From positions 186,001 through 250,000 of the forward strand of contig NZ_AUCG01000016.1 of assembly GCF_000429645.1 (NCBI RefSeq): a stretch of 64,000 nucleotides of DNA, given 5' to 3'. The notes below the pieces were generated by a model that worked only from the letters and a program-made list of their open reading frames with translations, did not search any database and was not told the DNA's origin. Positions 1-64,000 of this stretch are shown piece by piece. The position numbers and the translations under genes were made by a program. Source of the DNA: Niveispirillum irakense DSM 11586. GTDB taxonomy: Bacteria; Pseudomonadota; Alphaproteobacteria; Azospirillales; Azospirillaceae. Position 1 is the stretch's first letter. The number at the start of each line of letters is the position of its first letter.

Positions 1-91
1 GCCGCCGGCCATATCGACCTGTGCAACGCCATGCCGCCGGTAAGGGCAAAGCAGGGCTGACACAAAGGCAGCAAAGGGCGGGAGGCCTCAT
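1..91 (-). CDS. Possible start of a gene running off the window (partial)
   Basis: From an ATG at 91 an open frame of 30 codons runs on the minus strand to the window edge. Its first residues are hydrophobic and Cys/Pro-rich, like a signal peptide or membrane anchor. An AGGAGA motif lies about 15 bases upstream, further than usual. It is downstream of the binding-protein gene at 162-1250, so it could be a co-transcribed partner such as a sensor or permease. Too little is visible for a product; this may be non-coding. Confidence 0.2.
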   Translation of the reverse strand, partial: MRPPALCCLCVSPALPLPAAWRCTGRYGRR

Positions 92-161
92 GCGCTGTTC
101 CGGTGAGTTCTCCTCATCGGGATTGGGTAAAGATCGCCACCCGCCCGCGGCTGGGCCAGAC

Positions 162-1250
162 CTATATCAGCCGTTCAACCATCAGGGCGTCCCCCGTCAC
201 CAGCAGCCGACGGAAGTCAAACGCCGCCCAGCTCCCATTCGCGAAGTGCCGTTGATAGGTGGCCAGGCGGGACCGGTTCAGCAAGCTGGGGATCAGGATC
301 TTGGAAAAGGTGCCGGAAGCCCCGGCATCGTGCCATTGGCGCAAGCTGGCCAATGTGAACGCCCCCGCCAGGAAATGGCCGCCGGCCGATGCCAGCAATT
401 CCCCCTTCTCGATCCGGGCCAGGCTCTCCCGCTGCCAGTTCATCCCGACAATCAGCACATCCACGCCCGGCCGCCGCCCTTCCGCAATGGCTGCATCGAC
501 CGCACCGAGCGCCATATCATCATTCGCGCACCAGATGCCGCTGACCTGGGGATGGCGGCGCAGCAGGGCGGACACCCACCGGAACGCCGCATCGCGGCTC
601 CAGTTCAAATAGGCCTTGTCCGTCACATCAACGGCGCCATCCTGCTCAGCCAGCTCGATCAATCCGGCCAGCCGGTCGGCCGCAGTCCGTGTCGCCGCCG
701 GGGCGCCAACGGCCAGAAGCTGGATACGGCCATTACGGTTCAGGCCCTGCTCCCGGATGGCCGTGATCAGATGGCTGGCCATGGCGGTTCCGGCGACATG
801 ATTATCGACCAGAACGTCACCGATCATACTGCTGGCCATCTCTGGCCGCGCCGCCTTGACCGCCTCATCCTCCGGCGTGAAACCCGCAAATCCCAGGATC
901 GTCGGCACCTGATGTGATCCCGCCATCTCCATGATCGGCAAGGCGGTGCGATATTCGTTCACGACGATCATATAGTCGGGCCGCCGGGCGGCAGCCACCG
1001 CGCCCATCACCAGGATCGCCGCGCGATCCCGTTCCCCCCAGGAGAGCGTCAGGTCAATCCCGAAGGTCCTGGCGGCGCTCTCCATCGCCTGGGTGGCCAT
1101 CTGCCAGAACTCATCACGCCGGCGGCCGGGCACAACACATTCCACCCGCAGCGGTGCCGTCTTCGCCCATAGCGAGGGTGTCAGCACCAGAGACGCGAAG
1201 CCGCCGGCGGCCGCGATGAGGTGGCGGCGATGGATGGAAGAATGGTGCAT
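162..1250 (-). CDS. Periplasmic sugar-binding-type (LuxP/RbsB class) substrate-binding protein
   Basis: The 362-residue product begins with a short N-region containing RRHL followed by a hydrophobic stretch ending in SLWA, a Tat- or Sec-type signal peptide. The rest has the two-lobed Peripla_BP_4 pattern, including the typical IWCANDDMALGAVDA segment of the second lobe. Such proteins bind a sugar or signal molecule in the periplasm and serve an ABC importer or a histidine kinase. No permease or ATPase is next to it inside the window, and the downstream side is cut off at base 1, so the partner is unknown. A purine-rich GGAAGGAAGAGG just upstream of the ATG supports the start. The ligand cannot be told from sequence. 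Confidence 0.75.
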   Translation of the reverse strand: MHHSSIHRRHLIAAAGGFASLVLTPSLWAKTAPLRVECVVPGRRRDEFWQMATQAMESAARTFGIDLTLSWGERDRAAILVMGAVAAARRPDYMIVVNEYRTALPIMEMAGSHQVPTILGFAGFTPEDEAVKAARPEMASSMIGDVLVDNHVAGTAMASHLITAIREQGLNRNGRIQLLAVGAPAATRTAADRLAGLIELAEQDGAVDVTDKAYLNWSRDAAFRWVSALLRRHPQVSGIWCANDDMALGAVDAAIAEGRRPGVDVLIVGMNWQRESLARIEKGELLASAGGHFLAGAFTLASLRQWHDAGASGTFSKILIPSLLNRSRLATYQRHFANGSWAAFDFRRLLVTGDALMVERLI

Positions 1251-1308
1251 CGGCCTCTTCCTTCCGGTGAGAAACGGTTCATTTACAATACATACCGCAA
1301 GCCAATAA

Positions 1309-1340
1309 GAAAGGCCGCCGGGTTGCCCCGGCGGCCTTTC
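1309..1340 (-). terminator. Rho-independent terminator of sucCD
   Basis: A 14-bp GC-rich stem (1309-1322 with 1327-1340) with a 4-base loop is followed on the minus strand by TTATT. It sits 23 bases after the sucD stop codon and separates sucCD from the binding-protein gene. Confidence 0.85.
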
Positions 1341-1362
1341 TCACGACTGTCCGGTTGTGGGC

Positions 1363-2235
1363 TTAGCCCAGCGCCTTCACCATGGTCGAGCCCAGGCTGG
1401 CCGGGCTTTCGGACACATGGATACCGGCGGCGCGCATCGCTTCCACCTTGAACTCGGCGGTGTCGTTACCGCCGGAGATCACGGCACCAGCATGGCCCAT
1501 GCGGCGGCCCGGCGGGGCGGTGCGACCGGCGATGAAGCCGACGACCGGCTTCTTCAGGCCGGAAGCCTTGATGTATTCCGCACCCATCACCTCAGCGTCA
1601 CCACCGATCTCACCGATCATGATGATGCCTTCGGTTTCCGGGTCCTTGGCGAACATCTCCAGCGCGTCGACAAAGTTGGTGCCGTTGACCGGGTCACCGC
1701 CGATGCCGATGCAGGTGGTCTGGCCCAGGCCAGCCGCCGTCGTCTGCGCCACGGCTTCATAGGTCAGCGTGCCGGAACGCGACACGATGCCGATCTTGCC
1801 ACGGCGATGGATGTGGCCCGGCATGATGCCGATCTTGCACTCGTCCGGGGTGATGACGCCCGGGCAGTTCGGACCGACCAGACGGGTCGCGCTGTTGGCC
1901 AGGGCGCGCTTCACGCGCACCATGTCCAGCACCGGAATGCCTTCGGTGATGCAGACCACCAGCGGCAGTTCGGCATCAATGGCCTCCAGGATGGCGTCAG
2001 CGGCGAACGGCGGCGGCACATAGATGACCGAGGCATTGGCGCCGGTCTTCGACACGGCATCGGCCACGGTGTCAAACACCGGCAGGTCCAGATGCTTGGA
2101 ACCGCCCTTACCGGGGGTCACGCCGCCGACCATCTTGGTGCCATAGGCGATGGCCTGTTCGGAATGGAAAGTCCCCTGCGCGCCGGTAAAGCCCTGGCAG
2201 ATGACCTTGGTGTCTTTATTGACGAGAACGGCCAT
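1363..2235 (-). CDS. sucD: Succinyl-CoA ligase, alpha subunit
   Basis: The 290-residue product is full length for SucD. The N-terminal CoA-binding Rossmann domain carries the [10 protein letters not shown] motif. The ligase domain holds [10 protein letters not shown], whose His is phosphorylated during catalysis, and PNCPGVITP. With SucC it interconverts succinyl-CoA and succinate with formation of ATP or GTP in the TCA cycle. The start codon lies one base after the sucC stop, so the two are translationally coupled in one transcript. In many alphaproteobacteria odhA-odhB follow sucD; here a terminator and an unrelated binding-protein gene follow. Confidence 0.97.
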
Positions 2236-2236
2236 G

Positions 2237-3433
2237 TTACGCGGCCTCCTTCACGGCCTTGACGATCTTCTCGGCGGCGTCGGCCAGGTTATCGGCCGAC
2301 AGGATCGGCAGGCCGGATTCGGCCATGATCTTCTTGCCGAGATCGACGTTCGTGCCTTCCAGACGAACAACCAGCGGAACATGCAAGCTGACTTCGCGGG
2401 CGGCGGCAACGACGCCATCCGCAATCACGTCGCAGCGCATGATGCCGCCGAAGATGTTGACCAGGATGCCTTCGACATTCGGGTCGGACAGGATCAGCTT
2501 GAAAGCCGTCGTGACGCGCTCCTTGGTGGCGCCGCCGCCAACGTCCAGGAAGTTCGCCGGCTCACCGCCATACAGCTTGATGATGTCCATGGTGGCCATG
2601 GCCAAGCCAGCGCCGTTCACCATGCAGCCGATGTTGCCATCCAGCTTCACATAGTTCAGGCCGTGCTTGGTGGCTTCCGTTTCCGAGGCTTCTTCTTCGG
2701 TCGGATCGCGCAGCTCTTCCACGTCCGGATGACGGTAGAGTGCGTTATCGTCGAAGTTCACCTTGGCATCGAGCGCGATGACCTCACCCGCGCCGGTCAC
2801 GACCAGCGGGTTGATCTCCACCATGCTCATGTCCATGTCCACGAACGCCTTGTACATGGCGGCCATGAACTTGGCGGCGGCATTGACCTGCTTGCCTTCC
2901 AGGCCCAGGGCGAAGGCAACCTTGCGGGCGTGATAGCCCTGCAGGCCCTGCACCGGGTCGATGGCAACCTTGGTGATCTTTTCCGGGTGGCTGTGGGCCA
3001 CGTCCTCGATCTCCATGCCGCCTTCAGTGGAGGCGACGATGGTGACCCGGGACGAGGCGCGGTCCAGCAGCATCGACAGATACAGCTCGCGCTTGATGTC
3101 GGCACCTTCCTCGATATAGAGGCGGGTGACTTCCTTGCCGCTTTCGCCGGTCTGCTTGGTGACCAGCACCTGGTTCAGCATGGCGGCTGCATTGGTCTTC
3201 ACGTCTTCGACGCTCTTGACGACGCGCACACCGCCCTTGCCGTTCGGGTCGTTCTGGAAACGACCGGCGCCGCGACCACCTGCGTGGATCTGCGACTTCA
3301 CCACCCAGACGGGGCCGCCCAGCTCCTCAGCGACCTTGGCCGCTTCGTCGGGCGTATAGGCAACGCCGCCGCGCGGAACCGCGACACCGTATTTCTTCAA
3401 CAGGCTCTTCGCCTGGTACTCATGAATATTCAT
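2237..3433 (-). CDS. sucC: Succinyl-CoA ligase, beta subunit
   Basis: The 398-residue product starts with MNIHEYQAK, the canonical SucC N-terminus. An ATP-grasp nucleotide-binding domain follows ([14 protein letters not shown] near residue 46) and a C-terminal ligase-CoA domain with [11 protein letters not shown] and [10 protein letters not shown]. It is the ADP/GDP-binding, specificity-determining half of the enzyme. It is the first gene of the sucC-sucD pair. No strong Shine-Dalgarno sequence precedes the ATG. mdh, often directly upstream of sucC in related bacteria, is here about 3.8 kb away. Confidence 0.97.
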
Positions 3434-3840
3434 TGGTCAGCCGTCTTGCTCTGGATGGGAGACGGGCCGGCCGCGACGGATGTCCACGGACCGCGCGCAG
3501 GGGCCGTCCCCACGCGGGCGGCACTTTAGCACTATGCCAAGCGGGATCAACCATCCAAAGGTCCCCCCATCAACCGACCGTACCGGCGGTGCGGCACAGC
3601 AAAAAGCCCGGATTTGCCGTTGTTTCAAGCGCAACGGCCCTTGCGTCTATGGCATCGCACAAGGCGCAAGGGTGCCATGTAATGGTAGCGGGTCCACTAC
3701 CCTGCCGGTGATCGACCCGGATTGTTGCGTATCGTGGGATAGTTATTCCCACTTATCCCATCTGGCGGAAATAGCCGACTGGATAAATAATGCGCCCCAC
3801 GTATCACCCACCGCATTCTTTCACCCGAAAGGCACCCATC
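3434..3840. other. Divergent intergenic region between sucC and the YceI operon
   Basis: About 400 bases without a convincing gene lie between two divergently transcribed units, so promoters for both must lie here. I see no clear consensus promoter, riboswitch or strong terminator hairpin. Confidence 0.5.
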
Positions 3841-4455
3841 ATGAACCGCACCCTTGCTGCCGCCCTTCTCGGCACGGCCCTGCTGCTGAATGCCGGCCAG
3901 TCCCTGGCCCAGGACGTGACGCAGGACCCGGCCAAGGTCCAGTCCGGCACCTATGAGATTGAGCCGACCCACACCAAGGTGATCTTCGCCATCAATCACC
4001 TGGGCTATTCCACCTATTACGGCGCCTTCCCCAAAGCGGAAGGGACGCTGGTGCTGAACGCGGCTGACCCGGCCAAGTCGGTGCTGAACGTGACCGTGGA
4101 TGTGACCGCCATTTCCACCGATCTGCCGGCCCTGAACGAGCATCTGCTGGCCCCGGATTTCTTTGACGCCGCCAAGTTCCCCAAGGCCACCTTCAAGAGC
4201 ACGAAGGTGGAGCCGGCGGGCAAGAACAAGGCCAAGGTCACCGGTGACCTGACCCTGAAGGGCGTGACCAAGCCGGTGACCCTGGATGTCACCTTCAACC
4301 AGGCCGGCCCGAACTTCATCAACAAGGTCTACAGCGTCGGCTTCGATGCCACGACCACGATCAAGCGCTCCGATTTCGGCGTCAGCGCCTATGTCCCCGC
4401 CGTGGGCGACGAGGTGACCCTGCGCATCGGTTCGGAACTGCAGCTCAAGAAGTAA
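3841..4455 (+). CDS. YceI family periplasmic lipid-binding protein (first copy)
   Basis: The 204-residue product has a Sec signal peptide ending near SLAQD. The mature part is a YceI lipocalin-like barrel, with GTYEIEPTHTKV at its start, then PDFFDAAKFPKATFKST, GDLTLKGVTKPV and KRSDFGV. YceI proteins bind long isoprenoid-type lipids such as quinones or polyprenols in the periplasm and are often linked to acid or oxidative stress. The start at 3841 is chosen because it gives a proper signal peptide with AAAGG upstream. It leads a unit with a b561 cytochrome and a second YceI gene, which suggests a quinone-related redox role (inference). Confidence 0.9.
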   Translation: MNRTLAAALLGTALLLNAGQSLAQDVTQDPAKVQSGTYEIEPTHTKVIFAINHLGYSTYYGAFPKAEGTLVLNAADPAKSVLNVTVDVTAISTDLPALNEHLLAPDFFDAAKFPKATFKSTKVEPAGKNKAKVTGDLTLKGVTKPVTLDVTFNQAGPNFINKVYSVGFDATTTIKRSDFGVSAYVPAVGDEVTLRIGSELQLKK

Positions 4456-4463
4456 GAGTAGCC

Positions 4464-4490
4464 GGGGCGCCGGCCATCAGGCGGCGCCCC
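4464..4490 (+). other. Intercistronic GC-rich hairpin
   Basis: GGGGCGCC (4464-4471) pairs with GGCGCCCC (4483-4490) between the first YceI gene and the cytochrome gene. No T-run follows, so it is more likely an mRNA-stabilising or partial attenuation structure than a full terminator. Confidence 0.4.
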
Positions 4491-4530
4491 CACTTGCCCT
4501 TATCCCAAGCACATGTAGGAGACCGGGGCC

Positions 4531-5121
4531 ATGGAAGGCACGGTTGAACGCGATCCGCGCTATGGCGGGGTTGCAATGGCACTGCATTGGCTGACGGCGG
4601 CCGCTATCCTGTTGATGCTGGCAAGCGGCATCGCCATGACCCGGATGGAACCGGGCATGACCGCCTTCAATCTGTATCAATGGCACAAGGCGCTGGGCAT
4701 CACCGTGCTGGCGCTGACGTTGATCCGTATTCTCTGGCGCTTCACCCATCGCCCCCCTGCCCTGCCCGCCGCAATGCCGCATTGGGAGAAGACGGGCGCC
4801 CGGCTGGCGCATCTGGGCTTCTACCTGCTGCTGCTGGGCCTGCCTTTGTCAGGATGGCTGCTGGTTTCCGTCTCGCCCTTGAACCTGCCGACCAGTTGGT
4901 TCGGCCTGTTCCTGATCCCCCACCTGCCGGCCCCGGCGGAGATGGCGACGCGGCAGATGCTGAATGACTGGACGGAGCAGGCCCATGTCCTGGCCGGCTG
5001 GACCCTGCTGGCGCTGCTGGTCCTCCATGTCGGAGCCGCACTGCGCCATTCCCTGATCCTGCGCGACCATGTGGTGCGCAGCATGCTGCCGCGCTGGATC
5101 GCGGCAAAGGCAAAGGACTGA
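4531..5121 (+). CDS. Cytochrome b561 family membrane protein
   Basis: The 196-residue product has four predicted membrane helices. His residues sit in the pattern of b-type cytochromes of the CybB family: ALHWLT in helix 1, QWHKALGI before helix 2, LAHLGFYLLLLG in helix 3 and VLHVGAALRH in helix 4. These ligate two haems and let the protein exchange electrons with membrane quinols. An AGGAG lies 12 bases before the ATG. It is sandwiched between two YceI genes, and its stop is one base before the next start, so all three are probably co-transcribed. A cytochrome b561-YceI pairing is common in proteobacteria; the exact substrate is not known. Confidence 0.9.
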   Translation: MEGTVERDPRYGGVAMALHWLTAAAILLMLASGIAMTRMEPGMTAFNLYQWHKALGITVLALTLIRILWRFTHRPPALPAAMPHWEKTGARLAHLGFYLLLLGLPLSGWLLVSVSPLNLPTSWFGLFLIPHLPAPAEMATRQMLNDWTEQAHVLAGWTLLALLVLHVGAALRHSLILRDHVVRSMLPRWIAAKAKD

Positions 5122-5122
5122 T

Positions 5123-5701
5123 ATGATGAAGATGTTGCGTCCGGGTCTGCTGTCCCTGGCTCTCCTGCCGGCCACTCTCCTTGCGCTGCCGGCGAGCGCC
5201 GCGACTTGGCAGGTCGATCCCGCGGCCTCCACGCTTGGCTTCACCGGCACCCAGTTGGGCCAGCCCTTCAAAGGCCGGTTCGAGAAATTCAGCGCCGATA
5301 TCGATTTCGACCCCGCCAAGCCCGAGCAGGGCGGCAAGGTCACGGTGCTGATCGACATGGCCAGCGCACGCACGGGCGATGCCCAGCGCGACGGCGCCAT
5401 GCCGGAAACCGACTGGTTCGCCGTCAAATCCTTCGCCCAAGCCAAGTTCGAGGCCACCAGCTTCCGCCGCACCGGCGATGACGCTTATGAAGCGGTCGGC
5501 ACGCTGACCCTGCGGGATGTGACCAAGCCGCTGACCTTGCCCTTCACCCTGAAGCCGGACGGCAATGCCACCCGCGCCCAGGGCAAGGTGACGCTGGTGC
5601 GGAGCGATTTCGGCGTCGGCCAGGGCCAATGGGCCACAGGCCAGTGGGTAGCGCTGAATGTCGATGTCACTTTCGACCTGAAAGCCACGCCCAAGAACTG
5701 A
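5123..5701 (+). CDS. YceI family periplasmic lipid-binding protein (second copy)
   Basis: The 192-residue product has a signal peptide (SLALLPATLLALPASAA) and a YceI barrel with AATWQVDPAASTLGF, KPEQGGKVTVLIDMAS and LTLRDVTKPLTLPF. It ends with the RSDFGVG-type strand typical of the family. It is diverged from the first copy, so the two probably bind different ligands or act in sequence. The ATG starts one base after the cytochrome b561 stop; an adjacent second ATG at 5126 is an alternative start. A strong terminator follows. Confidence 0.9.
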   Translation: MMKMLRPGLLSLALLPATLLALPASAATWQVDPAASTLGFTGTQLGQPFKGRFEKFSADIDFDPAKPEQGGKVTVLIDMASARTGDAQRDGAMPETDWFAVKSFAQAKFEATSFRRTGDDAYEAVGTLTLRDVTKPLTLPFTLKPDGNATRAQGKVTLVRSDFGVGQGQWATGQWVALNVDVTFDLKATPKN

Positions 5702-5722
5702 GAAAATTTCTTGGACGGAAAT

Positions 5723-5760
5723 AAAATACCGGCGGCACGCCCATGCCGCCGGTATTTTTT
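5723..5760. terminator. Bidirectional terminator
   Basis: A 15-bp stem (5723-5737 with 5744-5758) with A-run and T-run flanks sits between two convergent units, the YceI operon and the small secreted protein gene. It can end transcription from both sides. Confidence 0.9.
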
Positions 5761-5768
5761 TGAACAAG

Positions 5769-6128
5769 CTACCCGTTCTTGGATTTGAATGCCTTCAGCC
5801 GTTTATTGAAATCGGCAGCCAGCTTTTCCATTCGTTCTGTCGATTTATTGTAAGATTCAGCATCAACGCGGCCACGGACCTTGCCCTCAGCCGTCAGGCA
5901 GGCCTGATATTCTTCCGTGGCGACGATATAGGCTTTCACACTCTTCGCGGCGACAGCCATATCAGCCTCGCTGGCACTGCCACCATCCGGCAGGCCGGGC
6001 GGATCGCCAATGTCGCAGGCAGCCATGGCGGCCGGCACATTGACCAGGAACGTAACGGTAAGGAGTAAAGCGACCGTCGCCACGGCTGAAGCCGGCGTGA
6101 CGGAACCGGTGCGTTTTGCCTTCTGCAT
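5769..6128 (-). CDS. Small secreted protein, paralogue of the 6465-6773 product
   Basis: I do not recognise a named family. The 119-residue product has a hydrophobic signal segment ending VPAAMAA and a mature part of about 85 residues. The mature part starts with a Cys, has a PPGLPDGGSASEADM segment, a second Cys (YQACL), and a charged helical tail ending KAFKSKNG. Two conserved Cys residues suggest a disulfide in the periplasm. The neighbouring gene encodes a clear paralogue with the same framework, so this is a local duplication. A strong GGGAGAGGGG ribosome site precedes the ATG. A function in the envelope is inferred only from the signal peptide. Confidence 0.75.
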   Translation of the reverse strand: MQKAKRTGSVTPASAVATVALLLTVTFLVNVPAAMAACDIGDPPGLPDGGSASEADMAVAAKSVKAYIVATEEYQACLTAEGKVRGRVDAESYNKSTERMEKLAADFNKRLKAFKSKNG

Positions 6129-6378
6129 CTGCCCCTCTCCCTCTCTTTATCCGCGCAGGATGAATAGCCGATGGCAAAGCCATCAGGTTCTAATCTCCTG
6201 CATCTGAACAGCCAGAAGGCGTCAGGTCAGCGGATATGGTTGGTCAAACGAAGCAGCCGGCCACCTTTCCTCTACATAAGGGTGAAGGGTATTTGTGCAG
6301 CGCAGCAACGTCAATCCCTGATCACATCCTTACCAAAAATTAAAACTCTGCCGCCGTCCACCAGACGGACAAAAGAAA

Positions 6379-6406
6379 ACCCCGCACCGAACAGGCGGCG
6401 CGGGGT
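6379..6406 (-). terminator. Terminator of the 6465-6773 gene
   Basis: ACCCCGC pairs with GCGGGGT with further inner pairing, and on the minus strand TTTTCTTTTG follows. It lies between the two paralogous small genes, so each is its own transcript. Confidence 0.8.
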
Positions 6407-6464
6407 CTTCCTTGATAACCGGGACCGTAACCGGACAGAGCCGGCCGGCCTGCAACGCTGAAAA

Positions 6465-6773
6465 TCAGCCGTTGCGGGACTTGAAGGTCTTGAGCTGCTT
6501 ATTGTAGTCGGAAGCCAGCTTTTCCATCAGCTCGGTCGACTTGTTGTAAGCAGCGGGGTCCACCTTGCCGGAGGCTTCCAGGCAGGCCTGAAATTCCTGG
6601 GTAACGGTGATGTAGGCCTTCACGGCCTTCTGGGCAGCGCCCATCTCGGCTTCCGAAGCGGTGGCGCCATCCGGCAGGGTCGGCGGGGTGCCCTGCTCGC
6701 ACTCGGCAGCGAAAGCGCTACCAGCGGAAAGGGTCAGGAGAGCAGCGGAAACAATGAAGGCAAACTTTTTCAT
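6465..6773 (-). CDS. Small secreted protein, paralogue of the 5769-6128 product
   Basis: The 102-residue product starts MKKFAFIVSAALLTLSAG with a textbook signal peptide cleaved after AFA. The mature part repeats the framework of its neighbour: Cys near the N-terminus, TPPTLPDGATASEAEM, VKAYITVTQEFQACL, AYNKSTELMEKLA and a tail KTFKSRNG. The start at 6773 was chosen because an upstream in-frame extension has no signal character. The two genes are in tandem, each with its own terminator. No family name or activity can be assigned. Confidence 0.8.
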   Translation of the reverse strand: MKKFAFIVSAALLTLSAGSAFAAECEQGTPPTLPDGATASEAEMGAAQKAVKAYITVTQEFQACLEASGKVDPAAYNKSTELMEKLASDYNKQLKTFKSRNG

Positions 6774-7124
6774 CGCGGGGGAGATCCTCGGTAGATCAGG
6801 GAAGATTGTCGATAATAATGTCGAAGCGTCCAGCCTGCGGAGACCAAGAATAACCAAGACCGAAGATTGAATACTGATTGCGTTACCGCATACAGCCAGA
6901 CATCTTCAGTTATATCGTCCTAGTCAACCCGACGCGCGAGAGAGGAAATACTTTTTCCCAGACAGATCGTCAATTCCCGATACATCGCATTCTGCTATGC
7001 AGCATGTGCATTATCTAAAATGCAAGATATCTTTCCCCCACTGCGTCTGTCGAAAGGATATGCGCCACCCCTTTCGGATTGGTTAACAAGCTTAACGAAA
7101 AGCGCCCCACCCCGCCAAAAAACA
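6774..7124. other. Gene-free region between mdh and the small secreted gene
   Basis: No gene was found. The stretch is locally AT-rich around 6800-7060 and probably contains the promoter of the minus-strand gene at 6465-6773. I see no recognisable regulatory motif. Confidence 0.4.
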
Positions 7125-7156
7125 AAACCCCGCACCGGCGAACCGATGCGGGGTTT
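7125..7156 (-). terminator. Terminator of mdh
   Basis: AAACCCCGCA (7125-7134) pairs with TGCGGGGTTT (7147-7156), with a small inner CGG/CCG stem. A T-run follows on the minus strand. It lies 41 bases after the mdh stop. Confidence 0.88.
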
Positions 7157-7196
7157 GCTTATCCCAACCTTATACGGGTTGGAAAACCGTGGCTTA

Positions 7197-8189
<993 letters not shown>

Positions 8190-8364
8190 TCAGGAAACAT
8201 GCATCTGTGGGAGGCCGGCGCCGTTTTTCAGAAGTTGCACGGACCGTATTTCTCCCTGCGGCGCTGGCTTAGCCCGAAATGCGGGGCCGGGCAAGCCGAC
8301 AAGGGTCGAGGGTCGGGGGAAGCAGGCCAGCGCCTTTTGCATCCCAACCATGCGTCCCTCTTCC

Positions 8365-10200
8365 CTATCGGGGCAGCACCACCGTGAAGACGGCGCCGCG
8401 CACCGTGCCATCCGGATTTTTCAGATTGCCGGCAAAAATCCGCCCCTGATGCGCGTCGATGATCTGTTTGGAAATCGACAGGCCCAGGCCGGAATGTTTG
8501 CCGAACGCCTCGCTCTTGGGCCGTTCGCTGTAGAAGCGGTCGAAGATCGCGTCCAGCTTGGCTTCCGGGATGCCAGGGCCCTGATCCTCGCAGGTCACTT
8601 CCACCCGGTCGGGCAGGGCCCTGGCGGTGAAGCAGACGACACCGCCAGGCGGGGAGAAGGACAGGGCGTTGGACAGCAGGTTCTGGAACACCTGGGTCAG
8701 CCGCCCTTCCAGGCCGGGCACGACCAGCCCCTTGCCATCCTTTGGCAGGTTCACTTCCACCCGCACCGGGGCGGGAAGGTCTGCCACCTCGCCACCAGCT
8801 TCAGCCGCCGCTTCGCGCAGCGCATCGGCATTGCCCAGCGTGGCATCGTGGATATTGGCCAGCATGGTCAGGGTCTGGCCGATATCCGCCGGTTCCGCCC
8901 GGGCGCGCGACAGTTCGGCATCCAGACGGCTGGCATTGGAAATGTCGGAGATCAGCCGGTCCAGCCGCTGCACATCATGCTGGATGATGGCCAGCAGGCG
9001 CTGGCGCTGCTCATCCGTCTTCACCCGCTGCACCGTCTCCACCGCGCTGCGCATGGAGGTGAGCGGATTCTTGATCTCGTGCGCCACATCAGCGGCAAAC
9101 CGCTCAATCGCGTCCATCCGGTTCCAGATGGCCGAGGTCATTTCCCGCAACGAGACGGAAAGATCACCCACCTCATCATGCCGGCGGGAGAAGTCGGGGA
9201 TCACCACCTCACGCCCATGGCCGTGCCGCACCTCATCCGCGGCTTGGGCCAGCCGGCGGATCGGGCGGGCGATGGTGCCGGCCAGATAGAGCGACAGCAG
9301 CACCGTGACGCCCAGCGTGATGGCGAACAGCCGCATGATATCCATGCGGAATTCCCGGACCGCCCGGTCCACCTGCGCCCCTCCGCGCGAGATATAGACG
9401 GCCCCCAGCACCTTCTTATAGCGCTGCACCGGCACCGCCACGGTCAACAGCATGTCGCTGCGCCCGTCCGGCCGGCCCACGCGCCAGACATTGCGGCCAA
9501 TTTCCCCGCCCAGCGCCCGCTGGACATCGGGATAATTTTCCGCACTCTGGTCCTGCTCCCCCGGATATGCCGGCAGATGCTCCCGTTCCGGGACAGCATT
9601 GACGATATAATCGTAAAGCTCGATGCCGATCTCGGTCAGCCGGTTGCCATTGCGCAGCGGCGGCAGTTCCTCGATCTGGACCATGCTTTTCGGCCCGCCC
9701 AGCACGCGGCTGTCGGCGATCAGATCGCCGGAAGGGGCGAACAGGCGGGTACGGGTGTCGGTCGTCTCCACCAGACGGCGCACCATCTGGCGGGCCAGTT
9801 CATTCGAGAGCTGGTTGGTTGGTTCATTAAACTCGTCCACGGCGGGCTGCATGGCGCCTTCGCCCAGGGCACCGGCGAAAATCCGCGCCTCCGTTGTCAG
9901 CGCCGCCAGTTCCTTGTCGATCAGCCATTGCTGATAGGTGGAGAGATAGAGCAAGCCGCCCAGCAGGATGGCCAGGGCCAGCACATTGACGGCCAGGACG
10001 CGCAGGGTCAGCGGCGAGAGATGGCGCACGCGGCGGCGACGGGAGATTTCCGCCTTTTCCGTCTGCGCCTTCTCCTTCACCGGCTTGATACTGGCCGGCT
10101 TATCGGGCGGGGCAGCGGGGGGCGGGGGGACAGCCTTGCCATCCCCGGCGCCCGGCTTAGCCGCTGTCAACGGCCGCCGGGCCCGTAAATCCATATTCAT
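8365..10200 (-). CDS. chvG: Sensor histidine kinase ChvG
   Basis: The 611-residue product has a long cytoplasmic Arg/Pro/Lys-rich N-terminus. A first membrane helix (about 75-97) is followed by a periplasmic sensor domain of roughly 190 residues, a second helix near 290, and a HAMP linker. The HisKA box ADVAHEIKNPLTSMRSA holds the phospho-His. The HATPase domain has QNLLSNALSF, DQGPGIPE and HSGLGLSISKQ. ChvG/ExoS senses acidity and envelope change in alphaproteobacteria and phosphorylates ChvI, whose gene lies 104 bases upstream on the same strand. The hprK/pts genes that commonly follow chvG are absent here. Confidence 0.93.
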   Translation of the reverse strand: MNMDLRARRPLTAAKPGAGDGKAVPPPPAAPPDKPASIKPVKEKAQTEKAEISRRRRVRHLSPLTLRVLAVNVLALAILLGGLLYLSTYQQWLIDKELAALTTEARIFAGALGEGAMQPAVDEFNEPTNQLSNELARQMVRRLVETTDTRTRLFAPSGDLIADSRVLGGPKSMVQIEELPPLRNGNRLTEIGIELYDYIVNAVPEREHLPAYPGEQDQSAENYPDVQRALGGEIGRNVWRVGRPDGRSDMLLTVAVPVQRYKKVLGAVYISRGGAQVDRAVREFRMDIMRLFAITLGVTVLLSLYLAGTIARPIRRLAQAADEVRHGHGREVVIPDFSRRHDEVGDLSVSLREMTSAIWNRMDAIERFAADVAHEIKNPLTSMRSAVETVQRVKTDEQRQRLLAIIQHDVQRLDRLISDISNASRLDAELSRARAEPADIGQTLTMLANIHDATLGNADALREAAAEAGGEVADLPAPVRVEVNLPKDGKGLVVPGLEGRLTQVFQNLLSNALSFSPPGGVVCFTARALPDRVEVTCEDQGPGIPEAKLDAIFDRFYSERPKSEAFGKHSGLGLSISKQIIDAHQGRIFAGNLKNPDGTVRGAVFTVVLPR

Positions 10201-10304
10201 GGGCCGCGCCCCCTGGAACCGGTAACGATATTGCCGACACTACCGGCTAAAATGGGTAACGCTGATAACACCGCTACACGCCTCCCGCATACCCGCTTTC
10301 CTGC

Positions 10305-11003
10305 TCATTCCTTGTACTTATAGCCCACGCCATACAGGGTTTCGATCTGCTGGAAATCGTCATCCACAGCCTTGAACTTCTTGCGCAGGCGCTTGATGTG
10401 GCTGTCGATGGTGCGGTCATCGACATAGATATGCTCGCCATAGGCGGCATCCATCAACTGGTCCCGGTTCTTCACATGGCCGGGACGGATGGCCAGCGCC
10501 TTGACCAGCAGGAATTCCGTCACCGTCAGGTCAATCTCCTTGCCCTTCCAGGTGCAGAGATGGCGGGCGCCATCCAGCACCAGTTCGCCGCGCACCAGGG
10601 TCTGGCCCGGATCAGGTGTCGCCCCCTTGCCCTGGGCCAGTTCGGTCCGGCGCAGCAGGGTCTTGATGCGCTCAATCAGCAGGCGCTGGCTGAAGGGCTT
10701 CTTGATGTAATCATCCGCGCCCATGCGCAGACCCTGCAGCTCATCCGTCTCATCATCCTTGGAGGTCAGGAAGATGATGGGCATCTGGGTAGTCTGGCGC
10801 AGGCGCTGCAACAGTTCCAGCCCGTCCATGCGCGGCATCTTGATATCCAGCACCGCCATATCCACCGGGCGGGAAGTGATGCCGCGCAGGGCCTCGTCAC
10901 CGTCGCTATAGGTGCGGACCTCGTATCCTTCCGCCTCCAGCGCGATGGAGACCGAAGTCAGGATATTGCGGTCGTCATCGACCAGCGCGATTGTTTGGGC
11001 CAC
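10305..11003 (-). CDS. chvI: Response regulator ChvI (OmpR family)
   Basis: The 232-residue product has a receiver domain with the acidic pair in ALVDDDRN, the phospho-acceptor Asp in [11 protein letters not shown] and the conserved Lys in FLTSKDD. A C-terminal winged-helix DNA-binding domain with [17 protein letters not shown] follows. It is the partner of ChvG. I place the start at a GTG (11003): a GGAG lies nine bases upstream and the product then begins [11 protein letters not shown] as in relatives. An upstream TTG at 11018 is the alternative. Its regulon in relatives includes envelope, exopolysaccharide and acid-stress genes. Confidence 0.93.
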
Positions 11004-11187
11004 CGTCTTGTTCTCCAACGGAATCGTACTGCAAAGGCGCTATATTATGCCTGGAGCGGGACAAAGGATCACTATCCCTTTGTCTTACCCCTTGCCGCCC
11101 CTTTGCCAAGGTCACAGCTTCACTTTCAATATGGCACGAATACGGCGTGAAAATGAGCCGCAACCAAGAAAAGGGATCGGCAGGAAA

Positions 11188-11946
11188 ATGGTGATAGACC
11201 AGGTGGAAGGGGCAGAGCCCCCTGTCGAAGATCCCGGCGCCACCGCGCGCACCCTGATGCGGGCCAGCATCCAGGCCACCCTGGCGACCAGCCAGCGGGA
11301 AACCGGTGCCGGCATTGGCGGCTGGCCCAGCCCATCGCTGGTGCTGGTCGGGTTCGATCTGGATGCCACGCCCCTGCTGTTGATATCACGCCTGGCGGAA
11401 CACACCTTGAACCTGGAGGCCGATCCCCGCTGCGGCCTGCTGTTCGATGGCACTGCCGGCCACCCTGACCGGCTGACCGGGCCACGCCTGTCCATCCAGG
11501 GCCGTGCGCGGCGGGATGATGACACGCGGCGCATCGGCCGGTTCCTGGCCCGCCACCCCTCCGCCGCCGCCTATATCGGATTCGCTGACTTCGGCCTGTG
11601 GCGGGTGGATGTGGAACGCGGCCATATGGTGGCGGGCTTCGGCCGCATCCGCGCCATGGGCGCCGACCAGCTTCACCTGCCCCCCGCCGACTGGCTGGAA
11701 CTGGCCCCAGCGGAAGAGGATATTGTCGCCCACATGAATGCCGACCATGCCGACGCGCTGGCACTGTACGCCACCCGCCTGCTGGACCTGCCGGCGGGTG
11801 ACTGGCGCATGACCGGGATCGACCCTGACGGGTGCGACCTGCGCGACGGCCCCCAGGCCGCCCGCCTGCCCTTTGCCACCAAGGTCCGCAACGCCGATCA
11901 GGCACGGGCGGAACTGGTACGGCTGGTGAAACGGGCGCGGCAGTAA
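11188..11946 (+). CDS. HugZ-family haem-binding / pyridoxamine-5'-phosphate-oxidase-like protein
   Basis: The product is about 252 residues. The N-terminal split-barrel domain (ARTLMRASIQATLAT, LLLISRLAEHTLNL, SIQGRARR) is of the pyridoxamine phosphate oxidase-like fold. The C-terminal DUF2470-type domain contains EEDIVAHMNADHADAL. This two-domain layout matches HugZ-like haem-degrading or haem-storing proteins; the second domain usually supplies the haem-contacting His. It is divergent from chvI and precedes pckA. The start at 11188 is preceded by AGGA; an in-frame ATG at 11131 is possible. Enzymatic activity is inferred from family only. Confidence 0.82.
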   Translation: MVIDQVEGAEPPVEDPGATARTLMRASIQATLATSQRETGAGIGGWPSPSLVLVGFDLDATPLLLISRLAEHTLNLEADPRCGLLFDGTAGHPDRLTGPRLSIQGRARRDDDTRRIGRFLARHPSAAAYIGFADFGLWRVDVERGHMVAGFGRIRAMGADQLHLPPADWLELAPAEEDIVAHMNADHADALALYATRLLDLPAGDWRMTGIDPDGCDLRDGPQAARLPFATKVRNADQARAELVRLVKRARQ

Positions 11947-12159
11947 GGGCAGCAGCCTGCCATTTGCCGCCAAGCCGGTACCGCCCAACACCCTTTCCAT
12001 TTGCTTCCCTCCCATGCGGGACTGGGGCAAAAGGCCCTATTGCAGCGCGCACGATAGAACGGTAAGGGTACAAAACTCGTTACATAACCCCGCCGGTAAC
12101 AGTCCCCAACGACAAAACAAGGGGCCCCCGGCGCCGGTTCACAAGGGGAGTGCGCGCGC

Positions 12160-13764
12160 GTGGAAACGACCGGTCCCGTCATCAGCGGTTTCGGCCTGGA
12201 CTATCTGGGTCTGGCCAATCTGAAGGCCGCCCATTGGAATCTGAGCGCCGGCGCGCTCTATGAGCAGGCGCTGCGCCGCAGCGAGGCGAAGCTGTCCAAG
12301 GATGGTGCGCTGGTCGCCATCACCGGCCAGCATACCGGCCGCTCCCCCAATGATAAGTTCACCGTGCGGGAGGAAACGACCGAAGCCGATATCTGGTGGG
12401 GGCCGAACAAGCCTTTCACCGAAGAGGCTTTCGACCGGCTGCATGCGCGGATGACGGCCTATCTCCAGGGTCGGGACGTGTTCGTGCAGGATCTGTGGGC
12501 CGGGGCCGATGCCGCCTATCGCCTGCCCGTGCGCATCGTGACCCAGCATGCCTGGCACAATCTGTTCGCCCAGAACATGTTCATCCGCCCATCGCTGGCC
12601 GACCGCGCCCAGTTTGAGCCGGGCTTCACGGTGCTGCAGGTCCCGGATTTCCGCGCCGTGCCGGAACGCGACGGCACCCGCTCGGACGTGTTCGTCGTCA
12701 TCAATTTCAAGAAGAAGCTGGTGCTGATCGGCGGCACCTCCTATGCCGGGGAGATCAAGAAGTCGATCTTCTCCGTGCTGAATTTCATGCTGCCGGCCCA
12801 GGGCGTGTTGCCCATGCATTGTTCGGCCAATATCGGGCCGGGCGGCGACACGGCGATCTTCTTCGGCCTGTCCGGCACCGGCAAGACCACGCTGTCAGCC
12901 GATGCCAGCCGCACCCTGATCGGCGATGACGAGCATGGCTGGTCGGATAATGGCGTCTTCAATTTCGAAGGCGGCTGCTATGCCAAGGTGATCCGCCTGT
13001 CGGCCGAGGCCGAGCCGGAGATTTACGAGACGACCCGCCGCTTCGGCACGGTGCTGGAAAATGTCGTGATGGACGAGGGCACCCGCGCGCTCGACCTGGA
13101 TGACGCGCGCCTGACGGAAAATACCCGCGCCTCCTACCCGATCGACTTCATCCCCAATGCCAGCGCCACCGGGCGCGGCGGCCAGCCGCTGAACATCATC
13201 ATGCTGACGGCGGATGCGTTCGGCGTGCTGCCGCCAATCGCGCAACTGACCGCCGATCAGGCCATGTACCATTTCCTGTCCGGGTACACCGCGCGCGTCG
13301 CCGGCACGGAAAAGGGCGTGACGGAGCCGCAGGCAACCTTCAGCACCTGCTTCGGCGCCCCCTTCATGCCGCGCCATCCCACCGTCTATGCCAAGCTGCT
13401 GGGCGAGAAGATCCAGGCCCATGGCGCCCGCTGCTGGCTGGTCAATACTGGCTGGACCGGTGGCGCCTATGGCACCGGCAGCCGCATGAAGATTGCCCAT
13501 ACCCGCGCGCTGGTGAATGCCGCCCTGTCGGGCGAGTTGGCCGGCGTGCGCCATATTCCGGAGCCGAATTTCGGGCTGGCCGTGCCGGAAGGCTGTGCCG
13601 GGGTGCCGGCGGATGTGCTGGTGCCGCGCAATAGCTGGTCCGACAAATCCGCCTTCGACGCCACCGCCCATGAGGTGGCCCGGCGTTTTGAGGCCAATTT
13701 CACCCAATTCCAGGATCAGGTGGACGAGAAGGTTGTGTGCGCCGGTATCCGTACCGCCGCGTAA
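12160..13764 (+). CDS. pckA: Phosphoenolpyruvate carboxykinase (ATP)
   Basis: The 534-residue product is full length. It carries [13 protein letters not shown] near residue 65, the oxaloacetate-site Arg region, and the kinase loop [13 protein letters not shown] near 236-248. Further on come the metal-binding LIGDDEHGW and the [10 protein letters not shown] motif. It converts oxaloacetate and ATP to phosphoenolpyruvate, CO2 and ADP, the entry to gluconeogenesis from TCA intermediates. The start is a GTG with AAGGGGAG ten bases upstream. In Rhizobiales pckA is next to chvI and ChvI-regulated; here a HugZ gene lies between them. Confidence 0.97.
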
Positions 13765-13815
13765 CAATCCAGGCATCACCTGTTCTGGCGCCTCCAAGAC
13801 CGGGGAGGCAACCGG

Positions 13816-13850
13816 CGGGCCGGGGGAGCGATCCTCCGGCCCGTTTGTTT
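13816..13850 (+). terminator. Terminator of pckA with GCGA tetraloop
   Basis: A 12-bp stem (13816-13827 with 13832-13843) capped by GCGA, a GNRA-type loop, is followed by TTTGTTTTT. The same GGA-GCGA-TCC apex recurs in two other terminators in the window. Confidence 0.9.
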
Positions 13851-13851
13851 T

Positions 13852-14139
13852 TCAGGGGGTGAGGTTCACACCCCTTTTATAAACCTCCCGTCGGTTCCCG
13901 ATGGTCAGCACCAGAATGCGCAGCTTGCCATCCTCGATATGGGCGATGATCCGGTAATCCCCGACACGATATTTCCAGAACCCGGCAAGCGTGCCGCGTA
14001 GCGCCTCACCTATGGCCCGCGGATCTTCAAGCGGTCGCACCCGCTGGTCCAGGAATGCCAGAATGCGACGCGCCTCTTGAACCGATAGTTTGCCCAGCGC
14101 CTTTTCTGCCGCTGCTGAAAAGATGATCTCCCAGGCCAT
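13852..14139 (-). CDS. RelE/ParE-family toxin
   Basis: The 95-residue product matches the RelE fold: an N-terminal helix pair (AAAEKALGKLSVQEARRILAF) and then strands with WKYRVGDYRIIAHIEDG, LVLTIGNRREVYKR. The Arg in YRVGDYRI and the RREVYKR tail are the usual RNA-contacting residues of mRNA-cleaving RelE toxins. It starts three bases after the antitoxin stop, so the pair is one operon. It has a short extra tail (GVNLTP) after the usual end. RelE toxins cleave mRNA on the ribosome when the antitoxin is lost. Confidence 0.88.
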   Translation of the reverse strand: MAWEIIFSAAAEKALGKLSVQEARRILAFLDQRVRPLEDPRAIGEALRGTLAGFWKYRVGDYRIIAHIEDGKLRILVLTIGNRREVYKRGVNLTP

Positions 14140-14142
14140 GGA

Positions 14143-14376
14143 TCAGCCGGACACCGGCAGGTCATATCGGTGCAGCAGATCATCCAGGGAGGTGGTCTCG
14201 CTGCGTCCGGCCTGCACAGCCTCAAGTTCCGCCTTGGCCAGGTAAGCGTCTTCCATATCCTGCAAATATTCAGTGATGGCTTGGCGAATATAGAAAGCCT
14301 TGGTCCGCCCTGTGGCCTTGGCCAAACCATCAAGGCGACGCTCAATATCCTCTTCCAAGCGGATGCTGACAGGCAT
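14143..14376 (-). CDS. Ribbon-helix-helix antitoxin (RelB/DinJ-like)
   Basis: The 77-residue product starts MPVSIRLEEDIERRLDGLA, the strand-helix of a ribbon-helix-helix DNA-binding domain, then TGRTKAFYIRQAITEYL. The acidic C-terminal tail should wrap and neutralise the toxin. GGGAGGG is seven bases before the ATG. It is the first gene of the pair, which fits autoregulation by antitoxin and by the complex. A perfect ATACATGTAT palindrome about 25 bases upstream is a likely operator. Confidence 0.88.
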   Translation of the reverse strand: MPVSIRLEEDIERRLDGLAKATGRTKAFYIRQAITEYLQDMEDAYLAKAELEAVQAGRSETTSLDDLLHRYDLPVSG

Positions 14377-14400
14377 GATAAGACCCTCCCGGCAAATGAG

Positions 14401-14410
14401 ATACATGTAT
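14401..14410. promoter_or_regulatory. Candidate antitoxin operator
   Basis: ATACATGTAT is a perfect 10-bp palindrome, AT-rich within GC-rich DNA, 25-34 bases upstream of the antitoxin start. Ribbon-helix-helix dimers bind such short symmetric sites. The assignment is by position only. Confidence 0.5.
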
Positions 14411-14524
14411 CGCAACCTGCCCCTTGTCGCCACACGAAACCGCGGATTCTGGGGCGCCCTGGACAAAGCTCCTTTCCCAGAAAGTTCGACCTATTTGCTT
14501 ATGGGGTTTCAGGAGAGGTCAAAC

Positions 14525-14965
14525 TTACGCCCCTGTTGAAGCAGCCGCCGGCAAACTCTCCCCCTCTCCACCGCTCAACGCCTCCACAATCCGGCACTCC
14601 CGCACCGTGCCGCCATGGCATTGGTTGGCGACATGGGCCAGTTCGGCGCGCAGACGGGTCAGGTCGGCGATCTTGGCATCCACTTCGGCCATCTGGGCGC
14701 GGGCCAGTTGGTCGATGCTGGCACAGGGCTGGTCCGGGCGGTCCACCATGCCCAGCAGGTCGCGGATCACATCCAGGTGGAAGCCCAGCGCCCGCGCCCG
14801 GCGGATGAAGCGCAGCCGATGCAGATGCCCATCGCCATAAAGCCGGTAATTGCCCGTCGTGCGCGGCGGCTCTGGCAGCAATCCGATGCGTTCATAATAA
14901 CGGACCGTCTCCACAGCCATGTCGGTGGCGCGGGCCAGATCGCCGATCCGGTAATCGCCCTTCAT
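14525..14965 (-). CDS. MerR-family metal-responsive regulator (ZntR/CadR-like)
   Basis: The 146-residue product has the MerR helix-turn-helix (YRIGDLARATDMAVETVRYY), a dimerisation coiled coil and a C-terminal metal loop. Cys81, Cys116 and Cys124 sit at the spacing seen in ZntR, CadR and PbrR, which sense Zn(II), Cd(II) or Pb(II). It is divergent from a cation exporter gene. The shared intergenic region holds a perfect inverted repeat in an over-long promoter spacer, the hallmark of MerR-type activation. The start at 14965 was chosen because it begins at the usual MKGDYRIGD-type N-terminus. Confidence 0.9.
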   Translation of the reverse strand: MKGDYRIGDLARATDMAVETVRYYERIGLLPEPPRTTGNYRLYGDGHLHRLRFIRRARALGFHLDVIRDLLGMVDRPDQPCASIDQLARAQMAEVDAKIADLTRLRAELAHVANQCHGGTVRECRIVEALSGGEGESLPAAASTGA

Positions 14966-14976
14966 CCCCAATCCCC

Positions 14977-15007
14977 TTGACCCTGTAGTGGCTACAGGGT
15001 CCATCTT
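14977..15007 (+). promoter_or_regulatory. MerR-type promoter/operator of the CDF exporter gene
   Basis: TTGACC (14977-14982) acts as the -35 box. A 9-3-9 perfect inverted repeat, ACCCTGTAG-TGG-CTACAGGGT, spans 14980-15000. A weak -10 box CATCTT (15002-15007) follows with a 19-base spacer. Over-long spacers with a central dyad are bound and untwisted by metal-loaded MerR proteins. Confidence 0.85.
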
Positions 15008-15042
15008 TCAGGGCAGCTTTCCCCCTGACAAGGACAAATCTC

Positions 15043-15729
15043 ATGTCCGCTTCCTGCTGCCCCACCCCCACCAATGGACCTGCCAGCCCGGCCTATCGCC
15101 GCGTGCTGTGGGCGGCCTTGCTGATCAATGGCGGCATGTTCGCCTTGGAAATGATGGCTGGCCTGCAATCAGGCTCTGTCGCCCTGAAAGCCGATGCGGC
15201 CGATTTCTTCTCCGATGCGACCAATTACGGGATCAGCCTGTTCGTGCTGGGCGCGGCCCTGCGGGTGCGATCGGGTGCCGCCTTGTTCAAAGGCCTGTCG
15301 ATGGGCGCCATCGGCCTGTTCGTCGCCGTGCAGTCACTCCTCAACGCGCTCTCCGGTCGCATACCGGAAGCAGAGACAATGGGCTGGGTTGGCGCCCTGG
15401 CCCTGGCCGCCAATGTCGGCACGGCCATCATGCTGTATGCGTGGCGGGAGGGGGACGCCAATATGCGCAGCGTCTGGCTCTGCTCCCGCAATGATGCGCT
15501 GGGCAATATCGCGGTGATGCTGGCGGCCCTGGGTGTCTTTGGTACGCAGACCGGCTGGCCGGATATCGCCGTGGCCTTGATCATGGCCTGGCTGGCCATC
15601 AGCGCCGCCTGGCAGATCAGCCGGCAGTCACTGCACGAGATACGCACCGGGGAAGTTCAGGGCCGGCCTCATGGGCATGGGCATGGGCACGGACATGACC
15701 ATGATCACCCTCCGAGGCATCACCACTGA
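15043..15729 (+). CDS. Cation diffusion facilitator-type metal exporter, short form with His tail
   Basis: The 228-residue product has six predicted membrane helices in about 200 residues and a C-terminal tail of alternating His and Gly/Asp. The tail replaces the usual cytoplasmic CDF domain. The membrane metal site reads Asp54-x3-Asp58 in helix 2. The usual HxxxD of helix 5 appears as Cys147-x3-Asp151. CDF proteins export Zn, Co, Cd or similar ions in exchange for protons across the inner membrane. A Cys-rich N-terminus (SASCC) may also bind metal. It is controlled by the divergent MerR regulator. The precise metal is unknown. Confidence 0.85.
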   Translation: MSASCCPTPTNGPASPAYRRVLWAALLINGGMFALEMMAGLQSGSVALKADAADFFSDATNYGISLFVLGAALRVRSGAALFKGLSMGAIGLFVAVQSLLNALSGRIPEAETMGWVGALALAANVGTAIMLYAWREGDANMRSVWLCSRNDALGNIAVMLAALGVFGTQTGWPDIAVALIMAWLAISAAWQISRQSLHEIRTGEVQGRPHGHGHGHGHDHDHPPRHHH

Positions 15730-15857
15730 CCCGGGTAATAAAAGACCCCTCCGTAAATGCCACCGCGCCATTCCGTTATAAGGGTGCGCGCGGGCTTGGA
15801 AATGTGGCGCGGGCGGTCTAGGTTCCAGACTTCTTGTCCCTGTCATCGGTCCGCCCC

Positions 15858-17075
15858 ATGAACGCGCCTCTGAACAGCTATCGCAACGGTCCCGACGACC
15901 ATGGCCATTTCGGCATTTTCGGCGGCCGTTTCGTCGCCGAAACGCTGATGCCGCTGATCCTGGAGGTCGAAAAGGCCTACACGGATGCCAAGGCGGACCC
16001 CGCCTTTCATGCCGAATTGCGCCAGTACCTGACCCATTATGTCGGCCGGCCCAGCCCGCTTTATTACGCGCAGCGGCTGACCGAGGAACTGGGCGGGGCC
16101 AAGATCTACTTCAAGCGTGACGAGCTGAACCATACCGGCGCGCACAAGATCAACAATTGCATGGGCCAGATCCTGCTGGCCAAGCGCATGGGCAAGACCC
16201 GGATCATCGCGGAGACCGGCGCCGGCCAGCATGGCGTGGCCACGGCCACGGTCTGCGCCCTGATGGGCCTGCCCTGCACCATCTATATGGGCGCGACCGA
16301 CATTTCCCGTCAGGCGCCCAACGTGTTCCGCATGAAGCTGCTGGGCGCGGAGGTGAAGCCTGTCACCAGCGGTGCCGGCACCCTGAAGGACGCGATGAAC
16401 GACGCGCTGCGCGACTGGGTGACGAATGTGGAAGACACGTTCTACATCATCGGCACCGCCGCCGGCCCCCACCCCTACCCGGCCATGGTGCGCGACTTCC
16501 AGGCCATTATCGGCCAGGAAACCCGCGCCCAGATGATGGAAGCCGAAGGCCGCCTGCCCGACATGCTGGTCGCCTGCATCGGCGGCGGCTCCAATGCCAT
16601 CGGCCTGTTCCATGATTTCCTGGACGAGCCGACGGTGAAGATGGTGGCGGTGGAAGCCGGCGGCCATGGGCTGGAAACCAAGACCGGCCATGCCGCCAGC
16701 CTGGCCGGCGGCCGTCCCGGCGTGCTGCATGGTAACCGGACCTATCTTTTGCAGGATGATGATGGCCAGATCATCGAAGGCCATTCCATCTCTGCCGGGC
16801 TGGATTATCCGGGCATCGGCCCGGAACATGCCTGGCTGCATGAGGTGGGCCGGGTAGAGTATGTCAGCGCCACTGACCGGGAGGCGCTGGATGCCTTCCA
16901 GCTCTGCGCCCGCACCGAAGGCATCCTGCCGGCGCTGGAGCCCAGCCACGCCCTGGCCGCCGTCGCCCGCATCGCGCCCACCCTGTCGAAGGACACGCTG
17001 CTGGTGATGAATCTCTGCGGTCGTGGCGACAAGGATATCTTCACCGTCGCCAAGGAACTGGGCGTGGAGATGTGA
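15858..17075 (+). CDS. trpB: Tryptophan synthase, beta subunit
   Basis: The 405-residue product is full length. HTGAHKINN holds the PLP Lys (about residue 97), [14 protein letters not shown] follows, and [10 protein letters not shown] binds the PLP phosphate. It condenses indole and serine to tryptophan. In most proteobacteria trpB sits between trpF and trpA; here neither is adjacent, a metal-export gene is upstream and a LysR regulator faces it. The start at 15858 fits the family N-terminus; an in-frame ATG 24 bases upstream is possible. It may be a displaced or second copy. Confidence 0.95.
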
Positions 17076-17098
17076 TCCTACCCCAGGCCGGGCTTCTT

Positions 17099-17246
17099 AT
17101 ACCAACGGTCATAATTTATGACCGTTGGTACGGCGGCGACCGCCGTCGCGCCGCTCGTGCGGCGTAGCCAAGCCAGCGGATGCTGGCGCCGGCGATTGAG
17201 GGGCACGAAAGCGTGACCATCGGTCATGATTTCGTGCCGCTGGTAT
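17099..17246. repeat. MITE-like palindromic element, about 150 bp
   Basis: The unit begins ATACCAACGG and ends with the imperfect inverse CGCTGGTAT. The two ends match imperfectly as terminal inverted repeats over about 33 bases. The left end is itself a near-perfect 31-bp palindrome (17100-17130). The interior holds GC hairpins, including GCCAGC/GCTGGC at 17172-17187. The right end is nested (GGCACGAAA 17202-17210 with TTTCGTGCC 17230-17238, TGACC/GGTCA inside). It has no coding capacity and fills the gap between trpB and the LysR gene. Its last base overlaps the LysR stop codon. It may also terminate transcription from both sides. Confidence 0.65.
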
Positions 17247-18139
17247 TACAGCCCGGCCTGGAAATCCGCCATTTCCGCCATCACCCACTCACAAAAGGCT
17301 TTTACGGCCGGGCGGCGGAAATGGGCGGGCGGGGCCACAAGATTATAGGATTCGTAAATCGCACTCTGCGGGAAGGGCCGGATCAGCCGGCCTGCCGCCA
17401 GATCATCGCGTGACAGGATCATATCCCCCAGCGCCACCCCCTGCCCCGCCACGGCCACATCCATGGCGTGGCTGGCATCAAAGAAACGGGTGCCGCGCAG
17501 CGGACGGGTCAACGTAATCCCCACGGCGGCAAACCAGGCCCTCCAGGGCAGATCCATCTCCTCCAGCAGCAGATCAGCATCCAGCAGATCGGCCGGGCTT
17601 TCCGGCAAGGGCGTCAGGCCCGGCGCGCAGACGGGGAAATTCTCCACCTCCGCCAGCCTCCGCCCCTCCAGTCCCGGCCAGGGGCCGCTGCCATAACGGA
17701 TGCCCAGATCGGCGCCACCGCGGCGGAAATCCGCCGCCGTGCGCGTGGCATCGACAATGACATTGATGGCGGGGTGGGCTGTGCGGAATCGGCCCAGGCG
17801 CGGCACCAGCCAGCGCTGGGCAAAAGATGGCTCCACCGACAGCAGCAGGTTGCGCTGGCCCTGTTCCACCGTTGGCGGGCGCAGCAGGGCCGTGGCCCCG
17901 TCGATCATATCAAAGGCGCGTGTCGCCGCGTCGCGATAGGCGCGGCCCGCATCGGTCAGGGTCAGGCCGCGATTATGCCGGTGGAACAGGGCGCAGCCCA
18001 GCCACGCCTCCAATTCCCGCACCTGACGGGACAGGGCCGGATGGGCGACATTCAACTCCTCCGCCGCACGGGTCAGGCTTTCATGCCGGGCCGCCGCTTC
18101 AAAGGCACGCAGGGCCGTCAGGTTGGGAAGATGACGCAT
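17246..18139 (-). CDS. LysR-family transcriptional regulator (GcvA-like)
   Basis: The 297-residue product opens with a winged helix-turn-helix (LTALRAFEAAARHESLTRAAEELNVAHPALSRQVRELE), followed by an effector-binding domain of two lobes. FFDASHAMDVAVAGQGVALG in the second lobe is typical of the GcvA subgroup. LysR proteins usually regulate a divergent neighbour. The divergent direction here offers a very small gene at 18244 and the SapC gene at 18441. The stop codon lies at the edge of the palindromic element. The effector is unknown. Confidence 0.9.
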   Translation of the reverse strand: MRHLPNLTALRAFEAAARHESLTRAAEELNVAHPALSRQVRELEAWLGCALFHRHNRGLTLTDAGRAYRDAATRAFDMIDGATALLRPPTVEQGQRNLLLSVEPSFAQRWLVPRLGRFRTAHPAINVIVDATRTAADFRRGGADLGIRYGSGPWPGLEGRRLAEVENFPVCAPGLTPLPESPADLLDADLLLEEMDLPWRAWFAAVGITLTRPLRGTRFFDASHAMDVAVAGQGVALGDMILSRDDLAAGRLIRPFPQSAIYESYNLVAPPAHFRRPAVKAFCEWVMAEMADFQAGL

Positions 18140-18243
18140 CAGGGCTGCCGTAACTTTTTGTTACATCGACTGTACCCAACCGGTATTCGACGATCAAGGC
18201 CGGGCCGGCGCATGATCCGTTCCAGAAAATGAGGGAGACGATC

Positions 18244-18351
18244 ATGAGACAGGCTCAAAGCCCGATCAGCAGCCTATCCTGGCGCTTCGCACAGTTGTTC
18301 AGCCTGCTTTCCTGTCAATTCTCCGTGGCAAAAGCCCGCCACCGGCATTGA
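18244..18351 (+). CDS. Possible 35-residue peptide divergent from the LysR gene
   Basis: An ATG at 18244 has a strong GAGGGAG ribosome site nine bases upstream and opens a 35-codon frame ending in TGA. The peptide has an amphipathic centre (SSLSWRFAQLFSLLS) and a basic, His/Arg-rich end. It is divergent from the LysR regulator, the usual position of a regulated target. No family was recognised. It could be a real small protein or a leader for the SapC gene downstream; support rests on the ribosome site and position. Confidence 0.4.
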   Translation: MRQAQSPISSLSWRFAQLFSLLSCQFSVAKARHRH

Positions 18352-18440
18352 CAGGCGGCCCCCGTTTCCGGCAGTTGAAAGCGACTTAAATGTCACGGGC
18401 GGCCACCGCCCGCATGTCAACATTGCCGGGATACGCCAAG

Positions 18441-19196
18441 ATGACCGACGTCGCCAATGCCGACGCGCCCCAGATGCCCCTGTTCTATTCCAATCCGGTG
18501 CCGGTCAGCGCGCAGCGCCACGCCGATTGGAAGGTGAAGGAAAAGCGCACCTTCGAATATGCCGCCAATGTGCATGCCGTCCCGGTCCTGGCGGAAGAAC
18601 TGCCGCAGCTTCAGGCCTTCTATCCGCTGGTGTTCAGCGGCGGTCCGAATCCGGGTGTGATGGCACTCCTGGGTCTGCGCGCCGGCCAGAACCTGTTCGT
18701 CCAGGCGGACGGCTCCTGGCGCCCCGGCAATCAGATCCCCGCCTATGTGCAGCGCTATCCCTTCCTGCTGGTCGAAGTGCCGGAAGACAAGCGTCTGGTC
18801 CTGATCGTGGAAGAGGATGAGCGTCTGGTCGGCCCGTCCTACGATGTCCCGCTGTTCCAGGACGGCAAGGGCACCGAACAGGGTGAGCAGATCCTGAATT
18901 ACTGCGTCAACTTCAACAATTCCGCCCGCCAGACCCAGGCCTTCTGTGAAGAGCTGGCCAAGCGCGACCTGCTGGTGGAGCAGCGCGCTGATGTGGTGAC
19001 CCCGGACGGCAAGCGCCTGTCCCTGTCCGGCTTCCGCGTCATCGACGAGAAGAAGTTCAACGAACTGCCGGACGAGGTTTTCCTGGAATGGCGCAAGCGT
19101 AACTGGATCGGTCTGGTCTATGCCCATTTCGTGTCGCTGGGCCGCTGGCAGTCCCTGATCGAACTGGTCAAGGACGCCCCGGAAGTCGAAGCCTGA
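18441..19196 (+). CDS. SapC family protein
   Basis: The product is about 251 residues and matches SapC-like proteins: PLFYSNPVPVSAQRHADW at the start, VFSGGPNPGVMALLGLR, and IPAYVQRYPFLLVE in the middle. It ends with a segment giving residues that contact the next domain (IGLVYAHFVSLGRWQSL). The family was named from a surface-array locus, but its function is not established. The chosen ATG at 18441 gives the common MTDVANADAP start; in-frame ATGs lie at 18390 and 18414. A strong terminator follows, so the gene is monocistronic or the last of a short unit. Confidence 0.8.
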   Translation: MTDVANADAPQMPLFYSNPVPVSAQRHADWKVKEKRTFEYAANVHAVPVLAEELPQLQAFYPLVFSGGPNPGVMALLGLRAGQNLFVQADGSWRPGNQIPAYVQRYPFLLVEVPEDKRLVLIVEEDERLVGPSYDVPLFQDGKGTEQGEQILNYCVNFNNSARQTQAFCEELAKRDLLVEQRADVVTPDGKRLSLSGFRVIDEKKFNELPDEVFLEWRKRNWIGLVYAHFVSLGRWQSLIELVKDAPEVEA

Positions 19197-19242
19197 TAAA
19201 GGATATCCTGCCGGGCACTCTGCCTGGGCAGGGAATCATGGC

Positions 19243-19282
19243 ACAGCCCCGGCGGGTATCCCCGCCGGGGCTGTTTCATTTT
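19243..19282 (+). terminator. Terminator of the SapC gene
   Basis: A perfect 14-bp stem (19243-19256 with 19261-19274) with a four-base loop is followed by TTCATTTT. Confidence 0.92.
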
Positions 19283-19462
19283 GACAAACCATACGTTTGC
19301 ACGCTGTCAACGGGCCTCGATCCCTTCTGCATATACGGAAGAGAGGTGTAAGCGTAACAGGGCCGCGCTATAGTGGCAGCAGGCGGCACCCCGCCGCCAT
19401 TGGATCGGTCGGTGAGCCGGGATATGCCCGGCGGCCGTTCTAGCCAGGAATGGTGAGGCAGG

Positions 19463-19885
19463 ATGAATCTCGAAATCCGTACTTTCACGATCCGCGACGC
19501 CTCCCCCGAGGAGGATGAGCAGCGCGTTGCCGGCTTCCTGCGGTCGGTGGAAGTGGAACGCATCGACACCGCCTATGCCGATGGCGCTTGGCGTGTGCTG
19601 GTCCATTTCCGTGACCTGCGCAGCAAGGAGGAAAGCGCCCAGATCGAAACCGCGATCCAGGCGGCCTTGAACGCCTGGCGCGCCGATATTGCGCGCAACC
19701 TGCAAGTGGATAAGGAAACAGTGTTGCCGGGCACTCTCGTGGTGGAAATTGCCCGCTATGCCCCGACGACGGAGATTGAACTGTCGGTCATTGCCAATGC
19801 CGCCGGTGTGGGCAGCACGGTCCGCGAACATGGCGCCGACATTGTCCGCGTCGTTCGCCAGACGATGGAAGACCTGACCGGCTGA
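19463..19885 (+). CDS. Uncharacterised 140-residue protein
   Basis: I do not recognise a firm family. The first 50 residues (EIRTFTIRDASPEEDEQRVAGFL, then VEVERIDTAYADGAWRVLVHFRD) have the beta-alpha-beta rhythm of the short domain that precedes HRDC domains in some bacterial proteins. That resemblance is weak. No signal peptide or membrane segment is present, so it is probably cytoplasmic. GAGGCAGG lies just before the ATG. It stands alone between terminators. Confidence 0.7.
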   Translation: MNLEIRTFTIRDASPEEDEQRVAGFLRSVEVERIDTAYADGAWRVLVHFRDLRSKEESAQIETAIQAALNAWRADIARNLQVDKETVLPGTLVVEIARYAPTTEIELSVIANAAGVGSTVREHGADIVRVVRQTMEDLTG

Positions 19886-19918
19886 TTGGCGGCCCATCAC
19901 CAGGGCAAGCCCTTGCGG

Positions 19919-19948
19919 GGGGAGTAAATCCCGAACGGGATACTCCCC
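19919..19948 (+). terminator. Strong hairpin after the 19463-19885 gene
   Basis: GGGGAGTA (19919-19926) pairs with TACTCCCC (19941-19948), and an inner TCCCG/CGGGA stem closes the loop. No T-run follows, so termination would be inefficient or Rho-assisted. Confidence 0.5.
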
Positions 19949-20027
19949 TACCGGGTCATATTGCCTGGGTGCCCGTCAGGGTGATAGGTGGAGACCCGTG
20001 CCAGCCTCCACCTTTTACAGGGTCGGT

Positions 20028-20327
20028 TTATGTGGGCCGTGATTGACCGACCTCATAGACCCGCAAATTGCGTTCCCCAATTCCAAGGGCCGGCCAGGCG
20101 GATCGCCATTCAGCGATATGTGCAGAGGCAAAATGGCGATCAAGCGCAGCTTGGTCCGTCCAAAGCTCTTTGACGTGAATGAGGCCAAGATCAAAAACAT
20201 CCTCGGCATAACCATACTCAAGGCATCCTGCCTCAGCGCGGCTGGCCTCAACCATGCGCCTCATGACTGGCCGTGCGCCGGGGAGGTTTTCCGCGGGCAG
20301 CCGGACAGTGCCAATAATCAATAACAT
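20028..20327 (-). CDS. Antibiotic biosynthesis monooxygenase-domain (YgiN-like) protein
   Basis: The 99-residue product is a single ABM ferredoxin-like barrel: MLLIIGTVRLP at the start, MVEASRAEAGCLEYGY in the first helix-strand unit, and KELWTDQAALDRHFASAHIAEW with the conserved Trp and His of the family. Members are small dimeric quinol or haem monooxygenases of variable substrate. It is on the same strand as, and just downstream of, the SH3-domain gene. No substrate can be assigned. Confidence 0.85.
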   Translation of the reverse strand: MLLIIGTVRLPAENLPGARPVMRRMVEASRAEAGCLEYGYAEDVFDLGLIHVKELWTDQAALDRHFASAHIAEWRSAWPALGIGERNLRVYEVGQSRPT

Positions 20328-20372
20328 TGGACAACCATGGTGTTGTTGCTGGCCGCTTCCCGTAAATAGGGC

Positions 20373-20927
20373 CTAATTATCGACCTTTTCATTGGGATAG
20401 GCACCCCAAAAATCCGTGCGCTCCATCCAGCCGTGATAGCCCTGGATTTCCACTTCGCACCAATCTCCCTTGCAGGCGACCAGGCGGCCCATGGTGCCGG
20501 GCTCGGCCTGGGCGACGGCGGCGGCCGTGCTGGTCGGACGCTCCCTTATGGTGCGCAATTCCTGCGTCACCACAAGGCTGCGATGGCCGGACAGCATGCT
20601 TTGATGCACCCAGCCCTGGGTGCCTTCCACATCCCGGATGCGCCGCCAGGTATCGAATTCAGCCGTGATCTCCACCGGCATGCCGGCCCGCACGAAGACC
20701 CACTCGATCGGGTAGGCGCGACCGGGGCCAGCGCGAAGATTAACCTCGTTGGAGCGAAGCGAAACGAACCGGGGGATCGGCAGGCCGCTGCGCACGATCA
20801 TGTCGGAGCGGGGATCGGTTTCCTGGGCCGTTGCCGGCACAATCATGCCCGCCCATGCCAGAACCAATCCTGCCAATGCCCGGCGGGCCCATGCCTTCTG
20901 GCGATGCAGCCAATGTGACCTCGTCAT
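20373..20927 (-). CDS. Secreted bacterial SH3-domain protein
   Basis: The product of about 184 residues has an N-terminal signal helix (RALAGLVLAWAGMIVPATAQ) and two SH3-like repeats. The first is FVSLRSNEVNLRAGPGRAYPIEWVF and GWVHQSMLSG. The second has CKGDWCEVEIQGYHGWMER with two Cys residues. Such domains bind peptidoglycan or peptides in the periplasm. It is divergent from a D-2-hydroxyacid dehydrogenase gene, a pairing I recall from other Rhodospirillales. The start at 20927 is preferred because it precedes the basic signal region; upstream ATGs exist. Confidence 0.8.
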   Translation of the reverse strand: MTRSHWLHRQKAWARRALAGLVLAWAGMIVPATAQETDPRSDMIVRSGLPIPRFVSLRSNEVNLRAGPGRAYPIEWVFVRAGMPVEITAEFDTWRRIRDVEGTQGWVHQSMLSGHRSLVVTQELRTIRERPTSTAAAVAQAEPGTMGRLVACKGDWCEVEIQGYHGWMERTDFWGAYPNEKVDN

Positions 20928-21163
20928 GCGCAACTGATGGTCCCGAATAGCGACAGACAGCATAGAGTACAATCTTGTCCTTTTTGCCCACCGCCACAGG
21001 ACGGGTCAAGCACCGCTGCCGGCCCCGCCTGCTGACCATTACCCTGGAACGGGGCAATGGTATGGCACGCTGATGCCTGGACAAGCTTCGCTGCGGCTTG
21101 ATACTGCTATCACCTGCCCATAAGGCAATACCAGCAAGAACAGCTTCAGGGAGACCGGCGGTC

Positions 21164-22153
21164 ATGATGGAACGGAAAAAGCCCCTTGTCATCGTGACCC
21201 GCAAATTGCCGGACGCCATCGAAACCCGGATGATGGAGCTGTTCAACACCAGGCTGAACCTGGACGATCACGCGATGAGCCGGCAGGAGCTGGTCGAGGC
21301 CATGCAGGTGGCCGACGTGCTGGTGCCCACCGTGACCGACATCATCGATGAGGCGCTGCTCAGCCAGGCCGGACCGCAACTGCGCCTGATCGCCAATTTT
21401 GGCAATGGTGTCGACCATATCGACCTGCGCGCCGCGAAGGCGCGGGGCATCACCGTCACCAACACGCCCGGCGTGCTGACGGAGGATACGGCCGATATGA
21501 CCATGGCCCTGATCCTGGCCACGGCACGGCGTCTGTCGGAAGGGGAAAGGCTGGTGCGATCCGGGCAATGGACCGGCTGGGCCCCCACTGTGATGCTGGG
21601 CCAGCGGCTTGCCGGCAAAAGGCTGGGCATTATCGGCATGGGCCGCATCGGTCAGGCCGTTGCCCGGCGGGCCAAGGCCTTCGGCCTGTCCATCCATTAT
21701 CATAACCGTAAACCGGTCCATCCCCAGATCGAGACGGAACTGGATGCCGCCTATTGGGAAAGCCTGGACCAGATGCTGGCGCGCATGGATATCGTTGCCG
21801 TCACCTGCCCGCGCACCCCGGCGACATACCATCTGCTGAATGCCCGCCGCCTGGGCCTGCTGAAGCCCACCGCCATCCTGGTCAATATCAGCCGTGGGCA
21901 GGTGGTGGATGAGGCGACCCTGACCCGCATGCTCCAGCATAAGGAGATCGGTGCCGCTGGTCTGGATGTTTACGAGAATGAGCCGAATATAGATCCCAAG
22001 CTTCTGAAGCTGGAGAATGTCGTTCTGCTGCCACATATGGCATCGGCAACGATGGAAGGTCGGCTGGACATGGGGGAAAAGGTCATCGTCAACATCAAGA
22101 CTTTCGTTGACGGCCACGCTCCACGCGATCGCGTTTTGGAGATTATGTTCTAA
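21164..22153 (+). CDS. D-2-hydroxyacid dehydrogenase (glyoxylate/hydroxypyruvate reductase type)
   Basis: The 329-residue product has the N-terminal substrate domain with NFGNGVDHIDL. The NAD(P)-binding loop is GIIGMGRIGQAVARR. The catalytic trio is the Arg in LVNISRGQVVDE, the Glu in DVYENEPNI and the His in LLPHMASAT. It reduces 2-oxo acids such as glyoxylate or hydroxypyruvate to D-hydroxy acids in the cytoplasm. AGGGAG precedes a double ATG. The exact substrate is not determined by sequence. Confidence 0.92.
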   Translation: MMERKKPLVIVTRKLPDAIETRMMELFNTRLNLDDHAMSRQELVEAMQVADVLVPTVTDIIDEALLSQAGPQLRLIANFGNGVDHIDLRAAKARGITVTNTPGVLTEDTADMTMALILATARRLSEGERLVRSGQWTGWAPTVMLGQRLAGKRLGIIGMGRIGQAVARRAKAFGLSIHYHNRKPVHPQIETELDAAYWESLDQMLARMDIVAVTCPRTPATYHLLNARRLGLLKPTAILVNISRGQVVDEATLTRMLQHKEIGAAGLDVYENEPNIDPKLLKLENVVLLPHMASATMEGRLDMGEKVIVNIKTFVDGHAPRDRVLEIMF

Positions 22154-22227
22154 ATATTAAAATCGAATGCAAGGCCACTTGTTTTATTTCATATGAAATA
22201 TAATGAGAGGTGAGACCAATAAACAGC

Positions 22228-22245
22228 AGCCCCGTTCAAGGGGCT
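22228..22245 (-). terminator. Short hairpin after the 22245-22451 gene
   Basis: AGCCCC (22228-22233) pairs with GGGGCT (22240-22245), overlapping the stop codon of the minus-strand gene; on that strand GCTGTTTATT follows. A weak terminator candidate. Confidence 0.45.
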
Positions 22246-22451
22246 CACCCTTCCGCAGTCTGCCCCAGACGGGCGAACCAGGCACCGGCGGCAATCAGGT
22301 TCTCTGCCTCTTCCGGGTCGGCACAGCGCAGCGAATCCCGGTAGCAGTTCAGGGCCGCCAGGGCGTAAAGCTGTTCCATATCCGCAGCCTTGCGCGGTTC
22401 TGCGCGGCTGGCGGGACTTGGCGGTTCGTAAAGGCGATTATCGAGAGGCAT
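22245..22451 (-). CDS. Small uncharacterised protein, 68 residues
   Basis: The ATG at 22451 has AGGGTG six bases upstream. The product is acidic and helical in its second half (MEQLYALAALNCYRDSLRC, then DPEEAENLIAAGAWF). Two Cys residues are present. No signal peptide or known domain was recognised. It lies alone between a dehydrogenase gene and the first peptide-binding protein gene. Confidence 0.6.
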   Translation of the reverse strand: MPLDNRLYEPPSPASRAEPRKAADMEQLYALAALNCYRDSLRCADPEEAENLIAAGAWFARLGQTAEG

Positions 22452-22584
22452 TGTGACACCCTGCAGGCAATCTCGTGAATTGCTGCGGAGTATTACCGGC
22501 ACCCGTAAACAAAACCTTTATTGTTTGCCGTAGGATTGCTTATCTATACGCGTGTATAGATCATCTGCCATGCAGCATCACGTG

Positions 22585-24189
22585 TCACGGGCCGATGGAT
22601 AGATAGCGGGACAGATGGATGTCGCGGATATTGTCCTGCCATCCCTGGACCTTATCCGCAACCATGTGGCTGCTGACATAGGTGTAGATCGGGATAACCG
22701 GGTGATCGGCCAGCAGCATGCTTTCCGCCTGTTGCATCAAAGCCCGCCTCTTCGCCGCATCGGGTTCACCCGCCGCGTCACGCACCAGCCGGTCATAATC
22801 GGGATTGGCATAGCCGGCATGGTTCTGCCCGCTGACATCGGACCGGAACAGCGACAGGAAGCTGTAGGCATCGTCATAATCGCCGATCCAGCCACCGCGC
22901 ACGATATCGTCAAACTTGCCGGCGGCACGGTCGGCCAGCAGCACTTTCCATTCCCGGTTCACCAGCCGGGCCCGGACCCCCAGCTTCACCCGCCACATGG
23001 ATTCCAGGGCGATGGCAACCTTGCGGTGGTTGTCGCTGGTGTTGAACAGGATTTCCACTTCCAGCGGCTTGCCCCCCGGCCCGTAACCGGCCTTGGCGAT
23101 CAGTTCCTGTGCCTTGGCATCACGCTGCGCCTGCGTCCAGGCGGCGTATTTTGGCTCCGGCGCGGTATAATCGCTGACGCCCGGCGGGGTGACCGTATAA
23201 GACGGGATCTCTCCGCCCCGGGTGATCTTCTCCGCGATGATGGCGCGATCCACCGCCAGGGACAGGGCGGCCCGCAGGTCTGGGTTGGATTTCCACGGCT
23301 CCCGCCGCAGGTTGATCACGTAATAATAACTGGACAGGAACGGGGCCAGACGCAGTTCGGATGGCATATTTTCCCGCAGCCAGGGGATCTGCGCATCCGG
23401 AATGTCATAGGTCACATCCAGCTCCCCAGCGCGAAACCGCTTCAGTTCGGTGTCCCGGTTTTCCGTGGAATGGAAATAGACGCTATCGAGTTTGACATCA
23501 TTGGCGGCATGGAAGTGCGGGTTGCGGACCAGCTTCACATGGCTTTGCGGCACCGCCGCCGCCAGCATGAAAGCCCCGTTGGAAACCAGCTTGCCGGGAC
23601 GGATGAAATCATTGCCATGCGCCTTCACATTGGCGTGGCTGAGCGGGAATGTGGACGGATGCTGCAGGGAGGCGAGGAAATAGCCGGTGGGCGCTTCCAA
23701 CTCCACCTCCAGCCGGTGCGGTGACAGGGCCCGTACGCCCAGGCTCTCCGCCGGCGCCTGCCCCTTGCTGATCTTCTCCCCGTTGCGCACGGGCCAGAGG
23801 AAAAAGGCATAACGGGACCCGGTGGACGGCGAGACCAGCCGGCGCCAGGCGAACACAAAATCATCCGCCGTCACCGGGGTTCCGTCCGACCATTTTGCCT
23901 CAGGCCGCAGATCGAAATGGTAGGTGCGGCCATCTGCCGAAAGGGTCCAGTGCTGCGCCACACCCGGCACCAGATGGCCGGCAGCATCCAGCGTCACCAA
24001 CCCTTCAAACAGATCATATTGAATCCAGGATTCAGCTTCGCCCGTGGATTTATGCGGGTCCAGGGTTTCCGGCTCCGCGCCATTGCCACGGTGAAGCACG
24101 GCGGACAAGGCCGGCATCGTCATGCACAGAACCAGAAGGATCGCGGCCAGAACCCGCCGGCCAAACACCGTCACACCAACCGCCGCCAC
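22585..24189 (-). CDS. OppA-type peptide-binding protein 1
   Basis: The product is about 534 residues with a signal peptide ending ALSA. The SBP family 5 core includes RGNGAEPETLDPHKS at the mature N-terminus, KWSDGTPVTADDFVFAW, LVRNPHFH, TELKRFRAGELDVTY and GGWIGDYDDAYSF. It should bind oligopeptides in the periplasm for an ABC importer. I place the start at a GTG (24189) because AAGGGGAGGG lies five bases upstream; a TTG further upstream lacks such a site. No permease or ATPase is adjacent. It belongs with copies 2-4 by the EWKV segment in the second lobe. Confidence 0.92.
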   Translation of the reverse strand: MAAVGVTVFGRRVLAAILLVLCMTMPALSAVLHRGNGAEPETLDPHKSTGEAESWIQYDLFEGLVTLDAAGHLVPGVAQHWTLSADGRTYHFDLRPEAKWSDGTPVTADDFVFAWRRLVSPSTGSRYAFFLWPVRNGEKISKGQAPAESLGVRALSPHRLEVELEAPTGYFLASLQHPSTFPLSHANVKAHGNDFIRPGKLVSNGAFMLAAAVPQSHVKLVRNPHFHAANDVKLDSVYFHSTENRDTELKRFRAGELDVTYDIPDAQIPWLRENMPSELRLAPFLSSYYYVINLRREPWKSNPDLRAALSLAVDRAIIAEKITRGGEIPSYTVTPPGVSDYTAPEPKYAAWTQAQRDAKAQELIAKAGYGPGGKPLEVEILFNTSDNHRKVAIALESMWRVKLGVRARLVNREWKVLLADRAAGKFDDIVRGGWIGDYDDAYSFLSLFRSDVSGQNHAGYANPDYDRLVRDAAGEPDAAKRRALMQQAESMLLADHPVIPIYTYVSSHMVADKVQGWQDNIRDIHLSRYLSIGP

Positions 24190-24280
24190 CCCGGCCCTCC
24201 CCTTGATCGGCAAAGAGCTATCACAGCATCAAAGCGCGGACAGGGGCAAGGTTCCTGACCGGCATAGGCCGGTAGCCACC

Positions 24281-26392
24281 TTATTGCCGACCGGTCAGGC
24301 GGCGCAGCAGATCGCCAATCGGATCGCCCCCTTCCGGGTTGGCGGCGGGCTCTGGCGGGGGCGGGGCGCCCAGCGGTTCGCTCTGCACCTCATAGATGCC
24401 ATCGCCACCGGTCGTGTCCATGCCGTCCGTGGCACTGGTGGGGTTCTGCGCCACCAGTGCCTCCGGGGTAGGCGCCATGTTCAAGCCGGGCAGCGTGCGC
24501 ACGGGCAGCCCCTGATGCACCTCCATCATGATATCGTGCCACAGCCGGGCCGGCAGGCCACCGCCGGTCACCTTCTTCATCGGCGCACCATCATCATTGC
24601 CCAGCCAGACCCCGGCCACTAGATCGGCGGTATAGCCCACGAACCAGGCATCCTTGTAATCCTGGGTCGTGCCGGTCTTGCCCACGGCGGGGCGATCCAG
24701 ACGCGCGGCCTTGCCCGTGCCGCGCTGGAGGGGGCCTTCCAGCAGCCGGTTCATCGCCTCCACATAAGGGGCCGCGACAGCATAGCCGGCGGTGGAGCCA
24801 CGCCGTTCATAGATGATGGCGCCCGACGCATCGCGGATTTCCAGGATGGCATAGGGGATTACGCCCTGCCCCTGATTGGCCAGCGTGGCATAGGCACCGG
24901 TCAGTTCCAGCAGCGTCGTTTCCGATGTGCCCAGCGCCAGCGACAGGTCACGGCGCAGCGGCGTGGTCAGGCCCAGGCGCTTGCCGGTGCGACGCACATT
25001 ATCCACGCCCGCCGCCTCCATCAGGCGGATGGTGGCGGTGTTCAGCGACTGGGCCAGCGCGTCGCGCAGCGTCACCTCCCCCCGGAAGCGGCCATCATAA
25101 TTACCCGGTCGCCATTTCGCCTTCACGTAAGGCGCATCCAGCACCATGCTATATTCGCTCCACCCCGCTTCCAGGGCCGTCAGATAGACGATGGGCTTGA
25201 AGGCGGAGCCGGGCTGGCGCAGCGCCTGGGTGGCGCGGTTGAACTCGCTATTATCATAGCCCCTGCCGCCCACCATGGCGCGCACGGCGCCATCCGGCGT
25301 CATCAGCACGGCCGCCGCCTGCCCCACCCTGGCTTCCGCGCCGGGTCCAGCCAGCATCTCCGACAGCTTCGCCTCGGCCACGCGCTGGGCCTTGGGGTCG
25401 AAGGTGGTATAGACGGTCAGGTCGCCATGGTCGGCACCGACAAAGCCCTGCACCTGATCGGCCACCCAACTGGCGAAATAGCGCCCGTCGCCATCCGTCT
25501 CCTCCCGGCCCGTGGGCCGGGCAGGTTCGGACAGGGCAGCCAGCATCTGTTCTTCGGTGATGTAATCCTCTTCCAGCATCGCCTGGAGAACCACATTCAT
25601 GCGGCGGGCGGCGCGGTCGGGATTGGCGGTGGGGGCATAGCGCGACGGCGCCTTCAACAGCCCCACGATCATCGCAGATTCCCGCAAGGTCAGGTTACGG
25701 GCCGATTTGCGGAAATAGGTGCGGGCCGCTGCATCCACGCCAAAGGTGCCCGCCCCCAGATAGACGCGGTTCAGATAGGCGGTGATGATCTGTTTCTTGG
25801 TGTATTTCGTCTCCAGCCAGATGGCCAGCAGCGCCTCCTGCCCCTTCCGGCGCAGGGTCTGCTCCGGGGTCAGAAACAGGTTCTTGGCCAATTGCTGGGT
25901 GATGGAGGAACCACCCTGGACGGTGCGGCCAGCCCGATGATTGGTATAGGCCGCACGCGCCACACCAATCGGATCGATCCCGAAATGATACCAATAGCGC
26001 CGATCCTCCGTCGCCACCAGGGCATCAATCAGGGACCGGGGCATATCCTCGAATTCCAGCGTCTCCCCCCGCAGGTCGCCATAGCGGTGGAAGGCGGTGC
26101 CATCAGCGGCCACCAGCGTCACCGCCGGTCGGCGGTCGGCCTGGGCCACCTGGGAAATATCCGGCAGGTCATAGGCGAAATAGGCCACCACGCCGAGGGT
26201 GAAGATGAAGCCCCAGATGGCCAGCACGGCAAGGCCCGACAGGATGCGCCGGCCCCAGCCGTTTCCCCCACCGCCCTTTCCCTTGCCCCCGCCTTTGCGT
26301 TCAGGCGGACGCGCCGGGGGAGGCGCCGGCGGCTGGCGCGGCCGTGGCGGGGGTGGCCCTGGCGGGCGGGGACGGGGGGGAGCGCTCAGCAT
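24281..26392 (-). CDS. Class A penicillin-binding protein (PBP1A/1B family)
   Basis: The product of about 703 residues has a Pro/Gly/Lys-rich cytoplasmic head and one membrane helix (LSGLAVLAIWGFIFTLGVV). The GT51 glycosyltransferase domain has ATEDRRYWYHFGID with the catalytic Glu and GGSSITQQLAKNLFL. The transpeptidase has SAFK (active-site Ser), SLN and KTGTTQDYKDAWF. It polymerises and cross-links peptidoglycan in the periplasm. A flexible Pro/Glu-rich tail ends the protein. An upstream in-frame extension of 25 codons exists, but MLSAPPRP is the more natural start. Confidence 0.93.
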   Translation of the reverse strand: MLSAPPRPRPPGPPPPRPRQPPAPPPARPPERKGGGKGKGGGGNGWGRRILSGLAVLAIWGFIFTLGVVAYFAYDLPDISQVAQADRRPAVTLVAADGTAFHRYGDLRGETLEFEDMPRSLIDALVATEDRRYWYHFGIDPIGVARAAYTNHRAGRTVQGGSSITQQLAKNLFLTPEQTLRRKGQEALLAIWLETKYTKKQIITAYLNRVYLGAGTFGVDAAARTYFRKSARNLTLRESAMIVGLLKAPSRYAPTANPDRAARRMNVVLQAMLEEDYITEEQMLAALSEPARPTGREETDGDGRYFASWVADQVQGFVGADHGDLTVYTTFDPKAQRVAEAKLSEMLAGPGAEARVGQAAAVLMTPDGAVRAMVGGRGYDNSEFNRATQALRQPGSAFKPIVYLTALEAGWSEYSMVLDAPYVKAKWRPGNYDGRFRGEVTLRDALAQSLNTATIRLMEAAGVDNVRRTGKRLGLTTPLRRDLSLALGTSETTLLELTGAYATLANQGQGVIPYAILEIRDASGAIIYERRGSTAGYAVAAPYVEAMNRLLEGPLQRGTGKAARLDRPAVGKTGTTQDYKDAWFVGYTADLVAGVWLGNDDGAPMKKVTGGGLPARLWHDIMMEVHQGLPVRTLPGLNMAPTPEALVAQNPTSATDGMDTTGGDGIYEVQSEPLGAPPPPEPAANPEGGDPIGDLLRRLTGRQ

Positions 26393-26555
26393 GGTCAAAG
26401 TCAAACCGGGATCAGGCGGGATCGGGGACGCCGCCGCCAGGATAGGCGGGCGACCACACCGGAACAAGCTGATGCGCGGGGATTGGGGCGATTTCAGGGA
26501 AGGGTTTTAATGTTCGCCCCACATGGCACCCATTTGCCACAGGGGGCCCTAAGGC

Positions 26556-27629
26556 TCACTTCACGCCGCTGGCCGCATTCTCAATCGCCAGGATATGGTC
26601 CAGACCGGGCTGGATTTCCGACCGGATGAACTCCACCCGCTTCTGCGGCCCCGCCCCGCCCTGAGGGAAGCGGGCTTTCCACAAGGCCATCTTCACCGCC
26701 AGCCCGCACAGCACGCCGCCGATGGTGACGTGGTGGCTTTCAATCTGGTGGCGGACAGAGCGGAAACTCTCCGCGCTGATATCGTTCCAGAAATCCTTGC
26801 TGCGCCGGTCGAACGCTTCGAACCGGCCGGTGATGGAGGTGGTGATGGAGGTCAGCTTGGACTGCACGTCGGCCAGCATCTTCATCACTTGGCGGTCGCG
26901 GGAGATCAGTTCGCTGCTTTTCGGCTCCATCGCCCAGCCCATGAACTTCTGCACCTCCGGCACGATCCCGTCCAGGCAACTGCGGAAATAGGCCAGCGAC
27001 AAAAACACATCGCCATAATCTTCAAGGAAATCAGGGATTTCATTCAACTTGACCTTCAGCTTCTCTGACAGAAGCCGCAGGTTGGACAAGGCTTCGTCCC
27101 GATCCGGATTGGCCAGCATGGCCAGGATGTCCGACACGTCGGTGATCTGCCGCTCCTCGCTGCCATAGACCTGCTGCAGCAGCGGGCGGGTGAAATCCTT
27201 CATATAGCCGGTCAATTCCGACCTTTTGCCCTCGGAAAGTTGGAGCGATTTGGCGTCATTGACGGCGATTCCCACCCGGCGCAGCTCCTTGCGCAGGGAA
27301 TAGACATCGAAGCTGTTGATCTTCACCAGCTTGTTGATCTGCACCATATCGGTGCGCAATGCCTTGGAATGGCTGGGAAACAGGCTACCGAGATGATCGG
27401 GGTTGATCTGGCCGCTGCCGGTCTGCCGGTCGTGGAAAATCTCCACCACCGTTTCCAACCGGGCATTCTTGATCAGCTTGGCACGGCGCAGACCCGGCGT
27501 TTCCAGCGGCAGCATGCCCAGCGGCAGCACATGCAGCGCATCACGCCCGCTGTCATCGAACAGCAGTTCCTCCGCCTCACCAGCGGTGGGCTCGGCCTGG
27601 GCGGCTGCATCTGCTACGCTATCGGACAT
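26556..27629 (-). CDS. Uncharacterised 357-residue cytoplasmic protein
   Basis: I do not recognise a characterised family. The start at 27629 (MSDSVADAA) gives an acidic N-terminus and then LLFDDSGRDALHVLPLGMLPLETPGL. The rest is mostly helical, with KLKVKLNEIPDFLEDYGDVFLSLAYF and a coiled-coil-prone MKMLADVQSKLTSITTSITGRFEAF. There is no signal peptide or clear membrane helix, though a short hydrophobic patch near VTIGGVLCGLAVKMALW could be amphipathic. It is divergent from hemJ. The length and even composition indicate a real gene. Confidence 0.75.
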   Translation of the reverse strand: MSDSVADAAAQAEPTAGEAEELLFDDSGRDALHVLPLGMLPLETPGLRRAKLIKNARLETVVEIFHDRQTGSGQINPDHLGSLFPSHSKALRTDMVQINKLVKINSFDVYSLRKELRRVGIAVNDAKSLQLSEGKRSELTGYMKDFTRPLLQQVYGSEERQITDVSDILAMLANPDRDEALSNLRLLSEKLKVKLNEIPDFLEDYGDVFLSLAYFRSCLDGIVPEVQKFMGWAMEPKSSELISRDRQVMKMLADVQSKLTSITTSITGRFEAFDRRSKDFWNDISAESFRSVRHQIESHHVTIGGVLCGLAVKMALWKARFPQGGAGPQKRVEFIRSEIQPGLDHILAIENAASGVK

Positions 27630-27833
27630 CTGCTTTCCTGGACCGGCCAGGCCGGGTAAACGGGGCGTCGCAGGAGTATAGGGGGATGAGGGCACAACGC
27701 AACGGTGCAATGTCCCTGCGGCAGCCTTGTCCGTTCTCCTGCCTGCGTCTGGATGTTATTTAGCTGCCGGCAGCGTTGGTGGGCAAAGGTCCATCGGGAT
27801 ATGCAGGCCAGCAACAAGGGGGAACTGCCCGTT

Positions 27834-28268
27834 ATGGATTATTATCTTTGGATCAAGGCCCTTCACGTCATCAGCGTTATCGCCTGGATGGCAGGACAAC
27901 TCTATCTGCCGCGCCTGTTTGTCTATCATTGCGAGGCACCCGTCGGTTCCGCCCAGTCGGAAACCTTCAAGGTGATGGAACGCCGCCTGCTGAAGGCGAT
28001 TATGAACCCAGCCATGATCGCCACCTGGCTCTTCGGCATCACCATGATCGCCCTGGACCCCGGCCTGCTGAAGGGCGCCGGCTGGCTTCACGCCAAGCTG
28101 ACCCTGGTGCTGATCCTGTCCGGCGTGCATGGCGTGCTGTCCAAATATGTCCGCGTCTTCGCCAATGACGCCAACACCAAGCCGCAGAAGTTCTTCCGCA
28201 TCCTGAACGAGGTGCCGACCCTGCTGATGATCATCATCGTCATCCTGGTCATCGTCCGTCCGTTCTGA
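27834..28268 (+). CDS. hemJ: Protoporphyrinogen IX oxidase HemJ
   Basis: The 144-residue product has four membrane helices. The first contains KALHVISVIAWMAGQLYLPRLFVYH with the conserved His and Arg of HemJ, and the third has HAKLTLVLILSGVHGVLSKYVR. HemJ oxidises protoporphyrinogen IX to protoporphyrin IX in haem synthesis and is the usual enzyme of alphaproteobacteria. AAGGGGGA precedes the start by ten bases. Its 3' end overlaps the convergent regulator gene by 20 bases. Confidence 0.92.
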   Translation: MDYYLWIKALHVISVIAWMAGQLYLPRLFVYHCEAPVGSAQSETFKVMERRLLKAIMNPAMIATWLFGITMIALDPGLLKGAGWLHAKLTLVLILSGVHGVLSKYVRVFANDANTKPQKFFRILNEVPTLLMIIIVILVIVRPF

Positions 28269-29283
28269 TCCGACTTACCGCCGGGGCCTGGAACCGGTCG
28301 CGGTAATCACGCGGGGCCAAGCCGGTCGCGCGGGTAAAATGGTGGCGCAGGCTGGCGGTATTGTTGAAGCCGGCCAGCCGCGCCACCTCCTCCACCGGCC
28401 AGCCGGTGGCTTCCAGCAGGCGTTTGGCCGCGTCCACCCGGACCATTGCCAGCCAGTCCCCCGGCGATTGCCCCGTCGCTTCCATGAAACGACGCAGAAA
28501 GGTGCGCTCGCTCATCAAGGCAGCCCGCGCCATGTCGCCGACCCGCCAGGGGCGCTGTGGTTCGGCCCGGACCTGATCCAGCAGCGGGGCCAGCCGGCCC
28601 TGGCCCTGCTTCTGTACCGGTCGTTCCACGAACTGGGCCTGTCCGCCGCTGCGATGGGCCGGCACCACCAGCCGCCGCGCCACGCTGTTGGCCGCATCGG
28701 GGCCGAAATCACCCCGGATGATGTGCAGCAACAGGTCAATGCCCGCCGCACTGCCGGCTGAGGTGAATATCCTGTCCGTCTGCACATACAGCACCGCGGC
28801 ATCAAGCTGGATCGCCGGATAGGTCGCGCGCATCTGGTCGGCATAGCGCCAGTGGGTCGCCGCCCGGTTTCCATCCAGCAGCCCCGTCGCCGCCAGGACG
28901 AAAGCGCCGGAACAGATGGAGGCAAGCCGTGCCCCCCGCCCATGGGCCGCCAGCAGCCGATGGCGGAGATAAGGCGGCACCGGCACATCCGCCCCCTTCC
29001 AGCCGGGAATGACGATAAGGTCGGCCTGATCCAGCAGGTCCAACCCGCCATCAACATGGAACCGCAGCCCGCCTTGGGCCCGCAACGGCCCCGGCTCCAC
29101 CGCGCAGGCGGCAAAACGGTACCAGCCCGCCCCCATCTCCGGACGGGCGAGGCCGAAAATCTCCGCCACAATGGCAAATTCGAACGTGCAGAGCCCGTCA
29201 TAGACCAGAGCCACAACCAGCGGACCGGTCAAAGTTGGGGCCATGTCGGCCGTGATTGGCGGGATATTGTCCATAGATGGCAT
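28249..29283 (-). CDS. GlxA/FtrA-family AraC-type regulator with DJ-1/PfpI domain
   Basis: The product of about 344 residues has an N-terminal DJ-1/PfpI-like domain (VVALVYDGLCTFEFAIVAEIF, ASICSGAFVLAATGLLDG with a Cys at the nucleophile elbow). The C-terminal AraC double helix-turn-helix has SERTFLRRFMEATGQSP and GFNNTASLRHHF. It is divergent from a rhodanese gene, the usual partner of FtrA-type regulators, and probably controls it. Several ATGs lie close together, so the start is uncertain. The 3' end overlaps hemJ. Confidence 0.9.
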   Translation of the reverse strand: MPSMDNIPPITADMAPTLTGPLVVALVYDGLCTFEFAIVAEIFGLARPEMGAGWYRFAACAVEPGPLRAQGGLRFHVDGGLDLLDQADLIVIPGWKGADVPVPPYLRHRLLAAHGRGARLASICSGAFVLAATGLLDGNRAATHWRYADQMRATYPAIQLDAAVLYVQTDRIFTSAGSAAGIDLLLHIIRGDFGPDAANSVARRLVVPAHRSGGQAQFVERPVQKQGQGRLAPLLDQVRAEPQRPWRVGDMARAALMSERTFLRRFMEATGQSPGDWLAMVRVDAAKRLLEATGWPVEEVARLAGFNNTASLRHHFTRATGLAPRDYRDRFQAPAVSRIRTDGR

Positions 29284-29350
29284 TTCTGCCACTTGGCGAC
29301 ACGCCGGCAAAGACGGAATTTCTCCCCCATTCCACCAGGGAGAGACAGAA

Positions 29351-29743
29351 ATGAGTGCAGTGACAGAAATCCCGGCGGCCCCGTCCGATCAGGCGGCGGC
29401 GCATTTCACCGCCCAGTTCACCTTTGAAACTGACTGCTGGGACGTGCAGGACGCGCTGCGATCCGGGGCCGATTTCGTGCTGCTGGATGTGCGCGGCCCC
29501 GCGCTTTACGCCCAGGGCCATGTACCCGGTGCCCTCAATCTGCCCCATGGCAAGATCACGGCGGGCCGCCTGGCGGAATGGCCGGCAGAGACGCTGTTCG
29601 TCACCTATTGCGCCGGGCCGCATTGCAACGGGGCTGCCCGTGCAGCCTTACGGCTGGCCCGGCTGGGCCGTCCGGTCAAGATCATGACCGGTGGTATCAC
29701 CGGCTGGCAGGATGAGGGGTTCCCCTTGAAAACGGGCGCATGA
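29351..29743 (+). CDS. Rhodanese-like sulfurtransferase
   Basis: The 130-residue product is a single rhodanese domain with FVLLDVRGPALYAQGHVPGA, then VTYCAGPHCNGAARAA containing the active-site Cys87, and a closing MTGGITGWQDEG. Rhodaneses carry a persulfide on this Cys and move sulfur to acceptors. A second Cys (Cys92) in the active loop is unusual and might allow redox control (inference). GGGAGAGA lies before the ATG. It is divergent from the GlxA-type regulator and ends at a bidirectional terminator. Confidence 0.9.
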   Translation: MSAVTEIPAAPSDQAAAHFTAQFTFETDCWDVQDALRSGADFVLLDVRGPALYAQGHVPGALNLPHGKITAGRLAEWPAETLFVTYCAGPHCNGAARAALRLARLGRPVKIMTGGITGWQDEGFPLKTGA

Positions 29744-29744
29744 A

Positions 29745-29777
29745 AAAGGCGGCGGGGCCCTGTGCCACGCCGCCTTT
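29745..29777. terminator. Bidirectional terminator between rhodanese and binding protein 2
   Basis: AAAGGCGGCG (29745-29754) pairs with CGCCGCCTTT (29768-29777), with A-rich and T-rich edges on both sides between convergent genes. Confidence 0.85.
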
Positions 29778-29810
29778 CACTTTGCCCAAAAGGGGCCGGA
29801 CCCTTCAGCC

Positions 29811-31424
29811 TTACGGCTTGATGTCCAGGAACCGGCTGGGGTGGCTGTCCAGCAGGTTATCCGTCCAACCGATCAGCTTCGGGCTGACCATGTGCTTGGA
29901 GCTGTAGAAATGCAGCGGGAACACAGCCACATCATCCACCATGATCTTCTCCGCCTGCTGGAGCAGTTGGATACGTTCCTCCTCCGTCGTGGCCTTGTTG
30001 GCGGCTTCCATCAGCTTGTCGAAGGCGGGGTTGGAATAGCCGGACGGGTTCTGCTTGCCGATATCGCCGCGGGCCAGTTCCAGGAAATTGTTGGCATCGA
30101 CATAATCGCCGATCCAGCCGTGGCGGACCACGTCCTTGAAGTTCTTCTCATCGCGGGTGCCCAGGAAGACCTTCCATTCCTGGTTATTCAGCGTGACCTT
30201 CACCCCCAGCTTCTGCTGCCACATGGAAGCGACGGCAATCGCCAGCTTCCGGTGGTTTTCATGGGTGTTGTAGAGGATTTCGATATTGAGCGGCTTGGCC
30301 CCCGGCCCGTAGCCAGCCGCCTGGATCAGTTCCTTGGCCTTGGCTTCACGCTGGGCCTGGGTCCATTTGGCGTAATCGGGCACCTGCTGGGTATAGCCGG
30401 CCACGCCCGGCGGCACGAAGCTGTAGGCCGGCAATTCGCCGCGCTGGTTGATCTTCTCCACCAGGATATCGCGGTCAATCGCCAGGTTCAGCGCCAGCCG
30501 CAGATCCTTGTTGGACTTCCACGGCTCCTTCGTCATGTTCGCGGCGAAGAAGTAGGTGCCGAAATAGGGCGCCAGACGCAACTCGCTGGCCAGATTGGCC
30601 CGCAGCCACTGCATCTGCGTTACCGGCACCTCGTAGGTGATATGCAGCTCACCGGACCGGTAGCGCTTCAGTTCCGCGTCCAGGTTCTCGGTCGGATAGA
30701 ACATGACCGTGTCGATCTTGGTGTTGGCCACATCATAATGATGCGGGTTCTTCACCAGCTTGATCCGGCTCTGCGGCACCGCTTCGGCCAGCATATAGGC
30801 GCCGTTGGTCACCAGATTGCCCGCGCGCAGGAACTGATCGCCAAACTTCTCCACATTCGCCTTGGAAACGGCGTAGGTGGCATGATGGTGCAGCATGGAC
30901 AGGAAATAGGGGGTGGGCTGTTCCAGCGTCACTTCGAACGTATAGTCGTCCACGGCGCGGACGCCCATCTGATCAACCGGCATCTTGCCCAGATTGATGG
31001 CCTGGGCATTCTTCACCGGCCACAGGAAATAGCCGTAATTGGCCGCCGTCTTGGGATCGACCAGACGCCGCCAGGAGAAGACCCAATCCGCCGCCGTCAC
31101 CGGGGTGCCGTCCGACCATTTGGCATTGCGGCGCAGATGGAAGGTATAGACCAGCTTATCCGCGCTGACATCCCAGCGTTCCGCCGCACCGGGGATCAAC
31201 TCCCCCTTGCCGTCAGGCACCAGCAACCCGTCGAACAGATCATATTGCAGCCAGCTTTCCGGCACACCGCTGGACTTGGCGGGGTCCAGCGTCTCCGGCT
31301 CCGCTCCATTGCCGCGATGCAGGACTTTCTCGGCCGCCGCTGGCAAAGCGGCAAGGCCCATGCCCGCCGTGGCCAAAAGCACTGCGGCCGTAAAACGGCG
31401 CAAGGGTCGCATAAAGGATGCCAT
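29811..31424 (-). CDS. OppA-type peptide-binding protein 2
   Basis: The product of about 537 residues has a signal peptide ending LPAAAE. Its mature N-terminus RGNGAEPETLDPAKSSG is almost the same as in copy 1, so these two are the closest pair among copies 1-4. Other shared blocks are KWSDGTPVTAADWVFSW, TENLDAELKRYRSGELHITY and HGWIGDYVDANNF. AGGAGAGA six bases before the ATG at 31424 fixes the start over an upstream in-frame ATG. It has its own terminator partner downstream and no adjacent transporter genes. Confidence 0.92.
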   Translation of the reverse strand: MASFMRPLRRFTAAVLLATAGMGLAALPAAAEKVLHRGNGAEPETLDPAKSSGVPESWLQYDLFDGLLVPDGKGELIPGAAERWDVSADKLVYTFHLRRNAKWSDGTPVTAADWVFSWRRLVDPKTAANYGYFLWPVKNAQAINLGKMPVDQMGVRAVDDYTFEVTLEQPTPYFLSMLHHHATYAVSKANVEKFGDQFLRAGNLVTNGAYMLAEAVPQSRIKLVKNPHHYDVANTKIDTVMFYPTENLDAELKRYRSGELHITYEVPVTQMQWLRANLASELRLAPYFGTYFFAANMTKEPWKSNKDLRLALNLAIDRDILVEKINQRGELPAYSFVPPGVAGYTQQVPDYAKWTQAQREAKAKELIQAAGYGPGAKPLNIEILYNTHENHRKLAIAVASMWQQKLGVKVTLNNQEWKVFLGTRDEKNFKDVVRHGWIGDYVDANNFLELARGDIGKQNPSGYSNPAFDKLMEAANKATTEEERIQLLQQAEKIMVDDVAVFPLHFYSSKHMVSPKLIGWTDNLLDSHPSRFLDIKP

Positions 31425-31541
31425 CCGTACTCTCTCCTGTTCATTCATGGATGCTGCCGGTCGCCGGGCCTGTTACCGGCCCTTGGAGCGAGAGGGAAAA
31501 CCGCGCGGTGGTGGCGCCGCCCGGCACTCTAAGCAAACAAA

Positions 31542-31573
31542 ATCCCCCTGGACCGGCCACGATCCAGGGGGAT
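31542..31573 (-). terminator. Terminator of binding protein 3
   Basis: ATCCCCCTGGA (31542-31552) pairs with TCCAGGGGGAT (31563-31573). TTTTGTTT follows on the minus strand, just past the stop codon of the gene at 31579. Confidence 0.88.
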
Positions 31574-31578
31574 GGGAA

Positions 31579-33180
31579 TTACTTCGCGCCCACTTCCAGA
31601 TAGCGGGATAATTGCACGCCCATCGGGTTGGCGACCCAGCCCTTCACGCGCGGATGAACCAGATTGCGGTAGGACTGGTGGAAAATCGGGATGATGGGCG
31701 CATCTTCCAGCAGGACCGCTTCGGCCTGGGCCAGCAGCTTCATGCGCGCCGCCGGATCGGTCTGCTCGTTCGCCTGCTTCAGCAGGTTGTCATACTTGGC
31801 GCTGTCATAGCCGGCCCGGTTCATCTTGCCGACATCGGACAGGAACAGCTTCAGGAAGGTGTAGGGATCGGGGAAGTCCGCGATCCAGCCCAGCATGACG
31901 GTGTTGGCGTAGCTCTTCTCACCGGCATTCTGGAGGACGATTTTCCATTCCTGGTTATTCAGGCTGACCTTGGCGCCCAGCTTGGACTGCCACATCGAAG
32001 CAACAGCCACCGCGATCTTGCGGGTGCTCTCGTTGGTATTGTGCAGGACTTCCACGGTCAGCGGCTTGCCGCCCTTGCCATAGCCCGCCTCTTCGACCAG
32101 CTTCTTGGCGGCGGCATCGCGCTCGGCCTGGCTGGCCTTGTCCAGTGCGGTCAGGGGCAGGTCATAGCCTTCAATGCCCGGTGCCGTCAGGGTGAAGGCG
32201 GGCGCGTCGCCGGCCTTGGTAATCTTGTCGACGATGATCTGCCGGTCCACCGCCAGCGACAGGGCCTGCCGCAGCTTGGGATTGGAGGCCAGCGGCTCCT
32301 TCGTCATGTTGATGCCCAGATACTGGGTCGACAGGACGGGATAGAACTGGATCGTCTCCGGCATGTTCTGGCGCAGCCAGTCGATCTGGGTGACGGGTGC
32401 CATCTGCACCACATCCAGTTCCCCGGCGCGGAAGCGACGCAGCTCCGTTTCCGGGCTGTCATTATGGTGGAAGACGACGCTGTCCACCTTCACCGATGCC
32501 GCCTCGCGGAAATGCGGGTTCTTCACCACCTTCACATAGGCCTGGGGCCGGTAATCCACCAGCTTATAGGCGCCGTTGGACACCATGTTGCCCGGCTTCA
32601 CGAAATCATTGCCGAACTTCTCTACATTGGCCTTGGAGACCGGATAGGTCATGCGATGGACAAGGGAGCTGAGGAAATAGCCGGTCGGCCGTTCCAGCGT
32701 CACCTTGAAGGTGCGGGCATCCACCGCTTCCGCGCCCAGGGCCGAGGACGGCATCTTGCCATTGCTGATCGCCTCACCATTCTTCACCGGCCACAGGAAA
32801 TAGGCGTAATCGGACGCGGTCTTGGGATCGACCAGTCGCTGCCAGGCAAAGACGAAATCCGCCGCCGTGACCGGCGTGCCGTCCGACCATTTACCATCGG
32901 CGCGCAGGGTGAAGGTGTAGGTCAGCCCATCCTCGCTGACGGTCCATTTCTCCGCCGCACCCGGTATGGCCTTGCCATCGGGGGCGAAGGTCAGCAGCCC
33001 TTCAAACAGGTCATAACCGATGCGGGCTGACTGAACGTCCGTGCCCTTCTGCGGGTCCATGGATGTCGGCTCGGCCTGATTGCCGCGGTTCAACACCATG
33101 TCGGCAAAGGCGGTGCCGGCTGAAAAGCCGGTGGCCAGCGTCAGCGCGACAAAGGCCGTCGCAAGGCGGGCAAAACGCAT
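31579..33180 (-). CDS. OppA-type peptide-binding protein 3
   Basis: The product of about 533 residues starts MRFARLATAFVALTLATG with a signal peptide cleaved near AFAD. The core has RGNQAEPTSMDPQKGTD, KWSDGTPVTAADFVFAW, DSPETELRRFRAGELDVV and LGWIADFPDPYTF. It is the most divergent of copies 1-4. GGAGAAGAAG precedes the start. It is in tandem with copies 2 and 4 on the same strand, but spacing and terminators indicate separate transcripts. A different peptide preference is likely but cannot be read from the sequence. Confidence 0.92.
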   Translation of the reverse strand: MRFARLATAFVALTLATGFSAGTAFADMVLNRGNQAEPTSMDPQKGTDVQSARIGYDLFEGLLTFAPDGKAIPGAAEKWTVSEDGLTYTFTLRADGKWSDGTPVTAADFVFAWQRLVDPKTASDYAYFLWPVKNGEAISNGKMPSSALGAEAVDARTFKVTLERPTGYFLSSLVHRMTYPVSKANVEKFGNDFVKPGNMVSNGAYKLVDYRPQAYVKVVKNPHFREAASVKVDSVVFHHNDSPETELRRFRAGELDVVQMAPVTQIDWLRQNMPETIQFYPVLSTQYLGINMTKEPLASNPKLRQALSLAVDRQIIVDKITKAGDAPAFTLTAPGIEGYDLPLTALDKASQAERDAAAKKLVEEAGYGKGGKPLTVEVLHNTNESTRKIAVAVASMWQSKLGAKVSLNNQEWKIVLQNAGEKSYANTVMLGWIADFPDPYTFLKLFLSDVGKMNRAGYDSAKYDNLLKQANEQTDPAARMKLLAQAEAVLLEDAPIIPIFHQSYRNLVHPRVKGWVANPMGVQLSRYLEVGAK

Positions 33181-33322
33181 TCTTCTTCTCCACGCTTTCC
33201 TGTACCCACCCGTGTCCGACGGGGAAGGCATCGGGCTGTATGTGCGGTCTGATAGCCCCCAAGTCCAGGCCATTCGGCCAGATTTGGCACAAAAACGTGG
33301 CTTTTTCCGGCTCTGCCAAATG

Positions 33323-34909
33323 TCATGGCGCCAGGGACAGGAAGCGGGTCGGGTTGCAATCCACGGGGTTGGGCTGCCAGCCGATCACCTTGGGCGACAC
33401 CAGCCGGGTGCGGGCAAAGAAATAGAGCGGGATCACCGGGCTGTCCGCCACCAGCAGGCTTTCCGCCTGATGCAGGATCTCCCGCCTTTTTGCCGGGTCC
33501 GTCTCCTGCGCAGAAGCCGCCATCAACCGGTCGAAGGCGGGGTTGCTGTACCCGGCCGGGTTCTCCGGCCCCATCTCCGTGCGCAGAAATTCCAGAAAAG
33601 CGTTGGGATCATCATAGGCACCAATCAGGCCCGCCCGGACGATGCCGGGGAAATTCTTGGTCCGACGGTTGGAGAGATAAACCTTCCATTCCTGATTGGT
33701 CAGGGTGGCGCGCACGCCCAGCGACTGCTGGAACATGCTGGCCAGGGCCACGGCGATACGGCGGTGGTTTTCCGCCGTGTTGAACAGGATATCCACCTCC
33801 AGCCCCTGGCCGCCGGGATATCCGGCCTCGGCCAGCAGGGCGCGGGCGGCTTCCACCCGCTTTTCCATCGGCCAGCCGGCCCATTCCGGTTCCGGCGCCA
33901 CATAATCGGACACCACCGCTGGCACATAGGCCGCACTGGCCACTTCCCCGCCCTGGGCAATCCGCTCGGTCAGGATATGGCGGTCAACGACCATGGACAG
34001 GGCACGGCGCAGGGCCGGCTTTGATTTCCACGGCTCCCGCGTCAGGTTGATGGCCATGAAGTAATTGCCCAGCAAGGGCGTGTAGCGGAAGGCATCGGGC
34101 AGATTGGTCCGCGCCCAGCCGATCTGCGCCGTGGGCACCACGGCGGTGGTGTCCAGTTCCCCGGCGCGGAACCGCTTCAGTTCCGTCTCCTGGTTCTCCG
34201 TGGGATAGAAATAGACGCTATCAATGGCGATGCGGGCGGCATCGCGGTGATGGGGATTGCGCTCCAGCTTCACATGCCCCTGGGGCACCGCCTCCACCAG
34301 CCGGTACCCACCGGAGGAGATGAGATTGCCGGGACGGAAAAAATCCCGTCCCAGCGCCGTCACCTTGGCTTCCGGCAGGATCACCAGCATCGGATAGGCC
34401 AGCAGCGACACGAAATAGGGGGTCGGCTCTTCCAGCGTGAAGCGGACGGTGCGCGCATCCAGCGCCTCCACCCCCATCTGGGTCAGGTCCGTGATTGTCC
34501 CCTGGGTGATGGCGCGGGCATTCTTGATGGCCCAGACATAATTGCCGTTGCGGCTGCCCGATGCCGGATCGGCCAGCCGCCGGAAGGAAAAGACGACATC
34601 GCCCGCCGTGATCGGGCTGCCATCGGACCATTTCACCCCATCGCGCAGATGGAACGTGACCTGAAGACCATCCTTGCTGGTTTCCCACCGGTCCGCGATA
34701 GCGGCCTGCGGCTTGCCATCCGGCCCGCGCGACAACAGCCCTTCATAAAGATCGTAGAAGATCATTGCTTCCGGCAGGCCGGTCGCCTGATGCGGGTCCA
34801 GCGTCTCCGGCTCTGCCACATTACCACGCCGAAGCACGGTTTCCGCCTGGGCAAAACCGGTCAAGGTCAGCAGGCAGAGCAACAGGGCGGCGAGCAGGCG
34901 CATCGGCAT
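33323..34909 (-). CDS. OppA-type peptide-binding protein 4
   Basis: The 528-residue product has a short signal peptide (MPMRLLAALLLCLLTLTGFAQA). The core has RGNVAEPETLDPHQATG, KWSDGSPITAGDVVFSF, NQETELKRFRAGELDTTA and AGLIGAYDDPNAF. The otherwise conserved WIGDY of the second lobe reads LIGAY here, a change near the hinge that may alter ligand binding. It is the third of three tandem binding-protein genes; the NCS2 permease gene lies immediately upstream. A second ATG at 34903 is possible. Confidence 0.92.
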   Translation of the reverse strand: MPMRLLAALLLCLLTLTGFAQAETVLRRGNVAEPETLDPHQATGLPEAMIFYDLYEGLLSRGPDGKPQAAIADRWETSKDGLQVTFHLRDGVKWSDGSPITAGDVVFSFRRLADPASGSRNGNYVWAIKNARAITQGTITDLTQMGVEALDARTVRFTLEEPTPYFVSLLAYPMLVILPEAKVTALGRDFFRPGNLISSGGYRLVEAVPQGHVKLERNPHHRDAARIAIDSVYFYPTENQETELKRFRAGELDTTAVVPTAQIGWARTNLPDAFRYTPLLGNYFMAINLTREPWKSKPALRRALSMVVDRHILTERIAQGGEVASAAYVPAVVSDYVAPEPEWAGWPMEKRVEAARALLAEAGYPGGQGLEVDILFNTAENHRRIAVALASMFQQSLGVRATLTNQEWKVYLSNRRTKNFPGIVRAGLIGAYDDPNAFLEFLRTEMGPENPAGYSNPAFDRLMAASAQETDPAKRREILHQAESLLVADSPVIPLYFFARTRLVSPKVIGWQPNPVDCNPTRFLSLAP

Positions 34910-34993
34910 CGGATAAGTCCGGCAGGGGGCGATGGCTGATTGTGCGGGACTTTTGCCCCCGGCTGCAACCCGCTCCGCTCTGTCCCTTGATAG

Positions 34994-36808
34994 TCAATGA
35001 TAAAAGACCATCCGCAGACTGGCTGTTTCCCCCGATTGGCTGCTGCGGATCTGGTCGGAAAGATGCCGCAGCAGGCGTGCGGAAACTTGCCGCATCATCG
35101 CCTCCATCTCATCCTCCGCCATATCCAGGGCTGCCTGCGCGTCGGGGGCGACAGCTGGCATCTCCAGGCGCAGGGCGCGTCCGCGATAGGAGAGGATGCA
35201 GACAAGGTTGAACTCGTCAAAGCTGGCCTGGAGGGTGAAAGCACCTTCCGTCCCGCTCTCACGCAGGCTCTCCGTCGCTTCTCCCACGGCCGTGGCGGCG
35301 CGCAGCACCACATCACGGCGCGCTCCCCATTGTTTGCCCCAATGGTCCAAGAAATGCGCCGCTTCCGCTGCCTCTCCGGTGAGGGGCAGTTCGATCCCGG
35401 CGGCGCGAGCCGTCCCGATACGGAACAGGCCGTTCAACAACACCGCCATGACGGATCCGACGATGAAGCCGGACCCGATGATCACCTGGCTCCATTGCGG
35501 GGCGGCCTGCACGAGTTGTGGCAGCAACATCACAGCCGTACCGGCCACAACGGACAAGCCGACCGTCAGGCTGCGCTTCGGGTTCATCATCCGCGACATG
35601 ATCAGTTCCATGCCGGCGACGATGATATAGGCCGCCGTATAGACCAGGATGCCGCCGATGACGGCGGTGGGCGTCTGCGCCAGCAGGCCCGCCACCGGCG
35701 GCACGAAGGCGGCCATGATCATCACCAGCCCAGCCACGATGCCGACGCGACGCGCCGTGATACCGCTGGCATGGGCCAACCCGATATTGGCCGAGGAGGT
35801 GCCCCCTGACAGGGTTCCCGTCAGGCCATGCAGCAAATGGGTCAATCCCAGGCACGTGATGGCGCGGGCCACCAGCCCCATATCCGCCCGCCGCCAGTCG
35901 GCATCATCCATCTTGTCCACTGACAGGGCACAGGCAAACTGATCCATCACCGTCAGAAGGGCGGAGATCATGAAAATGGCGATTGGGGCGGGGTGGAATT
36001 CAGGCACCGGCAGATGCAGCCCCAGAACAGGCACTGCCAGCAGCGGCATTTCCGCTACTGGCGCCAGCGCAGAGCCATCAAGCTGGCCGGTGATGATGGC
36101 GACGATAATCCCCCCGGCAGCCCCCACCGCCATGGCAACCCGCTTCAGCCCCGGCGTGCCCCAGACCGCAATGGCAACCATGCAGGCCAGGGTGGTGCCA
36201 GCCACCGCCATGGCGGCAAGGGAAAAACCACCGCCAGTCTGGATGCCGAAGCTGCGGGACACGCCACCGGTCACCAGCGTCACGCCGAGCAGCAGAAGCA
36301 CGACGCCGATCACCTCTGGTGGAAAAATGGCGCGCAAGCGCGGGATGAACCGGGCCGTGACCACCATCATCAGCGAGCCGACCAGCATGGCCCCCATGGT
36401 GGCCGCCAGCCCATATTGCAGTGTCACCGCGACATGGAGCGCCACCTTGGCCGGTCCGGGAATGCCGATCAGCAGCACCCCCGCCCCGAAACGCGTTACC
36501 ATCCCCTGAAGCACGGTGCCCAATCCCAGGATCAGGATGGTAGCACTGGTGAAGGTGGCCACGGCTGCCGGTTCCATGCCCATGGATTGGGCGGCCAGCA
36601 CCGCATAGAGGGAAAACATCAACGCCAGCAGCGCATGTTGTATCCCCATTGCAATCAGGGTGGTGCGGGGCGGCATCTCCTCCACCGCCACCAGCAGTTC
36701 CTCCGGCCGTTGCCGCCGTCGCGCCACCGGTGGCGGAAACAGGAAATCCAGCAACCGCCGGCCGGATACCGCGATGTGCGGTCCCGCCCCCCCTTTGAAG
36801 GCCCCCAT
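34994..36808 (-). CDS. NCS2-family (xanthine/uracil-type) permease with extra C-terminal domain
   Basis: The 604-residue product has a cytoplasmic head and about 12-14 membrane helices between residues 50 and 465. NCS2 features include GTVLQGMVTRFGAGVLLIG, SVDKMDDADWRRADMG and a GGTSSANIGLAHASG loop in the region of the substrate site. About 135 residues follow the last helix, well beyond the usual NCS2 length. They contain a helix with VVLRAATAVGEATESLR and a strand-rich part that resemble a GHKL/HATPase-like fold, though key ATP-site residues look degenerate. It would import a nucleobase with protons. The substrate is unknown. Confidence 0.85.
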   Translation of the reverse strand: MGAFKGGAGPHIAVSGRRLLDFLFPPPVARRRQRPEELLVAVEEMPPRTTLIAMGIQHALLALMFSLYAVLAAQSMGMEPAAVATFTSATILILGLGTVLQGMVTRFGAGVLLIGIPGPAKVALHVAVTLQYGLAATMGAMLVGSLMMVVTARFIPRLRAIFPPEVIGVVLLLLGVTLVTGGVSRSFGIQTGGGFSLAAMAVAGTTLACMVAIAVWGTPGLKRVAMAVGAAGGIIVAIITGQLDGSALAPVAEMPLLAVPVLGLHLPVPEFHPAPIAIFMISALLTVMDQFACALSVDKMDDADWRRADMGLVARAITCLGLTHLLHGLTGTLSGGTSSANIGLAHASGITARRVGIVAGLVMIMAAFVPPVAGLLAQTPTAVIGGILVYTAAYIIVAGMELIMSRMMNPKRSLTVGLSVVAGTAVMLLPQLVQAAPQWSQVIIGSGFIVGSVMAVLLNGLFRIGTARAAGIELPLTGEAAEAAHFLDHWGKQWGARRDVVLRAATAVGEATESLRESGTEGAFTLQASFDEFNLVCILSYRGRALRLEMPAVAPDAQAALDMAEDEMEAMMRQVSARLLRHLSDQIRSSQSGETASLRMVFYH

Positions 36809-37303
36809 GCCTGCCCCGTCCCGTCATTTCTGGCCCGATTCCAGTCCGGCCACCCCAAACTCACGCCGCACTGCAACATTGGTATGTTACATGCTGTGTA
36901 TCGGCGCACCAGCAGGTATTTCCATCTGGAACCGGTCACGAGGACTGTTTTTACCTAAGCCAGGATCATGCTGCGGGTGTTCAATTTCTCCGATTGAACA
37001 TAAATTCGACGCCACTAATTGACTGGATGACAATAAATAATATCATCATGTAAATTATTTAACTTAACGCCAGATCGTTACATTACAGATAAAACATATT
37101 AAAATTAGATGATTTATGATTTTGCCGCAGAACTAAAACTGCATCATATTGATACTGAATTTAGCGAATACTTAGGTGCGTCGAATTGTTGCAGTGCGCG
37201 CCTCATTGCCGCAGCCCCATCGCCATGGGCATATTCAAAAAATAGGGCCGCAGCCACTTGAAGATGGCCAGCACCACTGGAAAAACGCCTAAGAAGGTAG
37301 AAA
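36809..37303. other. Long AT-rich gene-free region upstream of the CoA-transferase gene
   Basis: Nearly 500 bases hold no convincing gene. The part from about 37000 to 37170 is far richer in A and T than its surroundings. It lies between divergent genes (NCS2 permease and CoA-transferase), so promoters for both are expected, and the size leaves room for a regulated leader. I found no recognisable riboswitch or consensus promoter. Confidence 0.5.
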
Positions 37304-38794
37304 ATGTACGAAGACCGGATTCGCCGTCAGTCCCTGCTGGATAAGATCGTCACGCCGGAAGAGGCCGCCCTGCTGATCAAGGATGGCATGACCATCGGGA
37401 TGAGCGGGTTCACCCGCGCTGGCGATGCCAAGGCCCTGCCGATTGCCATTGCCGAACGCGCCGCCAAAGAACCGATCCGCATCACCCTGATGACGGGTGC
37501 CTCGCTGGGCAACAATATCGACAAGATCCTGACAGAAGCCGGCGTGCTGGCCCGCCGCCTGCCCTTCCAGTCCGACCCCACCCTGCGCGCCGCCATCAAT
37601 CGGGGGGAGGTGATGTTCATCGATCAGCACCTGTCCGAAACGGTGGAACAGTTGCGGTCCGGCCAGATGGGGCCGATTGATTATGCGATTGTGGAAGCGA
37701 CGGCCATCACCGCCGATGGCGGCATCGTGCCCACCACCTCTGTCGGCAATACGGCCAGCTTCGCCATATTGGCGGAAAAGGTGATTGTGGAGTTGAACCT
37801 GTCCCAGCCGCTGGAGCTGGAGGGGCTGCACGATATCTATATCCCCACCAAGCGGCCCTCGCGCACGCCGATCCCGGTGGTCTCCTGCGACAGCCGGGCT
37901 GGCACGCCCTATATCCCCATCGATCCGGCCAAGATCGCTGCCATCGTGGTGACGGAAAAGCAGGACAGTGCCGCCAATGTGGAACCGCCGGATGACGGTA
38001 CGCGCGCCATCGCCGGCCATCTGATCGAGTTTTTCAAGCATGAGGTGGCGCGCGGCCGGCTGGACATGACGCTGAACCCGTTACAGGCCGGCATTGGTTC
38101 CATCGCCAATGCCGTGCTGCATGGGCTGATCGACAGCCCCTTCCATGACCTGCGCATGTATAGCGAGGTTTTGCAGGACAGCACGTTCGACCTGTTCGAT
38201 GCCGGTAAGCTGAATTACGCCTCGGGTTCGTCGGTTACGCTCTCGGCGGAATGTGGCGGGCGGGTCTTCTCCAAGATCGCCCAGTACCGTAACCGCTTGG
38301 TGCTGCGCCCGCAGGAAATTTCCAACCATCCAGAGGTAATCCGTCGCCTGGGCGTCATCGGCATCAACACAGCGCTGGAATTTGACATTTACGGCAATGT
38401 CAATTCCACCCATGTCGATGGCACGATGATGATGAATGGCATTGGCGGCTCAGGCGATTTCGCCCGCAATGCCTATCTGTCCGTCTTCGTCACCAAGTCG
38501 CTGGCCAAGGCGGGGGCCATTTCCTCCGTCGTGCCCATGGTCAGCCATGTCGACCATACCGAGCATGATGTGGATATTCTGGTGACGGAGGTCGGGTTGG
38601 CCGACCTGCGCGGGCTGGCCCCGCGGGAGCGGGCGCCCTTGATCATCGCCAACTGCGTCCATCCCAGCTACCGCGACCAGCTTTCCGACTATTTCACCCG
38701 CGCCAAGGCCCGCGGCGGCCATACCCCGCACCTGCTGGAAGAAGCGTTCTCCTGGCATGTGCGGCGGCGGGAAACCGGCAGCATGAAGGCCTGA
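37304..38794 (+). CDS. Acetyl-CoA hydrolase/transferase (succinyl-CoA:acetate CoA-transferase type)
   Basis: The 496-residue product has the family's paired CoA-transferase domains. GIGSIANAVLHGL and LRMYSEVLQDSTFDL carry the likely catalytic Glu288, which forms the glutamyl-CoA thioester. A glycine-rich NGIGGSGDFARNAYLS (about 377-392) binds CoA. Members such as AarC move CoA from succinyl-CoA to acetate, bypassing succinyl-CoA ligase and disposing of acetate. AAGAAGG precedes the start. Substrate preference between acetate and other acids is inferred, not proven. Confidence 0.9.
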   Translation: MYEDRIRRQSLLDKIVTPEEAALLIKDGMTIGMSGFTRAGDAKALPIAIAERAAKEPIRITLMTGASLGNNIDKILTEAGVLARRLPFQSDPTLRAAINRGEVMFIDQHLSETVEQLRSGQMGPIDYAIVEATAITADGGIVPTTSVGNTASFAILAEKVIVELNLSQPLELEGLHDIYIPTKRPSRTPIPVVSCDSRAGTPYIPIDPAKIAAIVVTEKQDSAANVEPPDDGTRAIAGHLIEFFKHEVARGRLDMTLNPLQAGIGSIANAVLHGLIDSPFHDLRMYSEVLQDSTFDLFDAGKLNYASGSSVTLSAECGGRVFSKIAQYRNRLVLRPQEISNHPEVIRRLGVIGINTALEFDIYGNVNSTHVDGTMMMNGIGGSGDFARNAYLSVFVTKSLAKAGAISSVVPMVSHVDHTEHDVDILVTEVGLADLRGLAPRERAPLIIANCVHPSYRDQLSDYFTRAKARGGHTPHLLEEAFSWHVRRRETGSMKA

Positions 38795-38802
38795 ACCAAG
38801 GC

Positions 38803-38833
38803 AGGGCCTGCACCGTCCCCCGGCGCAGGCCCT
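38803..38833. terminator. Bidirectional terminator between CoA-transferase and binding protein 5
   Basis: AGGGCCTGC (38803-38811) pairs with GCAGGCCCT (38825-38833) between convergent genes. Short T-rich or pyrimidine flanks make it a moderate terminator. Confidence 0.65.
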
Positions 38834-38839
38834 TCCCCC

Positions 38840-40432
38840 TTACGGCGTCACTTCCAGGAACTGGGACAGGTTGAAATCGGTCGGGTTCGGCGCCCAGCCT
38901 TTCAGCTTGGGGCTGACCAGACGGCGGCGGGTATTGTGGTGCAGCGGGATGATGCTGTCGCTTTCCAGCGCCACTGTTTCCGCCTTTCCCAGCAGTTCCA
39001 CCCGCTTGGCCGGATCGGTCTGGCGGTTTGCCTCATCCAGCAACTGGTCGAATTCGGCACTCTTGAAGCCGGACAGGTTCTGCTGTTCCACGTCGGAACG
39101 GAAAAGCTGAAGGAAGGAATTGGCGTCGGGATAGTCCCCGATCCAGCCGTAATATATCACATCCTGATAGGCCTTCTCGTTGCCGATGCTGGCGACAACG
39201 CGGAATTCCTGATTGTTCAGCCGCGTCTGCACCCCCAGCTTCTGCTTCCACATCGCAGCCACGGCGACATTCACCTTGCGGGCATTGTCGCTGGTGTAAT
39301 GCAGCACCTCGATCTCCGGCAGGGGCTTTCCGCCCGGCCCATAGCCAGCCTCGGCCAGCAGCTTCTTCGCCATGGCGTCGCGTTCGGCCTGGGTCTGTTT
39401 CGTCCAGGGCAGGCGCGGCGGCTCGTATCCGCCGACATTGCCGGGGGGCGTGAAGCTCCAGGCCGGCAATTCACCGCCGCCCACCACCTTCTCGGCAATC
39501 ACCTCCCGATCGATCACCAGCGACAGGGCGGCGCGCAGCTTGGGGCTGGATTTCCACGGCTCATGCGTCAGGTTGAACGCCATGTAATAGGTGGAATAGG
39601 TGGAACCAGCGCTGAAGGATTCCTTCAGATTCTCCTGCGCCCATTTGATCTGGCTGTTGGGCAGGGTGTTGGTGCTGTGCAATTCCCCGGCGCGGAACTT
39701 CTTGAATTCCGTTTCCTGATTGTCGATCGGGTAGGAGAAGACGGTGTCGATCTTCACCTTGGCCGCATCATGGTAATAGGGGTTCTTGACCTCCTTGATA
39801 TGGCTCTGCGGCACATTCTCAACCAGCATATAGGCACCGTTGCTGACCAGATGACCGGGGGCGGTGAAGCCCTCCCCATATTTTTCCAGGCTGGCCCGGT
39901 GCAGCGGGAACATCGCCACATGCTGGAGGGAGGCCAGGAAATAGCCGGTCGGCTGGGTCAGCGTCACCTTCAGCGTATGGTCGTTAACAGCCTCAACGCC
40001 CAGCGTCTCCGGTGCCTTCTTGCCTGCGGTGATGTCCCGCCCATTCACGATGGGCCAGACGAAATAGGCATAGGGCGACGCGGTTTTCGGGTTGGCCAGC
40101 CGGTGCCAGGCATAGACGAAATCCGCCGCCGTCACCGCACTGCCATCGGACCATTTGGCATCAGGCCGCAGCGTGAAGGTGTAGACAGTGCCATCAGGGC
40201 TGACCTCATAGCTGGCAGCCACGCCATTGCGGCGCTGGCCCTTGGCATCCAGGGAAAACAGCCCTTCGAACAGGTCATAAATGATGAAGGCCGCCGGCTG
40301 CAGCTCCGACTTGGTTGGGTCCAGCGTGTCAGGGGCCGCGCCGGTGCCCCGATGATAAACCATCTCGGCGGCAGCGGGCTGGGCAAACAGGATGCCGGCA
40401 AGGCCGACAGCGGCAAGAAGCGTGCGTTTCAT
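38840..40432 (-). CDS. OppA-type peptide-binding protein 5
   Basis: The 530-residue product starts MKRTLLAAVGLAGILFAQ with a signal peptide cleaved after AAA. The mature start RGTGAAPDTLDPTKSE, the second-lobe block NNQEFRVVASIGNEKAYQD and YYGWIGDYPDANSF define a subgroup shared only with copy 6. Lys- and Arg-rich TRRRLVSPKLKGW near the C-terminus differs from copies 1-3. It is convergent with the CoA-transferase gene and has no adjacent transporter. It and copy 6 are best explained as a tandem duplication. Confidence 0.92.
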   Translation of the reverse strand: MKRTLLAAVGLAGILFAQPAAAEMVYHRGTGAAPDTLDPTKSELQPAAFIIYDLFEGLFSLDAKGQRRNGVAASYEVSPDGTVYTFTLRPDAKWSDGSAVTAADFVYAWHRLANPKTASPYAYFVWPIVNGRDITAGKKAPETLGVEAVNDHTLKVTLTQPTGYFLASLQHVAMFPLHRASLEKYGEGFTAPGHLVSNGAYMLVENVPQSHIKEVKNPYYHDAAKVKIDTVFSYPIDNQETEFKKFRAGELHSTNTLPNSQIKWAQENLKESFSAGSTYSTYYMAFNLTHEPWKSSPKLRAALSLVIDREVIAEKVVGGGELPAWSFTPPGNVGGYEPPRLPWTKQTQAERDAMAKKLLAEAGYGPGGKPLPEIEVLHYTSDNARKVNVAVAAMWKQKLGVQTRLNNQEFRVVASIGNEKAYQDVIYYGWIGDYPDANSFLQLFRSDVEQQNLSGFKSAEFDQLLDEANRQTDPAKRVELLGKAETVALESDSIIPLHHNTRRRLVSPKLKGWAPNPTDFNLSQFLEVTP

Positions 40433-40531
40433 GGGATGATGGATCGCCGTTTGGGGAAAGGGGCCACTGCCAGCGGGGGCTCGCCCGGTTTGTCCGGGCG
40501 CTTTGGATTTTAGTATTTGCCGGTTCGGGAT

Positions 40532-42118
40532 TTACCCCACATCCAGCCAGCGCGTCGGGTTCTGGTCCAGCGGTGTGGGCTGCCAGCCTTTCACCTTAGG
40601 CGACACCAGCCGGCGCCGGTTATTGTGCAGGATGGTGCAGATGGGGAAATCCGCCTGATACATCCGCTCCGCCTCGGCCAGCAGGGCCATGCGGGTGGCG
40701 GTGTCCAGGCTGGCATTGGCCTCGTCCAGCTTGCGGTCAAAATCCGGGTTGCTATAGGCGGACAGGTTCTGCTGCGCCACGTCGGAGCGCAGAAGCTTCA
40801 GGAAATTGATCGGGTCGGGGAAATCCCCGATCCAGCCGTAATAGATGATGTCCTGATAGGCCTTGCGGTTGCCGATGCTGGCAACGACGCGGAATTCCTG
40901 ATTGTTCAACTGCGTCTGCACGCCCAGCACCTGCCGCCACATGGCAGCCACGGCCACCATCACGCGCTTGCTGTTCTCATTGGTGGAATGCAGCACCTCG
41001 AAGGTTGGCAGCGGTTTGCCGCCCGGCCCATAGCCAGCCTCGGCCAGCAGCTTCTTGGCCTGTTCATTGCGCTGGGCCTGGGTCAACCCGCGCCAATCCG
41101 GCTGCGGCGGCTCATACCCGCCCACCTTGCCGCTGGGGGTAAAGCTGTAGGCCGGCTTGATATCGCCGCCCATCACCTTCTCGGCAATCACCTCCCGGTC
41201 GATGGCCAACGTCAGCGCCGCCCGCAGCTTGGCATTGGATTTCCATGGTTCTTTGGTCAGGTTGAAGGCCATGTAGAAGGTGGAATATGTCGGCGTCGGC
41301 GTATAGGCCTGCTTGCCTTCCGTGCGGGCCCAGTTCACCTGCGTGATCGGCAGGTTATAGGTGACATCCACCTCCCCGGCGCGGAAGCGTTTCAGCTCCG
41401 TATCCACATTCTCCGTCACCAGATGGTAGACGGTATCCACCTTCACCTTGTCGGCATCATAATAATGCGGGTTGCGGACCAGCCGGTAATGGGTCTGCGG
41501 CACCATCTGCGCCAGTTGATAGGCGCCATTGCTGACGGGTTTTGCCTCGTCCCCACCCTTCTTCACCGGTGACATGGACTGATGCGAGAGCTGGCCCAGG
41601 AAATAGGCCGCCGGCTCCTTCAACACCACTTTCAGCGTGCGCTCATCCAGGGCGGTGACGCCCAGCGTCTCCACCGGCTTTGTCCCAGCCGACACATCCG
41701 CCCCATTTTCGATCACCCAGGTGAAATAGCCATAGGGCGAGGCGGTCTTGGGATCGGCCAGCCGGCGCCAGGCATAAACGAAATCCCCCGCCGTTACCGG
41801 GCTGCCATCGGACCATTTGCCATTGGCCCGCAAGTGGAAGGTATAGGTCTTGCCATCAGCGGAAATGTCCCATTTCTCCGCCGCGCCCGGCCGGGGCATG
41901 CCATCAGCCCCCGGCGTCAGCAGCCCTTCATACAGATCATAAATCACGATGGAGGCGGGGTGCAGTTCGGCCTTGCCCGGATCAACCGTATCGGGCGCAG
42001 AGCCCAGGCCCCGGCGCAGCACCTTGCCATCCTGCGCGAAAACGGGGGGCACCAGGCCCGCCATCGCGAGCGTCAGCGCGGTGGAGATCATGAAGGAACG
42101 GCGATGGATATGCTGCAT
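40532..42118 (-). CDS. OppA-type peptide-binding protein 6
   Basis: The product of about 528 residues begins MQHIHRRSFMISTALTLA, a signal peptide with paired Arg, cleaved near VFAQ. The block NNQEFRVVASIGNRKAYQDIIYYG and the end RRRLVSPKVKGW match copy 5 closely. The mature start reads RGLGSAPDTVDPGKAE. The start at 42118 is preferred over an upstream in-frame ATG because of the signal-peptide shape. It lies directly upstream of copy 5 on the same strand with a 99-base gap, which could be one transcript or two. Confidence 0.92.
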   Translation of the reverse strand: MQHIHRRSFMISTALTLAMAGLVPPVFAQDGKVLRRGLGSAPDTVDPGKAELHPASIVIYDLYEGLLTPGADGMPRPGAAEKWDISADGKTYTFHLRANGKWSDGSPVTAGDFVYAWRRLADPKTASPYGYFTWVIENGADVSAGTKPVETLGVTALDERTLKVVLKEPAAYFLGQLSHQSMSPVKKGGDEAKPVSNGAYQLAQMVPQTHYRLVRNPHYYDADKVKVDTVYHLVTENVDTELKRFRAGEVDVTYNLPITQVNWARTEGKQAYTPTPTYSTFYMAFNLTKEPWKSNAKLRAALTLAIDREVIAEKVMGGDIKPAYSFTPSGKVGGYEPPQPDWRGLTQAQRNEQAKKLLAEAGYGPGGKPLPTFEVLHSTNENSKRVMVAVAAMWRQVLGVQTQLNNQEFRVVASIGNRKAYQDIIYYGWIGDFPDPINFLKLLRSDVAQQNLSAYSNPDFDRKLDEANASLDTATRMALLAEAERMYQADFPICTILHNNRRRLVSPKVKGWQPTPLDQNPTRWLDVG

Positions 42119-42297
42119 GTCCGGGGCCTCTCTGTCGGGGGCGGTTGACAGCAACGCTAAGCACAAGTGCCAGCCGGCGCAATGATCGATCGAGGGTCAG
42201 CCAAAAGACGTGATTGAAAGGAAAGCCCAATGGTGCGACGCATTGTAGCGGGCCCCTTGAAGGCCCACCCATCTTCCTCTCTTGGCAGAGACCCATC

Positions 42298-43035
42298 ATG
42301 TTTGAATGGTTGTCCGACCCCAACGCCTGGGCGAGCCTTCTGACGCTCACCGCGCTGGAGATCGTTCTCGGCATCGACAACATTATTTTCATCTCAATCA
42401 TGGCCAACCGGCTGCCCGAGCACCAGCGAGCCAAGGCCCGCCAGTTCGGTCTGGCCCTGGCCTTGATCAGCCGTCTGGCATTGCTCGCCTCCATCGCCTG
42501 GATCGTGAAGCTGACCGACCCGATCTTCACCCTGTTCGACATGGGCATCTCGGTCCGCGATATGATCCTGTTCTTCGGCGGGCTGTTCCTGCTCTACAAG
42601 GGCACGGCGGAAATCCACCACACGATGGAAGGCGGGGCGGAAGATGGCGGGCCCAGCCGGACCGTTGCCACCTTCAGCGGCGTGATCATGCAGATCATGG
42701 TGCTGGATATCGTCTTCTCGCTGGACAGCGTCATCACCGCCGTCGGCATGGCGACCCAGTTGCCGGTGATGATTACCGCCGTCGTCATCGCCGTGGCCGT
42801 GATGCTGTTTGCCGCCGGCCCGACCAGCCGCTTCGTGCAGAATCACCCGACGGTCAAGATGCTGGCGCTCAGCTTCCTGATTCTGGTGGGCGTGGCGCTG
42901 ATTGCCGACGGCCTGCATTTCCACATTCCCAAGGGCTATCTCTACTTCGCCATCGCCTTCTCGGTGGCGGTGGAGATGCTGAACCTGGCGGCCGCCAAAC
43001 GACGCCGCCGCAAGGAAGCCCAAGCCGGACACTGA
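42298..43035 (+). CDS. TerC/YgdQ-family membrane protein (first)
   Basis: The 245-residue product has seven or so membrane helices. The signature LEIVLGIDNIIFISIM in helix 2 and DIVFSLDSVITAVGM in the fourth place Asp residues in the membrane that are thought to form the metal site of TerC-like exporters (manganese or calcium in relatives). A strongly basic end, AAKRRRRKEAQ, faces the cytoplasm. A terminator follows. A second, different TerC-type gene lies at the window end. No manganese riboswitch motif was seen upstream. Confidence 0.87.
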   Translation: MFEWLSDPNAWASLLTLTALEIVLGIDNIIFISIMANRLPEHQRAKARQFGLALALISRLALLASIAWIVKLTDPIFTLFDMGISVRDMILFFGGLFLLYKGTAEIHHTMEGGAEDGGPSRTVATFSGVIMQIMVLDIVFSLDSVITAVGMATQLPVMITAVVIAVAVMLFAAGPTSRFVQNHPTVKMLALSFLILVGVALIADGLHFHIPKGYLYFAIAFSVAVEMLNLAAAKRRRRKEAQAGH

Positions 43036-43061
43036 TACCGGTTCCGGTTCGTGGTAAAGAC

Positions 43062-43095
43062 AAGGGCGGCCCGATCCGGTGCCGCCCTTTTTCTT
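43062..43095 (+). terminator. Terminator of the first TerC gene
   Basis: AAGGGCGGC (43062-43070) pairs with GCCGCCCTT (43081-43089), and TTTCTT follows. Confidence 0.9.
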
Positions 43096-43123
43096 GATAT
43101 CACGCTGCCCGGACCACGCACCG

Positions 43124-43492
43124 ATGACACTGCGCCTGACAATCCGCCTGGACCTGCCCAATGGCCACCGGATCGGCCCCGGCAAGATCCGGCTGCTGGA
43201 AGCCATTGCCACCACGGGGTCCATCTCCGCTGCCGGCCGGTCGCTGGGCATGTCCTATCGCCGCGCCTGGCTGCTGGTGGATGAGATCAACCGCGCCTTC
43301 ACCCAGCCGGCCGTCGCTGGCCAGACCGGCGGCAGCGGTGGCGGTGGCACGGCACTGACCGATTGGGGGCGGGAGCTTGTGGACCTTTATCGCGGGCTGG
43401 AGGCGGGAAGTGTAACGGCCAATGCGGCGGGGCTGGACCGGGTGGAAGCCATGATGGCGACTGGGCCGGCACTGGAAGCCGCCCCTTCCTGA
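43124..43492 (+). CDS. ModE-type winged-helix regulator (DNA-binding domain only)
   Basis: The 122-residue product matches the N-terminal domain of the molybdate regulator ModE: LTIRLDLPNGHRIGPGKIRLLEAI, TTGSISAAGRSLGMSYRRAWLLVDEIN, a Gly/Ser loop and LTDWGRELVDLYRGLE. There are no molybdate-binding (TOBE/MOP) domains, so it binds DNA but needs another sensor, or is a different type of regulator. No molybdate transport genes are adjacent. The ATG at 43124 gives the usual domain start. Confidence 0.82.
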   Translation: MTLRLTIRLDLPNGHRIGPGKIRLLEAIATTGSISAAGRSLGMSYRRAWLLVDEINRAFTQPAVAGQTGGSGGGGTALTDWGRELVDLYRGLEAGSVTANAAGLDRVEAMMATGPALEAAPS

Positions 43493-43566
43493 TCCACACC
43501 GCCTTGCCGCCGCCGCAAAGCTGGCCCTATAGTCGGCGGCGACTGTCGGACCAGGAGATTGACCCC

Positions 43567-44214
43567 GTGCGCGTTCCCACTTCCCCGCTCTCCCGCCGTA
43601 CCGCCCTTGGCCTGGGCGCCAGTGCCGCCACGCTGATGGCCCTGCCGGCCTGGGCGCAGAATGCTGCTGCCATCGACCTGAAGGCCGCCACCGCCGATAT
43701 CGTCTATGGCGATCCCAAGGCCAAGGTGACCGTGGTCGAATATGCGTCGCTCGCCTGCTCGCACTGCGCCGATTTTGAGATCAATATGCTCCCCACCTTC
43801 AAGAAGGAGTTTATTGATACGGGCGAGGTGAAGCTGATCTTCCGCGATTATCCGCTGAACGCGCCCGGCCTGCGCGCCCATATGCTGATGCGCTGCCCCG
43901 GCGGTGCCAAGACCCAGGCGCTGAAGACGGCGATCATGCGGTCGCAGCACACCTGGCTGAACCAGGATTACATGAAACATCTGGCCCAAGTGGCCCGGCT
44001 GGCCGGGATCAGCCAGGAGCAGTTTGATGCCTGCACCACCGACAAGCAGTTGGAGGATTTCCTGATCAAGAGCCAATATACCGGCAGCCAGGAAAAGCAG
44101 ATCAACTCCACCCCCACCTTCATCGTCAATGACAGCGCGGTCGTCCTGGGCGCCAAGCTGGATGAGTTAACGGAAGCGGTGCAGAAGGCCGGCGCCAAGC
44201 GCAAGGCGTCGTAA
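43567..44214 (+). CDS. DsbA-family thiol-disulfide protein, Tat-type signal
   Basis: The 215-residue product has a signal region with SRRTALGLGAS and ends its hydrophobic part with PAWAQ. The thioredoxin-like domain carries Cys64-Ser-His-Cys67 and the cis-Pro loop NSTPTF. It belongs to the DsbA/DsbG-like Thioredoxin_4 group and probably forms or reshuffles disulfides in periplasmic proteins. The start is a GTG with CAGGAGA nine bases upstream. It precedes smc by about 120 bases; a functional link is not obvious. Confidence 0.88.
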   Translation: MRVPTSPLSRRTALGLGASAATLMALPAWAQNAAAIDLKAATADIVYGDPKAKVTVVEYASLACSHCADFEINMLPTFKKEFIDTGEVKLIFRDYPLNAPGLRAHMLMRCPGGAKTQALKTAIMRSQHTWLNQDYMKHLAQVARLAGISQEQFDACTTDKQLEDFLIKSQYTGSQEKQINSTPTFIVNDSAVVLGAKLDELTEAVQKAGAKRKAS

Positions 44215-44332
44215 GCCTTCTGCAAAGGTCGGCGCTACGGCTTTGATATAGATTGACGGGGGTGGTGTCTGCTGGCACCACCCCCGCTTCGTTCCGCCCC
44301 TCCCCTTTTCTCCGCCATAAGCCGCCATCCAC

Positions 44333-47300
44333 GTGCAGTTCACCAAGCTCCGCCTTACCGGCTTCAAATCCTTTGTTGACCAGACCGAACTGCTGATCGA
44401 ACCCGGCATGACCGGCGTGGTCGGCCCCAATGGCTGCGGCAAATCCAACCTGCTGGAGGCGTTGCGCTGGGCCATGGGGGAGACCTCGGCCAAGCGTATG
44501 CGCGGGGAGGATATGGATGATGTGATCTTCGGCGGCACCGCCACGCGCCCTGCCCGCAACATTGCCGAAGTGACCATGGTGCTGGGCAATGATGCCCGCA
44601 CCGCACCCCCGCCCTTCAACGAGTTTGACGAGTTGGAGATCAGCCGCCGGCTGGAACGCGGATCGGGGTCGGATTACCGCATCAACGGCAAGATCGTGCG
44701 CGCCCGCGATGTGCAAATCCTGTTTGCCGATAATGCGTCTGGCGCCAACAGCCCGGCCCTGGTCAGCCAGGGCCGGGTGGGGGCGCTGATCAATGCGCGG
44801 CCTGCCGACCGGCGGCAATTGCTGGAAGAAGCCGCCGGCATCAGCGGCCTGCATGCCAGACGGCATGAGGCGGAACTGCGTCTGCGCGCGGCGGAAACCA
44901 ACCTGACACGGCTGGAAGATGTGCTGGGCACCATGGATGCCCAGCTTCAAACCCTGCGCAAACAGGCCAAGCAGGCCGCCCGCTATCGCAATGTGCAGGA
45001 AAATATCCGCCAGACGGAAGCGCGCCTGCTGCATATACGCTGGCAGGATGCGGAGGCGACGCTGGACCGCGCCCGCAGCGGCCATGCAAAGGCGGATGAG
45101 GCGGTGCGCCAGGCCATGCTGGCCGGGACCGCCCTGGCCGAAAACCGCGCCGCCATCGCCGCCACCCTGCCGCCCAAACGGCAGGCCGAGGCCGAAGCTG
45201 CATCCGCCCTGCAACGGCTGGTCCTGTCGCGCGAACAATTAGCGGCGGAGGAAGCACGCGTGGCCGAGGCCCAGGCCGCCACCCAGCGCCGGCTGGCCCA
45301 GATCGCGTCCGACCTGTCGCGCGAACGCGCACTGGCCACCGATGCCGACAATGCCCTGCTGCGCCTGCGGGAAGAGCGCGCCCAGCTTCTGATGGCGCAG
45401 GAAGAAGAAGCGCTGGAGCAGGAGGAAGCCCAAGAAGCCCTGCTGACCGCCCGCGATGCGGTGGAACAGGCCGATCTGGCCTTGGCCGCCCTGCTGGAAC
45501 AGGCCGGGGCCGAGGAGACGGCGCGCAACACCCATCTGGGCCGGCTGCGCGACCAGCAGTCCCGGCTGGCCGTGCTGGATAAAAGGCTGGCCGACCAGAA
45601 GGCCCAGGAAGCCCAGTTGCGCCAGGGGTTGGCGGATGGGCTGGAACTGGCCACCGCGGAAGAAGCGCTGGCCCTGGCCGAAGAAAGCCTGGAAGGCGCG
45701 CGGGAAGAGGCGGAAGAAGCCGAAGCCGCCAAGCTGGAAGCCGACCGCCGGCTGGATCAGGTGCGCAGCGATGCCCTGACCGCCCAGGCCCGCAGCCGGG
45801 AGGCGCTGACCCAGGCCGAGTCGCGCTATACAAGGCTGAAGGCCGAGCGCGACGGGTTGCGGGCCTTGCTGGGGCTGGACGAGGCCGACCTGTTCCCGCC
45901 CTTGATTGACGCCGTGACCGTGGATACCGGGTATGAGCAGGCGCTGGCCGCGGCCTTGGGCGATGACCTGACGGCCCCCCTGGATGCCGCCGCCAATGTC
46001 TATTGGCAGGGCCTGCCGCCCTTGCCCGACCATGCCGCCCTGCCGGCGGGCGTCGTGCCGCTTTCCACCCATGTGAAAGCACCGCCGGCAATGGCGCGCT
46101 GCCTGCCTTATATCGGCATTGCCACCGATGCCGCCCAGGCGGCATCCCTGGCCCCCCGCCTGTTGCCCGGCCAGATGCTGGTGACCCGCGATGGCGGGGC
46201 GTGGCGCTGGGATGGCTTGACCCGCAAGCCCGGTGCCCCCACCGCCGCCGCCATCCGCCTGACCCAGCGCAACCGGCTGGCTGAGTTGGACCTGGATCTG
46301 GACGCCGCCACAGAAGCGCTCGACAGTGCCCGCGACCGCCACGCCACAGCGCGCCAGGATGCGGCGCGGGCGGAAGCAGACGCCCGACAGGCCCAGGACA
46401 GGGCCGCCCAGCGCGACAAGCTGGCGCGCGAAGCCGTGCGCACCGGGTTCCGCACCGTGGAGCAGGCGCGCGATGCCCTGTCCCGGCGTAAGGCGGAGAT
46501 GGAAGCCGCCACCGCCCGGCTGGACGCCATCCAGGGCAGCCTGACCGCCCTGGAGGCCGACCGGGCAGAGGTGGCACTGGCCGAGGCGGAGGCCCAGGCC
46601 CTGCTGGATGCGCTGCCCGATGCCGCCATCGCCCGCGATGCCATTGCCCAATCCCGTACCCGGCAGGGGGAATTGCGCGCCACGCTGGCCGCCCGGCAGG
46701 CCCGCGCCGATCAGGTGCTGCGGGAGGCAGAACAGCGCCGCCGCCGCCTGTCCCTGCTGCAACAAGAAGAACAGGGCTGGGCCACCCGCGTGGAAGGGGC
46801 GGCCAGCCGGCTGGCAGAACTGGAAGAACGCGCCCTGGAAGGCCGGGAGGAGCTGGAGACCCTGGCCGAACGTCCGCTGGCCATTGCGGAGGAGCGCCAG
46901 ATCCTGGCCGCCCAGATCCAGACGGCAGAGCGCCACCGCGCCGATGCGCTGCAAGCCCTGCAGGAAAGCGAGGCGGAACTGGCCGAGGCCGAGCGCGCCC
47001 GCACACAGGCGGAAACCGCCCTGGCCGATGCGCGCGAGGCCCGCGCCCATGCCGAGGCCGCCGTCGCCCAGTCCCTTCAGCATATGCAGGCCCTGGCCGA
47101 GCGCATTGCCGAAAAGCTGGAATGCGAGCCGCACCAGATTGCCGCCGCCACCGGCCTGGACGGAATGGCAGAAGGGGAGCGGCCCGACCCGGCCGCCCTG
47201 GAACAGCGCCTGTCCAGGCTGCTGGAGGAGCGGGAGCGGATCGGCCCCGTCAACCTGCGGGCCGAGCAGGAAGTGGCGGAAATGGAAACCCAGATCGGGA

Positions 47301-47863
47301 CCATGACCAGCGAGAAGGACGACCTGACCGCCGCCATCGCCCGCCTGCGCCAGGGCATCAACAGCCTGAACCGGGAGGCGCGGGAACGGCTGCTGGCCAG
47401 CTTCGCCAAGGTGGACAGCCATTTCCAGGATCTGTTCACCCGCCTGTTCGGCGGTGGATCGGCGCATCTGAAGCTGACGGAAGCCGAAGACCCGCTGGAT
47501 GCGGGGCTGGAAATCTATGCCAGCCCGCCGGGCAAGAAATTGCAGGTTCTGTCCCTGCTGTCGGGCGGGGAGCAGGCCTTGACGGCGCTGGCCCTGCTGT
47601 TCGCCGTGTTCTTGTGCAACCCCGCCCCCATCTGCGTGCTGGACGAGGTGGACGCGCCGCTGGACGAGGCCAATGTGGGCCGCTTCTGCGACATGGTGGA
47701 GGAAATGGCCCGCAGCGGCGCCACCCGCTTCCTGATCGTCACCCACCACCGCCTGACCATGGCGCGGATGGACCGGCTGTTCGGCGTCACCATGATGGAA
47801 CGGGGCGTGTCCAAGCTGGTATCGGTTGATCTGGCACGGGCGGCAGAGATGGTGGAAAGCTGA
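44333..47863 (+). CDS. smc: Chromosome segregation protein SMC
   Basis: The 1176-residue product has the N-terminal head with Walker A GPNGCGKSN (31-39), then a long Ala/Glu/Arg-rich coiled coil. A hinge domain of about 150 residues lies near the middle (around 510-650), and a second coiled coil follows. The C-terminal head has the LSGGEQALTALALLF signature and Walker B VLDEVDAPLD. SMC dimers organise and segregate the chromosome with ScpAB. The start is a GTG at 44333 that gives MQFTKLRLTGFKSF, the family N-terminus. Length is normal. Confidence 0.97.
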   Translation: MQFTKLRLTGFKSFVDQTELLIEPGMTGVVGPNGCGKSNLLEALRWAMGETSAKRMRGEDMDDVIFGGTATRPARNIAEVTMVLGNDARTAPPPFNEFDELEISRRLERGSGSDYRINGKIVRARDVQILFADNASGANSPALVSQGRVGALINARPADRRQLLEEAAGISGLHARRHEAELRLRAAETNLTRLEDVLGTMDAQLQTLRKQAKQAARYRNVQENIRQTEARLLHIRWQDAEATLDRARSGHAKADEAVRQAMLAGTALAENRAAIAATLPPKRQAEAEAASALQRLVLSREQLAAEEARVAEAQAATQRRLAQIASDLSRERALATDADNALLRLREERAQLLMAQEEEALEQEEAQEALLTARDAVEQADLALAALLEQAGAEETARNTHLGRLRDQQSRLAVLDKRLADQKAQEAQLRQGLADGLELATAEEALALAEESLEGAREEAEEAEAAKLEADRRLDQVRSDALTAQARSREALTQAESRYTRLKAERDGLRALLGLDEADLFPPLIDAVTVDTGYEQALAAALGDDLTAPLDAAANVYWQGLPPLPDHAALPAGVVPLSTHVKAPPAMARCLPYIGIATDAAQAASLAPRLLPGQMLVTRDGGAWRWDGLTRKPGAPTAAAIRLTQRNRLAELDLDLDAATEALDSARDRHATARQDAARAEADARQAQDRAAQRDKLAREAVRTGFRTVEQARDALSRRKAEMEAATARLDAIQGSLTALEADRAEVALAEAEAQALLDALPDAAIARDAIAQSRTRQGELRATLAARQARADQVLREAEQRRRRLSLLQQEEQGWATRVEGAASRLAELEERALEGREELETLAERPLAIAEERQILAAQIQTAERHRADALQALQESEAELAEAERARTQAETALADAREARAHAEAAVAQSLQHMQALAERIAEKLECEPHQIAAATGLDGMAEGERPDPAALEQRLSRLLEERERIGPVNLRAEQEVAEMETQIGTMTSEKDDLTAAIARLRQGINSLNREARERLLASFAKVDSHFQDLFTRLFGGGSAHLKLTEAEDPLDAGLEIYASPPGKKLQVLSLLSGGEQALTALALLFAVFLCNPAPICVLDEVDAPLDEANVGRFCDMVEEMARSGATRFLIVTHHRLTMARMDRLFGVTMMERGVSKLVSVDLARAAEMVES

Positions 47864-48053
47864 ATTTCCCATTGGGCGGGGAAAGGTTGCTTTTCGTCAC
47901 ATTGCAACAATGCCCCACCGATGCCATTTTATAGAGACAGGGTATGTGATGACGGTCGTGTGAGAAGGGGGAAACCCCTGGCATGATCCACACAAAGGGG
48001 CGGCAGTGTGGGCCTTCCGCATAGGCCTCCGGACGCATGAAGGAGTGTGAGAA

Positions 48054-48536
48054 ATGGTTTCTCGTCTGAAGACGGGCATGCGTGTTGCGATAGGGGCGGC
48101 CGCCCTGATGGGCCTTGCCGCCTGTGCCAACCCGCAGGCCGATCAGGCGCTGTACGCGCAACAGGCTTTTGTCGGCATGCCGAAGCAGACCCTGCTTTCG
48201 TGCGCCGGCGTGCCCACGCGCAGCGCCACCGTCGATAATGTGGAATATTTCACCTATACCAGCGAGCGCATCGTCACCACGCCGATGCCCAGCTTCTCCG
48301 CCAGCTATGGCTATTACCGCCCCTGGTCGCCCTGGGGCTGGGGTGGTGGCTTCCGCGATTATCCGGACACGGAAACCCGCGATTGCCAGGCCACCTTCAC
48401 GCTGAAGGATGGGGTGGTGCAGCGCATCGTCTATGGCGGCGCCAGCCAAGGCCCCTCCTCCCGCCTCGGCCAATGCTACCGCATCGTGGAAAACTGCCTC
48501 GCCCTGATCCCGCAACAGGGCCAGCTCCAGCGCTGA
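48054..48536 (+). CDS. Lipoprotein of unknown function
   Basis: The 160-residue product has a lipoprotein signal: LMGLAAC with the lipidated Cys near residue 25, followed by Ala, which by the usual rule sends it to the outer membrane. The mature part begins with a helix and GMPKQTLLSCAGVPTRS, the shape of the small BamE/SmpA-like fold. A Tyr/Trp/Gly-rich stretch follows, then two Cys-containing strands (RDCQATFTL, GQCYRIVENC). AAGGAG precedes the ATG by eight bases. Placing it in the BamE-like group is tentative. Confidence 0.8.
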   Translation: MVSRLKTGMRVAIGAAALMGLAACANPQADQALYAQQAFVGMPKQTLLSCAGVPTRSATVDNVEYFTYTSERIVTTPMPSFSASYGYYRPWSPWGWGGGFRDYPDTETRDCQATFTLKDGVVQRIVYGGASQGPSSRLGQCYRIVENCLALIPQQGQLQR

Positions 48537-48560
48537 CCATTGGGGGATGGACGGAAATGA

Positions 48561-48592
48561 AAAACCCGGTGGAGCGATCTGCCGGGTTTTTT
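48561..48592 (+). terminator. Terminator of the lipoprotein gene, GCGA loop
   Basis: A 13-bp stem (48561-48573 with 48578-48590, two wobble pairs) is capped by GCGA and followed by TTTTTT. Its core is nearly identical to the terminator of acnA at 50962-50999, in the opposite orientation. Confidence 0.93.
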
Positions 48593-48680
48593 ATTGGGCG
48601 CGGTGGGGCGTTTGGGCCCGGCGGCAGAATGGGCAGAGTCCGTTGGCGTAGAGATTGTGGGGGTAAGCCGAAGCCCCCCT

Positions 48681-48757
48681 TTCCGTCATTCCCGCGAAGG
48701 CGGGAATCCAAGCAACGCAACGGATTATGGATTCCCGCCTTCGCGGGAATGACGGAA
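48681..48757. repeat. Perfect 30-bp inverted repeat, dRS3-like
   Basis: Bases 48681-48710 and 48728-48757 are exact reverse complements with a 17-base spacer. Each arm contains ATTCCC-N8-GGGAAT, the pattern of the Neisseria dRS3 repeat. It lies just downstream of the lipoprotein terminator and upstream of the broken brnT. A degenerate second copy of the arm is at 54226-54249. Confidence 0.85.
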
Positions 48758-48782
48758 GAAAAACACCATCCGCTTCCATCTC

Positions 48783-48982
48783 AATCTGGCAAACTCGAAG
48801 CCACCGCGACTGGTGCGGGTCGATGACCGGGCCGATTATGGCGAGACGCGGTATGAGGCGATTGCCCCCTGAATGGTCGCCTTTGCGTCCTGGTCTTCAC
48901 CGTCCGCGAACAGACGATCCGCGTCATCAGCCTGCGCAAGGCGAACAGCAGAGAGGTCAAGCGCCATGCCAACCGCCCGTAA
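48783..48982 (+). pseudogene. Decayed brnT toxin gene
   Basis: The remnant encodes LVRVDDRADYGETRYEAI, then breaks frame around 48870. A +2 shift (or one-base loss) restores LNGRLCVLVFTVREQTIR and VISLRKANSREVKRHANRP before a TAA at 48980-48982. These are the middle and C-terminal blocks of BrnT, an RNase-like RelE-fold toxin. The N-terminal third is missing or badly degraded next to the inverted repeat. The end overlaps brnA by 17 bases, as in intact brnTA operons. A functional toxin is not possible from this frame. Confidence 0.8.
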
Positions 48983-49280
48983 CCCCCGCCCCACCTTGGC
49001 CGACGATGCCACCATTGATGCCGGCATCGCCGCCGATCCTGATGCCCGGGAATGGACGGATCAGGATATGGCCCAAGCCCGCCCGGCGACTGAGGCCTTA
49101 CCCGCTGCCCTGCTGGCCGCCTTTGACGGTGCCCGCAAACGCGGTCGGCCCGTGGCCACCAACACCAAGGTCAAAGTGATGCTGCGGATCGACCCCGATG
49201 TCGTGGACGCCTACCGTAAAACCGGCCCCGGCTGGCAAACCTGCATGAACGACGCCCTGCGCAAGGCGGTGGGGTTGTGA
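48966..49280 (+). CDS. brnA: BrnA-family antitoxin
   Basis: The 104-residue product has the BrnA pattern: DAREWTDQDMAQARPATEALP in the toxin-neutralising part. Then comes the ribbon-helix-helix DNA-binding domain with VKVMLRIDPDVVDAYRKTGPGWQ and MNDALRKAVGL. The gene is intact although its toxin partner is broken, so it may persist as an orphan repressor. The ATG at 48966 overlaps the end of the toxin remnant, as in the canonical operon. Confidence 0.87.
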   Translation: MPTARNPRPTLADDATIDAGIAADPDAREWTDQDMAQARPATEALPAALLAAFDGARKRGRPVATNTKVKVMLRIDPDVVDAYRKTGPGWQTCMNDALRKAVGL

Positions 49281-49659
49281 GTGGGAGCGGCGGTCATATT
49301 GGACAGAATTAGGCGTTTCTGCTTTCAATCAATTGTCCTTTAGTGTCTGCCCAAGAAGGTATCTAATCAATTCAGACGGATAGGAAATGGATGGAGGTGG
49401 TGACGCTGATGTGATTTTTCACGGGCATCCTCTTCTGGACAGGGGTTATGTTGACGCCCGAGAATCGCCCTCCTTTTTAACGGGGATCACCTTCATTACC
49501 CGAGCGACGTGACGGACGCGGAATGAGCGCTTGTGTCGCCGCTTCCGCCTCCGGCCAAGCGTAGTGGCCGCCTAAATTTGGCTTCCCATTTTTAGTAGAA
49601 CCTCAAATGCAATACATTTCAAGAATGTATCGTGATAATAATACGGAGTATAAATTGAT
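49281..49659. other. Gene-free region before the Sel1-repeat gene
   Basis: No gene was found. The GC content drops towards the right end. One short inverted repeat, ATACATT (49612-49618) and AATGTAT (49624-49630), lies about 30 bases before the Sel1 gene and may be an operator. Nothing else was recognised. Confidence 0.4.
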
Positions 49660-50157
49660 ATGATGAATACCGTTGGCGGATATGTGTATATAAAGGCCCT
49701 CCGCATTGCGAGAAATGAAGGGACTTTATCATCTATTCCAACCTTATTGGAGGCTGTACGGCTTGGAAATGGAAAAGCCGCCTATGCTCTTGGGCGTATC
49801 TATCTGGAAGGTGACATAGGTATTGAGCCGAATATTGCTTATGCGGCGTTATTTTTTAAGCTGTCGGCTCGGCATTTGGAAAGATCGGGAATACATGATC
49901 TCGGCGTTATGTACTATAAGGGGAATGGCGTTACAAAAAGCAATGCTCTAGCATTGTTTTATTTTTTTATTGGCTCTCAATTGGGAGATAATTTGTGCTC
50001 CTCTAGTGTATCATTTCTTTTAGATGAAGTTATTCAAAGTTTTGATTTAAAATTTGTTAGCAAAATATGGTGGCGTGCGCAAACTACTATCAATACCCTA
50101 AAAAACAACAAAGAAATTTCAATTAAGTTCGCAGGAAAAATAGGTTTAATGCAATGA
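49660..50157 (+). CDS. Sel1-repeat protein, AT-rich, probably acquired
   Basis: The 165-residue product contains two Sel1-like helical repeats: GNGKAAYALGRIYLEGDIGI and RSGIHDLGVMYYKGNGVTKS, each with the usual Gly/Ala/Tyr spacing. Such proteins are scaffolds for protein contacts. Base composition is far more AT-rich than the rest of the window and A/T-ending codons dominate, so horizontal transfer is likely. No signal peptide is present. Two ATGs lie at the start. The gene sits next to an IS5-type remnant. Confidence 0.75.
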   Translation: MMNTVGGYVYIKALRIARNEGTLSSIPTLLEAVRLGNGKAAYALGRIYLEGDIGIEPNIAYAALFFKLSARHLERSGIHDLGVMYYKGNGVTKSNALALFYFFIGSQLGDNLCSSSVSFLLDEVIQSFDLKFVSKIWWRAQTTINTLKNNKEISIKFAGKIGLMQ

Positions 50158-50308
50158 TAATACGATATAACTATGTACAAAACTATTTGTTTTCAGTGTT
50201 TATTTTATAATTTTTAAATTTTGAGGCGTATTGACGATAAAAACTTGCAACAATACTTGTGACAATGAGATTTATGAAGTCTTTTCTTTTGCCCTTAAAA
50301 GTGGCGTC

Positions 50309-50896
50309 TTAGGGGCAGAACTGAAATATTTAATTGAAATTTCTGTGTGAATATTATTTCAAGGTGTTGAATTTGCCTTGGAGAGATTGCGTGCGGGAGA
50401 TTTTCTGGCTTTAGGATAAAGCGTGGGTAGCGATTGAGCCGTACCTTCCCTGCCATACCGTTGGTGCACCGCGTGTTGACGACCGGCGGATCATCAGCGG
50501 GATTATTCATGTACTCAAGATCGGCTGTCGCTGGAAGGACTGCCCGCCGGAATATGACCCGCCGACCAATCGCTTCAACCGCTGGTCTGGGCGCAAGCAC
50601 TGGCACCGGATATTGCAGGCGCTGGCCGCCGGGCATATGACAGCGACAAATTACGAGCCGGGATCAAGGAAAAGGGCGCGAAGCCTGTCATTCCCGGCAG
50701 AAAGTCACGCAAGAAGCCCATTCGCTTCGACAAGGTCCGGTACAAATTCCGATGGATGGTCGAGGCCGTCTTCTGCCGCCTCAAGGACTTCCGACGCGTC
50801 GCCACCCGGTACGACAAGCTCGCCAGAAACTTCATATCCACCCTCGCAATCGCAACCATCGTCGCTTACTGGACCTGATTGAGTCTGGCCCCTAAG
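50309..50896 (+). mobile_element. IS5-family (IS427-like) insertion sequence remnant, 588 bp
   Basis: The left end CTTAGGGGCAGAACTGAA and the right end (reverse CTTAGGGGCCAGACTCAA) are matching terminal inverted repeats. The interior encodes pieces of a transposase. The flanking TA on both sides may be a target duplication. The length is well short of a complete element (about 800-850 bp), and the coding frame is broken, so it cannot move by itself. Confidence 0.85.
50397..50878 (+). pseudogene. IS5-type transposase, deleted and frameshifted
   Basis: An N-terminal part reads EIFWL-stop-DKAWVAIEPYLP, with a TAG at 50412-50414, then VDDRRIISGIIHVLKIGCRWKDCPPEY and HWHRILQALAA. The central part with the first catalytic Asp is deleted. 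In another frame the C-terminal part continues with YDSDKLRAGI, IPGRKSRKKPI and EAVFCRLKDFRRVATRYDKLARNF, ending in TGA. The DDE site is therefore incomplete. Confidence 0.88.
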
Positions 50897-50961
50897 TCAT
50901 GCGCAGACGAAATGACCGGATCGAAGCGCAAAACAGTAGCCATCAGACCCAGATATTAACG

Positions 50962-50999
50962 AAAAAAAGCCCGGCGGATCGCTCCACCGGGCTTCTTTT
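50962..50999 (-). terminator. Terminator of acnA, TCGC/GCGA loop
   Basis: GCCCGGCGGA (50969-50978) pairs with TCCACCGGGC (50983-50992). On the minus strand the loop is GCGA and a run of T follows. It is the near-twin of the terminator at 48561-48592. Confidence 0.93.
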
Positions 51000-51049
51000 T
51001 CGTCCACCCCACCGCCGGGTCACCCCGGCGGCAGGTGTAACACCAATAC

Positions 51050-53755
51050 TTACTCCGCAGCGGCGGGAACCGCCAGATTGCGCAGCACGTATTGCAGGAT
51101 GCCGCCATTCTTGAAGTAGTCGACCTCGTCCAGCGTGTCGATACGGCAGAACAAGTCCAGCGTCTCCTTCGACCCGTCGGCGCGGGTGATGGTCAGCGTC
51201 AGGTTCATGCGCGGCTTCAGGCCGGCTTCGACACCCACGATGTCGAAGGTTTCGGTGCCGTCCAGCTTCAGCGTCTTGCGGTTCACACCGGCCGGGTACT
51301 GGAGCGGCAGGATGCCCATGCCGACCAGATTGGACCGGTGGATACGCTCGAAGCTTTCCGCCACCACGGCGCGAACACCCAGCAGGCGGGTGCCCTTGGC
51401 GGCCCAGTCACGCGAGGAGCCGGTGCCATATTCGGCACCCGCGAACACGACCAGCGGCGTGCCCTCGGCCTGATACTTCATGGAGGCGTTGTAGATCGGC
51501 ATGACCTCGCCCGTGGGCACATACTTGGTCACGCCGCCTTCAACGCCCGGCACCATCTCGTTCTTGATGCGGATATTGGCGAAGGTGCCACGCATCATGA
51601 CTTCATGGTTGCCGCGACGCGCGCCATAGCTGTTGAAGTCAGCGACGGTGACGCCGTTTTCCAGCAGGTACTCACCGGCCGGGCTGGCCTTCTTGATGTT
51701 GCCGGCGGGGGAGATGTGGTCGGTGGTGATGCTGTCGCCCAGGATGGCGAGCGCACGGGCCCCCTTCACATCGGACACGTCGCCCGGCGTCATGGTGATG
51801 CCGTCAAACAGCGGCGGACGCTTCGCGTAGGTCGACTTGTCGTCCCACTTGTAGGTCATGCCTTCGACGGTCTTGATCTTCTGCCACTGCTCCGGGCCTA
51901 AGAACACGTTGGCATAGCGGCTGACGAACATGTCGCGCGTCAGGAACTGGGCGATCGTGTCTTCGATCTCCTTGTTCGACGGCCAGATGTCCTTCAGATA
52001 GACGGGCTTGCCGTCCTTGCCGGTGCCGATCGGGTCCTTGGAGATATCCAGGTGCAGCGAGCCGGCCAGGGCATAGGCCACCACCAGCGGCGGGGAGGCC
52101 AGGTAGTTGGCGCGGACCTGCGGGGACACACGGCCTTCAAAGTTGCGGTTGCCCGACAGGACGGACGCAACGGTCAGCTTGCCCGCGTCAACGGCGGCGG
52201 CAATCGGGTCCGGCAGCGGGCCGGAATTGCCGATACAGGTGGTGCAGCCATAGCCGACCAGATTGAAGCCCAGCTTGTCCAGGTAGGTGGACAGGCCAGC
52301 GGCGTTCAGATAGTCGGTCACGACCTGGGAGCCCGGTGCGAGCGAGGTCTTCACCCACGGCTTGGCGGTCAGGCCCAGTTCCACCGCCTTCTTCGCCACC
52401 AGACCGGCGGCGAACAGCACCGACGGGTTGGAGGTGTTGGTGCACGACGTGATGGCGGCGATCACGACATGGCCGTGATCCAGCTTGTAATCAGCGCCGG
52501 CCACATCGGTCGGCTGGCTGGTCGGGCGGCCGGCAACGTCGGTGGCCAGGAAGTCACCGAATTCCTTGGTCACGTTGGACAGCAGAACGCGGTCCTGCGG
52601 GCGCTTCGGACCGGCCAGCGACGGCTCGACGGAGCCTAAGTCCAGGTCCAGCGTGTCGGTGAAGACCGGATCGGGCGAGGACGCATCGCGCCACATGCCC
52701 TGGGCCTTGGCGTATGCTTCCACCAGCGCCACGCGGTCGGCATCGCGGCCGGTGAAGTGCAGGAAGCGGATGGTCTCGGCGTCGATCGGGAAAATGCCGC
52801 AGGTGGCGCCATATTCCGGGGCCATGTTGGCAATCGTCGCACGGTCGGCCAGGGTCAGCGCGTCCAGGCCGGGGCCGTAGAACTCGACGAACTTGCCGAC
52901 GACCTTCTTCTTGCGCAGCATCTCGGTGACGGTCAGCACCAGATCGGTGGCCGTTGCACCCTCGCGCAGCTTGCCGGTCAGCTTGAAGCCGACCACTTCC
53001 GGGATCAGCATGGAGATCGGCTGGCCCAGCATCGCGGCTTCCGCCTCGATACCACCCACGCCCCAGCCCAGCACGGCCATGCCGTTGACCATGGTGGTGT
53101 GGCTGTCGGTGCCGACCAGCGTGTCCGGGTAGGCCACGGTCGCACCGGTCTGGTCGGTATCGGTCCAGACGGTCTGGGCCAGATATTCCAGGTTCACCTG
53201 ATGGCAGATGCCGGTGCCCGGCGGCACAACGCGGAAATTGTTGAAGGCCTTCTGGCCCCAGCGCAGGAACTCGTACCGTTCGCCATTGCGCTGGAATTCC
53301 AGGTCCACATTCTCGTCAAACGCCTGCGGGGTGCCGAAGGCATCGACCATGACCGAGTGGTCGATGACCAGATCGACCGGGGTCAGCGGGTTGATCTTGG
53401 TCGGATCGCCACCCAGCGACACCATGGCTTCGCGCATCGCGGCCAGATCGCAGACGGCGGGCACGCCGGTGAAATCCTGCATCAGCACGCGGGCCGGGCG
53501 ATAGGCGATCTCGCGGTCGGACCGCTTATCGACCAGCCACTGGGCGACGGCCTTGACGTCGTCCACGCTCACCGTGCGGCCATCTTCGAAGCGCAGCAGG
53601 TTCTCCAGCAGCACCTTCATGGAGAAGGGCAGGCGCGACACATCGCCCAGGCCGGCCTTCTCGGCTTCGGGAATGCTGAAATAATCAACAGACTTGCCGC
53701 CGGCGGTCAGGGTGCGGCGGACTTTCAGGCTGTCCTGGCCGGTGATCGTGGACAT
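51050..53755 (-). CDS. acnA: Aconitate hydratase A
   Basis: The 901-residue product is full length for AcnA. The [4Fe-4S] Cys residues are in [14 protein letters not shown] and [27 protein letters not shown] and [13 protein letters not shown] are further active-site blocks of the swivel and main domains. It interconverts citrate and isocitrate. The start at 53755 has GGAGGAG about ten bases upstream. The gene stands alone with a strong terminator. The long upstream region is shared with the divergent opp operon. Confidence 0.97.
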
Positions 53756-53898
53756 CGGGGGTGACTCCTCCATCGGGGTCGAAAGCGGCAGGCGACATGA
53801 CTTCTTGCCCCGGCTCCAGCGTCCGGGGCCAAGGCCTGCCAGGTTGGCTTTTCGGAGCGTGGTTTAGCGCTTTTCGACGTGCGGAGCAAACCCCTCTA

Positions 53899-53919
53899 GG
53901 GGGGATCAGCCCCCCTTTT
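53899..53919. other. G6/C6 hairpin in the acnA-oppB intergenic region
   Basis: Six G (53899-53904) face six C (53910-53915) across ATCAG and are followed by TTTT on the plus strand. It could terminate plus-strand transcripts or be part of the acnA leader. It lies 144 bases upstream of the acnA start. The whole 53756-54306 stretch otherwise has no gene; a consensus TTGACA at 54199 may belong to the opp promoter. Confidence 0.5.
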
Positions 53920-54225
53920 CACTCATATTCGATCAAGGTAGGGTCTTGTTGCGAAACGATCTTAACTGGAAAGGCGCCGACATCGGCTTGGATCGCCCGC
54001 ACAAGCGCGGATGCGGGGGCCACAGGCCAATCCCTGATCCTGCGCGGGATGGCAGACCCGCCCCTGGCCGAAAGTAGATAGCCTGCGCCTGCCCCCTATA
54101 TGAGCCTACAAAAATGTCCCTAACCGGCCTTTGGGGAGCGCAAAACGCGAACAAATATGCCCTGAATTTGAAATTATGCCTCTTTTGCCCGGACGCGGTT
54201 GACAGGGGTGGTTTTTTCACAGAAA

Positions 54226-54249
54226 CGTCACTCCCGTCCGCGCGGGAAT
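54226..54249. repeat. Degenerate dRS3-like repeat upstream of oppB
   Basis: The reverse complement reads ATTCCCGCG, five differing bases, GGGAGTGACG, which matches the arm of the 48681-48757 inverted repeat at about 20 of 24 positions. Only one arm is present. Confidence 0.55.
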
Positions 54250-54306
54250 GCGTCCGGTGCATGGCAGGCCCATGCAGGATGAAGGCGCGATGGAGGGTTT
54301 CTGTAG

Positions 54307-55230
54307 ATGCTGTCTTATGCTGTCCGGCGACTGCTGGAAGCGATCCCGACATTGTTGGTGATCGTTGCCCTGTCTTTCTTTCTGATGCATTCCGCCCCCG
54401 GCGGGCCTTTCGACAGCGAGCGCGTGTTGCCGCCGGAGATCGAGGCCAACCTGAAGGCGGCCTATAATCTCGACAAGCCGGTATGGCAGCAATTCGCGAT
54501 CTATCTGGGCAATGCGCTGCAGGGTGATTTCGGCCCGTCCTTTACCTATAAGGACTTCACCGTCTCCGAACTGATCAGCACGGGCTTCCCCGTCTCGCTG
54601 AAGCTGGGCCTGTCGGCGGTGACGCTGGCGGTGATCATCGGCTGTACGCTGGGCATCCTGGCCGCCATGCGCCAGAACACCAAGACCGACTATACGGTGA
54701 TGGGCTTCGCCATGGTCGGTATCACCATCCCGAATTTCGTGATGGCACCGCTGCTGACGCTGATCTTCGGCATCTATCTGGGGCTGCTGCCGGTGGCGGG
54801 CCTGGGCGACGGGTCGATCCGCAATCTGGTGCTGCCCGTCGTGGCGCTGGCTCTGCCGCAGATCGCCATTGTCAGCCGCCTGACCCGTGGCGGCATGGTG
54901 GAGGTGCTGCGCTCCAACTTCGTGCGCACCGCCCATGCCAAGGGCCTGCCCGAACATCTGATCATCACCCGCCACACGCTGCGGGCAGCGCTGCTGCCCG
55001 TCGTCTCCTATCTGGGACCGGCGATTGCGGGGCTGGTGACGGGCTCGGTGGTGATCGAGCAGATTTTCGGCCTGCCCGGCATCGGCCGCTATTTCGTCCA
55101 GGGCGCCATCAACCGCGATTACACGCTGGTGATGGGCACGGTCATCACCTACGGCTCGCTGATCGTGCTGATGAACCTTCTGGTCGATCTGGTCTATGGC
55201 CTGATGGACCCGCGTGTCCGGTACGACTGA
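54307..55230 (+). CDS. oppB: Oligopeptide ABC transporter permease OppB
   Basis: The 307-residue product has six membrane helices. The N-terminal LLEAIPTLLVIVALSFFLMHSAPGGPF is typical for OppB/DppB, and the EAA-type loop reads RTAHAKGLPEHLIITRHTLRAALLP. It forms the inner-membrane channel with OppC. It is the first gene of a five-gene unit. The usual preceding oppA is missing and the next gene is a metallopeptidase. The ATG is preceded by GGAGGG. Confidence 0.93.
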   Translation: MLSYAVRRLLEAIPTLLVIVALSFFLMHSAPGGPFDSERVLPPEIEANLKAAYNLDKPVWQQFAIYLGNALQGDFGPSFTYKDFTVSELISTGFPVSLKLGLSAVTLAVIIGCTLGILAAMRQNTKTDYTVMGFAMVGITIPNFVMAPLLTLIFGIYLGLLPVAGLGDGSIRNLVLPVVALALPQIAIVSRLTRGGMVEVLRSNFVRTAHAKGLPEHLIITRHTLRAALLPVVSYLGPAIAGLVTGSVVIEQIFGLPGIGRYFVQGAINRDYTLVMGTVITYGSLIVLMNLLVDLVYGLMDPRVRYD

Positions 55231-55282
55231 TCCAGGCCCTTTACGCATACCCGACCGCAATCTTCGCCTGAAGGATCCCTCC

Positions 55283-57124
55283 ATGCGGCTTTCCCACCTG
55301 CTTCGTACCGGTGCCGCGATCGGCACCCTGTTCCTGCTGACCGCCTGCCAGCCTGACGGTCAGAAGGACGCTGAAGCGACCGCCCCGGCCAAGCCGACGG
55401 TGGCGGATGCGGCCGCATTTGTGGAGCGGGCGGAAGCCGAACTGGGGGCGGCACGGGTGACGGCGAGCCGCCAGTCCTGGGTGATGAACACCTATATCAC
55501 CCCGGATACGCTGGCCCTGTCGTCAGCCGCCGGGGCGGAGTATAGCGCGCTGGTGGCCCGGCTGATCGCGGAGAGCAAGCAGTTTGTCGGGCTGGACCTG
55601 CCCGCCGATGTGGCGCGCAAGCTGGCCCTGCTGCGCAATGAAACGGCCCTGCCGTCGCCCGCTGATCCGGCCCTGAACAAGGAATTGTCGGAACTGGATG
55701 CCAAGCTGGGCGAGCTTTATGCCACCGGCAAGGTGTGCCGCGAGAATGGCAGTGACTGCCTGACGCTGGACGAGATCGACGATGTGTTCCGCACGTCGCG
55801 CGATGAGAAGGAGTTGAAGCGGCTCTGGACCGGCTGGCACAATGTCGCCCAGCCGATGCGCCCGATCTATCAGCGCGAGGCGGAGATCGCGAATATCGGC
55901 GCCAAGGAACTGGGCATGCCGGATGCCGGCACCCTGTGGCGCTCCGGCTATGACATGACGGCCGACCAGTTTGAGGCGGAAACCGACCGGCTGTGGGACC
56001 AGGTGAAGCCGCTCTATACCAGCCTGCACTGCTATGCCCGCACCAAGCTGGGCGAGACATACGGCACCGATGTGGTCCCGCAGGACAAGCCGATCCCGGC
56101 CCATCTGCTGGGCAATATGTGGGCGCAGGAATGGGGCAACATCTATGACATCGTGGCGCCCAAGCAGGCGACGCAGAATGTCGATGTCACGGCCCTGCTG
56201 ACCAAGGCTGATTACGACCCGATCAAGATGACGAAGTCCGCCGAGGGCTTCTTCACCGGGCTGGGCTTCGAGCCGATGCCGCAGACCTTCTGGGAACGCT
56301 CCATGCTGACGCGCCCGAAGGATCGGGAAGTCGTCTGCCATGCCAGCGCCTGGGATATCGACGACAAGGATGATATCCGCATCAAGATGTGCATGCGGGT
56401 CAATGGCGACGATTTCCAGACCATCCATCACGAGATGGGGCACAATATCTATCAGCGCGCCTACAAGGCGCAGTCGACCCTGTTCCGCAATGGCGCCAAT
56501 GACGGCTTCCATGAAGCCATCGGCGATTTCATCGCGCTGTCGGTGACGCCGGGCTATCTGGTGAAGCTGGGCCTGCTGGATAAGGAACCCTCCACCGAGG
56601 GGGATACCGGCCTGCTGCTGCAACAGGCGCTGGACAAGGTGGCCTTCCTGCCCTTTGGCCTGCTGATCGACAAATGGCGCTGGGACGTGTTCAACGGCAA
56701 GATCAAGCCGGAGGATTACAACAAGGCCTGGTGGGATCTGCGCACGAAGTATCAGGGCGTCGCCGCGCCGGTGGAACGTACCGAGGCGGATTTTGACCCC
56801 GGTGCCAAGAACCATGTCGCCACCAGCGTGCCCTATGTCCGCTATTTCCTGGCCCGTATCCTGCAGTTCCAGTTCCATCAGGCAGCCTGCCAGCAGGCCG
56901 GCTATACGGGGCCGCTGCACCGCTGCTCCATCGCCGGCAATGCGGAAGTGGGCAAGCGCTTCAATGCCATGATGGAAATGGGCGCCTCCAAGCCCTGGCC
57001 GGAAGCGCTGAAGGCCTTCACCGGCAGTGAGCAGATGGATGCCGGCGCCATGCTGGCCTATTTCGCCCCGCTGAAGGACTGGCTGGATAAGCAGAACGAA
57101 GGCAAGAGCTGCGGCTGGCAATAA
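55283..57124 (+). CDS. M2-family peptidyl-dipeptidase (ACE-like) lipoprotein
   Basis: The 613-residue product begins with a lipoprotein signal: LFLLTAC with Cys22 followed by Gln, which predicts the outer membrane. The rest is an all-helical M2 peptidase. The zinc site is HEMGH (His383, His387) with the third ligand Glu411 in GFHEAIGD, numbering that happens to match the human testis enzyme. ACE-type enzymes remove C-terminal dipeptides from peptides and depend on zinc. Cys pairs (CRENGSDC) may form disulfides. AAGGA precedes the ATG. It sits between oppB and oppC on the same strand, so a peptide-uptake role is very likely. Confidence 0.92.
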   Translation: MRLSHLLRTGAAIGTLFLLTACQPDGQKDAEATAPAKPTVADAAAFVERAEAELGAARVTASRQSWVMNTYITPDTLALSSAAGAEYSALVARLIAESKQFVGLDLPADVARKLALLRNETALPSPADPALNKELSELDAKLGELYATGKVCRENGSDCLTLDEIDDVFRTSRDEKELKRLWTGWHNVAQPMRPIYQREAEIANIGAKELGMPDAGTLWRSGYDMTADQFEAETDRLWDQVKPLYTSLHCYARTKLGETYGTDVVPQDKPIPAHLLGNMWAQEWGNIYDIVAPKQATQNVDVTALLTKADYDPIKMTKSAEGFFTGLGFEPMPQTFWERSMLTRPKDREVVCHASAWDIDDKDDIRIKMCMRVNGDDFQTIHHEMGHNIYQRAYKAQSTLFRNGANDGFHEAIGDFIALSVTPGYLVKLGLLDKEPSTEGDTGLLLQQALDKVAFLPFGLLIDKWRWDVFNGKIKPEDYNKAWWDLRTKYQGVAAPVERTEADFDPGAKNHVATSVPYVRYFLARILQFQFHQAACQQAGYTGPLHRCSIAGNAEVGKRFNAMMEMGASKPWPEALKAFTGSEQMDAGAMLAYFAPLKDWLDKQNEGKSCGWQ

Positions 57125-57224
57125 GCAGCCTTCGGTGCCGGGGGCTTCCGGCACCAGAGTTTGAGTTGAGATAGTTTGCGTCACCCCCACGGGCTGTTGC
57201 CCGGCTGATGGAAGAGTTGAGACG

Positions 57225-58139
57225 ATGGTGAAGGACGTCACCGGGTCCGGCGCCCGATCAAAGCTGATCGAGAAAGCCGCCGAGGAGGTACAGGGCCGGT
57301 CGCTGTGGCAGGATGCAAGGCGCCGCCTGTTTGCCAACAAGATGGCCGTCGCCAGCATGATCGTGCTGGGGATCATTGCATTGATGGCGATTTTCGCCGA
57401 CCTGCTGTCCCCGCACGCCTATGACGAGGTCTATTGGGACTATATCGGTGTGGGACCGACGCTGGAGAACAGCCACTGGTTCGGCACCGATGCCAATGGC
57501 CGTGACCTGTTCATCCGCACCCTTTATGGCGCCAAGGTATCGTTGATGGTCGGCATCGTCACCACGCTGGTGGCGCTGATCATCGGCGTGGTCTATGGCG
57601 CCATCGCCGGCTATTTCGGCGGGCGGATCGACACGATCATGATGCGCATCGTCGACGTGCTGTACTCCATGCCGCTGATGTTCTTCATCATCATCCTGGT
57701 GGTGGTGTTCGGGCGTCACATCGTGCTGGTCTTTGTCGCCATCGGCTGTGTGGAATGGCTGACCATGGCGCGTATCGTGCGCGGCCAGACCATGTCGGTG
57801 AAGCGCAAGGAATTCATCGAGGCGGCGCGGGCGTCAGGGGTTTCCACCCCCAACATCATCCGCCGCCACATCATCCCCAATGTCATCGGGCCGGTGATCG
57901 TGTTCGTCACGCTGATGGTGCCGGTGGTGATCCTTGTGGAAAGCTTCCTGTCCTTCCTGGGTCTGGGCGTGCAGGAGCCGATGACGAGCTGGGGGGTGCT
58001 GATCTCCGAAGGGGCAGCGCAGATGGAAAATGCCCCGCATATGTTGATCTTCCCGGCCGTCTTCCTGGCGGTGACGCTGTTCTGCTTCAATTTCATCGGT
58101 GACGGTCTGCGCGACGCGCTGGACCCGAAGGACCGCTAA
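57225..58139 (+). CDS. oppC: Oligopeptide ABC transporter permease OppC
   Basis: The 304-residue product has a cytoplasmic N-terminal arm and then membrane helices. HWFGTDANGRDLFIRTLYGAKVSLMVG is the family block after the first helix, and the EAA loop is EFIEAARASGVSTPNIIRRHIIPN. It is the second channel subunit. It begins 100 bases after the peptidase gene, the largest gap in the unit. The last 12 bases before oppD hold its likely ribosome site. Confidence 0.93.
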   Translation: MVKDVTGSGARSKLIEKAAEEVQGRSLWQDARRRLFANKMAVASMIVLGIIALMAIFADLLSPHAYDEVYWDYIGVGPTLENSHWFGTDANGRDLFIRTLYGAKVSLMVGIVTTLVALIIGVVYGAIAGYFGGRIDTIMMRIVDVLYSMPLMFFIIILVVVFGRHIVLVFVAIGCVEWLTMARIVRGQTMSVKRKEFIEAARASGVSTPNIIRRHIIPNVIGPVIVFVTLMVPVVILVESFLSFLGLGVQEPMTSWGVLISEGAAQMENAPHMLIFPAVFLAVTLFCFNFIGDGLRDALDPKDR

Positions 58140-58151
58140 GGGGCGCCGGAT

Positions 58152-59201
58152 ATGACCGCAGTATTGGAAGTCCGCGACCTGAAGGTTCGCTTCGCCACGC
58201 CGGATGGCGAGGTCTCCGCCGTCAATGGCGTGTCCTTCGACGTGAATGAGGGCGAGTGCGTCGGCATTGTCGGTGAAAGCGGATCGGGCAAGAGCCAGCT
58301 TTTCATGTCCGTCATGGGCCTTCTGGCCAAGAATGGCCGCACGCTGGGGTCCGCCAAGTACCGGGGGACCGAACTGGTCGGCATGCCGGTGAAGGCGTTG
58401 AACAAGATCCGTGGCGACAAGATCGCCATGATCTTCCAGGACAGCATGACCGGCCTGACCCCGCATCTGCGCATCGGCAAGCAGATGACCGAGGTGCTGG
58501 TCCAGCACAAGGGCATGAGCGAGGCCGATGCCCGCAAGCGCGCCCTGGAAATGCTGAACCTGGTGCGCATCCCGGAAGCCGGCCGCCGCCTGGCCCAGTA
58601 TCCGCATGAATTGTCCGGCGGCATGCGCCAGCGCATCATGATCGCCATGGCGCTGCTGTGCGAGCCGGAACTGCTGATCGCGGACGAGCCGACGACGGCG
58701 CTGGACGTGACAGTACAGGCCCAGATCCTGGACCTGATGGCCGACCTGAAAACCGTCACCAAGGCCGCCATCGTGCTGATCACCCATGATCTGGGCACGG
58801 TTGCCGGCCTGTGCGACAAGGTGCAGGTCATGTATGGCGGCCGGTTCATGGAAACCGGTACGGTGCAGGAAATTTTCTACAAGCCGGCCCATCCCTATAC
58901 GGCCGGCCTGCTGGCCTCCATGCCGCGCCTGACGGAAGAACGGCAGGAAAAGCTCTACGCCATCCCCGGCCAGCCGCCGAACCTGCAGCGCCTGCCCAAG
59001 GCCTGCCCGTTCCAGGAACGCTGCACCTATGTGCATGACCGCTGCATCGACGAACTGCCAGTGCTGCGCCAAGTGGGCGATGCCAACGCCACCCTGACCG
59101 GCCATACCAAGGCCTGCCATCTGGTCAGCCTTCAGAATCCCGTCAGCGCCCCCCACGCCCCGTCCATCAATGTGGCCGCCGACGAAGCCCGGAGCGCCTG
59201 A
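58152..59201 (+). CDS. oppD: Oligopeptide ABC transporter ATPase OppD
   Basis: The 349-residue product has Walker A GESGSGKSQ, the signature LSGGMRQRI and Walker B LLIADEPTTALDV. The C-terminal oligo_HPY extension carries a Cys cluster (ACPFQERCTYVHDRC and a later Cys in TKACHL), typical of OppD proteins that bind a metal or Fe-S centre. With OppF it powers peptide import. Its stop is followed after one base by the oppF start. Confidence 0.95.
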   Translation: MTAVLEVRDLKVRFATPDGEVSAVNGVSFDVNEGECVGIVGESGSGKSQLFMSVMGLLAKNGRTLGSAKYRGTELVGMPVKALNKIRGDKIAMIFQDSMTGLTPHLRIGKQMTEVLVQHKGMSEADARKRALEMLNLVRIPEAGRRLAQYPHELSGGMRQRIMIAMALLCEPELLIADEPTTALDVTVQAQILDLMADLKTVTKAAIVLITHDLGTVAGLCDKVQVMYGGRFMETGTVQEIFYKPAHPYTAGLLASMPRLTEERQEKLYAIPGQPPNLQRLPKACPFQERCTYVHDRCIDELPVLRQVGDANATLTGHTKACHLVSLQNPVSAPHAPSINVAADEARSA

Positions 59202-59202
59202 T

Positions 59203-60204
<1,002 letters not shown>

Positions 60205-60231
60205 AAACCTTCATTTTCATGCTGCTCAATA

Positions 60232-60267
60232 AAAACCCGGCGCCTTAACAAGCGCCGGGTTTTCTTT
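60232..60267 (+). terminator. Terminator of the opp operon
   Basis: AAAACCCGGCGC (60232-60243) pairs with GCGCCGGGTTTT (60252-60263), followed by TCTTTT. Confidence 0.92.
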
Positions 60268-60549
60268 TGGAAATAAACTTTAGGATATATAAAACCATCT
60301 CCATTCATTTGAGAAGAAGACAATACAGTACTGGTATTATTAATATAAAAATTGCCTATATAGCAGGCAATTTCCATTGGTTTTGTTTTGTATGATACAA
60401 AAATAATGCACGATACGAATGTCGGGATTGCAATATAAAATTATATCCATTCGATAATGGAAAGGTTTGGTTAAGGAACATTTGAAAGCATGAGAAGTGT
60501 TCGAGCCAAATGCTCGACAGCTTCCCTTGCCAGCTCATGAGGTTCCAGC
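60268..60549. other. AT-rich gene-free region before the chemoreceptor
   Basis: About 280 bases, more AT-rich than the surroundings, hold no gene. The promoter of the chemoreceptor is expected here. No sigma-28-type box with the correct spacing was found. Confidence 0.4.
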
Positions 60550-62538
60550 ATGTCACCCAGATCGCCCGGGTTTCTCAACGTCAGCCTGTCCGGGCGGATC
60601 GTCGCCCTCTCCATCCTGTCGATGGCTTTCCTGGCGGCCGCGCTGTTTTTCACCAGCAATAAACTGGTGGATGACTATGCCCGCGCGGCCGGTGCGGAAC
60701 AGCAGGACCAGGCGATGCGGGTAGCGTGGCAGGTGCTGGAGACTGTGGGGAAGACCTATCGCCAGGAGGGCGGTACGCTTTATGCCGCTGACACGGCGCT
60801 CAACAATTTCTTCGATCCTGTCGACACGGTCAGCCGCATCGCCGGCAGCACGGCGACAATCTTCATTGTCGACAAGGGCGAAGCGACACGCATCGCCACC
60901 AATGTCAAAAAGCCCGACGGCAGCCGTGCTGTCGGCACCAATCTGGCCCGCAACGCCGCTTTTGAAGCGGTCGTGACCCAGGGCAAAGCCTATCGCGGCG
61001 AGGCTGACATCCTCGGCACCACCTATCTCACCGCCTATGATCCGATCAAGGATGCCCAGGGCAAGGTGGTGGGTGTTCTCTATACCGGTGTCCAGAAGGA
61101 CCGCTTCATGGCCCCGGTGGAGCAGTTGCAGAATACCCTGCTGCTGATTTCGGCCGGCATCACACTGGCGCTGGGTATCCTGTGCTGGTGGCTGATGCGC
61201 CGCTGGGCCGCCCGCCCGCTGCATGCCCTGTCCGATCTGCTGGAGAAGCTGGCTGAAGGCGATGCCGATGCCGTGCCGCCCGCCAGCGGCACCCGCCAGG
61301 ACGAGATCGGGCGCATGCAGCGCGCCGCCATCACCCTGCGCGCCGCCGTGCTGGAGGCCTTCCGGCTGAAGCAGATGGTGGAGGATATGCCCCTGAACGT
61401 CATGCTGGCAGATGCCGCGCAGGATTTCCGCATCGTCTATGCCAACCGTGCCACGCTTACGGCATTGCCAAGCATTGCCGCCTCGCTGCCCGGCGGCGTG
61501 ACCGATCCCGTCGGGCACCCGCTCAATATCTTCCAGAAGGAAAAGGGAGAGATTGGCAGCATCATAGCGCATCCGGAAAAACTGCCCTGGCGTGGCCATA
61601 TCCAGGTCGGGGAGGAGCGGGTAGATGTGCGCATCGCTGCGGTTCGTGACAATAAGGGCCGCTATATCGGCCCCATGCTGACCTGGACCCTGGTAACGGC
61701 GCAGGTTCGGCTGGCCGAGAATTTCGAGGCCAATGTCCATGCCCTTGCCGCCCGTGTGGATGAGGCATCAAAGCAAATGTTGGGAGCGGCCGACGCCATG
61801 CGCCGCACTGCCGTGGGAACCGGCGAGAAGTCGGAGCATGTGGCGGCCGTGTCCGGCCGCGCCACCGGCAATGTGCAGACGGTGGCTGCCGCCGCGGAGG
61901 AATTGGCCGCCAGCGTGGCCGAAGTGGACCGTCAGGTCGGCCAGTCAGCCAATGTCGCCGGGCGCGCCCGCCTGGAAGCGGATGAAACCGGCCACTCCAT
62001 GGCGGAACTGGCCGAAGCCGCTGCCCGCATTGGTCAGGTGGTGGAACTGATCAATGCCATCGCCGCCCAGACCAACCTGCTGGCGCTGAATGCCACGATC
62101 GAGGCGGCCCGCGCCGGGGAAGCCGGCAAGGGCTTCGCCGTTGTGGCATCGGAGGTGAAGACCCTGGCCACCCAAACGGCCAAGGCCACCGATGATATCC
62201 GCGAGCAGATTACCGCCATCCAGCAACGGACGGAAAAGGGCGTGCAGGCGATGAACCGGATCGGTGGCACGATCCGGGAGATCAGCGACGTGTCGGAGAT
62301 GATCCTGGCTGCCGTCTCCCAGCAGAGCCAGGCAACGCGGGAGATCGCCCGCAGTGCTGCCGAGGCCGCCCAGGACACCCAGGACGTTTCCGACACGATC
62401 CTGGAGGTAACCCAGGCCGCCAGCGAGGCCGGTGGTGCCGCCACCCAGGTGGAGGCCACTGCGGGCACCCTGGACAGCGATGCGGGCAAGCTGCGCCAAG
62501 CCATTGATGATTTCCTGGCCCGGCTGCGGGCGGTGTAA
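60550..62538 (+). CDS. Methyl-accepting chemotaxis protein with Cache, HAMP and PAS domains
   Basis: The 662-residue product has a first membrane helix (about 17-39) and a periplasmic Cache-type sensor with [20 protein letters not shown] and [17 protein letters not shown] second helix lies near 197-216, then a HAMP linker. A PAS-like domain ([22 protein letters not shown]) follows. The signalling coiled coil has its tip at [24 protein letters not shown]. It senses small ligands outside and perhaps redox or ligand signals inside, and signals to CheA. No CheR-binding pentapeptide is seen at the C-terminus. GAGG precedes the ATG. Confidence 0.93.
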
Positions 62539-62562
62539 CCAGCCGGCTTGATCAAAGAATGG

Positions 62563-62592
62563 AAAAGGGGGAGGCCGGCACCTCCCCCTTTT
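62563..62592 (+). terminator. Terminator of the chemoreceptor gene
   Basis: AAAAGGGGGAGG (62563-62574) pairs perfectly with CCTCCCCCTTTT (62581-62592) across a six-base loop. Confidence 0.92.
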
Positions 62593-62647
62593 CACTTTGC
62601 GCATGTTATTGATCGGGCCGCACGCTCTTGCCCGCAGGGACGCCCCA

Positions 62648-63421
62648 ATGGCCCACAAGCTCCCCCTCTCCGCCTTCATCATCGCCCTGAACGAGGCCGA
62701 CCGGATCGGCCCCGTCATCCGCGCCGTGCGGGATTGGGTGGATGAGGTGGTGGTGATCGACAGCGGCAGTACCGACGGCACCCAAGCCCTGGCCGCCTCC
62801 CTCGGCGCGCGGGTCATCCATCATGACTGGCCGGGCTATGGGCAGCAGAAACGCTTCGGGGAGATGGAATGCCGGCATGACTGGCTGCTGAATATCGATG
62901 CGGATGAAGAGGCCGTGCCGGAACTGGAAGCGGAGGTGCGCGCCCTGTTCGCCACCGGTTCACCGCCGCTGCAAGGCTATCGCATCCAGACGGTGATGAC
63001 GCTGGACGGGCAGGCCCGGCCCCACCGGTTTGCCCCCCGGCATAATTACATCCGGCTTTATGATCGCCGCCACGGGCACTTTGCCGACAGCGAGACCCAT
63101 GATGCCGTGATCATGGAAAGCGGGGCGGTAGGGCAGATCAAGTCGATCATCATCCACCGCTCCATCCGGTCCCATGCCGACCTGATCAACAAACTGAACC
63201 GCTACAGCAGCGCCCAGGCGGCAGAGATCATTGCCAGGGGCAAGGCCAGGCGCTTTTCGGCCTTGCGGCTGATGGCGGAATTCCCGGTCAACCTGCTGCG
63301 TTACTTCTTTCTGAAAGGCTATTGGGTGTTTGGTCTGCAAGGGCTGGAAATCGCGGCCATCATCGCCTTTTTCCGCTTCGCGCGGATAGCCAAGGTCCGG
63401 GAAAATCTGCGTAAAGGATAG
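62648..63421 (+). CDS. Family-2 glycosyltransferase (WaaE/KdtX-like)
   Basis: The 257-residue product has the GT-A nucleotide-sugar fold: FIIALNEADRIGPVIRAV at the start, VVVIDSGSTDGTQ, and LLNIDADEEAVPELEAEV with the metal-binding DAD. It resembles WaaE/KdtX-type transferases that add hexose residues to the lipopolysaccharide core. A basic and hydrophobic tail (VNLLRYFFLKGYWVFGLQGLEIAAIIAFF) suggests membrane contact. The start at 62648 has CAGGGA upstream. The acceptor is not known. Confidence 0.87.
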   Translation: MAHKLPLSAFIIALNEADRIGPVIRAVRDWVDEVVVIDSGSTDGTQALAASLGARVIHHDWPGYGQQKRFGEMECRHDWLLNIDADEEAVPELEAEVRALFATGSPPLQGYRIQTVMTLDGQARPHRFAPRHNYIRLYDRRHGHFADSETHDAVIMESGAVGQIKSIIIHRSIRSHADLINKLNRYSSAQAAEIIARGKARRFSALRLMAEFPVNLLRYFFLKGYWVFGLQGLEIAAIIAFFRFARIAKVRENLRKG

Positions 63422-63582
63422 GCCGCAGAACTTTCTTCATAGCCCCCCTTGAACAGAGGAACGCGCATACCATCTCGTGATCCGATCCGGGCCCCTCTGG
63501 CAGCCGATGGCGTCGGCTGTGATGTCGGAACGCGAAATCCCTCCCGCTTAACGCCAAGCATTATGGATGGAAGCGCTCCCCC

Positions 63583-64000
63583 ATGGAGTTCCTGCTCACT
63601 TTCCTGTTCGATCCATTCATGGGCAAGCCCGTCTGGATCTGGCTCCTCTTCATCTCCATCGTCATTGCCCTGCTGATCTTCGATCTGGGCGTCTTGAACA
63701 AGAAGGATCATGAGATCGGCGTGAAGGAGAGCCTTGTCCTCTCCGCCTTCTATATCGGTATCGCCGTCCTGTATGGCGGCTGGGTCTGGTGGTATCTGGG
63801 TGCTGAACCGGGCGTCCAGTATTTCACCGGCTTCGCGCTGGAAAAGGCGCTGGCGCTGGACAATGTCTTCGTCATTTCGATGATTTTCAGCTATTTCGCC
63901 ATCCCCCGCCTGTATCAGCACCGCGTGCTGTTCTGGGGTATCCTGGGCGTGATCATCCTGCGCGGCATCATGATCGGCCTGGGCGCGGCCCTGGTCAGTG
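63583..64000 (+). CDS. TerC/Alx-family membrane protein (second, cut by window end)
   Basis: The first 139 codons encode FISIVIALLIFDLGVLNKKDHEIGVKES and ALEKALALDNVFVISMIFSYFAIPRLYQHRVLFW, the Alx-type TerC blocks with membrane Asp residues thought to carry manganese. The rest lies beyond the window. A CAGCCGA/TCGGCTG hairpin lies upstream, but not the consensus of the manganese (yybP-ykoY) riboswitch. It is a different subtype from the TerC protein at 42298-43035. Confidence 0.88.
   Translation, partial: MEFLLTFLFDPFMGKPVWIWLLFISIVIALLIFDLGVLNKKDHEIGVKESLVLSAFYIGIAVLYGGWVWWYLGAEPGVQYFTGFALEKALALDNVFVISMIFSYFAIPRLYQHRVLFWGILGVIILRGIMIGLGAALVS

Follow-up and report, generated by a model that had tools for sequence, protein, structure and literature searches.

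What a permease of the NCS2/NAT fold could do with some 139 residues added after its transporter domain, and to which class of proteins these residues belong, is the question raised by the locus described in this article. It lies in a window of 64,000 nucleotides of DNA from Niveispirillum irakense DSM 11586, as a minus-strand ORF of 604 aa with an ATG start and no interruption. The evidence discussed below points to a domain of the SpoIIAB/RsbW class, probably with a dead kinase site, which may dock a STAS protein and thereby connect the transporter to a partner switch. The features of the locus are the following.

34994..36808, minus strand: whole ORF, NCS2/NAT-fold permease plus C-terminal SpoIIAB/RsbW-like domain (sequence, Pfam, AlphaFold2 model)
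35414..36691, minus strand: transporter domain, residues ~40-465 (PF00860, E 3.8e-34 over 51-431; AlphaFold2 model)
36635..36640, minus strand: TM1 Gln-His motif Q57-H58, kept (sequence; motif as defined in the available text of PMC5972032)
35942..35944, minus strand: TM8 site of the substrate-binding Glu, here D289 (Glu in 0/56 tailed and 20/20 tail-less permeases)
35762..35800, minus strand: TM10 signature region, residues 337-349, TSSANIGLAHASG, with A340 at the Gln/Glu/Pro site (alignment; available text of PMC5972032)
34997..35413, minus strand: C-terminal SpoIIAB/RsbW-like domain, residues ~466-604 (AlphaFold2, Foldseek, VIA-align, hhalign)
35267..35281, minus strand: N-box equivalent, E510 to S514, Glu kept and Asn lost (hhalign; counts over 56 tails)
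35180..35188, minus strand: DxG (G1) equivalent, Y541-R-G543, Asp lost and Gly kept (hhalign; counts over 56 tails)
33323..34909, minus strand: SBP_bac_5 solute-binding protein, next gene downstream on the same strand after a gap of 84 bp (context only)

A guess at the substrate from this operon was dropped, as the SBP_bac_5 gene has no counterpart beside the close relative L031; L112 is uninformative on this neighbor because its sequence ends at that point.

The Transporter Half

The N-terminal part of the ORF scores 118.5 bits with the Pfam family PF00860 (Xan_ur_permease; cut-off 27). Among the NCBIfam models NF037981 passed (43.4 vs. a cut-off of 40), the cut-offs of TIGR00801 (114.7 vs. 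291.8) and TIGR03173 (184 vs. 414) were not reached, and the two best NCS2 models end at residues 462 and 459. The original prediction that the transporter ends near residue 465 and is followed by further residues is thus borne out. The full-length AlphaFold2 model (23-sequence alignment, pLDDT 85.2) was closest to the solved folds of SVCT1, UapA and UraA, with SLC26Dg at rank 14.

According to the available text of PMC5972032, three motifs make a NAT canonical, the Gln-His of TM1 among them, and the Glu of TM8 and the Gln/Glu of TM10 are the two main nucleobase contacts. The window permease has the Gln-His pair, D289-Q-F-A-C in TM8, with Asp at the Glu position, and A340-N-I-G-LAHA-S-G in TM10. 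Across 56 permeases that share the additional domain at the same place (the window's included, after removal of the duplicate contigs L102, L103 and L106, which are those of L049, L032 and L036), the TM8 position is occupied by Asp (27), Arg (15), Asn (7), Thr (4), Ser (2) or Lys (1) and never by Glu, and the TM10 position by Ala (25), Gly (17), Ser (11), Thr (2) or Pro (1) and never by Gln or Glu. All 20 tail-less NCS2 proteins from the family of the window permease have both the TM8 Glu and the TM10 Gln; this set represents few independent lineages because its members are mostly close kin of one another.

The TM10 stretch of the window permease, Thr-Ser-Ser-Ala-Asn-Ile-Gly (TSSANIG), is closer to the Ser-Ser-Ser-Pro-Asn-x-Gly motif (SSSPNxG) given for ascorbate carriers in the available text of PMC5972032 than to the nucleobase form, and the second position of the motif is Tyr or Phe in 10 of the 56 tailed relatives. 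Since the two contacts are changed and TM10 is nearer to the ascorbate form, a non-nucleobase substrate or a receptor role is plausible. The tailed subfamily passes the NF037981 “purine/pyrimidine permease” model, yet both main substrate residues are changed in 56/56 members, which makes this annotation doubtful.

Fold and Homology of the C-Terminal Domain

Residues 455-604 modeled alone (AlphaFold2, alignment of 23 sequences taken from the window and related loci) gave an ordered structure with a pLDDT of 89.7 and a pTM of 0.81, in which a first helix is followed by a strand, two helices, two strands, a short helix, a helix and two strands. This model has the SpoIIAB/RsbW fold: in a Foldseek comparison with the PDB, rows 1-19 were RsbW, UsfX and SpoIIAB, joined at rank 19 by SiaB (best E 2.3e-6), at 10-19% identity to the tail, and several of the top SpoIIAB, RsbW and UsfX structures belong to entries titled as complexes with a STAS partner. 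VIA-align Z scores were 14.7 for UsfX, 14.0 for both SpoIIAB and RsbW, 13.3 for the RsbW domain of Rv1364c, 11.4 for LvrC of Leptospira, 11.1 for SiaB and 8.8 for the best histidine kinase (DesK). The SpoIIAB/RsbW group stands well above general GHKL folds, given Z scores of 13.3-14.7 vs. at most 8.8 for histidine kinases, and the model and the sequence comparisons support placing the predicted domain in this class, ahead of histidine kinases and general GHKL folds.

Profile comparison agrees with the fold, and the anti-sigma-type GHKL domain originally proposed is upheld on both counts. With hhalign, the 56 tails matched 10 HATPase_c_2 kinases encoded in their neighborhoods with 95.7% probability (E 1e-8, score 54.1, 128 columns), the controls scoring 16.1 (best of 100 column-shuffles), 14.9 (STAS alignment) and 16.4 (SpoIIE alignment); a smaller comparison, 23 tails with 7 kinases, had yielded little (21.8%, P 0.001). 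The tail did not behave as a STAS domain, its hhalign probability against the STAS alignment being 0.7%. Single-sequence Pfam searches with the tail gave nothing over the cut-off (DUF2884, E 0.019; HATPase_c_2, E 0.096-0.13, about 13 bits vs. a cut-off of 27.4; PBAN, E 0.1) and, over 23 tails, detected HATPase_c_2 in one and no family in more than two; PDB sequence searches with the tail, singly or as a profile, returned no credible match. The occurrence of the domain at the same place in 56 permeases, together with the pLDDT, indicates that it is not due to chance. That the tail is a disordered or unrelated C-terminal extension, as the Pfam results below cut-off and the PDB sequence search might suggest, is hardly conceivable and was rejected in view of the pLDDT, the Z scores near 14 to SpoIIAB/RsbW, the conservation in 56 proteins and the profile homology found with hhalign.

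State of the ATP Site

In both hhalign alignments E510 falls on the N-box Glu, S514 on the N-box Asn and Y541-R-G543 on the DxG motif. The stretch VVLRAATAVGEATESLR (residues 500-516), in which the N-box had been recognized from the sequence, aligned to the N-box helix of RsbW-type kinases, and the replacement of its Asn proved to be general: position 514 is Asn in 0 of the 56 tails. Position 510 is Glu in 45 tails, Gln in 10 and Leu in one; position 541 is never Asp (Tyr 30, His 16, Trp 8, Phe 2), and position 543 is Gly in 54. Within residues 546-580, which span the lid, Gly occurs in at most 17/56 tails in any column. The neighboring kinases keep the N-box Glu..Asn and the GG.G of the lid in 10/10 cases, and the DxG is whole in 6/10, its Asp being Tyr in L035 and L041 and its Gly lost in L037 and L047. 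Because Tyr thus also replaces the DxG Asp in two of the ten neighboring kinases, what speaks for a dead site is the loss of the Asn and of the glycines rather than that of the Asp. These patterns suggest that the kinase site of the tail is probably dead, and the tail would then not bind ATP.

The N-box Glu is a candidate general base of such kinases. Its retention in 45/56 tails, the complete fold of the model and the exchange of the DxG Asp for Tyr in 2/10 presumed true kinases nearby could be taken as signs of a tail that still phosphorylates STAS, handling ATP by a modified route. Such an activity is very improbable when set against the absence of the N-box Asn from all tails and the scarcity of Gly in the lid columns (17/56 at most), the 10/10 examined neighboring kinases that keep both E..N and GG.G, and the separate kinase gene present at 12/14 linked loci.

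Distribution of the Tailed Permeases

Of the 82 genomes of the order, 14 contain a match to the tail, as do at least 15 of the 385 sampled from the class and at least 5 of the 398 sampled from the phylum; the last two counts are lower bounds since scoring was limited to the top 9-10 candidates of each genome. Three of the five genomes from the phylum scan had already come up before (the window's own counted), and one, G734, owes its match (375 aa, E 2e-5) to a kinase gene, which adjoins SpoIIE and two STAS genes, rather than to a permease. The tailed architecture recurs across Alphaproteobacteria and Burkholderiales, with carriers in Pseudoroseomonas, Azospirillum, Ancylobacter, Kaistia, Oryzicola, Corticibacterium, Bordetella, Diaphorobacter, Comamonas, Simplicispira and Giesbergeria. 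No stand-alone tail domain was detected, every match lying in an ORF of at least 375 aa (18 in the 82 genomes of the order, at least 22 in the 385 of the class and at least 7 in the 398 of the phylum). A fragment of 62 aa in G469 also matches the tail profile (E 3e-4).

In a tree of 65 rows (midpoint root, small outgroup and long branches; the duplicates L102, L103 and L106 were dropped before the counts), the 59 tailed permeases are set apart from six tail-less NCS2 proteins with a support of 100/100. The loci with linked STAS genes described below belong to several distinct clades of this tree, with gene orders that vary among them.

Partner-Switch Genes Near the Tailed Permeases

Profiles of STAS, kinase and SpoIIE proteins were built from linked genes and searched over all the flanks that were fetched, and Pfam confirmed STAS, HATPase_c_2 and HAMP- or Cache-bearing SpoIIE proteins in the scanned loci. 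A STAS gene is present at 10 of the 20 named loci, the window being one of the 20, and at two (L116 and L119) of 31 further non-duplicate regions (34 less three duplicates); the linked-STAS profile found none in the other 29. Two more STAS-linked loci are L144, which is a second locus of G471, and L147, which came from the phylum scan. Among the 14 STAS-linked loci with flanks (L033, L035, L037-L039, L041, L042, L045-L047, L116, L119, L144 and L147), a kinase gene occurs in 12 and a SpoIIE gene in 12; the flanks of L045 contain no kinase and those of L119 neither kinase nor SpoIIE. STAS, kinase and SpoIIE genes are found together at L033, L035, L037-L039, L041, L042, L046, L047, L116 and L147, and not at the window.

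The arrangement of these genes varies. At L035, L039, L041 and L046 the STAS gene and the permease point away from each other, and SpoIIE and the kinase lie on the far side of STAS; at L037, L042 and L047 a divergent STAS gene is followed by permease, kinase and a second tailed permease; at L033 and L038 the permease faces SpoIIE and a kinase-STAS pair lies 5-6 kb further on. L116 shows the order SpoIIE-kinase-STAS-permease and L147 permease-STAS-kinase, each in one direction. The serine S55 is invariant in 11/11 aligned STAS proteins from linked loci.

The association was compared with that of tail-less NCS2 genes in the same 18 genomes, after dropping the partial NCS2 hits G465:C129 and G474:C212. 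A STAS gene lies within 7 kb of 17/24 tailed and 0/21 tail-less genes (Fisher 3e-7), the former fraction not being a prevalence since 12 of the 18 genomes were picked for linkage already seen, and within 1.5 kb of 11/24 and 0/21, respectively (Fisher 3e-4). A search for sigma-70 region-2 genes on the contig of the permease in 13 linked genomes, where several contigs end within a few kb of the permease, placed the nearest at 10.0 kb (G465) and the next at 13.6 kb (G469), the others being farther or absent. As far as gene neighborhood can indicate, these data suggest a direct connection of the transporter to a signaling circuit.

The Genome of the Window

Within 19.8 kb around the window permease, neither the linked-type profiles nor Pfam detected a STAS protein, kinase or phosphatase. 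Elsewhere in the same genome, C1 encodes a switch with STAS, HAMP, HATPase_c_2 and SpoIIE proteins, C3 encodes a second switch, and C6 carries a STAS gene whose 13-kb surroundings contain neither a kinase nor a phosphatase of this type; the linked-STAS profile scores 113.7 bits at C1, 105.6 at C6 and 40.8 at C3. A protein encoded next to the C1 switch matches TLC-like, HEAT and cNMP families weakly. Across the order, the STAS family is present at E 1e-20 in 14/14 genomes with the tail vs. 24/68 without it (Fisher 4e-6; within-genus permutation 4/20000) and at the looser E 1e-12 in 14/14 vs. 42/68 (p 0.004; within-genus permutation 896/20000), the threshold not having been set beforehand; the family is thus also found in genomes that lack a tailed permease. 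The partner of the window permease would presumably be an unlinked STAS protein of its own genome.

The lack of a linked STAS gene at the window and in 29/31 further regions, many of them from the family of the window permease, would also fit a tail that is only a structural or dimerization module, derived from a former RsbW gene and now devoid of a STAS partner; the STAS tails of SLC26 carriers are stated to be needed for stabilization and function in the available text of PMC8256260. This explanation is judged quite unlikely, as the linkage to STAS genes arises in separate lineages and in differing gene orders, vs. 0/21 for the tail-less controls, and the STAS family co-occurs with the tail in genomes where the two are not linked.

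Proposed Mechanism

Docking of the STAS protein by the pseudokinase tail, with the transporter as one partner in a phosphorylation-controlled partner switch, is the reading that we favor and consider fairly probable. Unphosphorylated STAS proteins bind SpoIIAB-like domains, as established for SpoIIAA/SpoIIAB, and by analogy the tail, presumably located on the cytoplasmic side of the membrane, would bind its STAS protein. In such a circuit the true HATPase_c_2 kinase would phosphorylate the STAS protein at the conserved serine, and removal of the phosphate would fall to the SpoIIE phosphatase under the control of its HAMP or Cache sensor parts, so that unphosphorylated STAS would be divided between the kinase and the transporter tail. 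A SpoIIAB-like domain that is unable to phosphorylate its ligand could function as a STAS sink or receiver and, being fixed to a carrier, could pass STAS binding on to transport or the state of the carrier on to the free STAS pool. STAS binding may have an effect on transport.

Two directions of signaling are conceivable: STAS binding may gate transport (output), or movement of the transporter under the influence of its substrate may free or capture STAS (sensor). Output is slightly more likely, since the switch loci have sensor parts of their own and no sigma factor lies close in the 13 linked genomes. In its full form, put forward tentatively as a possible rather than an expected outcome, unphosphorylated STAS would capture the dead SpoIIAB-like domain on the NCS2-fold carrier, and phosphorylation of the serine would switch uptake fast and with no change in transcription.

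The opposite direction would make the permease a transceptor that senses a ligand, transporting it or not, while its tail captures or releases STAS and the output of the switch lies elsewhere. The change of the TM8 Glu and the TM10 Gln in 56/56 tailed permeases might be expected of a receptor, and the switch of the window's own genome is unlinked to the permease and may therefore serve other outputs. On the other hand, the switch loci already encode sensors, in the form of SBP_bac_3 proteins and of HAMP or Cache domains attached to SpoIIE, and, in the 13 linked genomes, several with contigs that end within a few kb, no sigma factor is close by, which leaves the transceptor a doubtful, if serious, contender.

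Comparison With Known Systems

Docking of STAS by a transporter-borne tail can be compared with several known systems. With the NCS2/NAT permeases (UraA, UapA, XanQ, SVCT) the window protein has in common PF00860, the TM1 Gln-His and the fold, and it differs from them by the lost TM8 Glu and TM10 Gln and by the extra domain of 139 residues. SpoIIAB, RsbW and UsfX (PF13581, HATPase_c_2) are matched over nearly the whole domain with a collinear profile, and their N-box Glu and DxG Gly are mostly kept in the tails; the tails differ in being fused to a transporter, in the loss of the N-box Asn, the DxG Asp and the lid glycines, in scoring under the Pfam cut-off, and in the 13 linked genomes no sigma factor lies close by.

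To our knowledge, SiaABCD is a partner-switch module with no known sigma target. The same applies to SypA/SypE, BtrUVW and RbaV, the targets of SypA and RbaV being given as unknown, in the available text of PMC8256260. These four systems share a STAS protein, a HATPase_c_2 kinase and a SpoIIE-type phosphatase with the loci described here, in which the extra member is a transporter with a kinase-like tail. A transporter bearing the kinase-like half would represent a concrete and testable non-transcriptional target for partner switches that have none known.

A search of the open-licence PMC literature, based on titles and partial abstracts, found neither an NCS2 carrier in a partner switch nor a fusion of NCS2 with a SpoIIAB-like domain. 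The parts are of known kinds, and what appears new is the combination of an NCS2-fold carrier with a SpoIIAB-like pseudokinase in a partner-switch locus, which was not found in the literature searched. The nearest parallel is provided by SLC26 carriers, which bear a STAS tail (available text of PMC8256260). SLC26/SulP proteins with a C-terminal STAS domain resemble the tailed permeases in having a related transporter fold and, as extra domain, one half of a SpoIIAA-SpoIIAB-type pair, whereas here it is the kinase-like half that the carrier bears, STAS being a protein of its own. Opposite halves of one switch may have been recruited by two related carrier families, which bears on why SLC26 carries STAS; if the transporter is the output of the switch, the tailed permeases would mirror SLC26-STAS, the half placed on a carrier of the same fold superfamily being that of the kinase.

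Gene surroundings of the tailed permeases

The permease of the window, an NCS2/NAT-fold transporter with a SpoIIAB/RsbW-like tail, lies within a cluster of six paralogous oligopeptide-binding-type proteins, all encoded on the minus strand, which share 42-58% identity and for three of which the SBP_bac_5 assignment was confirmed. Two Opp-type ATPase genes (window 58152-60201) are distant from this cluster.

Oligopeptide-binding-type paralogues in the window
22585-24213, minus, oligopeptide-binding-type protein
29811-31448, minus, oligopeptide-binding-type protein
31579-33273, minus, oligopeptide-binding-type protein
33323-34909, minus, oligopeptide-binding-type protein
38840-40432, minus, oligopeptide-binding-type protein
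about 40535-42079, minus, oligopeptide-binding-type protein

Among the relatives' loci, a conserved gene directly follows the permease in L035, L039, L041 and L046, and its L039 copy (11714-12547) was assigned by Pfam as a methyltransferase. Three other loci (L037, L042 and L047) each carry two tailed permeases from different clades with a kinase gene between them, and L120, a region from genome G239, holds a convergent pair of tailed permeases, arranged tail to tail.

Converging tailed permeases in L120
7129-8874, plus, tailed permease
8935-10644, minus, tailed permease

Partner-switch components

On contig C1 of the window's own genome, a partner-switch cluster (L142:5776-14549) of STAS, HATPase_c_2, HAMP and SpoIIE proteins flanks on both sides a protein of 1069 aa that shows weak matches to TLC/MFS, HEAT and cNMP-binding families. 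This protein may be another transporter-like member linked to a switch; no such protein adjoined STAS genes in 16 related regions.

In both Kaistia loci (L035 and L041) the DxG Asp of the presumed true kinases is replaced by Tyr, the residue also found at this position in 30 of the 56 permease tails.

SBP_bac_3 proteins adjoin the switch genes at L035:4284-7042 and L039:4781-7050. Within or after them occur hydrophobic stretches, one of which is in frame with the HATPase_c_2 kinase (L035:5891-7042). Pfam detected no permease domain; the stretches resemble amino-acid ABC permease subunits and may represent importer components that now serve in sensing.
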